DNA from: Syncephalis plumigaleata
Taxonomy: Eukaryota; Zoopagomycota; Zoopagomycetes; Zoopagales; Piptocephalidaceae
Length of the DNA stretch: 64,000 bases
Assembly (NCBI GenBank): GCA_025201365.1
Contig: JAIXMF010000004.1
Location: forward strand, 1,481,696-1,545,695
Reading direction: 5' to 3'
Both the position numbers and the translations under genes were made by a program. Shown here in pieces: positions 1-64,000 of the stretch. The first letter of the stretch is position 1. Each line of letters opens with the position of its first letter. The notes under the pieces are model-generated. The model ran no database searches. It saw only the letters and a program-made list of their open reading frames with translations, and was not told the origin of the DNA.

Positions 1-126
1 TAAATGAAATGGATACTTAGAAATGGATCAGTAAATCATTAATGTCATTAGGCATTAGTAACGCGCATGTCAATTATTTATAAAAACAAAAAGTTAAATG
101 CGCAAATTGGTTGGAAAAACACTGTA
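1..126 (+). repeat. Dispersed repeat copy, short internally deleted form
   Basis: The first ~75 bases (GGATCAGTAAATCATTAATG, then an ATGTCAATTA block) recur with few changes at 31,437-31,510 and, inverted, near 2,855-2,905 and 14,613-14,690. The last ~35 bases (GCGCAAATTGG, then GGAAAAACACTGTA) recur near 21,033-21,062, 35,116-35,146 and, more diverged, 32,655-32,692 and 58,128-58,152. Here the two blocks lie almost next to each other, as in a non-autonomous element that lost its middle. No clear terminal inverted repeats or target duplications could be established by eye. Confidence 0.5.
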
Positions 127-335
127 TATATAAAAACGAATTTATAGGCAAATTGCAAAAGAATGACACCATGAATAAACATGCACTAGCCAAGAACAAC
201 AACGATACTGCTTACAAGCAAGATGTTTAGTAAGCCATCACACAAGTAAGTTTGTGCCAAAAAATGACAAATACACAAAAGATTAACAGAGTAGTGCATG
301 TTACACACTAATACCGTCATTACATCATCATTCTC

Positions 336-791
336 CTACTCCACTAAATTAATTAGACCATCTCGATTACTTATACCAAGTACTAGTCCATCTTCTTTAA
401 AGGCACGGATTGCTTCCTGTGCCTCGGCTGCGTCATCAAGTACGTCCATCCAGTCATTGGTGGTATCTTTCGAGCCATTGGTCGAGGTGAACATGGAGGA
501 GTTAGACGATGACGAGGATGATGGTAATGATGACGATGCTGATGCTGACGATGATGACCTATCAGCACTGTAGCGACGACGGATTTCGTAATCAGGCGAT
601 AGATCAGCCCTGGCAGTCGATGATGATTGATATGGCGCAATGGAGGCGGATAACCATCCGGAGCATTGTCGTGGTGTAGTCGAGAGACTTGCAACTAGGA
701 CGCCACTACCGGCAGTAGTTCTCGATTGTTGTATCGTGTATCGTCGAATTACCGATCCGGCAGACGAACGTAAACTTGAAAGCATGGTCAT
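336..791 (-). CDS. Hypothetical protein with mitochondrial-presequence-like N-terminus
   Basis: An open frame of 151 codons. I do not recognise the family. The first ~45 residues are rich in Arg, Ser and Thr and almost free of acidic residues, which is the composition of a mitochondrial targeting peptide. A Ser-rich low-complexity middle (about residues 75-105) follows, then an acidic, helix-prone tail (about 115-151) with the sequence DAAEAQEAIRAFKEDG. Codon composition is more balanced than in the AT-rich flanks, which favours a real gene. No intron is needed. It could also be the last exon of a larger gene, because the region upstream on this strand (above 791) was not resolved. Overlapping frames on both strands are low-complexity shadows. 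Confidence 0.4.
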   Translation of the reverse strand: MTMLSSLRSSAGSVIRRYTIQQSRTTAGSGVLVASLSTTPRQCSGWLSASIAPYQSSSTARADLSPDYEIRRRYSADRSSSSASASSSLPSSSSSSNSSMFTSTNGSKDTTNDWMDVLDDAAEAQEAIRAFKEDGLVLGISNRDGLINLVE

Positions 792-899
792 TATTGTTAT
801 ATCGGGTATTTTTCGTAAATGTCAACGAGGTATAAATGTATTGGATGATCGCAGAGAAATAGCGGGCAATACCAATGATGATAATAAAGGTGGTTATTA

Positions 900-2740
900 A
901 TAGATGATGATAGCAGCAGTAGTAGTAGCAGCAGCGATAGTAATGTATAATTTGGATGACAAGTCAAGCCAAGGCAAAAGGAATGAAAGGAGCGAGTGTC
1001 GTGTAGGTAGATGGTAGAATACTAGTGATGGTGGTAGTGGTGATATATCCGTCGAGAAATAATAATAAAGCGTTAAGCAAAACAATAAACACAATTGAGC
1101 TAGTGTTTATACGTGCGTGTGTGGATATAAGAGAAAGGAAGAAGCGAGAGAAGGTTAACAACGACTACAGATACAAAAGCAATTGACGATACGATGAATC
1201 AAACGATGTCTGACTCGCGTGTGTTATGGTAGAAACAGTATTAACAAGAACGACCGATCGTTTGAACTTGATCTTTTCCTCGAAGAAGAAGGAGAAGGAG
1301 AAGGAACGCTAGCTATGTGGATAGACTAGTTATATATATATATGTAGGTAGATACAGAGGATGAACAGTAGCGCAGCAAGTAAGTCAAGTCAAGGTAGTA
1401 GTGGTAGTGGTGGAGGTAGTGGAGTGATGGTTACTGGTTTAATTACAACAAGTTGATGGAAACAAATCTGATGAAAGCAGTATCGTTGGTAACAGTCCAA
1501 CGGCAATGAGCTGATGAGACCGTCTCTTTTATACGGAACGAGATGAAGAACATGGGAAAGGGGGAAAGCGATGACAGACAGTACCACGCCACACACGCAC
1601 CCTCTCATTCACATATGGAACAAGAAAGAAAAAAATTGACTGAATGTGATGGTGGTCGGTCGTGTAATCGTAGTAATCAGCAGGTATGCATGACATGGGG
1701 TGAAAGCATGTGTGTACGTGTACATCATATACATACATCATTCGTATGAATGAGTGAGTGTGTGTACACATCCTAATGGTAAACGATGATTGGATCAGAT
1801 GGGACAACGGCGAAACCTTGAGATCATGTCGAGACTCAGTGAGGTATGATGAAGGTCTCGGCTAGTTCTAGTACCGGAATGACTACTTAATGAAGGAATG
1901 TAAGAATAAATTGGTATGTGGTATACGAATGCGTCATTCATTCATGCCGATGACAATTACCATATTCATCAATGACGAATGGAACGACATTGCTACCATC
2001 TAAACAAATGCCATTCAGTACAAATACGAAATAAAAAATAAAAAAAGATGACGAACTGATGAGATTGATGCGCGATGGATAGTCAATGTGGATAGATGGA
2101 AGATGCAAATAGAGGTCAGCACATCGAATGGGATGCGAGCACTATACCACCGCACCGCATCATGTACAAACAAGTTGAGGTGATAATGGCGTGCAGGATG
2201 CGGTGTGCAGTGTGTGCGCGTGTGTACTTGCGTGCAGGTCTCTTGTGTTCTAGTACCGTTTAATAACTACTTGTACATGTACAATGCGTTCAACAAGTGC
2301 GGTAGTGCCGCGACCGCTGTGTTCTATTGTGTCACCACCAACACTAAGAACTAAATGATCAATGGTTTGACACTGAAAGCGAGTGAGAGAAAAGAGAAGG
2401 AGAGAGATAACGGCATACGTGCATGCATGCAAATGGAGTTGACGTGTCACAATGTCACTATTTTGATAGGTACTAATGAAGGACTACGCGCAAGTAATAG
2501 GCGTTAGACAATGGTTGCATACGCCTATCGTATAGAGCGATCTCTATTACGTTGACTGCCCATCTCTTTATCTTCCCCGCACCATTGCATTTGGAATGGT
2601 AAGGATGGCTGCAGTGCAAGCATAGGCAAGTAACAGCAAAAAACATGTTTACAACACCGCTAATAAGCAATGATCCTTTGTTGTATGTAGTGAATGGATA
2701 GGTCATACGTGTATGCATGTGTGTGTTACTCAATGGTACA
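900..2740. other. Gene-free, purine-rich low-complexity stretch
   Basis: No supportable gene on either strand. The stretch holds short trinucleotide runs (agtagtagtagcagcagc near 915-935, ggtagtggtggtagtgg near 1,400-1,420), a TA run near 1,330-1,342 and TG-rich tracts near 2,200-2,240. Open frames here translate to repetitive Ser, Thr, Leu or His-rich peptides without domain character. Confidence 0.5.
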
Positions 2741-2755
2741 TCATTGTAGCAATGT

Positions 2756-2910
2756 TTCTATTGTAATTAATTTGTACACACGTGAGCCAAATACACAAAG
2801 CACTGCATTGTCATTCAAGTAGAGCCATTCAAAGGTGCTCAATAAGACTAATAATTGACATGCTTATTACTAGTATCTAATGGCATTAGTGATTGACTAA
2901 TCCATTTCAC
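2756..2910 (+). repeat. Dispersed repeat (shared with the outer ends of the large inverted repeat)
   Basis: The blocks AGTAGAGCCATTCAAAGGTG and TGCATTGTCATTCAAGTAGA are found here, at 14,520-14,560 and inverted at 31,560-31,600. A following block (ATTGACATGcTTatTACTAG, then CATTAGTGAT) matches 14,615-14,660. The copy here is shorter by about 60 bases in the middle. It abuts the 3' end of the decayed F-box-family gene. Confidence 0.55.
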
Positions 2911-4440
2911 AAGCACGCAAGCTCCAGTTCTTGTTTGGCGCTTCCAATTTGCGTATTATCTTTTTTGTATTGATGTCTACAAGCAATCGGTTGTACACGA
3001 AATTATGATCTTCTATATCAAAAAAGTAGAAATCACCAATAAGATTTCTAGCGTATGCTGTACCCGGTAAATACAATACTTGATCGTCATTGTAGGATAA
3101 GTCTGTCCATACTTTTGTCGGTTTGGAATCAAACATCGAATATCTGCATCCAGCTCTTAACAATGGAGCAAGTATATGCTGATCTGTCATAATATAACTA
3201 TTACGTGGAGTATGGCTTTGACCATCGGATGCTACGCTATGCATTATGTATGGGTTATAATCAGGATGACCACCAATTCAATTATCATATACGAATTATG
3301 AATTATACAATTGGCCATGCCGTATCGCATCTTCTCAGGTAGATGAAACCAGCCATTTCGCAATTGTACAACAGGATTATTGCTCGAGAATCGTATAATG
3401 CCCATTCAATACGATCTGTATCATCATCGTGGACTATTCTTACCGTGTATACTATTGCTGTATTGTTAGTTGTTTTATAGAAACATGTCGCATTCCATCT
3501 ACCATCAATGCTTCCTGGACACGTGATATATTATCTATATCGAATACCATTATATCGTCTAAATATATTGATTATTAGTACTACTATATTGCATGTTGTA
3601 TACTTACTACACTTACAAATTGGCAAATATCGATGACTCGTGTGATTCATGCACTAATAGTACCCATTTCCCCTCGATTGCTTCACTTGATATTGTACTG
3701 AAACGTCGAATGCAGTGATAACACCACCATGCTTGCAAGAAAGTATTTTTATATTATAGTTGGTATCGCTTCAATCACATAAGGAGATGTGGCTATATAA
3801 TGGTCACCCAGACATAACTATGCTGACTTCATTAAGCTACCCAAAGAAAGAACGTTTGGCGATGTGGAGAATGTACTGTATACACAATATTATTGCTTGA
3901 TCTCAGATTTGAATGTGGCAAATATTTAAAGTATAACTATGACCTGGCGTTTTGTCTAAGAGATTATACTGTGTGATAAATATACAATATCACTAACATC
4001 TTCGCGATAACTATTTCCATCCCGTTCGTTCCATATCGATATTGTGTATTGCATCGCCCATATCGCCAATTATTCTCGGTGCTCACTCGTCGACGATATG
4101 TGTTGTACCAGTCTACATTCTCTAGTGGATCGGCTCGTTTATCCAATGTACATGGATTGTTGACATCCGTGCGTATACACCATAATACGAATCCCATTTC
4201 TTTAACTAATGGCTCCCTGATAGGAAATCCCTATGGTATAGTGCTTGCCATAATGCTCTATCGTTTCGAATACTGCTTTTAACGAGCGACAACATGCTGA
4301 TAAACGCAAAATCGATATGACCAAGTAGACTACGAAGACACGCTGGTCATGAATGGAAGACTCTTCAGACAAACTAGTAGTCTACAAGACGAGTTGGAAT
4401 TACTCGATATTTCAGTAGTAGCAGTAGTAGTAGTAGTAGA
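2897..4440 (-). pseudogene. Decayed copy of F-box-family gene (copy A)
   Basis: Reading leftward from about 4,440, this segment is colinear with the better-preserved gene at 55,887-57,518. It shows the block RTDVNNPCTLDKRADPLENV and the block WYNTYRRRVSTENNWRYGR (near 4,000-4,190), and further along LLRAGCRYSMFD, TDLSYNDDQVLYLPGTAYAR and KIIRKLEAPN (2,897-3,244). The reading frame between these blocks is broken by stops and indels, and the initiator region near 4,440 lacks a continuous frame. It is therefore a relic of a duplicated module. The family looks like an N-terminal F-box followed by a repeat or propeller-like region, but I cannot name it. A Fanzor-like remnant lies on the opposite strand just beyond its 5' end, exactly as at the second copy. 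Confidence 0.6.
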
Positions 4441-4529
4441 CATAGTGGAATGGAATAAGAAAGGCGATATGAGGTAGAGAAATACGATGACGTTATTTTA
4501 ATCAAGAACACACAAATAAATCATACGCA

Positions 4530-4850
4530 AGTGTGGATAACAATGAAGCATGGTGTTCAAGTATTTCTAATTGACGAGATATCCTACTGTCACTTGTCAT
4601 GCCTTCTTAAGATGAGTATAATCTATACAATAGACTAATTAACCATTCTATTAGATGTACACATCAGAATTGTAAAGATGACATGAATGGTAAAGGATTC
4701 GAGTATCATGTATGGAATCGGATATGGCACATGTCTACTTTATTCAGATTATTCTCAGTCTTGCATGGAAACGGTGTTCAACACAACTACATCAAAGTGC
4801 ATTACTTCTAAATGCAAGAAATGAAGAACAACAAGAAACAACTCATCCAT
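4530..4850 (+). pseudogene. Fanzor-like (eukaryotic TnpB) C-terminal remnant, badly decayed
   Basis: The DNA is closely similar to 57,595-57,913, which encodes a Cys-x4-Cys turn followed by a WNRD motif. Here the same nucleotides carry several indels: the frame encoding the WNRD block is broken around 4,715-4,740 and stops occur near 4,637. Without the second copy it would not be recognisable. It is a dead relic. The homology to the second copy continues past it to about 4,955, so it was duplicated together with the neighbouring F-box-family gene. Confidence 0.45.
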
Positions 4851-4959
4851 AATGGTTGTCGCTTCCACATCTAAATACGCAAGTTTTATTATCACTAATC
4901 GTAATATATGATATCGCGATTATTAACGCCTCTCACCGTTAGGAGCCACGACAGTTGAT

Positions 4960-7240
4960 ATTGATCTGCTTATTCCTTCTTCAATCAATCAATAGATCTT
5001 CCCCACTAATCCCATAATAGGAATAAAGCTCAATATGATAGATCTTCCAGTTTTACACACACACACACCTGAATTGGCCGCGCTTGTTCATTTCCTCTAA
5101 CGATTTAAGCTATAGATGCTGTAAAGCACTCATGGCCTAAATCGTTGGAAGACAATGATAAGCGTGATTTTAACATTCTCTCACAGTTCAATTAATCTAA
5201 GCAATAACCAAAGTGACAACGACACGATCTTCATATACCACCACTATTGTATCATACAAGCATTTCTATACTTGCTGCTCCATTCATTCCACTATCGCTT
5301 TCTTTATTCATTAATAATTTAATATGATATGGTAATCATCTTTTGGCAATCCTCGTTTGATGTCGATAACTGGATGATGATGATCAAGTTGTTGAATTGA
5401 TACTCTTTATTTATTTCGAATGGAATGGCTTGCTATTGAGTTATACAAAGTCATATTTGTGGATTGCACATTCGAATCCTCCAATGTATACTATCAAGAT
5501 TGCTGCATCGACCATCATTACGGTAATAATGCCAATATCAATACGCACTAGAATAAAAAGACAAATTACACAAAACGAGAATAAAGATAGTGAATTATAT
5601 GTAAAAAGTAGCAAGCGTATCGCAGTGAGTTGGATGTTGCGTTTATTTCATTGTATTAGAGTTTAGTGACACGTTGCGAATGTGCATGGCTTGGTATGAT
5701 TTATCCACAACAATGTAGACTTGTCCGAAGAGTCGAGCAATGTAGCCCGCTGATTTGTTCATTGTCTGCATCCGTGCATGATGTAAATGTCTACACTCAT
5801 GGCCATGCACCCTACTACGCGTTGCCAATGAGTCTACCTACTGGACCATTGATGCAGCAACCATTGTATACCCAATCGTAGACATGCTTTCTCGTTCACG
5901 CCGACTATCAGAATGACATGAAACGTTGAGGATAGCGTTGATTGTGTCCATCACATTTAGCCAGCATAGCTATGATTGGTGTATACGTTGATCAATGCCA
6001 TTCATTTAATAGCAATTTACGACATGGTGACTTTCTTTCTCCTTCTCCATAGAGCTATGGTGGTTTTAGCTCCATTCTCGTATGGGACGAGTATGTGCTA
6101 TCGCATATAACAATGCCAAAAAAACTACGCCTTTGCGTTCGGCCTATTTGGTTTGTGTTCCATCAAGTCTACTACTGCTGTTGTTGTTGCTGTTGCTGAC
6201 ACTACAAATCGTAATGGTGCATTCGCTTTGTCCTAGCCATTTGGTTGGTTTCAGCTTTTTTTTCCTCACTCGTTCGCATCCAATTTCTTATTCGTCGATT
6301 GATTTTTTTCTCTTCATCCTCCGCGTTATACTCCTCGCTCCGCACGCTTCACATTTCCTTATCTTGTAATATCGCAACAATTGTAAACAGATAGCACACG
6401 CACGCACGTAAAGCGTTTATATCCGCCTCTTTCTCTTGACAGACTGCGTTGTTCCTCCTCAAGGTCCTTGTGCCTGCATTCTAAGCGTATAGACTTTTTA
6501 TATTTATTGTCTACGGATCAATATAACTTGGGGCTGATTAACGGCTACTTTTGTTATTGTTGTTGTTGTTGTTGTTGCTCTATACACTATACACATTCAT
6601 ACATCCACCCATCCACACCCATCCACACACACACACCACTATACCATTGCCTCTTTCGTATACTTGTTTTATTAGCACACTACACTTCCTCTTCCACTAG
6701 AACTCGTACTACGACTACGACTAGTAGCATTACTACCGCTATCACTGCCACTATCATCACTGCAGGTGTGCTGCTTTACTTTCTTCCAGTTAGCATTTCA
6801 CATTCCACTTTGTTGCCTTTCGGAATTCTTGTTATTGCTTTCATTACTTGGCGGTTACTACTATTTGTATCTTTTGGTGACTGGATTACTCTTCCTTTCC
6901 TTCCCTTCACTCCTTCTTCTTCTTCTTCTTTCCTATATTGCTTACTATTCCTTTCATTGACGTGGATAACTGCACAAGTGGTGCTGACGTTTCTCCATTA
7001 TTTTCGTCTTATATACATACCACCTATTAACTACGGATTATCACTACGTAACAACTTGGTGCTATAAACGTTGATTACGGGTCTGGTGTTGCGACCCGTC
7101 TATCATCTGTTTCTTCTTGGTCCTGCTATTGTCGCAACCATCTGCGTTTGACTTGGCAGTAAGGGTGCTCTGTGCTAGGTCCCGATATACATTTATATAT
7201 ATATATATTTATTTTTATATAGATATTAGTGTGGCACCAT
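4960..7240. other. Gene-free stretch upstream of FHIP gene; pyrimidine-rich leader
   Basis: No gene could be supported. From about 6,160 the sequence becomes strongly pyrimidine-rich with CTG/TTG runs (6,170-6,200, 6,555-6,580), a CA tract (6,605-6,640) and TCT runs (6,910-6,930). Frames at 6,082-6,369 and 6,468-7,067 encode Leu, Cys and Thr homopolymers and are judged non-coding. A TA-rich tract (7,190-7,220) lies just before the FHIP start codon. Confidence 0.45.
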
Positions 7241-7241
7241 C

Positions 7242-9866
7242 ATGGACTACTTTTCCAAGTTCAAACGCAATGTGGGTGCCACGCCCACTACATCTCGACC
7301 TAAACCCACTGCAGTAATGCAATTGGCTAAATTTCACAAATGCTGGAATTATGTACACGTAAGTGGAACGACAATCGATAGATGTACATATGTGTATAGA
7401 TACATGTACCCCTTGCAATATGATATCATAATAAATTAACATCTGCTCGTTGACTAACCGTTGATAATGCTACCTCAATAGAATCTATACTTTATTGAGG
7501 ATAAGAAGGCTCAGGTCAATGTGCAACAAACGCCTATCCCACAGCATCTACGCTCCATGGTGGACATTCTAGTCGATGAGGAGATTCGTCTCGACGAGGA
7601 TCAAACCGGTCTTTGCATGGAGTATTTATTGAAGAGTAATATACTTACTATTCTCGTCAATATCGCGGCATCCAACTTTCCGCAAGGTGTACGGGGTGAA
7701 GTTGTACGCTGTATCGCCAGTATGATTAATCTACTCGACGATAAATTCCTCGTGCATAATGCGGTGTTTAAACCGACACTCAAGCTCATTCGTATGTGTG
7801 TCAAAGAGGTGCAAGGCGACGAAACGCATCACGAAGACTTGATGGAGTTGGTTTACGTCATCTGTAGCAAGATTCACGGCTATCCAGATCTGTTGAACAT
7901 CTTCTTCCACGATCGCACCTGGCTACGTACACCCTGGAAGAAGACCTTGACGGCGGAGCAATGGATGGACGTAATGCGTACGAACGCGTCGATCAACAGT
8001 CCAACTGGCACGACTCGTCGTCGTTTGTTTAGCACGGCCAAGATTGCCGCTGCAGCCACACATCGCACGGATGATCCCGACACTGACTCGGTCATTAGTA
8101 AAGACGCAGCCGTTGCCGAAGCGTACGTGGCTTCCGGCGCAGGATCGGCCTCATCCAAACGATTGTCGCTAATGTCGTTGGCATCTGACCTACAACCGGA
8201 TACGCCGGTAACTCCTAAACCGGATTACGAGTTCACGCTATTCAGCTATCTACTCGGCTACGTGCATCGTGAAGGCAAATCGGGCGACTATGCGCGTACA
8301 GCCATTCTATTTATTATCGAGTTGGCCACCGGTGCTCTCGGTGACTATCTATTGCAAAGCAGCTCTTTCCCGGCTATTACGGCAGCGGGTATTGGTGCAC
8401 TTTTCTCGCAACTACCTCGATCATTCTCGCACGACGAGAATAGTAACGACACGGAAACCGTTGATTTCCACCGAAGACTCGATGCTTTCACGAAGGAACT
8501 AGAGTTCTGTCAGGATGTACTTGACCGCTGTCCTACACCGGCCATTTCTCAAGCCTTACTGGCCAATATTCGTCATGCCTTCCTGGAGAGCATTATCTGG
8601 CCTAGTCTCAGCACGTGTGCGGATGCGGATGGTTCGGCCGAAGCAGTCATCAGCTACTTGGATGTTATACTACGCAACTTACGCCAGCCGGATATGATCG
8701 ATCTTGTATTAAGCTACCTCGGCCTACCGTTGGATGCCGGTGACGATGCCGACGATGACCTGACTGCAAAGGCCACGAGTAAAGACACGGACTCGACGCA
8801 CAGCCAACCGTCTAGCAATTCGGGACAGAGTAGCTCGCCGAGTGAGGGTTTCCAATTGACTCAACTCGTGCTTACCATGCTTGAATCCACCTCCGAATCC
8901 ACTGTTACGGTGACGCTTCATTTGCTGGAGACGCTATTAACGTTGCACTGTGCACGCACACGACGACTAGTGGGTGGAGCGCGTGTTAAACACGTTATAC
9001 CCCATCGCATCGAGGATCATCGACGAGAATTGGATCTATACATGTCGGTGGCGGGCATGCTTAATCCCGATCTCACCCGCGATGAAGATGCATTCGCCGA
9101 GGGTTACGATCGCTATTTGCTCGACGCTGAAGGTATCATAGAAACGCACCGTATAGCCCATGAAATTACCGGTAGTTGTCCACCTCGTTATCGTGTTGAT
9201 CCCGAGGCACCGCTACCACGCTCGCTTAATCGTCTTCTCACCAATTATTACACGAATTCACGTAAATTGAACCTCGCGCTATCTGGTGTATTGGCCTCGT
9301 TGGCTCATTGCCAGTACCGAGATGTCGACGGTTGGATGGCGTGTATTAGTCAGCCGTCGAACAAGCGCGCGCGTCATAGTGCAACCACTCGTCGTCGACA
9401 TCGACGTCGGGCTCAGATTCCGTTCGATCAAACGGCGGGATTCCTATCGGACGACGACATATTCGGCTCTGACGACGACGCGGCCTCCGGTTCCACGGCA
9501 TTCGATGACGACGACACGGAAGAAACGACCGAGGAGGGTACAACCGACACCGACACACTGGCCAGTCGGGATGGCAGTGGTGTATCACCACCACCGGTGC
9601 TCTACTGTACATTAGAACTGCTAAGTGGCAAGGTGCTCGAGTTACGCTCGCGTAATTCCGAATTCGACACTTATCTACGTGAACGACGTAAGGGCATACG
9701 CCAGCCTCATTCCTCGTCGATTCCTCGTCGGGTGGACGATGCAAGTGGACGTCAACTAAGTGATCTCGTTGACTCGACACTAATGCTAGAAGAGGTGTGC
9801 AAGGAATGGCTAAGTCTAGTGCAAGTACGTCGTAGTACAGGTTTAGATGCTGTAGCTTATTATTAA
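7242..9866 (+). CDS. FHIP-family protein (FTS-Hook-interacting, RAI16-like)
   Basis: Two exons, 7,242-7,358 and 7,482-9,866, joined in frame by a GTAAGT...TAG intron, give about 833 residues. The junction restores the conserved sequence HKCWNYVHNLYFIEDKK. Family: FHIP (RAI16-like), components of the FTS-Hook-FHIP complex that tethers dynein to early endosomes. Seen here: an N-terminal helical block typical of the family (LDEDQTGLCMEYLLKSNILT and FPQGVRGEVVRCIASMINLL, about residues 65-120), a Ser/Thr-rich linker (about 200-250), a second helical block (about 255-500) and an acidic disordered region (about 675-730, runs of Asp). Length fits the usual 800-1,000 residues. The frame is open over 2.4 kb with no break. 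An internal GTG at 7,521 is not the start; the upstream exon supplies it. Function is inferred from the family only. Confidence 0.88.
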
Positions 9867-10101
9867 AGCAAACAATGCGGTTTCAGTTTTATTATATGCA
9901 AATATATAGTTTATTATCATAGAATGCATACTATTGCCATTGCTGTTGAATTATATCATCACTGCCAAAAGTGTCTATAGTGTAGCAACTAATATCTTAC
10001 TCATTAATCATCCAAGTATGGTGTACGGGTAAGCATAGGAAGAAGCATAGCATTTGATGCTAGGATTATAGATAACTAAATAAATAAATAGGCAAAGTAT
10101 T

Positions 10102-10536
10102 TCAAAGATATAGAGAAGGCGGGAAACCCGATAAATCAACGTAAGCTTGAACGTAAGCGCGCTGCTCTTGATCCGACATTGACTCGAATTGATCGCTATT
10201 GATATCAAGTAGTATTGGATCATCAGATGGAAATGGAGATGAATCTAAAGGTGCAGTTGCCATTGTTGTAGGAGCGATGACTGTCGAATCATGCTTTTCT
10301 TTATCATTTACAGTCACAGCGAGTGAGTCCGTTGAATAGGCATGCTCTACTTGATGTTTGAATACGAATATGGTACGACTGAACGTAGCTAGACGTTGCC
10401 ATGTTCGGGTAAAACGCTTTCTACTCGATACTCGTTGTCTATGGCTTGAATGATCAGATTGACCATTTGTAGTATTTAGCAATGATGTACAGGTAGGAGG
10501 TACCTTTTCAAGTGTAGTAGTATCTGTATAGGCCAT
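10102..10536 (-). CDS. Hypothetical 144-residue protein
   Basis: A single open frame, convergent with the FHIP gene. The protein has a Ser/Thr-rich N-terminus, a basic patch (about residues 36-55, RQRVSSRKRFTRTW), a short hydrophobic segment (about 50-62) and an acidic C-terminal part (about 100-135, DDPILLDINSDQFESMSDQE) ending in a short Pro-Leu tail. I do not recognise a domain. The mixed composition is unlike the surrounding low-complexity frames, which is the main reason to keep it. It may be a lineage-specific protein, or an exon of a longer gene whose 5' part I could not find. Confidence 0.35.
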   Translation of the reverse strand: MAYTDTTTLEKVPPTCTSLLNTTNGQSDHSSHRQRVSSRKRFTRTWQRLATFSRTIFVFKHQVEHAYSTDSLAVTVNDKEKHDSTVIAPTTMATAPLDSSPFPSDDPILLDINSDQFESMSDQEQRAYVQAYVDLSGFPPSLYL

Positions 10537-10539
10537 AAG

Positions 10540-12160
10540 TAGAACTAGGAGTGTATTTCCTATATCCTATAGATTATAAGATAGTTGAATATCGACCGAT
10601 GTAATTATCTAATATAAATGTGCAAGCAAGTAAACAAGCAAGTAAATAAATAGTTGTACGAACGACGACGAAGATGACAACAGCAGAGTGTAAACGAGTT
10701 TAAAAAGGTGACAAGGAAGTTGCCGAGCATGTCCATCTTGACGGCAATACCGGTCAGTATTTATAGGAGTGGTAGGGCACGAATGACCACATGACAACTA
10801 GCATCATTATCGTATGGTTCTTATCCTCTCTCTCTCTCCTTTATTGCTCCATTCAGAATAAAGATAAATTAGCAAATGTATATCGTGATAAGAATAGTAG
10901 GGTTCCCAGTCACTAATATGCTGACATTTTGGTAGGACAAGATCATGACCTATATAAACCAACAATAAGGAAGTAAAAGAAATAAGGCGAGTGGAGGAAA
11001 AGAAGGGAAGGGAAAGCCATCTCATGCTGTGTAATAAAATGGTTATACACGTGTACTCACGACAATTACTTGTGGCTCAGTCCATGTACAATTAGCAATA
11101 ACTGCAGGATAGGTCACCTATCAGTATGAATGACATGAGATGCTATAGGATTACTAGACAATTAAGCATTAGTTGCTGCATTGCACGAGATGCTTAATTT
11201 ACTACAATATATAAATATCTATCCCTTCATACGTCAAAGATTGTTCTCTGACCGCGGGCAGACAACAACAAGTTCGCTGACAAAATGCTGTACACTAGCT
11301 ACTGGTAGTAGATTCAACGCCTATTACCGTATATCAAGCCAACATTCCCAGGAAGCACATTCAACAACAGCAGCTAAGCAACTTTGGAAATGCATATCCA
11401 ACTCGGCAATATACACATCTCATGGTTTATTATAGCGGCCATTGGATAGTCACACCATGGATAAAAGACCATTTAGATGTTAGTTGCTCAGGGCGTGTTA
11501 AACGTAAACATTGTTTTACTCCTTCGGTAGGCAATACTCCTAGCTGTTATACGCTTTGCATCATCAATCGTATTCATGCATGTGATAATGATGGTGCACC
11601 AACCTCGCTTACTTGTTTACCACTTGCAATTCAATATGGATTGCCTACCCATCAGCACTGATTGTACGTAGGTATATCTGGTAATGCTACGTGTCTAGTA
11701 CGTATTTGCCACTTTCTCAATCGTACAATTGGTATGCAAATCTATGATAATAATGGTATAAATCAATATCATACTCAATAGTTTGTCATTAAGCTGCTAT
11801 TGTTCTAGATCATTTCTTTTTGGTAAGCGTGCTCTAGCAATCACTACACACATGCACGTATATAGCAAAGTAACAGGATATTGTACAATGCCAATCATTA
11901 TGATTCACTGGAGGTAAAGAAAAGTGCAGTGCGCGAACAAGTTGATAGCGTAACCATTACGTTTCCTGTCTGTGATACATATGCAGGAATATAACGATGT
12001 TGTTTATCCCGTGTTGGCAAACTGAAATATACTAAGGATGATGGAGTATAATAGGTTAGGCCTCGGTTAATATGCAAGCTGAACTCCATACATCCATTGA
12101 ATAAAATGACTATTAGGCCTTGACTTAGGGTCAAACAAAATCAACCAAAGTGAACTTGCA
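10540..12160. other. Intergenic, no supported gene
   Basis: AT-rich. A Cys-containing frame at 11,422-11,661 continues after one stop into another Cys-containing stretch up to about 11,780, which might be a relic of a small secreted protein, but no signal peptide or intact frame supports it. A 78-codon frame at 11,898-12,134 on the minus strand has no recognisable features. Confidence 0.35.
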
Positions 12161-12268
12161 ATGGACTGGAGCAGCTTTGATGGCGTAGTTTTACTGGGTT
12201 ACACGATCGTTTGGCATTTATTCCACTGGTTATTACTAGACGATATGCTCCATCTCCCTTCATCAATA

Positions 12269-12283
12269 TCCACTATAAAAGCA
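12269..12283 (+). promoter_or_regulatory. TATA box of the double-psi-barrel protein gene
   Basis: The 15-mer TCCACTATAAAAGCA contains a consensus TATAAAA at 12,274, about 188 bases before the start codon. The identical 15-mer sits before the secreted lectin gene at 23,659-23,673. A canonical TATA box shared by two secreted-protein genes suggests strong, regulated transcription; that role is inferred. Confidence 0.55.
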
Positions 12284-12461
12284 ATGCTATTCTTTGTCAT
12301 TATCCATAGTAACCATCACCTCGCACTCATACGCACACACAATCATATATCGTCACCTAATACTTTCAAGTCTAACAGCTACTGGAATAGCCTAGGCAAT
12401 CTACACACTACAACTCATCGATTTATTCAAACGTGGTCCCATTCTCGACTATAATCTCAAT

Positions 12462-12911
12462 ATGCGTTTCTTCAATCCAACTATCGTTGCTCTCGTCGTC
12501 ACCATAACTGGATTTATGACCGCTACAACTGATGCTGCAAGTACTCCTACCAATGTCGGCACAGCAAGTATGCGTAAAGCCGATCACCATCAACGTCACC
12601 TTGTTGCTCGCAGCAATAGGGCCACCTGGTTCACTCCATCCAATGATAGGTGTACCGGTGAGACAAGTTCAAGTACGGCTATGATTGCTGCGCTGAGTGA
12701 CGATATGTTCGGCAATAAAGACGAATCAAAATACTGTGGCAAATGCGCTCACGTGAAGGGACCAATAGGATCGGTAGTCGTGAAAATAACCGATTCCTGT
12801 CCAACATGCGAAAAGCGCTCACTTGATCTTACGAAATCCGCTTTCAAGCGTATTGCCTCTCTTGATGATGGCGATGTCGCTATTAAGTGGACATGGGGTC
12901 CATGCAATTAG
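12462..12911 (+). CDS. Secreted RlpA-like double-psi beta-barrel protein
   Basis: Intronless frame of 149 codons. An N-terminal signal peptide is visible: a hydrophobic stretch at about residues 8-22 ending in a TTDAAS-type cleavage context. The mature domain (about 53-149) has the signature of fungal expansin/cerato-platanin-related barrels (RlpA-like DPBB): a Cys pair in YCGKCAHV, then VVVKITDSCPTCEKRSLDLT, then a final WTWGPC. Six cysteines probably form disulphides. Members of this family are extracellular and may loosen or bind polysaccharide, or act as small effectors; substrate is unknown. The catalytic Asp of true lytic enzymes cannot be assigned: the D of KITDSCP is in the right place for the conserved DxC motif. 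A TATA box lies 188 bases upstream. Confidence 0.85.
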   Translation: MRFFNPTIVALVVTITGFMTATTDAASTPTNVGTASMRKADHHQRHLVARSNRATWFTPSNDRCTGETSSSTAMIAALSDDMFGNKDESKYCGKCAHVKGPIGSVVVKITDSCPTCEKRSLDLTKSAFKRIASLDDGDVAIKWTWGPCN

Positions 12912-13044
12912 TTTCTAAATGACGTTGTTGCCAAATTATAATTTGATAAAATAATATTATGTGTCACATTATCAGATATGATGTATTGCTTACGATAAAT
13001 GTGTTCATTAACAACCATCAATGGTGCAAATAGATTAAAATGAA

Positions 13045-13491
13045 TTAGTCCATTGGAATATTACTAGTACTATCGCCTGCCAACATCCAATTGACACGTT
13101 AGAACACTCCTTCTGATCATACCCGACTGTTAAGGACTTCAGGAGCAGTGTAACCACCTTTCTACCATCCACTCCATCTCCTGACTTCAACTGGAAAGCT
13201 GTTGTCACTCTACGATACAACCCACAGCCCCTTAAAGCAAGTATCACTAACCATATTGCAGTCGTTAGCGCACTCTGGGCAATCCACCGTACACGAATGG
13301 CGAGTATATATGGCGACAAGCCAACTGATCACACAACCATCTTTTATATATGGCAATCCATACTTAAAGACATCATATACGCTAAACGCCGTACGGCAAT
13401 TGTACAATCCCCTCTTCAGTCCTTCTATCAAAAATGGCAATGGTTATCCAGCTGCCTAAGAATGGATTTTATTAACATCTCTATTGATTAA
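13045..13491 (+). pseudogene. LINE-type retrotransposon 3' remnant (zinc-binding tail after reverse transcriptase)
   Basis: One frame, with a single in-frame TGA at 13,114-13,116, reads CQHPIDTLEHSF, then SYPTVKDF, then NHIAVVSALWAIHRTRM, then IYGDKPTDHTTIFYIWQ, then DIIYAKRRTAI. This resembles the Cys/His-containing tail (CxxC...ETLEHxxxxCP) and following helical region found at the end of non-LTR reverse transcriptases. The Cys-rich knuckle is incomplete. Nothing of the polymerase domain precedes it. An A-rich tract follows at 13,560-13,920, as expected downstream of a 5'-truncated LINE copy. The family call is by motif recognition and is moderate. Confidence 0.45.
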
Positions 13492-13559
13492 CATTGACCA
13501 CTGTTATCTTTATTCACATTAATCAATAAACACTTTCGCACATAATAAATTGTATATGA

Positions 13560-13930
13560 ATTTATTTTATTAATGTTAATTCATAATTGTATATGCATAG
13601 AAACAGCAAGAAAGTGAAGTGCAAGCGATAAGCAAAAGAAAAAAGACTAATGCAAGAAAAAGAATATTAACTGAAGACGTTAATAATTGAATAAATTGAA
13701 TGAACTGATACACTGCACGAACTAAATAAACTAATAGGCTTATGAACTGAATTTATTACTAAGCTGAATAAGAAATAAGAAAGCAAAGAGCGTTAAATTA
13801 ATATGTTGAGAATAAGGAAAGAAATAAGAAAGGAAATGAATATTAAAGGAAAGAAATATGAAATTAAGGAACAAGAAAGAAAAGAAATAAGGAAGGAAGA
13901 AACAGGAAAGAAAAGAACGCTAAACTGAAT
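13560..13930 (+). repeat. A-rich low-complexity tract
   Basis: A purine-rich stretch of AAGAAAGGAAAT-type words with many AAATAAG and GAAAGAA variants, without reading frames. It may be the decayed 3' tail of the LINE remnant just upstream or simple-sequence expansion. Confidence 0.4.
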
Positions 13931-14469
13931 AAGGAAAGAGGTAGAGCCAGGTGTTGTTCGCTGCGGATTTAATAAATATTATGTTGTTAGTTGAATTAGT
14001 AAATAGTAATAATATTAAATGGTACTTACCTCCACTGCTAATGATGGAAGTGACGTAGATGATGCAATTGGAGTAGGTGATGGAGATGGAATTGCATATA
14101 TCGGTAAAGCCACCATTGGTCACGGCACAAAACCTGTGCTAGCTTGTTTGGATGATAGTGTTTCTTGTTGCTTTGGCGTACGGTTTCCGTACTTACGCGT
14201 TGACGATAGGTGCTGTGCTAATATATATCGATTAGCACGTCCACTTTATCTTTCAATATAATTAAAACAGGTAAGAAAGAGAGTAGTCAGTATGCTTTAT
14301 AATAAAAGCAGTAAAGAGCAGATGTTTTAGCTTACTAGCTGCTTGTATAGCTTCATTTTTATATGTAAATTCTCGTAGTTCGTATGACTAAGATGACACA
14401 TTGATATTGCTAATCTATACGTCAACTAACACATTACGGCATGTCACGTCATTATGCTGACATCATTGT

Positions 14470-14690
14470 AGCAATATCTTTATTGTAATTAATCTATACA
14501 CATGTCAAATACACAAAACAGTGCATTGTCATTCAAGTAGAGCCATTCAAAGGTGCTTAATAAATATATTTAGTTTATTTGTCTATTATTAGCAATCAAT
14601 AAGTACTAATACTAATTGACATGTTTGTTACTAGTGTCTAATGACATTAATGATGTACTGATCCACTTCTGAGTATCCATTTCATTGCTG
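14470..14690 (+). repeat. Dispersed repeat at outer end of left arm
   Basis: Same family as 2,756-2,910 (shared AGTAGAGCCATTCAAAGGTG block) and, inverted, as 1-75 at its right side. Its mirror image lies at 31,429-31,649 in the right arm. It lies close to the point where arm identity stops, so a repeat may have seeded the palindrome. Confidence 0.55.
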
Positions 14691-14699
14691 TTTCTCTTT

Positions 14700-15470
14700 A
14701 CTTCTTTACCAATGCTGTCTTCTTAGTATTAACTACATTCCACTTGTTGTTGACTTCTTTCACATACTGTCTTCCTCATGCCAACTGTATTTTCCCTGTC
14801 ACTAAATAGTAGGTGCCTTCTTTGTGTCAACTACATTCCACTTGTCAGTAAGCAACACGCGTCTACTTCCTCTTAACTATATGCTAGTTATTTCTTTTAC
14901 TTTCTCAGTAATACGCGTCTTCTTCGTGTCCTTCACATTCCACTTACTTCCTCTTTCACTTTAACATACACCTTCCCAATAGCAGCTATTCTGCCATACT
15001 ATCTCTATGACTTTATCTGTCTCTTTGTTCTCTTCCTCTTGCTCTATCCTATTTACATGCTCACTTGTCGTTATTATTACTATAACAATAAGCATTGTTT
15101 GCTGTCCGTTCTAGTCTTTTGTTTTCTATCACTGTCCTGTTCATTTATCATGTTTAAGCGTTCACTGTTCTCGTTGTAATATGTACCTTTTACTTTTACC
15201 ACTCTTTTCCGTCATCTGTTTGTATGCCACCATTACGTCATGCTTTTATTTGTATTTTTATTTGTTTACTGCCATCTACATATTCTATCTACCTACAAGC
15301 ATACACTGCTTCTTCGAATAAACTGACATACGTGTTCATGCACCCTTCCTTGTTCATTCCTTGCTCCTTCGTGACAAGTCAGTCATTCTACTAGTTACTG
15401 CTTGTTTATTACATTGTTTATCTTGTATTCTATTTGTTCACTCGTTGCTACTTATATGCAATAATGGATA
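14700..15470 (+). other. Pyrimidine-rich low-complexity stretch with degenerate tandem words
   Basis: No gene. The phrase ACATTCCACTT recurs about four times between 14,725 and 14,945, each in a CTTCTTxxTGTC-like context, suggesting a degenerate repeat of roughly 60-75 bases. The remainder is T/C-rich with stops in all frames. Its mirror lies at 30,649-31,419. Confidence 0.45.
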
Positions 15471-15503
15471 TTGATTACGTCAACCTTTTTGCATTCTCAT
15501 CGT

Positions 15504-16701
15504 TACTTGATAGACCAATACACTTTACATGAACTACATTGCTCTGCCACGCTTATTAGCAATGCTTAGCAAGTATTTTCGTTCAATAAAGGTATGTCGA
15601 TAAGAAGTGTGAATAGCATACGCAACGGTAGGACTAATACTTGCCTTGTTTATTGTAGTTATTCAAGAACTGAATCGCTTTACCAACTCACAACTATCGG
15701 CGTTCTACTTTGAATCTATCAAGGAGCGCGTTTACTCTGACGACAAATTATCGTTGGCACGAAGATCAGCACAGACTGCCGTATATCACGTAAGTCATCG
15801 ACACTTGGTATGCAACTGTAGCTAAGCAAGGAATACCGCATAGATAATTGAGATGTACACACGCACACTCGCACCAATTACTTGTCATTTAGCCGAGGAG
15901 ATTCAGCTTTTCTTCTCGCCAACTTGGTCGACACCATTTGATAGCGTATTCCACTCGGGATGGATATCTCTGGTAAACACTTGCAATCACTGAGCTATGT
16001 GTGGTCTAACACTCGAGCATTGGCAATGAATAGGATGATCGTTGGCATAATACTGCTTTGGAGCAAAACTGGACAGTGCTACAACACCTTCGTAGTCAGT
16101 ACTACCAGCTAGTCGAGAAGGTGCGACAGGCCAAGTAAGTGCTATCTGCAGTATACCAAATGATTTATTTACAAATCTCATTGACTGACAGGGGAATCAA
16201 GACAAGCGCGCAAATCGACCTGACACTAGAACTAGAAGACAGTGCAATGTCTCCACTAGGTCGATTACTACAGAAATACGGTAAGACGACAATAATAACA
16301 ATAGCGATAGTGATATTGCTCGTATATAGTTTATTAAGCAATACGCATTAGCATCACAACTACCTGAACTGTTCTTATGTGCATCGGTTAATATTGCTGC
16401 ACAGTCGACATTAACCACGAGAAATGACACTGTGCTTATTAGTGAAACGATATCATTACCAAGTAAGCATGGAGTATGAAGTATGAGTGTGCCATGATAC
16501 TGACTATTAATCGACAACGTAATAGACACTGTGAATGGTGCATCTGGTCAAATGATTCTACATTTATCGGCACGACATAAATGTCCTAGATGTTGGAGCT
16601 ATCGATCTGATCAACCGGAATGTCTATGTAATCGATACCAACTTGTTGTGAACAATAACAATGGACACGTCATTACTGCTGCTATGCATCCATATAACTA
16701 A
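15504..16701 (+). pseudogene. Isoleucyl-tRNA synthetase, mitochondrial type, 5'-truncated (left copy)
   Basis: Six splice-compatible exon blocks encode only the C-terminal part of a class I isoleucyl-tRNA synthetase. The anticodon-binding helices are clear: IQELNRFTNSQLSAFYFE, then RRSAQTAVYHIIEM, then LAPITCHLAEEIQLFFSPTW. The C-terminal zinc-finger-like end, HKCPRCWSYRSDQPECLCNRY, is typical of bacterial and mitochondrial enzymes, followed by a stop at 16,699-16,701. The catalytic Rossmann domain (HIGH, KMSKS) is absent upstream, where only low-complexity DNA lies. The first block carries an in-frame TAG at 15,567-15,569, in a stretch that should read ...LHELHCSATL...SFNK. It is therefore a truncated, probably dead copy. 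The intact gene must lie elsewhere. The GT-AG boundaries downstream are preserved, suggesting recent truncation. Confidence 0.75.
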
Positions 16702-17424
16702 ATATATTCTGCATGCAATCCAATAATAAATGCTGTACCATTCATCCATTCCTTAATATTATCATGTATAGATCTTAGTGCATGTGCTAATGGTGTCATA
16801 CAAACATAATGTATATTATAACAGTCTAATAGAGTAATATTGGTGAAACATAACTGAGAAATAAATATTGAAACAGCGTACGTGTATTTTTCTGAGTAAC
16901 AACAAATATTAATTTAATAATAAATAAAATGAACTTACTAGCCAAAATAAGTGACTACATATTATCTAGTTAGTTATGATTAGAGTGTCGCATCTAGTTA
17001 ATCATCATGTGTATATAGGGAAAGATGTTAAAGCAATATGCGCAGATATACCCGAACACTAATACGGAAGTTAGTACACCAATCAATAGATGGACTTACT
17101 GAGGCAGAATAAATAGTTATACACTATTTACTTGTAGAGAGAATAGCCGATCCAGCTAGTGATTATCTGTTGTGGATAAAAGAGACGAGGGTAATTTACG
17201 CAAGGGTATTGATAGACTCCAGTGCGCTGATCTAGATGAGCTTATTTGTGGATATGAATGATGAGATGGAGCTATTTAATGGACTATCAACAACACTCGC
17301 GGCTTTCACTGCTTCTTTTACCCGTATGCATTTCTTCTTGGTTTTCTTACTTATGCTCTCACCACTTCCTGCATTCACATACTTCCTTGTGTTCTTGCAC
17401 CTATACCTGTGCTTAGTAGCAACC

Positions 17425-20400
17425 ATGACAGACTTACATATTTCTTACGGTGCCAATGGCACTCCCGCGCGCAATTCTAACCTACCCAAATATGTCAACT
17501 CTCAAGCGATATCCATTGCTCCCGAGTACAAGCCTGGCGACGACCCTGTACGAGGAGAAGAGGAAGTCTACGGCCCCAAACTAAAGCGATTTCGCATTAC
17601 TTCAACCAAGACCCGTATACCTGCACCGACTACGCTGGACAATTGCGAACGTGGACCTGTACCACGTGTAGTTGATCAGGAGACTATTGAAAGACATAAA
17701 GAGAATACCGCACCGCTGAAGAGTAATCGAGTTGCCGCAGCCCTAATCGACCTGTTTTTCACACCGAAGAAGAAACGTGCAGCTGCGCTTAAAAAGCAGC
17801 GTGCTAGATTTGAAAAAGAGATCAGCAATGCCGACAAACTCGATGATCCCTTGGAGGTCTACCAACGATACGTGGAGTGGACACTGCATAGTTGTCTCGA
17901 AAGCGATAGCTACGCAGGCATGCTGCCTGTACTGCTTGAACGATGCACACGCAAGTTCCGTAATTGTAGTCGTTATACGAATGATCCACGCTACGTACGT
18001 ATCTCGCTATTGCACGCCGAGCTTGTCAGCGATCCTCTTGCTGTGTACAAGTTTCTAGAGACAAACAACATCGGACAGAAGCAAGTACCGGCCTACCAGG
18101 AATATGCCGAATATTTAGAGAAGAAAAAGATGTAGGCGCTAGTAAAACTGTCGATACATTCTAGTTATACTAACGCATGCTAACCACGCTCTATTTATAG
18201 GTGGCGTGAGGCCGAGCTCTGCTACAAACTAGGGATTAATCGATTTGCTCAACAGCTCACACGAATTGAGGAAGAGTTCTTCCATTTCCAATTACGTATG
18301 CTTTCAGCTAAAGTTACACCATCCGAATCCAAATCAGTCAAGGGCGTGTCACACATGTTCGAGAAGAACGCCATAACGAAGACACCATTGGTGGAACAAC
18401 AGCCAGCCGTTCGCCATATTAGTAAAGGCGTGCTAAGCAAGCAGACTACTTCACTTAATCAACGACCAGCTTCAGCAGTTCATCATGAACCAGCTAATGC
18501 TAAGAACGAAAACGGCAAACGTCGACTCCAAGCCTATGTGGATCAAGAGAATATACCACCATCTGGTTCTATTGCTACAACAACAACTGCTGCTGCTGTC
18601 GATGGTGAAACTCAAGCGTCATGGAATGTTTTGGGCACAAAAGCTGGTCGAATCAAAAAGAATGAAGCAGCAGTCGACAGCTGGCGAAAGCCGCTTAAGC
18701 TGCGTCCAGTTGCGCCTAAGGAACTCATAAAGTCCAAAGTTTATAAATATGAGGTAAGTAATGATTAGATGGCCAATAGTCGGCTTTAGACTAACACAAT
18801 TTGGCAGCAGGGTACTTTGGATGAAGCACCGAAGACACCAAGTCATGATGCTCCAACACGATCGAAAGAATATGATTTGTCATCGCGATCGACATCGCTT
18901 AAGATGTGTCCAGATGCGCCTGAGAAACTCATAAAGCTCAAGGCTTATAAATATAAGGTAAGTAATGTTTAAATGATTAACAGCCAACTTTAGACTAACA
19001 CAATTTGACAGCAGAGTACTTTGGATGAGGCACTGAAGACGCCAAGTTGTGATGCTCCAACACGATCGAAAAAAGATTATTCGTCATTGCAATCGGCATC
19101 GCTTAAGCGTGATCCATTGCATTATATACACACTGAAGATGCAGCCGATAAAGAAGTTAAAGCGGCAGCCAAACCGCTTACTAAACGTAAAGCAAAAGTA
19201 GCACCAAATGCAGAGATTATGGTGGCCAATGTGAAGCTTTTGCATCATAATGGCGTAGAGAGATCGTTTGAAGAAGTACGCGCTGCTGCATTACGTTCAA
19301 CGAAAAGACTAATGCCATCACCCTTAAGAGAGGAGGAGGAGGAAGGTGAGTAACAACCGTACGTTTATTTAATATACACTAACAATCCATATTAGAATTG
19401 AAGGCCTTGCCTCCTAGCAAGAAGAAACGTTCAAATCGCTATATTCCTCCAGGTCACATTGACACCAAGAGTGACTACGAGAAGATGCAAGAGAGACTCA
19501 AGCAGGGATTACACCATAAGAAAGATCCTGTAGAACCTATTTGTAGCACGAAGGATCGTGTAAAACCTAAATGTAGCAAGAAGGATATGGAAGCCCTTAA
19601 ATGGACAATGGAAGTTTCTAAATACTATGGCAAGCTCCCAGTCTACCGTCATAAGACCGGTGAGGCGAAACCAACTCCATCGAATCCTTCTAACGTCGGC
19701 GAAGAAAAGCGAGAAGAAGCAGCTAGTCTCCCAATCCGCTGCAACAATGCTGATGCGGCGGAATCAGCGGCGACACAACCAGCACCATTGGCTCCATCAT
19801 TATATGAGGAAGAACAAGCAAACAATAAGGAGATAACCAACTGTCATCCACCGCCATCCAAGGTACAACACGACTCAGCAGATGGACACCAATCTCCACT
19901 AGCTCTTCTGTCTCCTAATGGACAACAACAAAAAGAAGAAATACTCGAGTCATGGACAACATCACAACAACCTCGCCCGGATCCTTCATTAAATTATCTT
20001 GATGTAAGCGGCCATTTAAGCGGTAAATTCAACGAAGAAATAGATGAGGACATCTCGCTCTATTTAAATCAATTGCGAGAACAAGTATCATCTGGTCAAA
20101 CATTGGAACTATCTCAAGGTGATGATTTCACTATTATCTTCTCATCTCATAACGCTATCTGTGCGACTCCACATCGACCACATGTAACCAATGCAAACAT
20201 ACCAGCAAACCAAGCACCATCTAATTCATACTCGACATCAAAGCAACAAATGATCATTAAATATCAGTAGCGCACTTGCCGGTATTAGCGCCAATTATCA
20301 AAGTAAGTGCAAGATCCATTTATCATACAAATAGCTCCTATCCTTCCGAACTAATGCCTATTGCTCAACTAGCAAGTTTACGTGAACAGCCGGAGGATTC

Positions 20401-20488
20401 ATCATCACTAGACGACATGCTAGATGATGATTTGTTCACACCGCCATTCTTGCTATCGCAGAACGATACGAAAGAATCAAACGAATAA
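17425..20488 (+). CDS. MAD3: Mad3/BubR1-like spindle checkpoint protein (left copy)
   Basis: Six exons (17,425-18,131; 18,201-18,753; 18,811-18,957; 19,015-19,345; 19,396-20,266; 20,335-20,488) sum to 2,763 nt, about 920 residues. A KEN box followed by a basic stretch (HKENTAPLKSNR, residues ~91-102) and the Mad3/BUB1 TPR region (DDPLEVYQRYVEW ... EYLEKKKMWREAELCYKLGI, ~135-260) match Mad3/BubR1, which inhibits APC/C-Cdc20 in the mitotic checkpoint complex. A GLEBS-like Bub3-binding motif, ERSFEEVRAAAL, lies in exon 4. No kinase domain is present, as in Mad3. The upstream ATG at 17,236 would add a hydrophobic T/C-rich leader; the ATG at 17,425 is preferred. The last junction (donor GTAGCG at 20,267) is non-ideal, so the C-terminus is less certain. 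An identical gene lies in the right arm. Confidence 0.85.
18754..19110 (+). repeat. Tandem duplication of intron plus exon inside MAD3 (left copy)
   Basis: The introns at 18,754-18,810 and 18,958-19,014 are both 57 nt and nearly identical (GTAAGTAATG ... CTAACACAATTTG.CAGCAG). The exons after them begin GTLDEAPKTPSHDAPTRSK and STLDEALKTPSCDAPTRSK. The unit is 204 nt, a multiple of three, so the reading frame is kept. Confidence 0.8.
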
Positions 20489-20804
20489 TTATCTAATCAT
20501 GTACATTGTTGTATTTACACATGCCATATACTTAAGCAACTCCCCTTTATTTACCAACTATGTTTGCTTACATGGTTGAGTTGTCATTTATTTTAATATA
20601 GTAGTATAAAGTCCAAACAAAAGTGTCATACCTACTATAGTGAACTACATGAACAATTATGTTTTCATACTAATTTAATTCTGATTCTTTTCTAATAAAC
20701 ATGTTAACATTTTACTAATTGTCATTAATGATTTACTAATTCATTTCCAAGTATCCATTTCATTTATTCAATAAATACACGACTTAAAATGCCCATCGAA
20801 TACA

Positions 20805-21063
20805 GATAGCTACTTGTAAGTACATGACATGGCAATATCCAACTATATTTGTATACTTGTATCGTCTATCTTATAGAATTGATGATGATAGTTATTGCTA
20901 TCAATGAAGGATCCATTACTGAATACTGAATTGTTATTATTATTATGCTGTATCAATTGGCATTTCTACGCTAATAATGATGTTAACAATTGAATAGATT
21001 ATTTATTAATAAATTGCGAATGTTAAAGGATAAATGCGCACATTGATTGGAAAAACCCTGTAT
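20805..21063 (+). repeat. Dispersed ~250-bp repeat
   Basis: Closely similar to 34,888-35,146 over its whole length: TAGCTACTTGTAAGTACATG at one end, ATCAATGAAGGATCCATTAC in the middle, and GTTAAAGGATAAATGCGCA then GGAAAAACCCTGTA at the other end. It begins where homology between the palindrome arms ends. Confidence 0.75.
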
Positions 21064-21096
21064 TTACAACTTGAGGTCGATAATGATGGCATCGCT

Positions 21097-21660
21097 CTAC
21101 ATGGCACCCAGTCCAATGCCCAGTCCCGTGCCGTCTGCTTGTCGTTTAATGCTTTGACTTAATTGCTGTCGTTTACTATCTCTTATGGCATAATAACTCG
21201 GTCCGCGCGTCCATCGCAGGTATATCCAGCGATAAATGTTTGCGGCCATTCCCCAAAAGAATCCATGCACGAATGGTAGCAGAATGTGATCCCTCGTTAG
21301 TACGTACATCTTCTGCCATGGTGTACGTGCTGTTGCCAGTGTCAACGATTGCTCCGTCTCTGAATCGTATTCTGTATCGCTATCGATGCTGTCATCTGGA
21401 CTATTCTCGTCTGTATCGCTTAATGTCGAGACGCTGTTGACATCGGAGATGTTCATGTTGTGTCGACGCTTACCATGATGTCGTTGATGCTTCGATGTAC
21501 CAGCTCGCTTACCCTTGTGCCTCTTTAGTTTATTCAATGCCTCGGCACGTTTACGATCACGATGTTGCCGTCTAATCTCCAGCTTCACTTCTTCATCCGT
21601 ATCACTCAGATATTGAGGACTACGCGACGGGTGAAATATCGGTGCTTGCAAAGGATCCAT
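21097..21660 (-). CDS. Single-pass membrane protein, MIM2-like candidate
   Basis: Intronless frame of 187 codons. The N-terminal half is charged: basic (about residues 28-70, Lys/Arg/His-rich) then acidic (about 75-108, SDTDE-type repeats). A single hydrophobic segment follows at about 125-148 with GxxxG-type spacing (LLPFVHGFFWGMAANIYRW), then a basic-aromatic tail. An acidic cytosolic region before one membrane helix of this kind is the layout of small mitochondrial outer-membrane import proteins (MIM2 family), which help insert alpha-helical proteins. The match is on layout and a few residues only, so the name is a suggestion. It lies in the spacer between the palindrome arms, divergent from Y14. 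Confidence 0.55.
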   Translation of the reverse strand: MDPLQAPIFHPSRSPQYLSDTDEEVKLEIRRQHRDRKRAEALNKLKRHKGKRAGTSKHQRHHGKRRHNMNISDVNSVSTLSDTDENSPDDSIDSDTEYDSETEQSLTLATARTPWQKMYVLTRDHILLPFVHGFFWGMAANIYRWIYLRWTRGPSYYAIRDSKRQQLSQSIKRQADGTGLGIGLGAM

Positions 21661-21985
21661 CCTACTAGTGTCAGTCTTTTGGTCAATAAATAATGCCTCG
21701 TCGTATCAGCTATAACTAGTAAAGTTGTTGCAATAGTAGCTATAGCTAGTTGAATCCCGCCAGTAATAGTGTCTATGTTACCTTTTGTAATTAGAGGGCA
21801 ATAGAGCACAATAGCAAACCAACTACAGGTAATGAAAGAGAGAGAAAGAAAATGTTACCATCTTCATATAGAGTTTTTCAACCAGTTAACATTGCTGATC
21901 ATTATTTGTTTGATTCTCACTTCTTGTCCTTTCTTCACTTCTCTCTTTTACCTAGTTCCGTTTTATCCACTCTACTGCTGTAACC

Positions 21986-22918
21986 ATGGAGGCTGATCAC
22001 GCACATGATACAATGGACGATACGATGCAGGTAGACGTTAAAGATTCCATGTCGGGTAAGTGTTTAGTCGGCAACAGGTGTTTATTAGAATCTAACCACT
22101 AACAACCATAATCATCACGTCTAGATTCTGAATCAAACACCGTTGTTCGTCGTAAAGGTCGTGGCTTTCAGAATCACGATGAAGGCAGGTGATAGATTGT
22201 TCGTTGCAACCACGTTAGACTAACAGCGTTGCTAGTCAATCGCGATGGTATTCACAGTGATGCCAAATTCGAGACAGCTGCCGTAGACGAGCGTAGTACT
22301 GAACGCGCACAACGATGCAAGTATCCATAGATAATATAGTAGTAGTAGTATTAGGAGAAGGAGGAAGCGAGGAAAGAACTAAATATTTACTAATTGTCTA
22401 TCCGGCGATAATAGCGGTGGAAGGCTGGATTGTCCTAGTGACGGGTGTGCACGAAGAGGCAACCGAGGAAGAAGTATCCGAGCGTTTTGCTGATTATGGT
22501 TCTATTCAGAATTTGCATCTTAATCTTGATCGCCGTACCGGTTATGTTAAGGTGATATATAGATGAATTATGATAACTAGTTAGTTTGAGCGGGAAGGCA
22601 TGGAATACTAATGGAATGGTATATTTATTTTTCATGATAGGGCTATGCATTAATAGAGTATGAAACCTACAAGGAAGCACGAGCGGCTATCGACGAGGAG
22701 AACGGCAAGGAAATGCTCGGGCAGGTTATACATTGTGATTTCGCATTTGTACGTCCCATTAAAGAAGAGAATGATCGTCGCGGTCGTCGGTAAGTGAAGC
22801 GTTGTTTATTATCTAGTATAGCTCATAACAATAACCATACTATTCATTTAGAAATGACGGAGGTAATCAACAACGACGACGACGCGATGGACGATCAGCT
22901 AGTCCAAATCGTCAGTAG
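21986..22918 (+). CDS. RBM8A: Y14 / RBM8A, exon-junction complex RNA-binding protein
   Basis: Six exons. The first two (21,986-22,055; from 22,125) encode the N-terminus with the conserved RRKGRGF motif. A block around 22,220-22,316 ends in [10 protein letters not shown]. The RRM (22,415-22,551 and 22,642-22,789) reads [19 protein letters not shown], then [20 protein letters not shown], the diagnostic Y14 sequence, followed by an Arg/Ser-rich tail ending at 22,918. Y14 pairs with Mago in the exon-junction complex deposited upstream of spliced junctions and acts in mRNA export and surveillance. The intron before the RRM starts with GC (22,317-22,414; GCAAGT). The exon 2 to 3 junction (about 22,190-22,225) is unresolved: no GT donor keeps the frame, and a GC donor at GCAGGT is one possibility. 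Total length is about 170 residues, as expected. Confidence 0.88.
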
Positions 22919-22919
22919 T

Positions 22920-23655
22920 AACGATAATATGATAATCATTAAATGTGATTTTATATGAGTAAAAACACTAAATGAATTTGTACGTAATTCGTGTTATCCT
23001 TGTTGATTCTCTATAAAACTGGATAGTAGGATGGATATCTGACAGAGGTAGATTGATATTTGTGTAATGCAGCCATGCATTAATAAGATGAACATTCATA
23101 TCTACTTGATGTCTTTGCAATTAACATGTATAGATCTTAATGGTAATGCTTATTTACAATATATGGTACGTATATACTATATAGATCGTATATTGCTCTT
23201 TTAATAGATTGCCCTAATGCATTCTATATTTTATCATGTCCACTTATGCTTGCAATGACTGTGGTAGAATTAACGTGCTAAGGCTACTTGGTCTAGACTT
23301 GATGAAATCGAACATGTATGCATCACCTGTTTATTTGAGAAAACAAATAATAGACCAAAGGGAAACAGTTGAATAAGGCCTTGCAAATGCAATACTAAAT
23401 CTACCAAGTACTTGAATGCTTTAATAGCATGATATTATTACACATTTGATTCTATGTGTAGTTACAATACCATTGGCTTGGATCATACAGGAAATGGTCT
23501 AGAACATAAATACTCGATATACTTGCTCATCCACTTGCAATCACTCAATACACAATGCTAATTCAGATATTCATTGTACTTTACAGGCCTGTTCATCCAC
23601 GACTAAAGCATGTCTATCATTGCCGAGGTCAACAGTAATTGTAGATCTATCATAC
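22920..23655. other. Intergenic, no supported gene
   Basis: AT-rich. A short region near 23,240-23,400 encodes Cys-x2-Cys pairs (CNDCG; in another frame HVCITCLFEK) that could be a relic of a zinc-finger element, but stops occur in every frame. Confidence 0.35.
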
Positions 23656-23658
23656 TAA

Positions 23659-23673
23659 TCCACTATAAAAGCA
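23659..23673 (+). promoter_or_regulatory. TATA box of the secreted lectin gene
   Basis: TCCACTATAAAAGCA, identical to 12,269-12,283, with TATAAAA at 23,664, about 92 bases before the start codon. Confidence 0.6.
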
Positions 23674-23755
23674 CTGACAATATCATGCTAATCCCCTCGG
23701 TTAACTAACATTTATTCAATTCATCATTATCCTAGAAGTAAACAACACTTACGAC

Positions 23756-24271
23756 ATGAAGTCACTATTCTATACCGTCCTCATTGGCATGCTAATGTCA
23801 TCAGTTGCACAAGCCGGTAATAACACGGGTGGATTCGATGGCAAGACCGTTCGTATTCAAATCGGCGATCGTTGTTTGGCAGTCGTCGAAGGCAGTACAG
23901 CTCGATTTATCGAATGCCGACCTGTTTCTTATTTCGATCCCGAAGTAAACTGGAAGGTATTGCAGCACGGTGACTACTATCAACTAATCAATACGAAGAA
24001 TCATCGCTGTGCTCAACAAGACTCCAATGTAATACTGGCTAATTGCGATACAAATAACTCTAAACAGCTCTGGCGCTTCTATTACGAAGAAGGGTACCCT
24101 GCTAATCATTACAAGGTCATTTCCAAGTTTAGCGATGATAAACATAACGGCAAATGGGATTGTATGGAACACGAAGGTGATTTCTTTTTGGGAGGAGGTG
24201 CCCTTGTGAGGGGATGCAACAAACCAAAGTGGACGCAATTCTTCGATATTTTCATTATGCCGAAAGAATAG
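23756..24271 (+). CDS. Secreted ricin-type (beta-trefoil) lectin-domain protein
   Basis: Intronless frame of 171 codons with a clear signal peptide (hydrophobic residues ~4-18, AQA cleavage context). The mature part fits one beta-trefoil of the ricin B-type lectin fold: CLAVVEGSTARFIEC, then YYQLINTKNHRCAQQDSNV, then a QxW-like KQLWRFYY, and later WDCMEHEGDFFLGGGALVRGC. Repeated Cys positions suggest intra-repeat disulphides. Only the carbohydrate-binding type of domain is present; there is no enzymatic chain. It is predicted to be extracellular and to bind glycans, possibly host or prey surfaces; ligand and role are inference. A strong TATA box precedes it and it lies in the palindrome spacer. 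Confidence 0.75.
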   Translation: MKSLFYTVLIGMLMSSVAQAGNNTGGFDGKTVRIQIGDRCLAVVEGSTARFIECRPVSYFDPEVNWKVLQHGDYYQLINTKNHRCAQQDSNVILANCDTNNSKQLWRFYYEEGYPANHYKVISKFSDDKHNGKWDCMEHEGDFFLGGGALVRGCNKPKWTQFFDIFIMPKE

Positions 24272-24279
24272 CGCGCCCA

Positions 24280-25310
24280 TTGATTATCGACGCTAACGCC
24301 AATAAACATTCATTTCATGTGCTGTATAAAGGTACACGCAGTATAAAACAGCAATGCATTTTGTGCATGTACGAGCATAATGAATTGTATGAAGCAATAG
24401 GCAGCTTGTCTTTATTGTTACGTGTATAATAGTAGTAGAATGGAATAAATGACTTGTATTACTAATAAAAGTGCCGGAATAGTAGAATGGAATAAGTGTA
24501 TGAAATGATTGATGCTGAATGAAAGAGAAGAGCGAGTATGCTAGGATAGAGCGTTGATCTGGCAAGTAGAAGGTAATAAAGCAATAATGGGATAGGAAGG
24601 GATAGAATAGAAAGAGTAGTAATGCAAATGGTATACAACAATGACATGCCGATATATATCAAATTGATTCATGTTTATTAATATTGCTAGTGGATGCTTG
24701 TCAATGATGGATGGCAATGAGTGTTGGCAATAAGCATTAGCATGATTGATTATCCCGTCATGTTGTCGTTATTGTTGAATATTAGTTGATTGACATTTAG
24801 AATGGGAATTAGTACATATTGTCTGAATATTGTCACTTGTATTAGCAATGAATAGAAATGTCAACTTACCGAATAGAATGGAAATGGTATGTAGCTAGCA
24901 TCATTGACATTTTGTATTAGTATTTGTGCCTGATTCATTTGCTGTTTGTAGATTGCTTCTAAAGCAGAATGAATTATTGATTCAATAAATAGCTAGATGA
25001 TCAAATGAATCAGTTGGTATTTGGTGTTTACGCAATAGAATAATGAATTAATAGATTAGATGAACTGGTATCAATGTATTATTGACCTGTATATTTATGC
25101 ATACTTGTATTGTTTGTATTGCTTTGGTTGGAATGTGTTAGTTTACGTACAGTTTTATTAATGAGGTGTATTGGACACGTAGTGTATATCATATTGGTAT
25201 TAGTGCACGAGTAAAAGCAAAGTGCAGTAGACTACCGCAAACAAAATGAACAAAATGAACAAAATGGAAATGGACAAAGAATAAGCCACCATAGATAAGG
25301 ATAGAGCAAC
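24280..25310. other. Intergenic, AT-rich, no supported gene
   Basis: Simple AT-rich sequence with TTATTG, GAATAG and ATGAAT words; no frame with protein character. It ends at the inner boundary of the right palindrome arm. Confidence 0.4.
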
Positions 25311-25630
25311 TATCTGTACTCGATGGGCATTTTAAGTCGTGTATTCATTAAATAAATGAAATAGATACTTGGAAATGAATTAGTAAATCATTAATGACAA
25401 TTAGTAAAATGTTAACATGTTTATTAGAAAAGAATCAGAATTAAATTAGTATGAAAACATAATTGTTCATGTAGTTCACTATAGTAGGTATGACACTTTT
25501 GTTTGGACTTTATACTACTATATTAAAATAAATGACAACTCAACCATGTAAGCAAACATAGTTGGTAAATAAAGGGGAGTTGCTTAAGTATATGGCATGT
25601 GTAAATACAACAATGTACATGATTAGATAA

Positions 25631-28600
25631 TTATTCGTTTGATTCTTTCGTATCGTTCTGCGATAGCAAGAATGGCGGTGTGAACAAATCATCATCTAGC
25701 ATGTCGTCTAGTGATGATGAATCCTCCGGCTGTTCACGTAAACTTGCTAGTTGAGCAATAGGCATTAGTTCGGAAGGATAGGAGCTATTTGTATGATAAA
25801 TGGATCTTGCACTTACTTTGATAATTGGCGCTAATACCGGCAAGTGCGCTACTGATATTTAATGATCATTTGTTGCTTTGATGTCGAGTATGAATTAGAT
25901 GGTGCTTGGTTTGCTGGTATGTTTGCATTGGTTACATGTGGTCGATGTGGAGTCGCACAGATAGCGTTATGAGATGAGAAGATAATAGTGAAATCATCAC
26001 CTTGAGATAGTTCCAATGTTTGACCAGATGATACTTGTTCTCGCAATTGATTTAAATAGAGCGAGATGTCCTCATCTATTTCTTCGTTGAATTTACCGCT
26101 TAAATGGCCGCTTACATCAAGATAATTTAATGAAGGATCCGGGCGAGGTTGTTGTGATGTTGTCCATGACTCGAGTATTTCTTCTTTTTGTTGTTGTCCA
26201 TTAGGAGACAGAAGAGCTAGTGGAGATTGGTGTCCATCTGCTGAGTCGTGTTGTACCTTGGATGGCGGTGGATGACAGTTGGTTATCTCCTTATTGTTTG
26301 CTTGTTCTTCCTCATATAATGATGGAGCCAATGGTGCTGGTTGTGTCGCCGCTGATTCCGCCGCATCAGCATTGTTGCAGCGGATTGGGAGACTAGCTGC
26401 TTCTTCTCGCTTTTCTTCGCCGACGTTAGAAGGATTCGATGGAGTTGGTTTCGCCTCACCGGTCTTATGACGGTAGACTGGGAGCTTGCCATAGTATTTA
26501 GAAACTTCCATTGTCCATTTAAGGGCTTCCATATCCTTCTTGCTACATTTAGGTTTTACACGATCCTTCGTGCTACAAATAGGTTCTACAGGATCTTTCT
26601 TATGGTGTAATCCCTGCTTGAGTCTCTCTTGCATCTTCTCGTAGTCACTCTTGGTGTCAATGTGACCTGGAGGAATATAGCGATTTGAACGTTTCTTCTT
26701 GCTAGGAGGCAAGGCCTTCAATTCTAATATGGATTGTTAGTGTATATTAAATAAACGTACGGTTGTTACTCACCTTCCTCCTCCTCCTCTCTTAAGGGTG
26801 ATGGCATTAGTCTTTTCGTTGAACGTAATGCAGCAGCGCGTACTTCTTCAAACGATCTCTCTACGCCATTATGATGCAAAAGCTTCACATTGGCCACCAT
26901 AATCTCTGCATTTGGTGCTACTTTTGCTTTACGTTTAGTAAGCGGTTTGGCTGCCGCTTTAACTTCTTTATCGGCTGCATCTTCAGTGTGTATATAATGC
27001 AATGGATCACGCTTAAGCGATGCCGATTGCAATGACGAATAATCTTTTTTCGATCGTGTTGGAGCATCACAACTTGGCGTCTTCAGTGCCTCATCCAAAG
27101 TACTCTGCTGTCAAATTGTGTTAGTCTAAAGTTGGCTGTTAATCATTTAAACATTACTTACCTTATATTTATAAGCCTTGAGCTTTATGAGTTTCTCAGG
27201 CGCATCTGGACACATCTTAAGCGATGTCGATCGCGATGACAAATCATATTCTTTCGATCGTGTTGGAGCATCATGACTTGGTGTCTTCGGTGCTTCATCC
27301 AAAGTACCCTGCTGCCAAATTGTGTTAGTCTAAAGCCGACTATTGGCCATCTAATCATTACTTACCTCATATTTATAAACTTTGGACTTTATGAGTTCCT
27401 TAGGCGCAACTGGACGCAGCTTAAGCGGCTTTCGCCAGCTGTCGACTGCTGCTTCATTCTTTTTGATTCGACCAGCTTTTGTGCCCAAAACATTCCATGA
27501 CGCTTGAGTTTCACCATCGACAGCAGCAGCAGTTGTTGTTGTAGCAATAGAACCAGATGGTGGTATATTCTCTTGATCCACATAGGCTTGGAGTCGACGT
27601 TTGCCGTTTTCGTTCTTAGCATTAGCTGGTTCATGATGAACTGCTGAAGCTGGTCGTTGATTAAGTGAAGTAGTCTGCTTGCTTAGCACGCCTTTACTAA
27701 TATGGCGAACGGCTGGCTGTTGTTCCACCAATGGTGTCTTCGTTATGGCGTTCTTCTCGAACATGTGTGACACGCCCTTGACTGATTTGGATTCGGATGG
27801 TGTAACTTTAGCTGAAAGCATACGTAATTGGAAATGGAAGAACTCTTCCTCAATTCGTGTGAGCTGTTGAGCAAATCGATTAATCCCTAGTTTGTAGCAG
27901 AGCTCGGCCTCACGCCACCTATAAATAGAGCGTGGTTAGCATGCGTTAGTATAACTAGAATGTATCGACAGTTTTACTAGCGCCTACATCTTTTTCTTCT
28001 CTAAATATTCGGCATATTCCTGGTAGGCCGGTACTTGCTTCTGTCCGATGTTGTTTGTCTCTAGAAACTTGTACACAGCAAGAGGATCGCTGACAAGCTC
28101 GGCGTGCAATAGCGAGATACGTACGTAGCGTGGATCATTCGTATAACGACTACAATTACGGAACTTGCGTGTGCATCGTTCAAGCAGTACAGGCAGCATG
28201 CCTGCGTAGCTATCGCTTTCGAGACAACTATGCAGTGTCCACTCCACGTATCGTTGGTAGACCTCCAAGGGATCATCGAGTTTGTCGGCATTGCTGATCT
28301 CTTTTTCAAATCTAGCACGCTGCTTTTTAAGCGCAGCTGCACGTTTCTTCTTCGGTGTGAAAAACAGGTCGATTAGGGCTGCGGCAACTCGATTACTCTT
28401 CAGCGGTGCGGTATTCTCTTTATGTCTTTCAATAGTCTCCTGATCAACTACACGTGGTACAGGTCCACGTTCGCAATTGTCCAGCGTAGTCGGTGCAGGT
28501 ATACGGGTCTTGGTTGAAGTAATGCGAAATCGCTTTAGTTTGGGGCCGTAGACTTCCTCTTCTCCTCGTACAGGGTCGTCGCCAGGCTTGTACTCGGGAG

Positions 28601-28694
28601 CAATGGATATCGCTTGAGAGTTGACATATTTGGGTAGGTTAGAATTGCGCGCGGGAGTGCCATTGGCACCGTAAGAAATATGTAAGTCTGTCAT
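25631..28694 (-). CDS. MAD3: Mad3/BubR1-like spindle checkpoint protein (right copy)
   Basis: Mirror copy of the gene at 17,425-20,488 with identical exons (28,694-27,988; 27,919-27,367; 27,309-27,163; 27,105-26,775; 26,724-25,854; 25,785-25,631). It has the same KEN box, TPR region, tandem exon duplication and GLEBS-like motif. At least the predicted protein is unchanged, so both copies should be functional if both loci are real. About 530 bases upstream of the preferred start are also duplicated, so the promoter is probably shared. Two identical expressed copies would double the dose of an APC/C-Cdc20 inhibitor. Confidence 0.85.
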
Positions 28695-29417
28695 GGTTGC
28701 TACTAAGCACAGGTATAGGTGCAAGAACACAAGGAAGTATGTGAATGCAGGAAGTGGTGAGAGCATAAGTAAGAAAACCAAGAAGAAATGCATACGGGTA
28801 AAAGAAGCAGTGAAAGCCGCGAGTGTTGTTGATAGTCCATTAAATAGCTCCATCTCATCATTCATATCCACAAATAAGCTCATCTAGATCAGCGCACTGG
28901 AGTCTATCAATACCCTTGCGTAAATTACCCTCGTCTCTTTTATCCACAACAGATAATCACTAGCTGGATCGGCTATTCTCTCTACAAGTAAATAGTGTAT
29001 AACTATTTATTCTGCCTCAGTAAGTCCATCTATTGATTGGTGTACTAACTTCCGTATTAGTGTTCGGGTATATCTGCGCATATTGCTTTAACATCTTTCC
29101 CTATATACACATGATGATTAACTAGATGCGACACTCTAATCATAACTAACTAGATAATATGTAGTCACTTATTTTGGCTAGTAAGTTCATTTTATTTATT
29201 ATTAAATTAATATTTGTTGTTACTCAGAAAAATACACGTACGCTGTTTCAATATTTATTTCTCAGTTATGTTTCACCAATATTACTCTATTAGACTGTTA
29301 TAATATACATTATGTTTGTATGACACCATTAGCACATGCACTAAGATCTATACATGATAATATTAAGGAATGGATGAATGGTACAGCATTTATTATTGGA
29401 TTGCATGCAGAATATAT

Positions 29418-30615
29418 TTAGTTATATGGATGCATAGCAGCAGTAATGACGTGTCCATTGTTATTGTTCACAACAAGTTGGTATCGATTACATAGACATT
29501 CCGGTTGATCAGATCGATAGCTCCAACATCTAGGACATTTATGTCGTGCCGATAAATGTAGAATCATTTGACCAGATGCACCATTCACAGTGTCTATTAC
29601 GTTGTCGATTAATAGTCAGTATCATGGCACACTCATACTTCATACTCCATGCTTACTTGGTAATGATATCGTTTCACTAATAAGCACAGTGTCATTTCTC
29701 GTGGTTAATGTCGACTGTGCAGCAATATTAACCGATGCACATAAGAACAGTTCAGGTAGTTGTGATGCTAATGCGTATTGCTTAATAAACTATATACGAG
29801 CAATATCACTATCGCTATTGTTATTATTGTCGTCTTACCGTATTTCTGTAGTAATCGACCTAGTGGAGACATTGCACTGTCTTCTAGTTCTAGTGTCAGG
29901 TCGATTTGCGCGCTTGTCTTGATTCCCCTGTCAGTCAATGAGATTTGTAAATAAATCATTTGGTATACTGCAGATAGCACTTACTTGGCCTGTCGCACCT
30001 TCTCGACTAGCTGGTAGTACTGACTACGAAGGTGTTGTAGCACTGTCCAGTTTTGCTCCAAAGCAGTATTATGCCAACGATCATCCTATTCATTGCCAAT
30101 GCTCGAGTGTTAGACCACACATAGCTCAGTGATTGCAAGTGTTTACCAGAGATATCCATCCCGAGTGGAATACGCTATCAAATGGTGTCGACCAAGTTGG
30201 CGAGAAGAAAAGCTGAATCTCCTCGGCTAAATGACAAGTAATTGGTGCGAGTGTGCGTGTGTACATCTCAATTATCTATGCGGTATTCCTTGCTTAGCTA
30301 CAGTTGCATACCAAGTGTCGATGACTTACGTGATATACGGCAGTCTGTGCTGATCTTCGTGCCAACGATAATTTGTCGTCAGAGTAAACGCGCTCCTTGA
30401 TAGATTCAAAGTAGAACGCCGATAGTTGTGAGTTGGTAAAGCGATTCAGTTCTTGAATAACTACAATAAACAAGGCAAGTATTAGTCCTACCGTTGCGTA
30501 TGCTATTCACACTTCTTATCGACATACCTTTATTGAACGAAAATACTTGCTAAGCATTGCTAATAAGCGTGGCAGAGCAATGTAGTTCATGTAAAGTGTA
30601 TTGGTCTATCAAGTA
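29418..30615 (-). pseudogene. Isoleucyl-tRNA synthetase, mitochondrial type, 5'-truncated (right copy)
   Basis: Mirror of 15,504-16,701, including the in-frame TAG (30,550-30,552) and the C-terminal CPRCW zinc-finger-like end. The same truncation point in both copies shows the fragment was already broken before, or was homogenised after, the arm duplication. Confidence 0.75.
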
Positions 30616-32099
30616 ACGATGAGAATGCAAAAAGGTTGACGTAATCAATATCCATTATTGCATATAAGTAGCAACGAGTGAACAAATAGAATACAAGATA
30701 AACAATGTAATAAACAAGCAGTAACTAGTAGAATGACTGACTTGTCACGAAGGAGCAAGGAATGAACAAGGAAGGGTGCATGAACACGTATGTCAGTTTA
30801 TTCGAAGAAGCAGTGTATGCTTGTAGGTAGATAGAATATGTAGATGGCAGTAAACAAATAAAAATACAAATAAAAGCATGACGTAATGGTGGCATACAAA
30901 CAGATGACGGAAAAGAGTGGTAAAAGTAAAAGGTACATATTACAACGAGAACAGTGAACGCTTAAACATGATAAATGAACAGGACAGTGATAGAAAACAA
31001 AAGACTAGAACGGACAGCAAACAATGCTTATTGTTATAGTAATAATAACGACAAGTGAGCATGTAAATAGGATAGAGCAAGAGGAAGAGAACAAAGAGAC
31101 AGATAAAGTCATAGAGATAGTATGGCAGAATAGCTGCTATTGGGAAGGTGTATGTTAAAGTGAAAGAGGAAGTAAGTGGAATGTGAAGGACACGAAGAAG
31201 ACGCGTATTACTGAGAAAGTAAAAGAAATAACTAGCATATAGTTAAGAGGAAGTAGACGCGTGTTGCTTACTGACAAGTGGAATGTAGTTGACACAAAGA
31301 AGGCACCTACTATTTAGTGACAGGGAAAATACAGTTGGCATGAGGAAGACAGTATGTGAAAGAAGTCAACAACAAGTGGAATGTAGTTAATACTAAGAAG
31401 ACAGCATTGGTAAAGAAGTAAAGAGAAACAGCAATGAAATGGATACTCAGAAGTGGATCAGTACATCATTAATGTCATTAGACACTAGTAACAAACATGT
31501 CAATTAGTATTAGTACTTATTGATTGCTAATAATAGACAAATAAACTAAATATATTTATTAAGCACCTTTGAATGGCTCTACTTGAATGACAATGCACTG
31601 TTTTGTGTATTTGACATGTGTATAGATTAATTACAATAAAGATATTGCTACAATGATGTCAGCATAATGACGTGACATGCCGTAATGTGTTAGTTGACGT
31701 ATAGATTAGCAATAGCAATATATCATTATATACGAACTACGAGAATTTACATATAAAAATGAAGCTATACAAGCAGCTAGTAGGTTAGAACATCTGCCCT
31801 TTACTGCTTTTATCGCGAAGCATATTGGTTACAATCTTACTCACCTTTTTTTAGTTATATAAAAATTACCATTAAAGCTAAGTTCAAAGAGGGTAGTCAG
31901 CGCGTTTGTAATGCTATGGTGGAGTGCACTTTTGCGTTAGTTACTGGCGTCACTGGAAAGCGTGGTAACACGCCTATCAGTACCGCCACCAACGGCGACA
32001 TTATCGTCGTTGGAATTAAGAACAGAGCCAGCAGCGCTGGTTGCGGCTGCAACGTCGGCAATGCTGTCAGCAGCATCAACCAGCGCACTTGGCGAAGAC

Positions 32100-32393
32100 T
32101 CGTATAATTGGCCACACACTGTAGGATTAGATATCTAGACAAGATAGGCCACAATGACGCAGTCACTTGCGCAAGCGGGAAGCCACAGGTAAGTAGTATA
32201 AAAATTTTATTATATAATAACGGTATTAACATATTATCATTTAGGGCGACCATTTGACCGTGGCCATGATCGAACGATCATACACCGAGATATACGTTAT
32301 CCACAATCCGTCATGCAGCGATTAAAGGGACATCGGGGCGAAGTATGCGCTCTACAATGGAGTCCATCTAGTACACAATTAGCCATTATCTAA
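32100..32393 (+). pseudogene. Cdc20/Cdh1-type APC/C activator, WD40 fragment
   Basis: After an intron-like GTAAGT...TTTAG (32,189-32,245), one frame reads RGHDRTIIHRDIR, then QRLKGHRGEVCALQWSP, then a stop near 32,390. The combination of an SRDR/T-IIxRDIR strand followed by L-GH--EVC-L-WSP is characteristic of fizzy-family WD40 proteins (Cdc20, Cdh1), which recruit substrates to the APC/C. Only about one and a half blades remain. The upstream part (31,916-32,188) does not give a convincing propeller, and the C-terminal blades are missing. It therefore appears to be a broken gene scrap sitting just outside the right palindrome arm. Confidence 0.55.
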
Positions 32394-32399
32394 TGGCTA

Positions 32400-32700
32400 A
32401 CAAAACTAAATTATTACTAATTATATTTAAATAAAATTATTTATTAATAAGTGTGTAGAATTTTATAATAAAATGCTAATAAATCTATTGACTTTTATTA
32501 ATGCCATTCTTATGACTTCACCTTCCCTTCTCTTATCTTTTATTGACGAGTAATGACTATACATAACACTAAGAACAATAAGACAATTTGAATGAAATCA
32601 TTAATAAATCTATGTAGTTTATTAACATTTACTGATAACAATAGTTAATGACTATCAGCGCTAATCGGTTGGAATAGCCCTGTAGGGATGACATCTTACA
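32400..32700 (+). repeat. AT-rich stretch ending in a diverged dispersed-repeat terminus
   Basis: Multiple TTATTAATAAATCTAT-like words, then GCGCTAATCGGTTGGAATAG and CCCTGTA (32,667-32,693). The latter resembles the GCGCAAATTGG...GGAAAAACACTGTA end of the dispersed family. No gene. Confidence 0.4.
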
Positions 32701-32893
32701 ATGTAAATGGTTGAATACGACGGGCTCAGAATTAAAACAGTGTTCTTTCAGTCAACCAATCAACATGCAGGATAATCTTTGCTTTTTCTTTTTCTTTTTT
32801 TTCTTTTATTAGTTCCGCGTCCTCACCATTTTTCTTCTTTACCATTGTTGCTTCTTCTTTTCTTTTGTTAACGACTTTTTTTTATAATCTACA

Positions 32894-34531
32894 ATGGGTA
32901 AAGATAAATCTCTTAAGAAATCCGGCAAAGCCAAGCCTGTAAAGGAAGAACGTAAGTAGCTTGTGTTGCGTATAGTTCTATCAGTGTCTCTTTTATTTGT
33001 TGCCTTGCTCTTTTTGTGTATATGTACGTATGTATGCAATGATCGCTAACACGCTTTTCTGCATTATCTAGCGGTACCCATGGAAGTTGACGAATCTACC
33101 TCTTCCTCCTCTGATAGCTCTTCTAGCGAAAGCGAAGTAGAAGTCAAGCAGACACCCAAGAAGGGAACACCCAAGAAGGAGACACCCAAGAAGAAGGCAG
33201 CAGCAGCAGCAGCATCCTCTTCCTCTGATAGCTCTTCATCATCATCTGACAGCTCATCAGATTCCGATAGTGAAGATGCGAAGCCAACTCCCAAGAAGTC
33301 GACCCCCAAGAAGACCCCTACCAAGAAGGCCGAGTCATCATCATCATCTGACTCTAGTTCAAGCTCGGATTCTTCTGATTCTGAAGTTGCTGGAAAGAAA
33401 AAGAAGATACTAGAGAAGGTGGCCGAATTAGAAGCATCGAAGGCATCGGGAGTAGCCAAATCCGATTCATCTGACTCGTCCGATTCATCCGATTCTGACT
33501 CTTCATCCGAGAGTGAAGACGAGAAACCAGCTGCCAAGAGCAAGACCCCTACCAAGAAGGCCAAGGCATCATCATCATCATCATCGGATTCCAGCTCAAG
33601 CTCTGACTCTTCTGACTCTGAAGATGAAACATCGTCGTCCGGTAAAGCCAAGGCAACTTCCTCCTCAAGTGATTCTGACTCTGATTCCTCATCATCATCA
33701 TCATCATCATCAGATAGTGAAGAGGAAGAAGATAAGCCAAAGGCTACCAATAAGCGTAAAGCCACCGCCGACACTACTGCTGCCGTTGCGGATAGCTCAA
33801 GCAAGAAGTCCAAGGTAGAAGATGGCGAATCAGCCACTATCTATGTGGGTAATCTCTCGTGGAACGTTGACGATGCCTGGCTTCGTTCCGAATTCGAGGA
33901 ATGTGGCACGATTGTGAATGCTCGTATCATGACCGAGGGACCAAATGGTCGTTCCAAGGGCTTCGGCTACGTTGACTTCCAAGATGCTAGTATGGCACAT
34001 AAGGCACTCGAGTTCAACGGCAAGGAGATCGACGGACGTGCAGCACGTATTGAGATTACCACACCTCGTGCCACCACTCATGAACGTCGTGAGCAATCTG
34101 AGGCTAGCGACACATTGTTCGTGGGTAACCTGCCATTCTCTGTTACCGAAGACGCCGTCTGGGAGTTGTTCGGCTACTACGGCGAAGTCAAGGGTGTTCG
34201 TCTGCCAACCGACCGTGAGACCGGTGAATTCAAAGGATTCGGCTATGTGCAATTCGTGTCGCAAGAAGATGCCGGAAAAGCCATGGCTGATTCCTACGTT
34301 GAACTATCAGGCCGTAAACTACGCTTAGACTACGCCGCAGGCCGATCAAACGATGGTGGTGCCGGTGGTCGTGGTGGCGGTCGTGGAGGTGGCCGTGGCG
34401 GTTTCGGCGGTCGTGGAGGACGTGATGGAGGTCGCGGCGGTGGCCGTGGAGGTCGTGGCGGTTTCTCATCTACTACCAACCGTGGTGGATTCAACGATTT
34501 TGCCGGTTCTAAAGTGAAGTTCGACGATTAG
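32894..34531 (+). CDS. Nucleolin / Gar2 / Nsr1-like nucleolar RNA-binding protein
   Basis: Two exons (32,894-32,951 and 33,072-34,531) give about 505 residues. The order is the classical nucleolin layout: a Lys-rich start; a long N-terminal region of alternating acidic/Ser tracts and TPKK-type basic motifs (about 25-265); RRM1 with RNP2 IYVGNL and RNP1 SKGFGYVDF (about 268-340); RRM2 with LFVGNL and FKGFGYVQF (about 357-430); and a C-terminal RGG/GGRGG domain (about 440-490). Such proteins act in pre-rRNA processing and ribosome assembly in the nucleolus. The Ser/Asp/Glu tracts are expected casein kinase II sites. The 5' leader is pyrimidine-rich, as in many growth-regulated genes. The antisense frames over the Ser tracts are composition artefacts. 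Confidence 0.92.
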
Positions 34532-34672
34532 AGTAATATTAATACACTATCATTACTACACTACAGGCTTTTTCCATCCAATTTGCGCAGTTAGCCTTCT
34601 GTTTCTATGAATAAATAATATTTATCACTTACAAGGACTCCTGTATTTTAGATGATTGACGATACAATCTGG

Positions 34673-34906
34673 TTAATTTGTTTTTTGATGTTTGGATCCC
34701 TCTTGATCTTGTCCATTTTGATCTTGATCTTCATTTAGTGAATGTTTTGTGGATGTACTAGGCTCAGGAGGAGAAACGGCACCTCGTTGGAATTGTGTTG
34801 GAATAAGGTTGTCCGCACGAACACTGAGAATAATCTGAATAAAATTCAGACATGCCGCCATATCCCGATTCCATACACGATAATCAATAGCTACTTGTAA
34901 GTACAT
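34673..34906 (-). pseudogene. Fanzor-like (eukaryotic TnpB) C-terminal fragment
   Basis: A short frame reads YRVWNRDMAACLNFIQIIL, then IPTQFQRGA, then a low-complexity tail rich in Ser, Asp and Gln. The WNRDxxACLN motif is the end of the RuvC nuclease domain in Fanzor/TnpB proteins, where the Asp of NRD is the last catalytic residue; a Leu-rich helix and an IPxxFxR motif follow in Fanzor proteins. The preceding zinc-finger and RuvC parts are missing: upstream the sequence switches abruptly into the dispersed repeat at 34,888. This is a fragment, not a working nuclease. Confidence 0.55.
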
Positions 34907-35146
34907 GGCATGGCAATATCCAACTATACTAGTACACTTGTATCATCTACCTTATAGAATTGATGATGATAGTTATTGCTATCAATGAAGGATCCATTAC
35001 TAATACTGAATTGTTATTATTATCATGCTGTGTTAATTGGCATTTCTATGGTGATAATGGTGTTAACAATTGTGTTAATCTATTTATTAATAAACTGCAA
35101 ATGTTAAAGGATAAATGCGCAAATTGGATGGAAAAACACTGTAGTA
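34888..35146 (+). repeat. Dispersed ~250-bp repeat
   Basis: Second full copy of the element at 20,805-21,063, in the same orientation, ending in GCGCAAATTGGATGGAAAAA then CACTGTA. It directly adjoins the Fanzor-like fragment, suggesting that the repeat is, or carries, the end of the element that mobilised it. Confidence 0.75.
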
Positions 35147-35300
35147 TTATTTCTGTCCAATTATTAATGATCAATTGTAAGTGTATAAGTGTGCGTAGAT
35201 TATTTTATTATCGTACTTTCTCCTGAACACGAAATCAGTCAGTGAATTTATCGTTGTATACACTTGTTTCTTTCCCCTTCAACCACTCGATAATTACACC

Positions 35301-36946
35301 ATGACACGCGATTTTATCGATACTATTGATCGAACACCGGCCTATCATGTGTTTATGCAACAGCTGGAGAAGCATCATCAGATGCTAGGGTAAGTAGAAC
35401 CGCTATGTCCAATCTATGTGAATTATTACTCGCTTGACAGCAACAACAATGCTTATCGCGAATAACCTCGTTTATATAGTACGGCTTTGCAACGGGAACC
35501 AGTACTTGGATCGCGTAAGCTGGACATGTTCAAGATCTATCGACTAGTGGTGGAAGCTGGTGGTTGCGAGAAAGTAAGTCCACTGAATCTATACTCGTTT
35601 ATTTGTTGATTCGTTTACAGTACTTAACAATAACAATGACAATAATCACTGACAGGTTAGCCAAGAACGAGGCTGGCGTAAGATCGCTCAGGCATTCGAC
35701 TTGCCTGCCACTTGTACGAATTCGGCATATGTGTTCAAAGCAATCTACTACAAGTATTTACTATCGTTTGAAGAAGTCGATCTATGGAAGCGGACACCTA
35801 CCTCATTGACGCGTGGTGTGGCCTCTCCACGTCAAGCCGGACAACCTATGATAATGCCGCCACAAGGTAGCGTATATATATATATATATATATACACGCA
35901 TACATACAAAATGTTTATTGTATTCTATCTAGTTCCACCTATGGTAGCACGTATGCAAGCTCAAATCTACACGGATCCTATTCCAATCATACCTAGACCG
36001 CAACCACTTCCCGATAGTAAGTGCTGCCAATACATGGACTATATGAATGGATGTAGAACTGTTAGAATTAGATAGACTAATACGCGCGTGTCTACCATTA
36101 GATCTAACAATACGTCAACTTATTGGTCAGGGATCTCAGAGTCGACTATTGTTGGCGATGCGCTCACGTTTACCTAACGAGATTGACTGGGCGTTTAACA
36201 CGCTAATTCGACTGTCGCATCAGGAAGCATTGGACATTTCAAGTATTCCCGAACTACTTGATACGATGCTTAGTTTGGTGCCACGATTGTTGGATTCACA
36301 AAATGATACTGCTAATACGAGTGTTATTCCAAGAGGAGTGATGACACCAGTGGGACTACCGAGATCATTGGAGGAGACAGAGCGTATCTTACAAGTATTG
36401 CACATTATACGGAATTTCTCGTTCTTGGGTGCCAATAAAAGTGTGATCGCTTTTAATTCACGCTGTAAGGAATTGCTACGCGCGGGTATCGCCCTACCGG
36501 CGGACGTATCGAATGTGGAGATTCGTCAATACTGTCTGGACACGGTGGAGAATATTAGCACGCGAATGATACTACGCTCGTCGCAGGATGCGCTGTACAA
36601 ACTATTACAAGAGGAGTTGTTCGGTGCCGATCGACAAGGTATTCTAACGGCGATTCGTGCCTTGACTCGTCTAGCCATGAACGAGCAGAACCTACGCGCG
36701 TTGTCCGATATTAACGAGCGTCTACTCAAACGAATATGGGAACTATTGCTTATACCGGATGAAGAACTGGTGGCCACCATGCTAGACTATCTCTACCAGT
36801 ATACGGGTGTATTCGAGGAGTTAGCCCTTCGACTACCGCGTATTGCCGAGGGAAATGTTGTACGTCGTCTAGTGCAGCTACTTACTTGGACGACACCGGC
36901 AGAACAACGTGCAGCATTACTACGAGAACAACAGCAACAACAACAA

Positions 36947-36978
<32 letters not shown>

Positions 36979-38325
36979 AGCACGACATACCGCAGAACAA
37001 TCTAATGCCAATAAGCCTACTGCACCAGCATCTACTTCAACATCTGCTGCTACTGCTATTGCTACTCCGACTCCTACTCCTGCTACAGCAACACCAACAC
37101 CATCAGTAGACCCGGCAGCTCCAGTGGAAACAACCAATCCCACCGTTGCTTGGTACGTTATTTAGTAATGCTATACCGGTAGAACTCGTCACTAACCCTA
37201 AATGAACGTTAACAATGATTGATTAGGCTTCGTAAAACATTCATCATCGATCCGGAGGCTACCATCGGACTGGCTGATATGTTCTTCGAATACCAGTCAT
37301 TATTTAAGAATGCCGGTCCTGTATTAACAGCAACGGAATTCGTGAATGCCTTCAAGACAACCTTCCCACAAGTATTGATTAATATTGTCCCTACTGGAAC
37401 TGCATCAAGATATCCTTTTATGAATATGAACAATGACTAGAATATAGTTACATGTATTGTTATTGCTTAACCATTTGTATACATTAATTGTTCAGGGATT
37501 CCGTAAGGCAACTGCCGAAGAAATGGCTCAAGCATCACTTACTGCCAATGGCATCACATCTACTGCTAACACCGGCACTACTGCTACTGCTACTGCTACT
37601 GCTACTGCTGCTACAGGAAGTACAAATGCCACTACCGACAATGATACTGATCAACCAATGCAAGGTAAATGGTCATTCATCTATTTATTATAAATATATC
37701 TAATGGTAATCATTGCGTAGATGTCACTTCATTATGTCAATGGCAAGGCTGTACTGAATCCATTACGGATACTGCTTTATTAACACAACACGTCTATAAT
37801 ACGCACGTACAATCACAATCTAATGATACTACACCGCCTTCTCTATCGTGTCAATGGTTAACGTGTAGACAAAGTTTCACACCACCTCATGCACATCGTA
37901 AATTGATGGCGCATTTAACGGTACATATTGCTCAATCTAATATTACAGCACCACAGCCACAGCCACAACTACAACAACCAACATCATCTTCTAATGATAC
38001 CAATACTACAACCAATGCAGTACCAAAACCACCCAATGTATCTACCGTAATTGAACCGGAACTTGTTGGTGTGCCATTAACTTCCTCACTAATATTGCGT
38101 AATCTCGCTCGATATGTCGATAATCATCGATACTTTAAGCCATGGGAGGCACGTCTCGTTGAACTAATGATGCAGCCATCATTATCACGTCATGTTAGTG
38201 CCATCTTTAACGAGATATACTTGCCACAACCTGATGATCCTATGGTTACCTCAATTACTGCAAATATGTTGGCTGCGCAAGGTAACCCTACTGTTTATCC
38301 TCAATCCATGTCGATAGATATATAA
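35301..38325 (+). CDS. RSC9/ARID2-type chromatin remodeller subunit (ARID, RFX-like, C2H2)
   Basis: Eight exons (35,301-35,389; 35,480-35,573; 35,656-35,866; 35,933-36,016; 36,057-37,152; 37,227-37,409; 37,483-37,664; 37,721-38,325) sum to 2,544 nt, 847 residues. Domain order: ARID DNA-binding domain (about 15-110; LDMFKIYRLVVEAGGCEKV, then GWRKIAQAFDLP); helical armadillo-like region (about 160-430); polyGln (about 450-468); RFX-type winged helix (about 523-600; AWLRKTFIIDPEATIGLADM); two C2H2-like fingers (about 650-710; CQWQGC...H...H). This order matches RSC9 and ARID2/BAF200 of the RSC/PBAF class of SWI/SNF complexes, acting in the nucleus. The sixth intron is of AT-AC U12 type and the fourth is only 40 nt. 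The total length is a multiple of three only with these boundaries. Confidence 0.85.
36927..36978 (+). repeat. CAG/CAA run encoding polyglutamine in RSC9-like gene
   Basis: About 17 consecutive CAA and CAG codons. It is likely to vary in length between strains. The reverse-strand polyCys frame is an artefact. Confidence 0.85.
37410..37482 (+). other. U12-type AT-AC intron in the RSC9-like gene
   Basis: The donor ATATCCTTTT is an exact match to the U12 5' splice site. A branch-site-like TTGCTTAAC (one mismatch to TTCCTTAAC) lies at about 37,462-37,470, and the intron ends with TATAC about 12 nt beyond the branch A. Splicing joins TGTASR to LIVQGFRK in frame inside the RFX-like domain. No GT-AG alternative avoids the stop at 37,438-37,440 while keeping the domain. 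Confidence 0.8.
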
Positions 38326-38648
38326 CCAAGTCTACACTTTACATAAAATACGTAAATGATCACTACTACACTATTACGCTACTATTATTTATATAATGTT
38401 ATTATAGCTATTATTATTAGTAGTATTATTATGTGTGGTAATGATGACGATAGTGCTTAAAGCTATCATCATCACTCTCTTGTATACCACCCACCACAAC
38501 ATAAAGAGAAAGAAGACAAAGACAAAAGAAGACAAAGACAAACAAAAACAAAATCAGTAATAGTAATGTAGTAACATAGTAATTAACAAGTATATAAGTG
38601 TATTTATACTACTACTACTACTACTACTATTACTACTGCTACTATCTA

Positions 38649-41600
38649 CTATTTAGAAAGAACGTGATACCATGGATCAATTTGACGAATCCAATCGTCC
38701 ATCTCATTGCGACTCGTTGCTTGTAACATATAAGCATTATTTTTAGTGTATAAGGCAAATACATGTTGTTTCTATCGAGTAATGTAATTAGTGATAATGC
38801 ATAAATTAGATAGAACAAGATGGATATCGTTCCTATGAACTACTCCTCTACTTACCTGTAACATTTGTTCAAGATCAGACTTGTGATCTACGCGCACCAT
38901 AGTTAAATTAATAATACCCAATTCCTGTGTCTCATCCTGAGCTGTATACATGTACATGTAGGGTCGACGAATGACAAAGAAGCGTTTAGTCCACGTATTG
39001 CCGATATCTGTTTCGGGGAAGAATAAATAGCCCTTCTTGGAGATGGTATCACTAGAGAAAGCAAGTAAATAAAATAGTGATTAGCTGTCTCATTATTACA
39101 TAGTTGTATATAAATTGATTACCTTTTGTTCACTACTGTCACCTTGGGAGTAAGTTTTAGTTCCTCTTTTGGTTCCGATAATGTTGAGCATATAGAACTG
39201 GCTGAGGTCATTGAGGTAAGCGCGCTATCGCTATTCTGTTCCGGTAATGGTACTGGTGGTTCTTCCGTAAATACTACATCCTATATCATATTCAATAAAT
39301 GTTAACACATTATTACTATTGTTATTATTCCTATGAACTTACCTGATCATCTGTAAAGGGGAATTTTTGCCATAATCGAGTAAATTTATCGCATAGTTCG
39401 GTGGCTGAATCACCAAGTCGTGGTGTTGGCTCAGCGGGTGGTACGCCCAATAGATCACGTAGTATCAAGTATTGTCGTGTATCATTCGTGCTTTCGATAC
39501 GACGTATTTGCTCGGCCACTCGTCGATACTCATTGACCATGGTGACACCGCGTGGCTTCCAACCATCTAGGAATTCCTCGCCACGAACATACGTTGATGC
39601 TGTGTTGGCACGCCATAGTTCCGATAAATTCTTCGTAATAGGTGGTGTGAGCACCACTTGGAATAGTTGACTGTATTTATCGTAGATCTTGAGTGAACTA
39701 CCGCCGAGGAAACTACGGAAACCGCTCGATCTAGCAGTTCGTTGCGTTTGCCTATCACCAATCTGTAGGGCGACGTTCGTCTCGAATCGAATTGATTCAG
39801 AGCATCGTTGTGCCTCCACCGTGAATACGAGCGTAAGTAGAACACGATGATTAGCCGGTGTGGCTCTGTTGAGGAATTGCGCATTATGCAACGAGCTATC
39901 CCATGATGCTTCCGCTCGCAATACAACGGTACCGTCAAGATTATAGCTGACCTCCTGACCGGGTAGGACATTCAACTTGACATCCATGGCGGTTATTGGT
40001 GCATCGGTCACATGACCCTTACTATCTTGCAATCGTACGCGACCAAGCACGACACTCGTGACGTGCGTCCACTGGAATTGTCGACCCGATGAATGCGTGA
40101 GTGTAATAGCCACACGTCGCTGTAATCCTTGACGTAGAGCGAATGCTCCCATATCATTGGCATTCTGCGCTACAATAACGGTAGGCGCATACTCGCCATT
40201 CTGATCCGGTTCTAGCAGTTGAATCCAAGCGAGTACATCATGGCGTTCCTCAGTGAGTAACTCCTCATCGGAACGACGCTCCGTTTGATTGCCATTCATC
40301 GTGGGTTTACCGCCCTCGACCGGACGAGTTGCATTGGATGGATCCTCGCCACGACCCCATGCGCTAAGTAGCCATGATTTAACACGACCGAACACCTCGA
40401 TTACGAGGAAACCGCTACGCAATTGCTCTATAGTGGCAGATGTTATAGGAATCGATACACTTTGCGAGTAGCCAAAGTAGACCGGCTCATCGTCGGCGAA
40501 TCCGCTAACCAACTCGGTGGTGTATAGCTTGTCACCCGTGGTATTCGGTTTCACCGCGCCCAACGACGATAATCGATACTGGCAGTGTAGTTGTGAGTAG
40601 TCGCGTTCACTGATACCGGTCAATTGATCGATTTGAATCTCGACGAGTAGTTTAGCACCTAGTTCGAGTTTGTTCGGAATAGCATTTGCATTGCCTGCAT
40701 CGCTGTCGCGCCATGGATTATTCGCTTGTGACGTGGACGACGAGTTACCATTGTTGGGAAGCGTTTGTTTTATGGGAATTACGGCCACATCGAGGATACC
40801 GAGTATACGACCGGTACGACGACATACGAGTGGCACTTGGTGACGTTGCGGCATCATGGCCAATAAATTACGAAGATGAGTACGTGCTCCGCCTACAAAT
40901 GTGAACTGCGGTCCGGGTAACTCGTAGAATGGTTCCTCTAGATTGAGATGCTGCGCCAATCGTGGTCGATCAATATAGTTGTACAGGTTACGCATACGTT
41001 TAACACGTTGTCGTAGTCGGTCCAACGACCACACGTAGGAAGAGGCATGACGTTTGTCGAGCACTAGAACACCGATGCATGGTTTATGGGCATCGGCAAG
41101 TGATTCGTCATCCTCGTCGGCCGTCTGCCCAAACACGTCACTATTCGAACTCTCCCAGAAGGAGCGTGGTCGTGTGTAGGGCCACTCTTCAACGACGCAA
41201 TACTGATAGGTGACATTCTTCTGTAGTTCCTTACTAATAACATTGGCCTCTTTCAACAACACGGCATTCGTAAGAACTGTCTCGGCCATATTGATGGAAC
41301 GACGCTGACGAAGTCGTGCAATCACCTTGTTGATCAAGTAGCGTTCACGATCGGTGTAGACACGCATCGGTGCGGTGGCGAGTTTTTTATCACCTGCCGC
41401 GATTCTACGCATACGATCCTCGTAGGCACGTCGTTGCTGGTTAAGTCGCTCGTTCATCTCTTCTCGTGCCGTGCGCAACTCCTCCTCCATACGTTCACGC
41501 TGCGCTTGCAATTCCTCCTCGTTAACCCGACTAATGGTCAAATCACGTATTTTGGCCTCGTATTCGGCGCGTTGTTCATCGATTCGATTGTCCATCTCAT

Positions 41601-44188
41601 CTCTAACCGCTCGTAGCTGTCCCTCGAATTCGCTTTTACCCATATCGCTACGAATGTCGAGATCGTGCAGGACGTCGGATCCAGCCACCGAGCCTAGACG
41701 TGCCTCGCGACGAGCGTAATTCCAATCGGCAACCTCGGATGTCATGGAGGCAACCTCGGATGTCGGCGAATCGGGTCGACTAATATCGTAGTGTGGCGTG
41801 GTGGGAATGCCCTCTCCATCGGCGACCTCTTCGTTTGGATTCTCGTACTGTATTGTACGTATGAGATCCTTCTTGGAAAGACTACGACGAGCTTCTTCGG
41901 GATTGTTAAATCGGAATATATGGTTACCACCGAGAACAATACGGAATCCGCTGCGCAATCGTTTGGCCTTATCGATTTGCAGACCGTTGACCATTACAAT
42001 GCCACCGTCGCCCGGATGCAACGTCACCTTGCCTTGCTCATTCTCAAAGTGACAATGATTCGCCACGATCTTACTGCCGCTAAGCTTGATTTCCGTGTCG
42101 CAATCGTCCTCCATCCTACCCACACGCGTGATACCGGGACGAATTTGGTACACGAGACATTCGGACATGAGCGGGTCCTCGTTGAGATTGACCAGATGCG
42201 GCATCTTCTTTGGCGAGTACAAGCCGACGTTATTCTTCTCCATCATAATGCCGAGATCCTCGAGCATTTTCTCTCGTTCCTCCTGAATACGCTGCGTCTC
42301 ATGAACCTTTTGCTCCCACGTTTGGTTCAACTCGGACATAATCTTCTCGGATTGATTCAATTGCTCGCGAATATTCGAGGCAGGCGTGCCGTGTTTCATC
42401 GCTTCTTCGGGATCGTAGACCGCCAGCTTACTACGTAGCATTTGCAACTCTTCCTTGAGCTCTCGAATAACCTTGGCATTCGGATCCTCGTTAACCACCG
42501 CCTTGTTCTGAATCTTCTTGGCCGCGTACGCATAACGAAGTGTACTAAGCGTTTCATCGTAGTCGGCCGGTGAAATCGCTGCAATCATGGCGGTACGCGA
42601 GTTACCACCAAGCGAGTCCTTAAGCAACCAGGTCAATACGGAATCACGATACGGGACAAAGTTGTCCTTTTTCCCCTTCTTTCCTCCGGTCTTTCCTTCT
42701 TCCGCAAGAGCAGAAATGACTTTACCGAGCGTCGTCAATGATTTATTAATGTTTGCACCTTCCTTAAGTCGAACACCTGTGGCACCGGTTGAATTGGCAC
42801 GTTCACTACCTGCAAGATCGACCAGACTGAATTATAAAGTAATGCAAGGTTAGTTGCCACTTCTAGCATGACTAACTAACTAGCTAGCTAGCTAGTTACC
42901 CACCTGATACGTGAGACTTTTTCCGTTTCCATATCCGTTTCTTTATCGTGACGCTTTTGCGTTACAATAAGCGTGAATACACCATGAGATCGACTGGATG
43001 TTTCATTCATATTGGTGGCGGCAACAGTACGAGTCTATTCGGCATTAATGACAATAAATAAGATAATGGTTATTATTGTCTATTGTCTATTGTCTGTTAT
43101 TCAGTAGTCACACATACCTTGTTACCCTCGTCCATCAACGAGACAATCTCTTCGTATGAATTGACCACTAGTTTCGAGAGATCCTCGACGTACGGACCAA
43201 GCGATGGATGTTCACGTACACGTAGATTGTTCTTGTTTTTCGGATTCAACAAATCACGCACTCGCTCACAGTAGATTTCCATATAGGAGACCTCCACATT
43301 AATTTGTAGGTCGTCGGATGACAGTCGATTGACACGTTCAAATAGTTCCTCGCACGTCAACGGGATAATACCCTTGTCCTCACCGTATCCCACCTATTCC
43401 GCGTTCAATAGACATCATTTCCACACCAAGTGTGTAAGTGGCATGATACTTGTTCATATTGATATTAAGACTAATTACCATTGAATATGATTTACCAGCA
43501 CCGGTTTGACCATCTAAAATGATTACAATAACACGTATAGTTTAGCTGCATTAGCGATCGTGTCTACCATGTGCAGTAAGTATTTATAGGTTTATCGTTA
43601 CTTACAAGCAAAAATACACGTATTATAACCTTCAAAAGCGTGATCGAGCAGTTCTTTGCCCAAATCATTGTAGACAACCGCTTGACTGGCGTAGTTGGGC
43701 GCCTTTGGATCAAATGACCAGTAAGAGTGATCGTAGGCAAACGATTTGACATCGGGTTTAGATGCTGGATCTGCGGGATTTGACGGTCGGGTAATAATAG
43801 TTTGGTTGCCTTCCATGCGAATAAGACATGTGGCACCACGCGCAATTTCTGTAATGTCATATAGAAAAAACAATTAGCCATTCATGTATCCATTAATACT
43901 AATTATATGACACAGTAGCTTTATTGGAGTAGAATAAAACACCAATGCTACTACTAATGCTACTAATTTATTATGAGCAATGGTAACCATCATATAGTAT
44001 TGTACTACCAACTTGGTTACCATCGCTTATCCATCATTTCGAATAGATAACCAATGGCAATGGTCTAGCCATTTATTCTACTCCATCCATAGCATCGTCT
44101 TATTGTATATCGCGTTGTTTCTACAATGTTACTTACCGCGCGAGTTAAGCGGTCGCACACGCACGACCACCTTAATGTTTCCACTCAT
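38649..44188 (-). CDS. Kinesin-3 motor (Unc104/KIF1 type)
   Basis: Nine exons (44,188-44,137; 43,848-43,606; 43,513-43,479; 43,393-43,118; 43,034-42,904; 42,826-39,343; 39,280-39,123; 39,051-38,856; 38,771-38,649) sum to 4,698 nt, 1,565 residues. Motor domain (about 1-360): [13 protein letters not shown]-loop [11 protein letters not shown], switch [12 protein letters not shown], switch [20 protein letters not shown] domain at about 480-580 ([10 protein letters not shown] ... [19 protein letters not shown]). Coiled coils about 670-760, KIF1B/DUF3694 regions about 780-1,200, and a C-terminal PH domain (about 1,450-1,560; [20 protein letters not shown]). This is the layout of long-range endosome and vesicle transporters that bind phosphoinositides through the PH domain. 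The FHIP gene at 7 kb belongs to the opposing dynein-adaptor system. All junctions keep frame over 4.7 kb with no break. Confidence 0.93.
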
Positions 44189-44229
44189 GTTGACTGTTAC
44201 TGATACGCCAGTGGGTTCAAGCCTCTAGA

Positions 44230-45150
44230 TGAATACACAGACGACGAATAGTCGACTCGCTAACTATGCAGATGTGAATAAAACGCAATAGAGAAACATA
44301 CACGTAAAGTCACTATATGCACATAAAGACTTGCACACGCAAGCGCGCACAGTCACAGCCACACTAGACTAGAAACAAGTATATAAATGACTGTAGAAGC
44401 GAATCAGTTAAAGATGATAAAACGATACTAGTGAAAACAAATAAGGGATGGCCGAAGCTGTATGGATGAGAGTGATAATGGTGGAGGTGCATACAAAGAA
44501 GAAGAAAGACCGCCGATAACGATGCAGCGTCACCAAAAAAAAGATGTGCTGATTTGTGTGGATAATGGAGGGGATGAATGTGTGTGTTGTGTGTTGTGTG
44601 TGCAGCCAACACTACTACAACCACAACAACAAATGAAATGACTGGTTCCAGTCGTACAACTACACAAAACAGGCTGGTTCACTAATTACGATAACTTCCT
44701 TCTCTTCCTTTGCCATGCTAACATGTATACATAGATAGATGCATACTATTAGTGATATGCACTCATTTATTCACTCATGTCTTTGTATGTTGATCTATTT
44801 GATAGGACATGTAAGTAAACGGTAGATTTGTATAAATGTAATGACAATTAGTAGTTGAATACATAGTAAAAACAGTGGGATATGCATGATAGTTGCTTAT
44901 GCATTCAAGTGACCCATGGTCATATGAGGGAAAAAGAGGGAAACTAAAAGAAGAAAGAAAGAAAGAAAGAAGAGGAAGGAAAAGGACAAGTAGGATCGAG
45001 ATGAATGATCATGGGACTGCGAGCAACATTGCTAATGAACAACCTGTTTACCACACACACATATATATATATACATACATGATATACGCTAATAGTAGAA
45101 AGAATGGAAATGAAGCAGTGTAATTGGTAACTAGCGAGTATAGCTGTATA
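44230..45150. other. Intergenic between kinesin-3 and mitochondrial L1 genes
   Basis: No supported gene. It contains an AAGAAAG/GAAAGAAA run (44,945-44,985) and a mixed CA/TA microsatellite (45,050-45,080). Confidence 0.5.
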
Positions 45151-45153
45151 TAT

Positions 45154-46470
45154 TTATTCAATATCTTTTAATAAAAGGCCAGGACCACGAGTAGATGAAA
45201 TGTGGACTTGCTCGATAAAAGCTATAAGCAATGATGATGATATTAGTGGATGTTTGTGTAGATATATAATGGTGTAGCTGTACCTTTTTTACCAGTAGGT
45301 GCATGTTCTCGAATGTTTTGTAATAGTGTCTTGACATTAGCTGATATGACTGGTAAGTAACATATTGATTACTCTGTTGATTCATTTACAACTTACCTTC
45401 AATCTCTTCATCACTAAAGTGTAACTAGTAGATCAATTAATAGATGATGATGATAATTAGTAGAGTGAATACATTTCTTGTTAATAAATAATCAAGTAGT
45501 TCATTACTTACCCGTCCAATACCTGTATGAATGATGCCTTGTCGATCAGATCGATAGTCGAAAGATGATTTTGATGCTTGCACTACTGTAGCAATATCAT
45601 CAGTAACTGTGCCTAATTCATAGGAAATAAAGGAATAATGATGTTAATAATGAGCATATCATGTTTATAAGCAAGCTTACCCTTCTTTACCGATGGCATA
45701 AGTCCTTTAGGACCGAGATAACGAGCAATTTTAGCTACTGCTGGCAACATAGCAGGTGTGCAGAGACACTTGTCAAATTTATGTTCACCTGCTTGTACCT
45801 ATATAACATGTCATTGTACATGATCAATACTATTACTATGATGTATCATCAGTAATCGTATACATACACTAGTGACAAGATCCGGTCCTCCTACAATGGC
45901 TGCTCCTGCACTTTTTGCATCTTCAGCGGCTTTTCCCTAACAATAAACAATAGTTTAGAGAAGATACGCGATGAATACAATCAATCAATCATCATCAATC
46001 ATTACCTCTGCAAATACTAGAATGGTCGCTTCTTGTTTGATATTCCTCGGTAGCACGATACTACCACGTACACTTGGATTGTGCTTATCGGTAGCACATT
46101 TGACGTGTACTTCGAATTGTTTATCGGGATAACCAGCATCGAGTGCCTATTATTATCAAACAAATCAATCAATTAATAGGTGAATATAGTGAGTGAGTTA
46201 TCACTACATACACGTAGGATCTTGGTGGCTTCCGGTATTGGTAATGCGTCTGCCTCGGCACGTAGCTGCTTTAGCGTCTTGGTCTTCTTACGCTTATTAC
46301 TAGTACGAACGGTGGCGTAAGATCGAGATGCCACTGGCAATACTCGCTAATATCGCGTATGCTTATCAATCAGTAATAGCACAGTATCAATCACGCGTTA
46401 TACTTACGGAGAATACGCCCGTAGAAGCACTAGTTGTTATACGTGTCCAACTGGCAAGATGCATTGTCAT
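45154..46470 (-). CDS. MRPL1: Mitochondrial large-subunit ribosomal protein L1
   Basis: Multi-exon gene reading leftward from ATG at 46,470 (an in-frame second ATG lies at 46,464). The first exons give a basic presequence, SRSYATVRTSNKRKKTKTLK. Then come L1 signature blocks, separated by short GT-AG introns: FEVHVKCATDKHNPSVRGSI, then IVLPRNIKQEATILVFAE, then GKAAEDAKSAGAAIVGGPDL, then LPAVAKIARYLGPKGLMPSV, then TVTDDIATVV, and the C-terminal HISSTRGPGLLLKDIE. L1 binds 23S-type rRNA at the stalk near the E site; the presequence places this copy in mitochondria. All blocks join without frame breaks, unlike the next two genes. It is divergent from UTP18, with about 250 bases between start codons. 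Confidence 0.88.
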
Positions 46471-46722
46471 AACAACAGTAATAGTAATAGTAATAGTAAT
46501 AATATGGATTCAAAGTGGACACGCTCTCGATTATTGACCAGTTATTTAGCAAAGTGTCCTATGGCTACTACTAAGAAAAGTGAGAGCGAGAGAGGCTGGC
46601 AAGTTCGCTTTTACACATAAAGTGGAGATCAGCTTTTATTTTTTTTTTTTAATTTTCTTTGTAGAATTGCTGATTACCACTCTCTTTTTAATTACTACTG
46701 ACCGTCCCTAACCACGCGTATC

Positions 46723-48877
46723 ATGCCTAAACGTCATAAGAATACAGAAGGCCGACAGGCTAAACGAGCAAAGAAGAGTCAGAAAGAAGTGGAATTAGAA
46801 GCACTAGTATTTGGTGCTGATATTGGTGACGATGATACGTTGAATTATATGGGTCAGGAATCAGTACAATATGACAACGACAATGATAGCGACGATACAC
46901 CTGCTCTAGATCAGGAATTGTCGGGTGACGAAGCAGCAGAATTGTCCTTCTCCGTAGATACTGGGGATCAAGCACCTTCTATGGTAAGCAATTAGTCTAT
47001 TTTACTATGATATCCTAATAACATGATATGATTACAGGAATTTACTATTGATACAGGATTTATGGAAGAGGCAGATGAAGAAAGCGAAAATGAAGAGGAA
47101 GCAACATCTGACATTGATGGTAACTACAACTAGCACTTGTTAATAATGAATACAATAATAATCAATCTACTCAATATCAATAGATACAGCAACTAATACT
47201 AAAAAGGCTGCATGGGAGGATGAAGATGATGAAAAGTTAACGGTATCTCTTATGGAACGTAATCGTCTACGTAAATTGCGTACTACAGAGACAGAAACTG
47301 AAGTAAAGGGTGATGAATATCAACGACGTCTACGTCGACAGTAAGTTGCTCTATTCCACTATACAACTATTCCTATACTTACATTGATACATCATTGTAG
47401 ATTTGAACAATCAAAGCCTAAACCTAAATGGGCATTAACAGCATCAGACGTAAGGATCAATCATCTACCATGTCCGATATCGATGATGATGACGAGAATA
47501 ACGAGGAATCTAATGGACAAGGCATTTCAAGTTATTAACACAATCTGCCAGTCTACTAAGTAAAGCAAGTGTACACTTGCCATCCGGTAAACTTGATGTG
47601 GAACGTGTTAAAGACGTGAGTCAACCATCAAAGAACAAGGTGAGTAGCATGATCATGGATTATATCATACTGTCATAGTAACTAATTCACTACTATATAA
47701 CTATTATTAGACTAGAGTGGTAGCAGTCGATTTCCATCCTAATGGACAAGTAATGTTAGTGCTGGATCTGATAAAACCCTACGCTTATTCCAGGTATTTG
47801 AAATGATTACATAATTGACTAAAACATACCTACTTAATAGTCCTATATAGATTGATGGTAAACGAAATGAGAAGATTCAATCTGTACTATTCAAGGATTT
47901 ACGTATTGGTTGTGCAAAGTTTGATCATGCAGGACGTCATATCATTGTTACAGGTAGACGTACCTACTTTTACATTTATGATGTGGAAAGTGGTCAAATA
48001 TCTCGGATACCGCAACTACGCCCACGTACATCTAATGTGAAATTACTTGCTGATCGATTCTCAATCTCACCCAATGACAAGTAAGTAATACACTCATATA
48101 TATATATAATATATATACTAGTTAATATTGTGTATTCATGATCATAGATGGATGGCATTTATAGCCAAGGGTGGTGTCATGATATCGTTTCACTGGATAC
48201 TAGGCGATGGATCGGTGATATCCGTGTTAATAAGGGTGTTGCCGATATTGCCTGGTCGATGGATGGTCATCATTTATATGTGTTAAGCACTGAATCTGAA
48301 GTATATCGCTGGAATATTGAAACACTTGCATGTGTTCATCGATTCCATGATCATGGTGGATTCGCACCAACATGTCTAGCAGTATCCACCGGTGATCGAT
48401 ACTTGGCTATAGGGTAATGTATTGAATAACAACTATATAGATATAGATATACATTACTCATTATACTATTAGATCCAATTCTGGTATGGTTAATCTATAC
48501 GATCAATCTTCATTGGAGACTAGCTCGCCTAGACCCGTAAAGACATTCGACAATTTGATCACACCCATACATGGTTTGCAATTCTCATCAGATGCTCAAT
48601 TATTATGCATGTATAGTACGAGTAAAAAGGATCAATTACGTATGGTGAGTAGTAGTAGTAGTATTGCTCTATTGATATCATGTGTATTCATTCATGTTGT
48701 CTATCATTATAGATTCATACTGCTTCACGTACTGTATTCAGTAACTGGCCAACTACTGGTACACCATTGAGTCATGTACAGGCAGTTGGATTCTCGCCTC
48801 ATACAGGCTATCTAACCATTGGTAATGATAAAGGACGTACGCTACTGTATCGTATGCGACACTATGGACAAGCTTGA
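46723..48877 (+). CDS. UTP18: UTP18-like U3 snoRNP WD40 protein (frame broken in this sequence)
   Basis: Exons from 46,723 encode a Lys/Arg-rich start, an acidic region, then WD40 blades: RVVAVDFHPNGQVML, SDKTLRLF, IDGKRNEKIQSVLFKDL, GRRTYFYIYDVESGQISRI, SISPNDKWMAF, VADIAWSMDGHHLYV, VQAVGFSPHTGYLTIGNDKG, ending RMRHYGQA at 48,877. This is the UTP18 pattern: a subunit of the UTP-B part of the SSU processome needed for 18S rRNA maturation in the nucleolus. At least four single-base frame changes are needed to follow the homology (about 47,450, 47,527, 47,757 and 48,183). As UTP18 is normally essential and single-copy, either these are consensus errors or this is a dead copy. Its stop is 18 bases from the stop of the convergent eEFSec gene. 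Confidence 0.75.
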
Positions 48878-48895
48878 ATAAACTAATATTATTTA

Positions 48896-51329
48896 CTATT
48901 GGATGATACGTTTATGTGTATCGTAGATGAGTTTCTTGAAGGGTAGTCGAATGATAGTCGATTCATTGTCATTGCGTACACTCATCTTGTTATTACGTGT
49001 AGTCTTGGATGAAAGAAGTGCTGCAGGTAGTTTATCCATTGTCTTGACTCTAAATTTACCACTAGTACCAAAGGTAGATTCAATTTTACCTTGACAATTC
49101 AACTCTAATATCATGTTAATGTACATATGAATAATCAGCTAGAATGAAGGTATATTGTATTCAGATTACCTGATGATCCTATGGTAACAGTTAGACCGAT
49201 AAACTTGTCGAGTGTACCCTCCTTTCTAACGAGTCCACGACCGATGAGTGTATAATCATCGACAATCTAGGGTAATAGTCAATATTACTACTAATGGAAT
49301 GAATACTGTGATGTCATTTATGGTTGCTCACCCTATCAATCATTGCCGTACGTTGACGTTCTTTATAGATATTCAATTGTGGTAGAAACTAGTCTTATAA
49401 TGAGCATCTGTGATAATATGCTGTAAATGACCATAGATTGCCATACGACATTGTTTCGTATCTATCATTTGCATTAAGGATAAATGTAATACTACAACTA
49501 TAGAGTGAGTAACTATATGAAAGGATACGGATATCAAGATCTAGACGTGATAGAATGGATAATGCACGCGGTGCACATCGAATTGGCTTATCGAACTCTA
49601 GTAGAGCCCAGTATTTACTCGTATTCACAGATGACATTGTTGCCTCGTTGTTATCTTCTTCTTCTTGTTCTAGAGTAGGCAAGAACTGGTACCATTCATG
49701 TAAATCGAATGTATATCTAGTACAATAGATTAGCTAGATATAATTGCATCAATATCATTCTATACTTACTATTACCGTCATTGTTATTACGTGAAAAGAA
49801 TACAACATTTGCGGTGACTGTCTCGTAGCCTACAGTAACTGGAATGGCATGCAATGGCATTAGATGATCTAATTATTGACTCGTATTAACTGCTTCTTAC
49901 CATGAAATTTACTTCTTGATTGCAGCACCTTTATAGAATGGTATTCGTTGTGCATCTACAATAGCGGCATAGGTCAACTGCACTACATTCGGTGTTGCTA
50001 CTAGTCCTCGTTCCAATATCTCGGATCAAGTTGCTTTACACATATACCAATACGATCACCCTATATATATATTATATGTATATATGTACATATATCTATG
50101 TGATTCATCAATAATTACCTTACACGCCCTCTCTATCGACTGTCTAAATCGTTGTATACTCTTCACCTTTCTTCATGGCCTATAGCAATTTCAATATTCT
50201 AAATAGTAATCGTATCAAATGGTTGTCTACTCGATATTAGCCTGCTTACATCGCCCACATTCACTGCACCGCCAAGTATCGTGCCTGTAAGGATGGTGCC
50301 CTTGCCTTTCAGCGCAAAGCAATGATCCACGGCATATAGAAATGGCTCAGAAGGATCGAACGGTTTCGGTAAGGGAATACAGCGCGTAATGCATGCACCA
50401 ATTGATCAATACCATTCGATGCAGCATCGTCATTCTGAGCGGATACCGGTATCATGGGGACATGCTCGAATCCTAATGGTAAGATGGCTTTGGCTATCGC
50501 TTGCTTTATCTATTACATACAATCAATATCAATAACCATAAACCATTTATGATATCTGCAATAAATGACTACCTTGGCTATTTTGGTAGATCGGGTTGCC
50601 TCCTGTAGTAAATCTATCTTGTTCAATGCAATCACCAGTGGACATTTGATAATCTGTGCCAATACTAGACACTATATAGGTATGTAATAGTCGCAAATGT
50701 TATTTATTAATGAGGAAAAGACAGCGTATACTCCTCCATCAATATGGTTGCTTACCTCGGCTGTTTGCGTTTGAATTCCTTTGGTCGCATCGATGACTAG
50801 CAATGTAACATCGATAATCTGAGCACCTACATAGAAATTACTAAATGAATAGATATAGATATATATATGACATCAGTCATTCTACATATTTACCACCGAT
50901 AACTGTACGAACAAGTGAGGCATGTCCCGGACAATCGACCAGTGTTACCAATATCTGTTCCGTGTCAATGCCATGTTCTAGCATATTACAGCAGTCGGAC
51001 AATAGTCGTTTCGCTTATTCGTCAAACTAGTATATACAAATAGAATGAGCTGCGCTATTACCTTGCCAATGTGTAGGTACCTGCGTGAAATAGCCGGAGA
51101 AACCGAGGTCAAGGGTGATGCCGCGGGTTTGACTTTGTGGATTCTTGTCGAATGCCGCTGTCGACGCAATACTACTAAGTTGCTTGGCTAGTGTAGTAGT
51201 AGGAGGGTATTTAGTAGACTATTGCACAACTATTGCTTATCAGAGAGTATAACGTACCAAGTGTCGTCTTCCCACTATCTACATGGCCAAGTATGCCAAT
51301 ATAACGTTAAATGACGAAAGTGACGCCAT
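48896..51329 (-). CDS. EEFSEC: Selenocysteine-specific elongation factor eEFSec (frame broken in this sequence)
   Basis: Reading leftward from ATG at 51,329: GTPase G1 GILGHVDSGKTTL, AKQLSSIASTAAFDKNPQSQ with TRGITLDLGFS, G3 VDCPGHASLVRTVIGGAQII, G4 ALNKIDLL, domain II VDHCFALKGKGTILTGTILG, VKSIQRF ... GDRIGICVKQLDP, KFHVTVGYETVTANVVFFS, ALLEFDKPIRCAPRALSI, SRLDLDIHTKQCRMAIYGH, IVDDYTLIGRGLVRKEGTLD, and the C-terminal DTHKRIIQ before the stop at 48,896. AAFDKxPQSxxRGITLDLGF and RLDxDIHT separate eEFSec from eIF2-gamma and EF-Tu. It delivers Sec-tRNA to UGA codons with SECIS-binding protein. At least six single-base frame changes and one in-frame TAA (about 51,013) interrupt the frame, so this may be decaying or miscalled. 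A U12 intron lies at 49,462-49,528. Confidence 0.8.
49462..49528 (-). other. U12-type GT-AG intron in the eEFSec gene
   Basis: On the minus strand the donor is GTATCCTTT (U12 consensus), the branch-like ATCCTTAAT lies 11-12 nt before the acceptor, and the intron ends GATAG. Splicing completes a His codon in SRLDLDIHTKQCRM, exactly as the conserved SRLDADIHT of eEFSec requires. Confidence 0.78.
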
Positions 51330-51616
51330 GGATAAAGTAGAAGAAAGGAGCCGCGATACATGGAGAAAGAAATGAAACGATACGTCGTTTTCATCATACC
51401 AACTGCTTTTCGACCATTCTCTATTAATCTTTGCCTAGTCAATTACATTCTATTGCACAGCTTATTACTCATTAAATACACATATAAATAAGTAAGAAAT
51501 CTCTGTTTAATAATCAAATGACTATCATTGTATATCGATAATCATATAGTAGTCCTACGGTAGACACATATCATCGATGGAATTGTTCGCGTCTAACACA
51601 AGTATATATCCTATGT

Positions 51617-52024
51617 TTATGCCGCTTGATTTTGTTGTTCTTCGCGTAGTTTTGTGGCTAGACGCATACGTCGCTTATAACTAATAACAAAATAAACGAA
51701 ATAACATCCGACGCATACGTATATCATTCGAGAAGGATTATCGTTAATGTTCACTGCTTACCAGTTACGCGCTATTTCTCAATCTACTTACTCGTCGTAT
51801 TGACACTTTTCATAGGCGTGTCGTTCCTCTTCACAACGCCATGGCAGGAAACAGTTCTCGTAGCGACACTTGTTCAGGGGAATAAGTTTATGTGCACAGT
51901 AATCGCGCCATTCGAGTGGTACTCGATTCTTTTTCATTTCTTCCTGAGTTGCAATCATACGTGGTTGAGCATCGTCCTCCACTGTCTTACTGACGGGGAT
52001 GCTGTGTGAATCGGTGGCGGTCAT
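51617..52024 (-). CDS. NDUFB7: NDUFB7-like complex I subunit (twin CX9C)
   Basis: Two exons (52,024-51,792 and 51,680-51,617) give 98 residues. The CHCH fold is explicit: CAHKLIPLNKC and CEEERHAYEKC are two CX9C motifs, separated by RYENCFLPWR, and followed by QYDDYKRRM. This matches the B18/NDUFB7 accessory subunit of NADH dehydrogenase, imported into the intermembrane space by the Mia40 pathway without a cleavable presequence. The junction GA|T restores the DDY motif. Frame is intact. It lies head-to-head with the ceramidase gene. A functional complex I is thereby indicated. Confidence 0.85.
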
Positions 52025-52029
52025 ACTGA

Positions 52030-52920
52030 ATGCCAAAGGAGAATAATAATAAACGCGCTGTGGTATGATGAGAGTAGCTAAATAGATAGATAGATAGATA
52101 GATAGATGTTGACTACACAAAGGAAAAATCAACCTATTTGCTTGCTACAAAGTGTCATTGGCTATGATCAATCTCACAAGTCTAATGCCTAATGGTCATG
52201 AAGGATAGTAATAATGCTGCTTTGTTAGTAATTGACAGTTTAATAAAAACTGCTAAAGTAAAATATGAGTGACACAAATTATAATACACGTTGACAGTGA
52301 CTTGATGGTGATTATAATTCTAGACACCTTGTTATTATCCATATTATGCAATAGATAGATTACGTGCATTTTAATATACTAATAATGATATAGAATGAAT
52401 TTTACGCGAGATTAGCAACGCACCTATATAATCGATTGCTCACTTGCTTGTTCAGTTGATATTCTTCAATGCCTTAGTTTTCTTCTATGCTTCTTCGCTT
52501 CCTACCTTTACCTCTAGCTTGTCTGTATATAACGCATCGTTTCACCGTTAAACGAGTTATTCCCTCATTCCCTCTCATTCAGGTCCCCAATCCAGTATCT
52601 CGTATAACCAAGTCTCGCCTGTGTTACAATCAGTACTCCACAATATTTAAAGCTGTGACATCTTCGAATAACAGGACCACTATCCATACTCTAGTGTTTT
52701 CTTTCCTCGCTTGTCGCTCTCCTTTATCCTCGACTTCAATATTTACCCTTTTTTAACGCAACAACAGGCACAACAGTTACTACGACTACGTCGCTCCCGC
52801 TATTAATTACGACTACCACATTAGTGGTTATTTTGATAAGGGGCGTCTTCTTTTTCCGGATTTATCGCTTGTCAATATTATCTTATTGCTTTCACGTCTA
52901 TTTCATTCGTTATTGTCGGC
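52030..52920. other. Intergenic: GATA microsatellite and pyrimidine-rich leader
   Basis: Contains a (GATA)n run at about 52,083-52,107 and, from ~52,440 on, a T/C-rich stretch preceding the ceramidase start that resembles the leaders of other genes here. No supported gene. Confidence 0.5.
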
Positions 52921-52923
52921 GCT

Positions 52924-55643
52924 ATGTTTGGCTCTTGTTCGCGGAGTAGCCTAGCCTGGCTGGCCCTGTCCATCATTTCTGCTGCGACAGCCATTCATGC
53001 CAGTTATAATGTAGGTTCTTTTAAGTGCTATATTGCTATCATTGTTATTCACCATTAATTCTAATGGTCTAGATTGGAGCGGGTATTGCAGACATTACGG
53101 GGTAAGTGAAAAAGTTTAGCCTGTAGCTACCATGTGGATTGCATACTAACACCAGATTTGTTTTACCATTTAATTAATCAACACCAAATAGGCCTATTGG
53201 TAAGTATGAGTTATGGTTTGGCATCTCACGTATAAATACTTACACACCTAACTGTGTTCTATGGACATGACATTTAGCCGAGGTCAATTTCATGGGCTAC
53301 GCCAATATTAAACAACGCGGCACGGGATTGCGCCAGCGTATTTACTCGAGGGCCTTTATCGTGCACGACACACAGTCGAACAAGCGTGTCGTACACATTA
53401 CAACGGACACCGCAATGATGTCACAATTCGTGCGACAACGTGTCATTCAACGGGTAGTGGAAAAATTGGTGCTGATCTCTATACTCGTGAAAACATCATG
53501 ATTACCGGGACGCATAGTCATTCGGGTCCCGCCGGTTTCCTTGGCTACCTACTCTACGATTTGACAGCCCTCGGTTGGATCGAGCAATCGGCCGAGGCCA
53601 TCGTCACGGGTATCGTGCTCTCCATCGAACGAGCTCATGAACGCTTGCAGCCTGGCAGTGTTTCCGTTCATGTTGGCGAATTACTCGATGCCGGCGTTAA
53701 TCGTTCGCCATCGTCCTACGAGTTGAATCCAGCGGAGGAACGTGCTCGCTACCAGCACAACACCGACAAGGACATGACGCTATTACGCTTTAACGATGCC
53801 TCCGGAAAAGGTATCGGTCAGGTGAACTGGTTTGCCACCCATGGCACCAGTATGAATAATACGAACACCATGGTTACAGGTGATAACAAAGGGTACGTAT
53901 ATTTACATGCAGGCATATGCTATTACTAGGGATGCAGACTAGCTGTTATCGATAAATAATAACGATGTTAATGATGTCAATGTACATACAGATAGCTGCT
54001 GTCAAGTTTGAACAAGCTATGAATCCGCCGGAAAGTCCAACTGGCATGCCAAATGGCTTCGTGGCTGCCTTCAGTCAAACCAATATGGGTGATGTTTCCC
54101 CGAACACTGAAGGTGCAAAATGTCTCGATACCGGTCTCCCTGTGACTATAAGCATAGTACTTGTAATGGTAAAAATGAAATGTGCATTGCTCGGTAAGTG
54201 AGAGTGGAAATACGTGGCAACATTCTAATAGTAGGACTAATAACACGAATACACGCTAATTGTCGAATGTCATCAGTGGTCCTGGATGGCGAGAGGGTGA
54301 TTTTGCCAGTAATGCCATTATTGGTGATCGTCAATATGAGAAAGCGCGCGAACTATTTGACAGTTCACCACGGAAGGTGTTATCGGGACCGGTTGACTTC
54401 CAGCACATGTATCTCGACATGTCCAAGGCGAACTTCACCTACGCCAATGGCACTGCTGGTCATACCTGTCCACCCGCCATGGGCTATTCAATGGCTGCTG
54501 GCACTACTGATGGTAAGCAAGAGTGACGGCATTAGTCTATTAAAGAATGCCACAGCACAATCTAATGATATACATGTGCATATACATACTATTTTACGGA
54601 AAACAACAGGTCCTGGTCAATTCGATTTCTATCAAGGGCAGAACACACCTAATCCATTATGGAATACGGTTGGTGCTATTGTGACCAAAGCACCATCCAA
54701 GGAACAAGCCGCCTGCCACTACCCGAAACCCATCCTACTCAACACCGGTGAAACGCATTTTCCCTACGAATGGCAGCCTACTATCGTTGAGTTGCAAGTG
54801 TTCCGAGTTGGTCAGTGTTCATTGTGGGCGTGCCAGCCGAATTCACCACCATGTCCGGTCGTCGTATGCGTGAAGCGGTGAAAAAGGCTGCCATCGAACA
54901 AGGTATCGCGGGTGAAGACACGATTGTCATTGTATCCGGTCCCTCCAACACTTATGCCAGCTACACCACCACACCCGAGGAGTATGTCGGCCAGCGTTAC
55001 GAGGCTGGCTCCACTATTTTCGGACCGGGATCATTGCCCGCCTACATTCAGAATGCTGTCGCTCTAGTCGGTAGCATGGCTAAGGGTACACGATTGGAGT
55101 CGGCACCGGCACCACCTGACTTTTCCAGTAAATTTATTTCATTGCAAACCGGTGTCGTACTAGATTCACATCCCACCAACAAACCATTCGGCACAGTTAG
55201 TGATGACGTACAGCCCAGTTATCGTCGAGGCAACACTGTAAGCGTCACATTCTGGACCGGTCATCCTCGTAACAATCTGCTATTGGAGGAGTCATACATC
55301 TCGGTGGAACGACAGGATCCGGCCACCAAAGAGTGGAAACGTGTTCGCGATGATGGCTACTGGAGCACACGCTACAAGTGGGTTAAAGTAAACGGATTTG
55401 GCGAGAACAAGGCAGTTATCGAATGGGATATTGAGCCGAATACCAAATGTAAGTAGCGAGACAACGCTAATTGATACGCGCATGTCTATCTATCTATCTA
55501 TATACAATTAATAACGTTCATTTATTTGTCTATCTCGAATAGTGGGCACCTATCGTATTCAACACTTTGGTCATCATCGTACTCTTTTCCAGAAGATTGT
55601 TGCACATAACGGAACTTCCAGTACATTCCAAGTGATTGCCTAA
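52924..55643 (+). CDS. Neutral ceramidase (frame broken in this sequence)
   Basis: Eight exons: 52,924-53,010; 53,073-53,101; 53,192-53,199; 53,278-53,896; 53,992-54,193; 54,277-54,512; 54,610-55,448; 55,543-55,643. Signal peptide (residues ~8-25, LAWLALSIISAATA), then the family signature IGAGIADITGPIAEVNFMGY, zinc-site region ITGTHSHSGPAGFLGYLLYD, NWFATHGTSMNNTNTMVTGD with the conserved NxxSxxNN-like loop, FVAAFSQTNMGDVSPNT, and a C-terminal immunoglobulin-like domain. The enzyme hydrolyses ceramide to sphingosine and fatty acid, outside the cell or in the lumen. Three single-base deletions are apparent (about 53,463 in an A run; 54,140; 54,815). With three bases added the exons sum to a multiple of three, about 707 residues, the expected length. 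Confidence 0.85.
53192..53199 (+). other. 8-nt micro-exon of the ceramidase gene
   Basis: GCCTATTG lies between an acceptor (AAATAG) and a donor (GTAAGT). Joined to GG before and CC after it encodes the invariant Gly-Pro-Ile-Ala of ADITGPIAEVNF, so its inclusion is required by both frame and conservation. Confidence 0.75.
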
Positions 55644-55886
55644 TATTATTAGTATTGCTGCTTTCTTTGAAATGGATTCGAATATAGAATAAATATTTTA
55701 TATTATACATTTGCAGCAAAGTTATTTATTTGTTGTATTGTATTTGACATTTCCAAATGAAGAGAGAGAAATACGATGAGTTTATTTTGATCAAGAATAC
55801 ACAAGTAAATCATACGCAAGTGCAGAGAACAATGACGTATAAACACTACTCTTATTAACTAATGTAGTATGATTTATTGGTACTTG

Positions 55887-57518
55887 CTACAATTCACCAT
55901 ATTCTTGTAGTATGTGCACTTCGTTGTCACGAGAACTACCTATCGTACCAAGCATTTCTTCACCTCTTAACTGCCAACTATTTGGTGCTTCCAATTTGCG
56001 TATTAACATTTTTGTATTGATGTCTACAAGCAAATGACTTCCTCTACGACCACGCTCATGTACATTAAAAACATAAAGATCACCAATAAGGTTTCTGATG
56101 TGTGCTGTACCCGGCAATTGCAATAATAGATCATCATTGTAGGATAAGTCTGTCAATACTTTTGGCTGTTGGTAATCAATCATTGAAAACATGTATCCAG
56201 CTCTTAATAGTGGAATAGGTATATGTCGGTCAGTTATAGTGTCGCAATTACGTGGAATATGGCTTTGACCACTGGATGCTACACTATGCATTATGTATAG
56301 TTCACAACCACGAGGGCCACGCAATTCAATTAGCATATATGAATCGTATGAATTATACGGAATTAGCCACGTATCCCTCATCTTCTCAGGTAGTTGAAAC
56401 CAGCCATTTCGCAATTGTTCAACAGGATTATTGCTCGAGAACTGGTATAGTGCCCATTCAATACGATCCGTATCATCATCTTTGACTAGTCTTGCCGTGT
56501 ATACTATTGCTGTATTGTTAGTTGTTTTATAAAAATGTGCCACGCCCCATGTATCACTAATGCTTCCTGGACACATGATACTATTATCTATATCGAATAC
56601 CATTGCATTCACTAAATCCATTAATGATTAGCATTAGTTATATTACATCATTATAAATTACTACACTTACAAATTCGCGATTCATCGAATACGTTCCTAT
56701 TTTATGCTCTAGAAATACCCATTTCCCTTGATTTCCTCACTCGATATGGTGTTGGAACATCGAATGTAGTGAAAACACCGCCATGTTTGCGAGAAAGTAT
56801 TGCTACATTATAGTGGTATTACTCTTAATTGTCTAGGAGATGCGGCTATATAATGGTCACCCAGGACATAGCTACGCTGAGCTTCATTACCAGTATCCAG
56901 TGAAATAATGTTTGGCGATGTGGATAGCGTACTGTTATATACAATATTGTTGCTTGACCTCAGATTTGAATGTGGCGAATATTGTAAAGTATAACTATGC
57001 CTAGCGTTTTATCTGAACGGTCATACTGTGTGATAAACATACACGATCACTATTACAATTGCGATAACATACTCCATCCTTGTTACTTTCATATCGATAT
57101 GTGTAATATTGTACCGTCCAAATCGCCAATTATTCTCGGTGCTCACTCGTCGACGATATGTGTTGTACCAGTCCACGTTCTCTAGTAGATCGGCTCGTTT
57201 ATCCGATGTACATGGATGGTTGACATCCGTGCGTATACACCATAATACGAAATCCATTTCTCTATCGTAATAGGCTCCCGATAAGAAATCCCTATGGTAT
57301 AGTGCTTGCCATAATAATCGGTCATTTCGAATACTGTTTCTTAACGAGCGACAACATGCTGATAAACGCACTAATTCGATATGACCAAGTAGACTACGGA
57401 AGACACGCTGGTCATGAGATGGAAGAGTATTCAGACAGTTTAGTAATCTACAAGATGAGTTGGAATTACTCGATACTTCAGTAGTAGTAGTAGTAATAAT
57501 AGTAATAACAGTAGACAT
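55887..57518 (-). CDS. F-box-family gene, lineage-specific (copy B, partly preserved)
   Basis: Exon 1 (57,518 leftward to about 57,070) has a Thr/Ser-rich start then an F-box-like helix set, LLGHIELVRLSACCRSLRNS followed by LLWQALYHRDF, which fits an F-box (SCF ubiquitin-ligase adaptor) of reduced similarity. A middle block (about 56,960-56,700) reads NIISLDTGNEAQRSYVLGDH in one frame and AILSRKHGGVFTTFDVPTPY in another. The last frame (56,621-55,887) is open for 244 codons: FDIDNSIMCPGSISDTWGVA, YTARLVKDDDTDRIEWALYQ, LTDLSYNDDLLLQLPGTAHI. Repeated beta-strand-like segments suggest a propeller. I cannot name the family; splice sites between blocks are uncertain and one frame change is needed, so it may be decaying. 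A more damaged paralogue is at 2,897-4,440. Confidence 0.55.
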
Positions 57519-57604
57519 AGTGGAATGGAATAAGAAAGGCGATATGGGTAGAGAAATACGATGACGTTATTTTAATCAAGAATACACAAATAAATTATAC
57601 GCAA

Positions 57605-57913
57605 GTGTGGATAATAATGAAGCATGGTGTTCAAGTCTTTCTAATCGACGAGATATCCTACTGTCACGTGTCATTCCTTCTTAAGATGAGTACAATCTAT
57701 AACAATATACTAACTCATTATTCTATTAGATGCACATATCAGAATTGTAAAGATGACATGAATGGTAAAGGATTCGAGTATCGTGTATGGAATCGGGATA
57801 TGACAGCATGTCTGAATGTTATTCAGATTATTCTCAGTCTTTGCAATGGAAACGGTGTTCCAACACAATTACATCAAAGTGTCATTACTTCTAAACGTGC
57901 AAGAAAAGGATGA
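57605..57913 (+). pseudogene. Fanzor-like (eukaryotic TnpB) C-terminal remnant, best preserved
   Basis: Open for 102 codons: QVFLIDEISYCHVSFLLKM, then IRCTYQNCKDD, then YRVWNRDMTACLNVIQIIL, then GVPTQLHQ. In TnpB/Fanzor proteins a DExxTS-C--C segment, a C-x4-C half of a zinc finger and then an NRDxxAxxN motif close the RuvC nuclease domain; the order and spacing agree here. The first Cys pair is degraded, and the rest of the protein (about 400-500 residues) is missing upstream, where the F-box-family gene begins on the other strand. It is a relic. Dispersed-repeat end sequence follows at 58,128. Confidence 0.58.
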
Positions 57914-58084
57914 CAAGGACAACAAGAAACAACTTATCCGTGATGGTTATTGCTCCTACATCTAAATACGTAGGCTTTATTATCACTAATTGCAATATAT
58001 GATATCGCAATCATTAACATCTCCCTCAACTGCTAAGGTCATGACAACTACTCAATAATAATAGTAATGCGATAATGGTGTAAA

Positions 58085-58155
58085 CAATCATAACTATTTA
58101 TTAATAAACAGCAAAAGTTTAACAGCGTTAACTGGTTGGAATACCTGTAGATTAC
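58085..58155 (+). repeat. Dispersed-repeat terminus, diverged
   Basis: TATTTATTAATAAACAGCAA, then GCGTTAACTGGTTGGAATAC and CTGTA, related to the ends at 21,005-21,063 and 35,081-35,146. It closes the segment that starts with the Fanzor-like remnant. Confidence 0.45.
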
Positions 58156-58699
58156 TAGCTTGTTACTATGACGTGACCATGCCAGATTGCATACTTGCGA
58201 CTGTGTGTGTCGACACTCTTAATGGGATGACCATTGAGGGCATTCCAAAATCGAATGAATTCACTTTGTATGCCATCACCCGTAACTAGCAATCCTTGTT
58301 GATGTGGCAACCATGCGATAGCTTCACAGTATCGTTATGTTCTTGGAATTGCCATAAGGATGAGGAGAAACGACGTTTGCCAATACAAGTTGCATTATAA
58401 TAGTGCTACTCTAGCATCTATCAATTCAGCTTGAATCACATTGTATAAACAGTTTGGATAGCACATGGGACACAAATACATGCCAAATATGGTTACAGTC
58501 GTGGATATTATGGTACTAATGGAAACTAGCGACACATTAGGAATGAGACAGCATGGCTATGTTTGAACGAGCTTTCTTTGATGGCTTTTGCGCTTTCTTT
58601 CTGTTTCCTCCGAGTTTTCTCTTTCACATTATACATATCATAGCGGGATATATGGCGGTTAATAGCATTAATTAGCAGCATCAGCCATTGTGCTTTTCT

Positions 58700-59937
58700 T
58701 TTACATGGCACAGCGATTGCTTATCAATTAGCGGGCAACTCAATAATAATGTTTTCCTGCAGCACAACATAGAGAATGTCAAGGTCATCATCAATTCGCC
58801 CGATTATTACAATGCGGAAGCAACGCATAAAGGAAGCAATGTGGAAATATCATGCTTTAATGAATTGAAACAGCTCCGGAATATCAGCTATACCAGAAGA
58901 TGCTACCCGGTAAAACAAACACCGCTAGGGCAGAAGTCATCGGGAAAGAGTTTGTAGTGCAACCGCTATTTGACTTTGACTTGACGACATCAATAAGCAT
59001 TGCTTCGTATTACCAACGAGATGTGACAATACGATTGCGAAATACACCGAGAGAATGAGCGTGCTCGAGAAAGTAAAGACACTCCCGACAATGATCGATC
59101 ACTCATAAGCGGACTCGCTTATCTACATCATGCAGGCTGGACACATAATGATATTGTGACTCGACTGTTTGCATCAACGTGGACCAATTCAGCCGGAATG
59201 CCCGCGTACTTGTTCGCAACTTGAAAAAGACAACCAAGCTTAGGTTTAGAAATGATGGCGGTGCAGTAACGGTAAAATTTTATCCACGACTATATTTAAT
59301 TGATTCACCCCATGGACCCGGGTGAAAGGGTAGATCCACGCGCCAATGACATGTGGAACGTTGGCACGTTACTATATGGCCTCCTATTTGTAGACAATCC
59401 TATAGGCAATCTACCAAGAATCGGCAGTATATCTAGAATTGGACTAAGGGCTGCCAAGTTTACCATGGCAAAAATGTATTATGTATCCTCGGGGAGACGA
59501 ATCCCAAGACGTTTTTACCCTAATTGGCGTCCCTCGACAGTTTCGCTAGCTTTTGATGCACGAGGAGGATTACCTATCAATAGGCAGCAAGTTATGCCAG
59601 GATATCGTACGTTGAGGGAGTAAACATGCAGAATTTCAAGCCCATGTCTGCACTATGGGTCTCGAAAATAGTACTTGCATGGATGTCAAAAACACCGCTG
59701 AATATCCTTGCGGAAGAATCGCATGAACGGTATATTGTGAACTTTTTCTATTCCTGCAATCTAATCTTACTGCCAGAAGCTTATGATACGTATAAGGAGA
59801 AGATACTTCCACTGTTGTACACGCTAAAAGATTTGCTTAATCCAAATGTTAACAGTCGTCCGACTTCAGCAATCTACGTAAGACAGATGATGATGCACAC
59901 TAGATTCAAGACAAACGTAGACGATATAATCGAATAA
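58700..59937 (+). pseudogene. Broken protein-kinase-like gene
   Basis: Kinase pieces appear in order but in different frames. Near 59,105-59,160: SGLAYLHHAGWTHNDIV, resembling the HRD catalytic loop with HND in place of HRD. Near 59,335-59,400: DPRANDMWNVGTLLYGLLFV, resembling the D-W-x-G-x-x-x-Y segment of subdomain IX. Near 59,830-59,890: LKDLLNPNVNSRPTSAIYV, resembling the subdomain XI RPT motif. No intact frame joins them: stops lie around 58,956-59,060 and 59,624. The nucleotide-binding lobe is only weakly visible (around 58,780-58,950). It is likely a dead member of a kinase-like family; a rapidly evolving live gene with unrecognised introns is less likely. Confidence 0.5.
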
Positions 59938-60269
59938 ATATATTCATACATATTGAATACTATACAAATAGTAATGCACATGATAAATACATGACTGTGT
60001 CGAGTAAATAAACTGGTCGTATCATGTTTAAATTTGCTTGCATGAATACTTGCTATAGGAGTACAGATCCAATGCTTCACTTTTATTTCTCTTGACTCAA
60101 AATTGCGAGTAGAATAGGAAGCTGTAATTTGAGATAATTATAATCAATGACGTGCTGATTTGCTTTAAATCTAATACATATGATTAGTTATTGCTATGCT
60201 GCTAGTAGCTACTTACCCGTATGGATGTTTTGACAAGTTCAATGTCATGCTTCTAGTTCGCTGAATCCT

Positions 60270-63200
60270 TTACATTTCATTGCGAATTAAATCATCCTTT
60301 TGGTAAAGACATACACCAATTTTTGCTGTAGGATCATCTGGCATATCAATGGAAATACCAAAGCATTCGCCAGTAGGTAATGTATACATATACCTGTTGT
60401 TATTTACAAATGACGCTGCCGATTCCATGACTGTAATAATGCGTGAAAACTGCATTTCATTGCATTAGTATCTGATCAGATGTGAATGCATAGACTGCAA
60501 TGTTTTTAACTAGCTGATCATCCGTAGATTTGGTGTACTTCCAATATAACCTAGATAATGTTCCATGTATTCTTGATCATATTTTGGACTAGTATCGCTC
60601 AAGCTGATCTCCCATACAAGCAGCCTTGTTGCTGTTATAGATAGGAATGTCGGCTAAATACTTAGATGACAAGTCAATGTCGTTTGCATACGATATAATG
60701 TTGCCCTCTAGGAACATTATGCCATCAATTAGTTCTACCGCTATATTATTTGATACCACATCATCATCATCATCCATAGTAGTATGTTCTACATCTGTGT
60801 TATCATCCTCATCGATCTATCAAGTTACTCATTAGCATATTCACATATTATATATGTATTGACAATGAAGCACAAGCATCACTTACAGACATATAGAGTG
60901 GCTCATCAAATAGGTGGTCGATCATATCAACCTTGGATAATGCAGCACGCATGATCTCTCGCATCTATGTGTTGTAAGATGACGATCATTGTATGATTAC
61001 TACCACTCACCTCTACCAGACTATTTGTTGCTAGGAATAGAATGTCATACGATTTAGTACTCGGTATCTCGACCAAATACATTGATAGTAAACAGCGATC
61101 ATTGCTAGGTGTATATCCTTGAACAAGCATATGTCGATCGACATTATTATCCAGCGTGTAGCTCGTGTTTATACTTGCACCGTCATTCATTACTAGATGC
61201 TTGCCTTGCTGCCATTGCATGTTGACATCGATGATGGTCCCGGATGATCCTTGTGAATAAACACGTGTGAATAATGATATCTTATTATCCGCACTTGGTG
61301 TGCCGTCATTATGAAGTAACGGATATTCCATGGCAATTATTCCTTCCTCCATACTGTCACTGGTATTTCTGACATGCTGAATGATATCCGCATCTTCAAA
61401 CAGTATACTAGTATTGCTTGACTCTTCATTGCTCTTTTCTCGAGTGTATCCGATACACCATTCTGATGGAAGTTCAATCGAGAATCCTTCCTGGTTGATG
61501 TCATGATGAATACGAAATAGTGGCTGGATCGAATTGTTTACGACACTCTAGTTACAAGTAAGCATCGCATGTTCCTTGATGACCATCGTAGTTTACGCTT
61601 ACCGTGTTGACTTCCGCTTTGCTGTATTCCTCGTGCATCTGGTCGATCACGGACACGGTAATGACTGCCGGCTTAGTAATGTGTTCTTTGTCGTTGGATT
61701 CGGGATGTGCACGGAATGCCTTGATACACATTCGAGTTGATTCATCAAGGGAGATGTACCGATATGCCGGGATCATACTACCAAAGTAATTGACGATTCC
61801 TTTGTTCTCCAGAGATGGCACTACATGATTAATGAGTTGATCACGCTGGATGTTATTCACCGATATCACCGTTAATGCCGTAAGATAGTTGTGATGGTGT
61901 ACAATCATAATAGTTCCATCCAGTGGATCGTTCATTAGACTTGCTGTTGTCGATACATTACTCAGATGATAAATTGCCAGACACTTATTGGCAGAGGAGT
62001 TAGTTGTATTGACTCGACATACTTCATATTTGTTTGAGGTAATGGTTTGCTGGAATGGGTGTCATTCGATAAAAGTTCAAAATGGTCACTTGACCATATT
62101 GGCACAATAGTCAGTTCTGGTCGATCAGTAGCATTCTCAATCAACTGGATGGCTTGACTTGGCTTCCACGACATAGTTGCTTCGATTTCTTTGGCAATTT
62201 CAATAAAAGCATTAGAACAATGCCAACTAGCATGGTATTAGCATCATCATCATCATTACTATCCCATTCATTGTTATACCTGAATCCACTTAATGGTATG
62301 TCCAATACAGGACCAAGCATCAGTATTTGATGGGAAATGAAGATATGCTTCTATTGTTGTTGTTGTTGTTGTCCGTGTATTCCTTGGATGTCTCTTCAAT
62401 GGATACTCTAGTTGTTGCACTATTCCCATTTTGTATCTGACTAAACTGAACAACGACGATGTGTCATTATCAAGCAGATACATCCAGCTAGTGGTGTCGT
62501 CATCGCTCATAGGTGCTAATAAATGGACGGCATAATGCTCGTAGAATCGCTTCAATAGCAAGTCGTATTCCGGGAAGTTTGGACTATCAGAACGAAACAG
62601 GAATACGCACGTCTCATGAATGTTGGTCATGTCTGCCCTTTCCTCAATACTCTCGGCTGTATATTTTGTTGAGCTGATTTGCTTTTCTATCTTGTTACGA
62701 CATGCCACTGCTAGGAACAATCGATGATATGGCCGTGATGGCGCTGAAGCCAAGTGATGCGTTGATTTCACTTCATACACGACAACAGCTGCCGTGTCTT
62801 TTGCACCACGATTGGTTGCTCGATATTCTTGTGTCTTCCATGGTCAATCGAGTCGGTAGGTTCCATTTCAATTGTCCCCTCATGCGTGTACTGATGTCGT
62901 CCAGTAAGTGTGACCAGTGGATGATTATTAGCAATTGTCATTGATACACAAGTGCCAGTCGATCCACTAGTATAGGATTCATTTTGATGTTCTCTAATGA
63001 GTTCAGCATGTTGACTATCGAGACCTGTTGCAAGATGCATCGATTCCATGTGTTGCGAGAAATGATCAATCATGCGATTATCGTATGCGAAATCATCGTC
63101 GTATTCGTCTTCATCTGCAAAAGCATCTACTCAACTATAATTAGTCATGGATATTAGCTTTAGTTTACTGGTATGATATCCTACCAACATCTATCGTTGA

Positions 63201-63905
63201 TGATCTAACTGACATTGGCTGTCCTTCTCCTCCTCTTCCTTCTCCAGGACTAAATGTGTCATGATTAATGAGTAGACTATAGCAACATTGGCACAACTTA
63301 CTATGGTAACTCCAAATACTCCATATCAAGTATGTTACCGCTACTCCTCTCATTGATGGTAGCAGCGAGACACGCAACTCAAACGGTCTAGTCGAACTTG
63401 ATCGGTCCATCCAACATTCAAGAGCAAATGTCGCATCAAATGACTTTCCCTGTATAAGCTGAGGACTTTGCATAGGTCGAAGTGCATGTGAAATGGATCG
63501 TTCGTAGTAGCGTTTCAACCGCTCTGGGCTACAGCTGAAATCAACACCACGCTCTGTGACGATGAAGCGAGCACATAGTTGCGGCGGTTCATTATGTTCA
63601 GCACCGGTATCGAAAGCAACAGCCGCGTAAATTTCATGTAAACACTTTCCATTTATCGGCTCAAGCTTAAACACCGCTATACCGGCAAGTAGAAGACTAT
63701 TCTCGTTGTTGGCACATAGCGTATACGTGTTGCAGTCCTCCCTAGTTGCCGGCAATACCTCACCACTATTAGGCGGGAAGTAAAAGTAGGCACGACCCAG
63801 TTGTAAGGTGGAATGAGCGGAATTGACTGTGCATTCTAGTTGTCGAGACAGTAGCCTCTCACCTTGCTGCAGTTTATCCGCAAGATGTGCAGACTGTGTG
63901 CTCAT
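60270..63905 (-). CDS. Long multi-exon gene of unknown function
   Basis: Starting at ATG 63,905, coding blocks follow leftward: 63,905-~63,340 (LLSRQLECTVNSAHSTLQLG, ARFIVTERGVDFSC), ~63,270-63,185, 63,130-~62,285 (acidic DAFADEDEYDDDFAYDNRM, HETCVFLFRSDSPNFPEYDL), 62,174-~61,552 (IENATDRPELTIVPIWSS, MNDPLDGTIMIVHHHN), 61,352-60,927 and 60,777-60,270. Composition is that of a real protein (mixed, few low-complexity runs), about 1,000 or more residues. I recognise no domain and see no signal peptide or clear membrane segment. Frame changes of one base occur near 62,790 and 62,010, and ends of several blocks are uncertain. It may be a lineage-specific gene, possibly with the same kind of indels as its neighbours on the left. 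Confidence 0.5.
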
Positions 63906-64000
63906 TATGTACGAGGTTACTACAATATGAAAGCGTCCTTAATAGACTAGACGGTATTTATGCAAATAATAACAACAACAACCAATAACACAACAACTAG

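Follow-up and report, generated by a model that had tools for sequence, protein, structure and literature searches.

A gene for the selenocysteine elongation factor eEFSec, with apparent frame breaks, in a probably fungal genome

Selenocysteine (Sec) is the 21st amino acid, and eEFSec is the factor that brings it to the ribosome. The window analysed here, a single stretch of 64,000 nucleotides of DNA, carries a gene that a preliminary description had identified as eEFSec in a fungal genome, belonging either to another Sec-using fungus or to one losing the trait. The coding sequence is broken at six points in the assembly, and the locus raises the question of whether it is a working gene in a Sec-decoding fungus or one in decay. 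The reading that is considered likely is that this is a true, functional eEFSec, that the host is an early-diverging fungus still decoding Sec and that the breaks are small deletions in the assembly.

The gene was modelled on the minus strand with its ATG at 51329 and its stop codon at 48896, exactly the range of the preliminary description. The spliced length is 1649 nt, stop included. Introns are 49-84 nt long and all 12 are GT-AG, with a TAG acceptor in 11 and CAG in one. An alternative donor for intron 9, 10 nt earlier, was dropped; the adopted donor preserves the frame. Among the frames inspected, no single one was open from start to stop, and as assembled the six frame breaks leave the gene without an open translatable frame. 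Changes of frame lie near 51300, 50380, 50169, 50022, 49911 and 49388 and divide the coding sequence into seven in-frame pieces of 9, 184, 53, 30, 37, 115 and 120 residues. No stop codon was found within any of the seven pieces, and no splice site was lost among the 12 introns. Small introns were rejected as the cause of the breaks: the pieces abut one another (gaps of −1 to 2 nt) and align to human eEFSec without interruption. The features of the gene and of its neighbours are collected in Table 1.

Table 1. Coordinates of the eEFSec gene, its parts and the neighbouring genes used as controls (positions are those of the window)
Feature	Position	Strand	Description
Kinesin-3	38679..43849	−	Motor, KIF1-like domains, PH domain; first exon outside the model
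Mitochondrial ribosomal protein L1	45154..46464	−	Nine exons, 774 nt; without frame break
UTP18 (U3 snoRNP)	46723..48877	+	Convergent with eEFSec; nine exons, the frame broken four times
eEFSec gene, ATG to stop	48896..51329	−	13 exons, 12 GT-AG introns, six frame breaks
eEFSec exons 12 and 13	48896..49266	−	Bulk of domain IV (eEFSec_4th), C-terminus FKKLIYDTHKRIIQ, stop
eEFSec exons 9-11 and introns	49332..49838	−	Bulk of domain III (euk_SelB_III), with frame break 6 at ~49388
eEFSec exons 7 and 8 and intron between	49901..50198	−	Pocket Arg (GDRIGICV); frame breaks 3 (~50169), 4 (~50022) and 5 (~49911)
eEFSec exon 6	50250..50509	−	Sec-pocket Asp-His (VDHCF), with frame break 2 at ~50378-50381
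eEFSec exons 2-5 and introns between	50573..51187	−	GTPase-domain RGITLDLGFS, DCPGHASL and NKIDLL; without frame break
eEFSec exon 1 and intron 1	51188..51329	−	G1 loop GHVDSGKT, immediately preceded by frame break 1 (~51300-51303)
NDUFB7 (complex I)	51617..52024	−	Upstream of eEFSec; two exons, 297 nt; without frame break
Neutral ceramidase	53295..55643	+	Five exons (N-terminal end outside the model); three frame breaks

A read-through protein was prepared by joining the exons in frame with X at the breaks and was used as the query. Pfam identified GTP_EFTU (PF00009) with an E value of 1.9e-34, euk_SelB_III (PF21208) with an E value of 3.5e-30 over profile positions 1-120 of 120, and eEFSec_4th (PF21131, the C-terminal RIFT domain IV) with an E value of 3.1e-25 over positions 1-119 of 119. 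The last two are eukaryote-specific eEFSec domains, and both are present. The domains were also detected in raw frames with stops replaced by X and nothing joined: a single frame matched euk_SelB_III (E value 3.6e-08), two frames matched eEFSec_4th (E values 1.7e-07 and 6.2e-05, the latter below the curated cut-off) and raw frames matched GTP_EFTU. The GTPase motifs GHVDSGKT, RGIT, DCPGH and NKID were all found.

Among the best 60 of 252 matches in the PDB, the top places were taken by human eEFSec chains (E value 4.2e-139, 468 bits, query residues 7-554), followed by archaeal SelB at 185 bits and then EF-Tu at no more than 114 bits. BLASTP against the human chain gave 250 identical columns out of 594 (42%) over the full length. 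In human eEFSec, F53, D229, H230 and R285 are described as Sec-pocket residues, mutation of T48, D92 or H96 as impairing UGA read-through, and E372-K582 as the hinge salt bridge (PMC5059743). Eight of these nine residues are kept in the window protein (T48, F53, D92, H96, D229, H230, R285 and K582, human numbering), including all seven of the pocket and GTPase set (F53, D229, H230, R285, T48, D92 and H96). The ninth position, E372, was aligned to Phe in a poorly aligned stretch, and another alignment puts a Glu nearby.

A tree of 22 rows was calculated, with two eEFSec rows (window and human, the latter the sole reference eEFSec), 10 SelB-like rows and 10 outgroup rows; GTPBP1 and eukaryotic EF1A were left out, and the tool flagged a meeting of long branches. 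Nine of the SelB-like rows came from metagenome-assembled genomes (MAGs) labelled archaeal and one from a MAG labelled chlamydial, and the outgroup comprised two Bartonella EF-Tu rows and eight archaeal rows, which by motif we take to be probably aIF2-gamma. The window protein was grouped with human eEFSec with support of 100/99, and the eEFSec pair and the ten SelB-like rows were placed on a common side, again with 100/99, apart from the outgroup rows. With the domain evidence added to the tree, membership of the eEFSec family is beyond doubt: the locus encodes eEFSec, orthologous to the human protein, and a chance match is excluded. The preliminary description had reported eEFSec motifs from the G1 loop to the C-terminus and had proposed a phylogeny of the protein; domains, residues and tree placement bear out its identification.

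Of the SelB-like genes, L037 was on a contig labelled Chlamydiae SM23_39 and L003 on one labelled Bathyarchaeota Bin_245. The tree places L037 within the Lokiarchaeota and L003 with the SelB-like rows of archaea; the position of the former suggests that its contig, at least, was mis-binned. A search with a two-row alignment gave 19 loci, 25-38% identical in their best segments. No relative of the single eEFSec read-through protein was found in viral contigs.

Five genes near eEFSec were modelled as controls, and every intron used in the six models is GT-AG. UTP18, the product of which is essential in yeast, matched the human protein (E value 3.3e-73) and yeast Utp18 (E value 1.8e-66), and the ceramidase gene matched human neutral ceramidase (E value 5.5e-158). 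The automatic calling of frame changes used a codon model, for which six intact ORFs from the window served as the training set, at penalties of 8, 12 and 16; kinesin-3 was tested with its own ORF excluded from training. At penalties of 8 and 12, five changes were called in eEFSec, four in UTP18 and three in ceramidase, of which 11 of 12 were net −1. At a penalty of 16 there were 11 calls, 10 of them net −1, with two of the three ceramidase changes retained. Break 1 of eEFSec was spotted by eye and was missed by the automatic test. Two of the four UTP18 changes fall in the WD-repeat part. No change was called in mitochondrial L1 (774 nt), NDUFB7 (297 nt) or the 4179 nt of kinesin-3 coding sequence examined (43849-39334), where no frame break was seen; the kinesin-3 zero is biased, because that gene was noticed through its long ORF. 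Small losses of bases thus occur at several places in the window and are not confined to eEFSec, and their absence from kinesin-3, mitochondrial L1 and NDUFB7 indicates that the error rate is non-uniform.

None of the breaks lies in a long homopolymer, A/T runs of at least 7 are not depleted and homopolymer shortening was not seen, so one of the usual marks of sequencing error is lacking. The stretches 2850-4850 and 55890-57920 are related, at ~84% identity, the second holding an F-box-like ORF. In the part of their alignment that was counted, 25 gaps fell in the first stretch and five in the second, and 28 of these 30 were of 1-2 nt; the first stretch is either a decaying copy or poor sequence. 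A preference of the deletions between these stretches for CG sites was considered and set aside: six of 25 touch a CG, where 7.5% is the expectation at single positions, and such small numbers carry little weight.

If the six breaks were real, eEFSec would be a young pseudogene in a lineage whose Sec decoding is being lost or was lost very recently. Such decay would fit the break density, which is the highest among the six genes tested (six in 1649 nt), and the absence of breaks from three other genes of the window (kinesin-3, NDUFB7 and mitochondrial L1). Against it, UTP18 and ceramidase are broken in the same manner, with four and three breaks, the eEFSec pieces are free of nonsense codons with all splice sites kept, and eight of nine named functional residues are conserved. 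In a simple decay model, the probability of finding neither a nonsense codon nor a splice-site hit was 0.13, 0.04 and 0.002 at 5, 8 and 15 substitutions per indel, respectively. A young pseudogene is accordingly quite unlikely. Real breaks could also be bridged in several genes by ribosomal frameshifting or RNA editing. The uniformity of the automatic changes (11 of 12 net −1, in genes on both strands) would suit a process of this kind, but the break sites, inspected by eye, share no evident common or slippery motif, and kinesin-3, mitochondrial L1 and NDUFB7 require no such bridging; this account is hardly credible. Because the eEFSec breaks are mirrored in UTP18 and ceramidase, while its splice sites are intact and its pieces free of stops, assembly deletions are favoured over loss of the trait. 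The six breaks are most likely small assembly deletions and not lesions in the living genome, real decay of eEFSec being less likely, and the gene is probably working. The preliminary description allowed two outcomes, a further Sec user among the fungi or a lineage in which the trait is being lost; the second is weakened, since the frame breaks are not special to eEFSec, and is the less likely of the two.

The nature of the host was assessed from the other genes of the window. Its content is eukaryotic, including a kinesin-3 (with KIF1-like and PH domains), a RAI16-like protein, BUB1/Mad3 and ARID. A Zap1-type zinc finger scored 34.2 bits against a cut-off of 27.2, and a DPBB protein was found whose sequence, judged by eye, suggests secretion. 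An ORF at 23705-24268 matched a ricin-B type lectin (27.1 bits, under the cut-off of 29), and one at 12396-12908 gave a DPBB/expansin-like match of 40.3 bits; the N-termini of both resemble secretion signals by eye.

Three proteins were scored against PDB chains, for which the organisms behind the codes are those we take them to be. NDUFB7 scored 98 bits with 7zm7 (presumably Chaetomium), 97 with the best plant chain, 74 with 6gcs (presumably yeast, a fungal chain), 58 with the best chains taken to be from insects and 47 with the best human chain. These scores speak against an animal host but do not favour a fungus over a plant. Mitochondrial L1 scored 104 bits with 6ywe (presumably Neurospora) and 45 with the best human chain, with bacterial chains reaching 133 and a chloroplast chain 126. 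UTP18 scored 250 bits with the human chain, 228 with the yeast chain and 221 with 5oql.

A working eEFSec in a non-fungal host, for example an ichthyosporean, an amoebozoan or another protist with small introns, would be consistent with the window in that none of its genes is proven to belong to a fungus-only family, that the kinesin-3, BUB1 and UTP18 matches are common to animals and that UTP18 is nearer by score to human than to yeast. The Zap1-type zinc finger, the DPBB protein and the very short introns point the other way, each as a weak hint, as do the two mitochondrial proteins, which are nearer, again weakly, to a chain taken to be fungal than to animal ones. A host outside the fungi is unlikely, and from gene content and a few scores the host is probably an early-diverging fungus. 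The fungal genome assumed in the preliminary description is supported as probable by this gene content and some of the scores, though the UTP18, plant NDUFB7 and bacterial and chloroplast L1 scores cut against it.

The remainder of the Sec machinery was sought within the window. ARAGORN found no tRNA in the 64 kb, and Rfam, searched up to an E value of 5, gave no match in the window to tRNA-Sec or to a SECIS family; its seven matches were all under the gathering scores of their families and none was a Sec RNA. Six-frame Pfam scans covered approximately 1-5, 9.8-14.5, 20.7-25.4, 34.5-39.4 and 42.7-64 kb (the last of these on one strand only in places), and elsewhere long ORFs alone were scanned. 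No selenoprotein family was among the Pfam hits of the scanned frames, stops being read as X, in the part of the window so covered. No other Sec gene was seen beside eEFSec in the window, to which the search was limited.

The window also contains repeats. A perfect inverted repeat of 6422 nt has arms at 14393-20814 and 25305-31726 that are 100% identical and 4490 nt apart, each with a BUB1/Mad3-like ORF. Identical arms in an assembly dotted with small deletions point either to a fold-back or graph artefact or to a real palindrome of very recent origin. A repeat of 63 nt occurs in four copies, at 64, 21000, 32622 and 35081; relative to the reference copy, the other three show 60, 68 and 90% identity, and around 20806-21062 and 34887-35143 it lies within a longer direct repeat.

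From its domains and pocket, the GTPase would bind GTP and Sec-tRNA(Sec), the latter in the predicted pocket that domains 1 and 2 form between them. Delivery of Sec-tRNA(Sec) to UGA codons of SECIS-bearing mRNAs would also involve the additional domain IV, the placement of Sec at UGA presumably being guided by the SECIS element together with SBP2.

Sec machinery genes are attributed to nine fungal species in Chytridiomycota, Zoopagomycota and Mucoromycota in the text of PMC11378755, so a fungus with eEFSec would, on that count, be a rare case but not the first of its kind. Seven of the nine are assigned to Harpellales in PMC10386755, and Sec machinery and SelenoH are described with RNA evidence for Zancudomyces culisetae in PMC12611240. 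Six of the nine are named in PMC7988114 (2021), among them Bifiguratus, Gonapodya, Smittium and Furculomyces, but the same paper states that no Sec was present in the fungal proteomes it examined and disputes the 2019 claim of fungal Sec; PMC8559351 (2021) states that fungi lack Sec, citing a paper of 2015. In both, the letter U was sought in annotated proteins. No further Sec-using fungus was met in the titles, abstract openings and part of the matches surveyed. That the host is a lineage outside the nine counted species, intron-rich, early-diverging and with Sec decoding kept, is a proposition evenly balanced between acceptance and rejection. If it does lie outside them, it would provide an independent point for charting how Sec was lost repeatedly among fungi. 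The dating of these losses gains from every additional fungus in which eEFSec is intact, and each such fungus gives a place in which to seek fungal selenoproteins and SECIS elements. The locus is also a warning that errors in an assembly can conceal Sec genes or make them seem defunct.

Three known systems were compared with the window protein. Archaeal SelB, including the SelB-like proteins of Asgard-archaeal MAGs, shares the GTPase core and the common side of the 100/99 branch; it differs in an identity of 29-37% in the best segments of Loki- and Sigynarchaeal loci and in a PDB score far weaker than that to eEFSec (185 versus 468 bits). Human eEFSec (PDB 5IZK, 5IZL, 5IZM and 7ZJW) has the same four-domain order, GTPase motifs and Sec-pocket residues, the same domain IV and the same C-terminal FK..DTHKR segment, at 42% identity, whereas the window protein has shorter linkers in domain I, in domain III and before the C-terminus, and its gene has apparent frame breaks. 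With the early-branching fungi that have Sec machinery (Mariotti et al., 2019, as described in papers citing it), the point in common is the presence of eEFSec in what is probably an early-diverging fungus.
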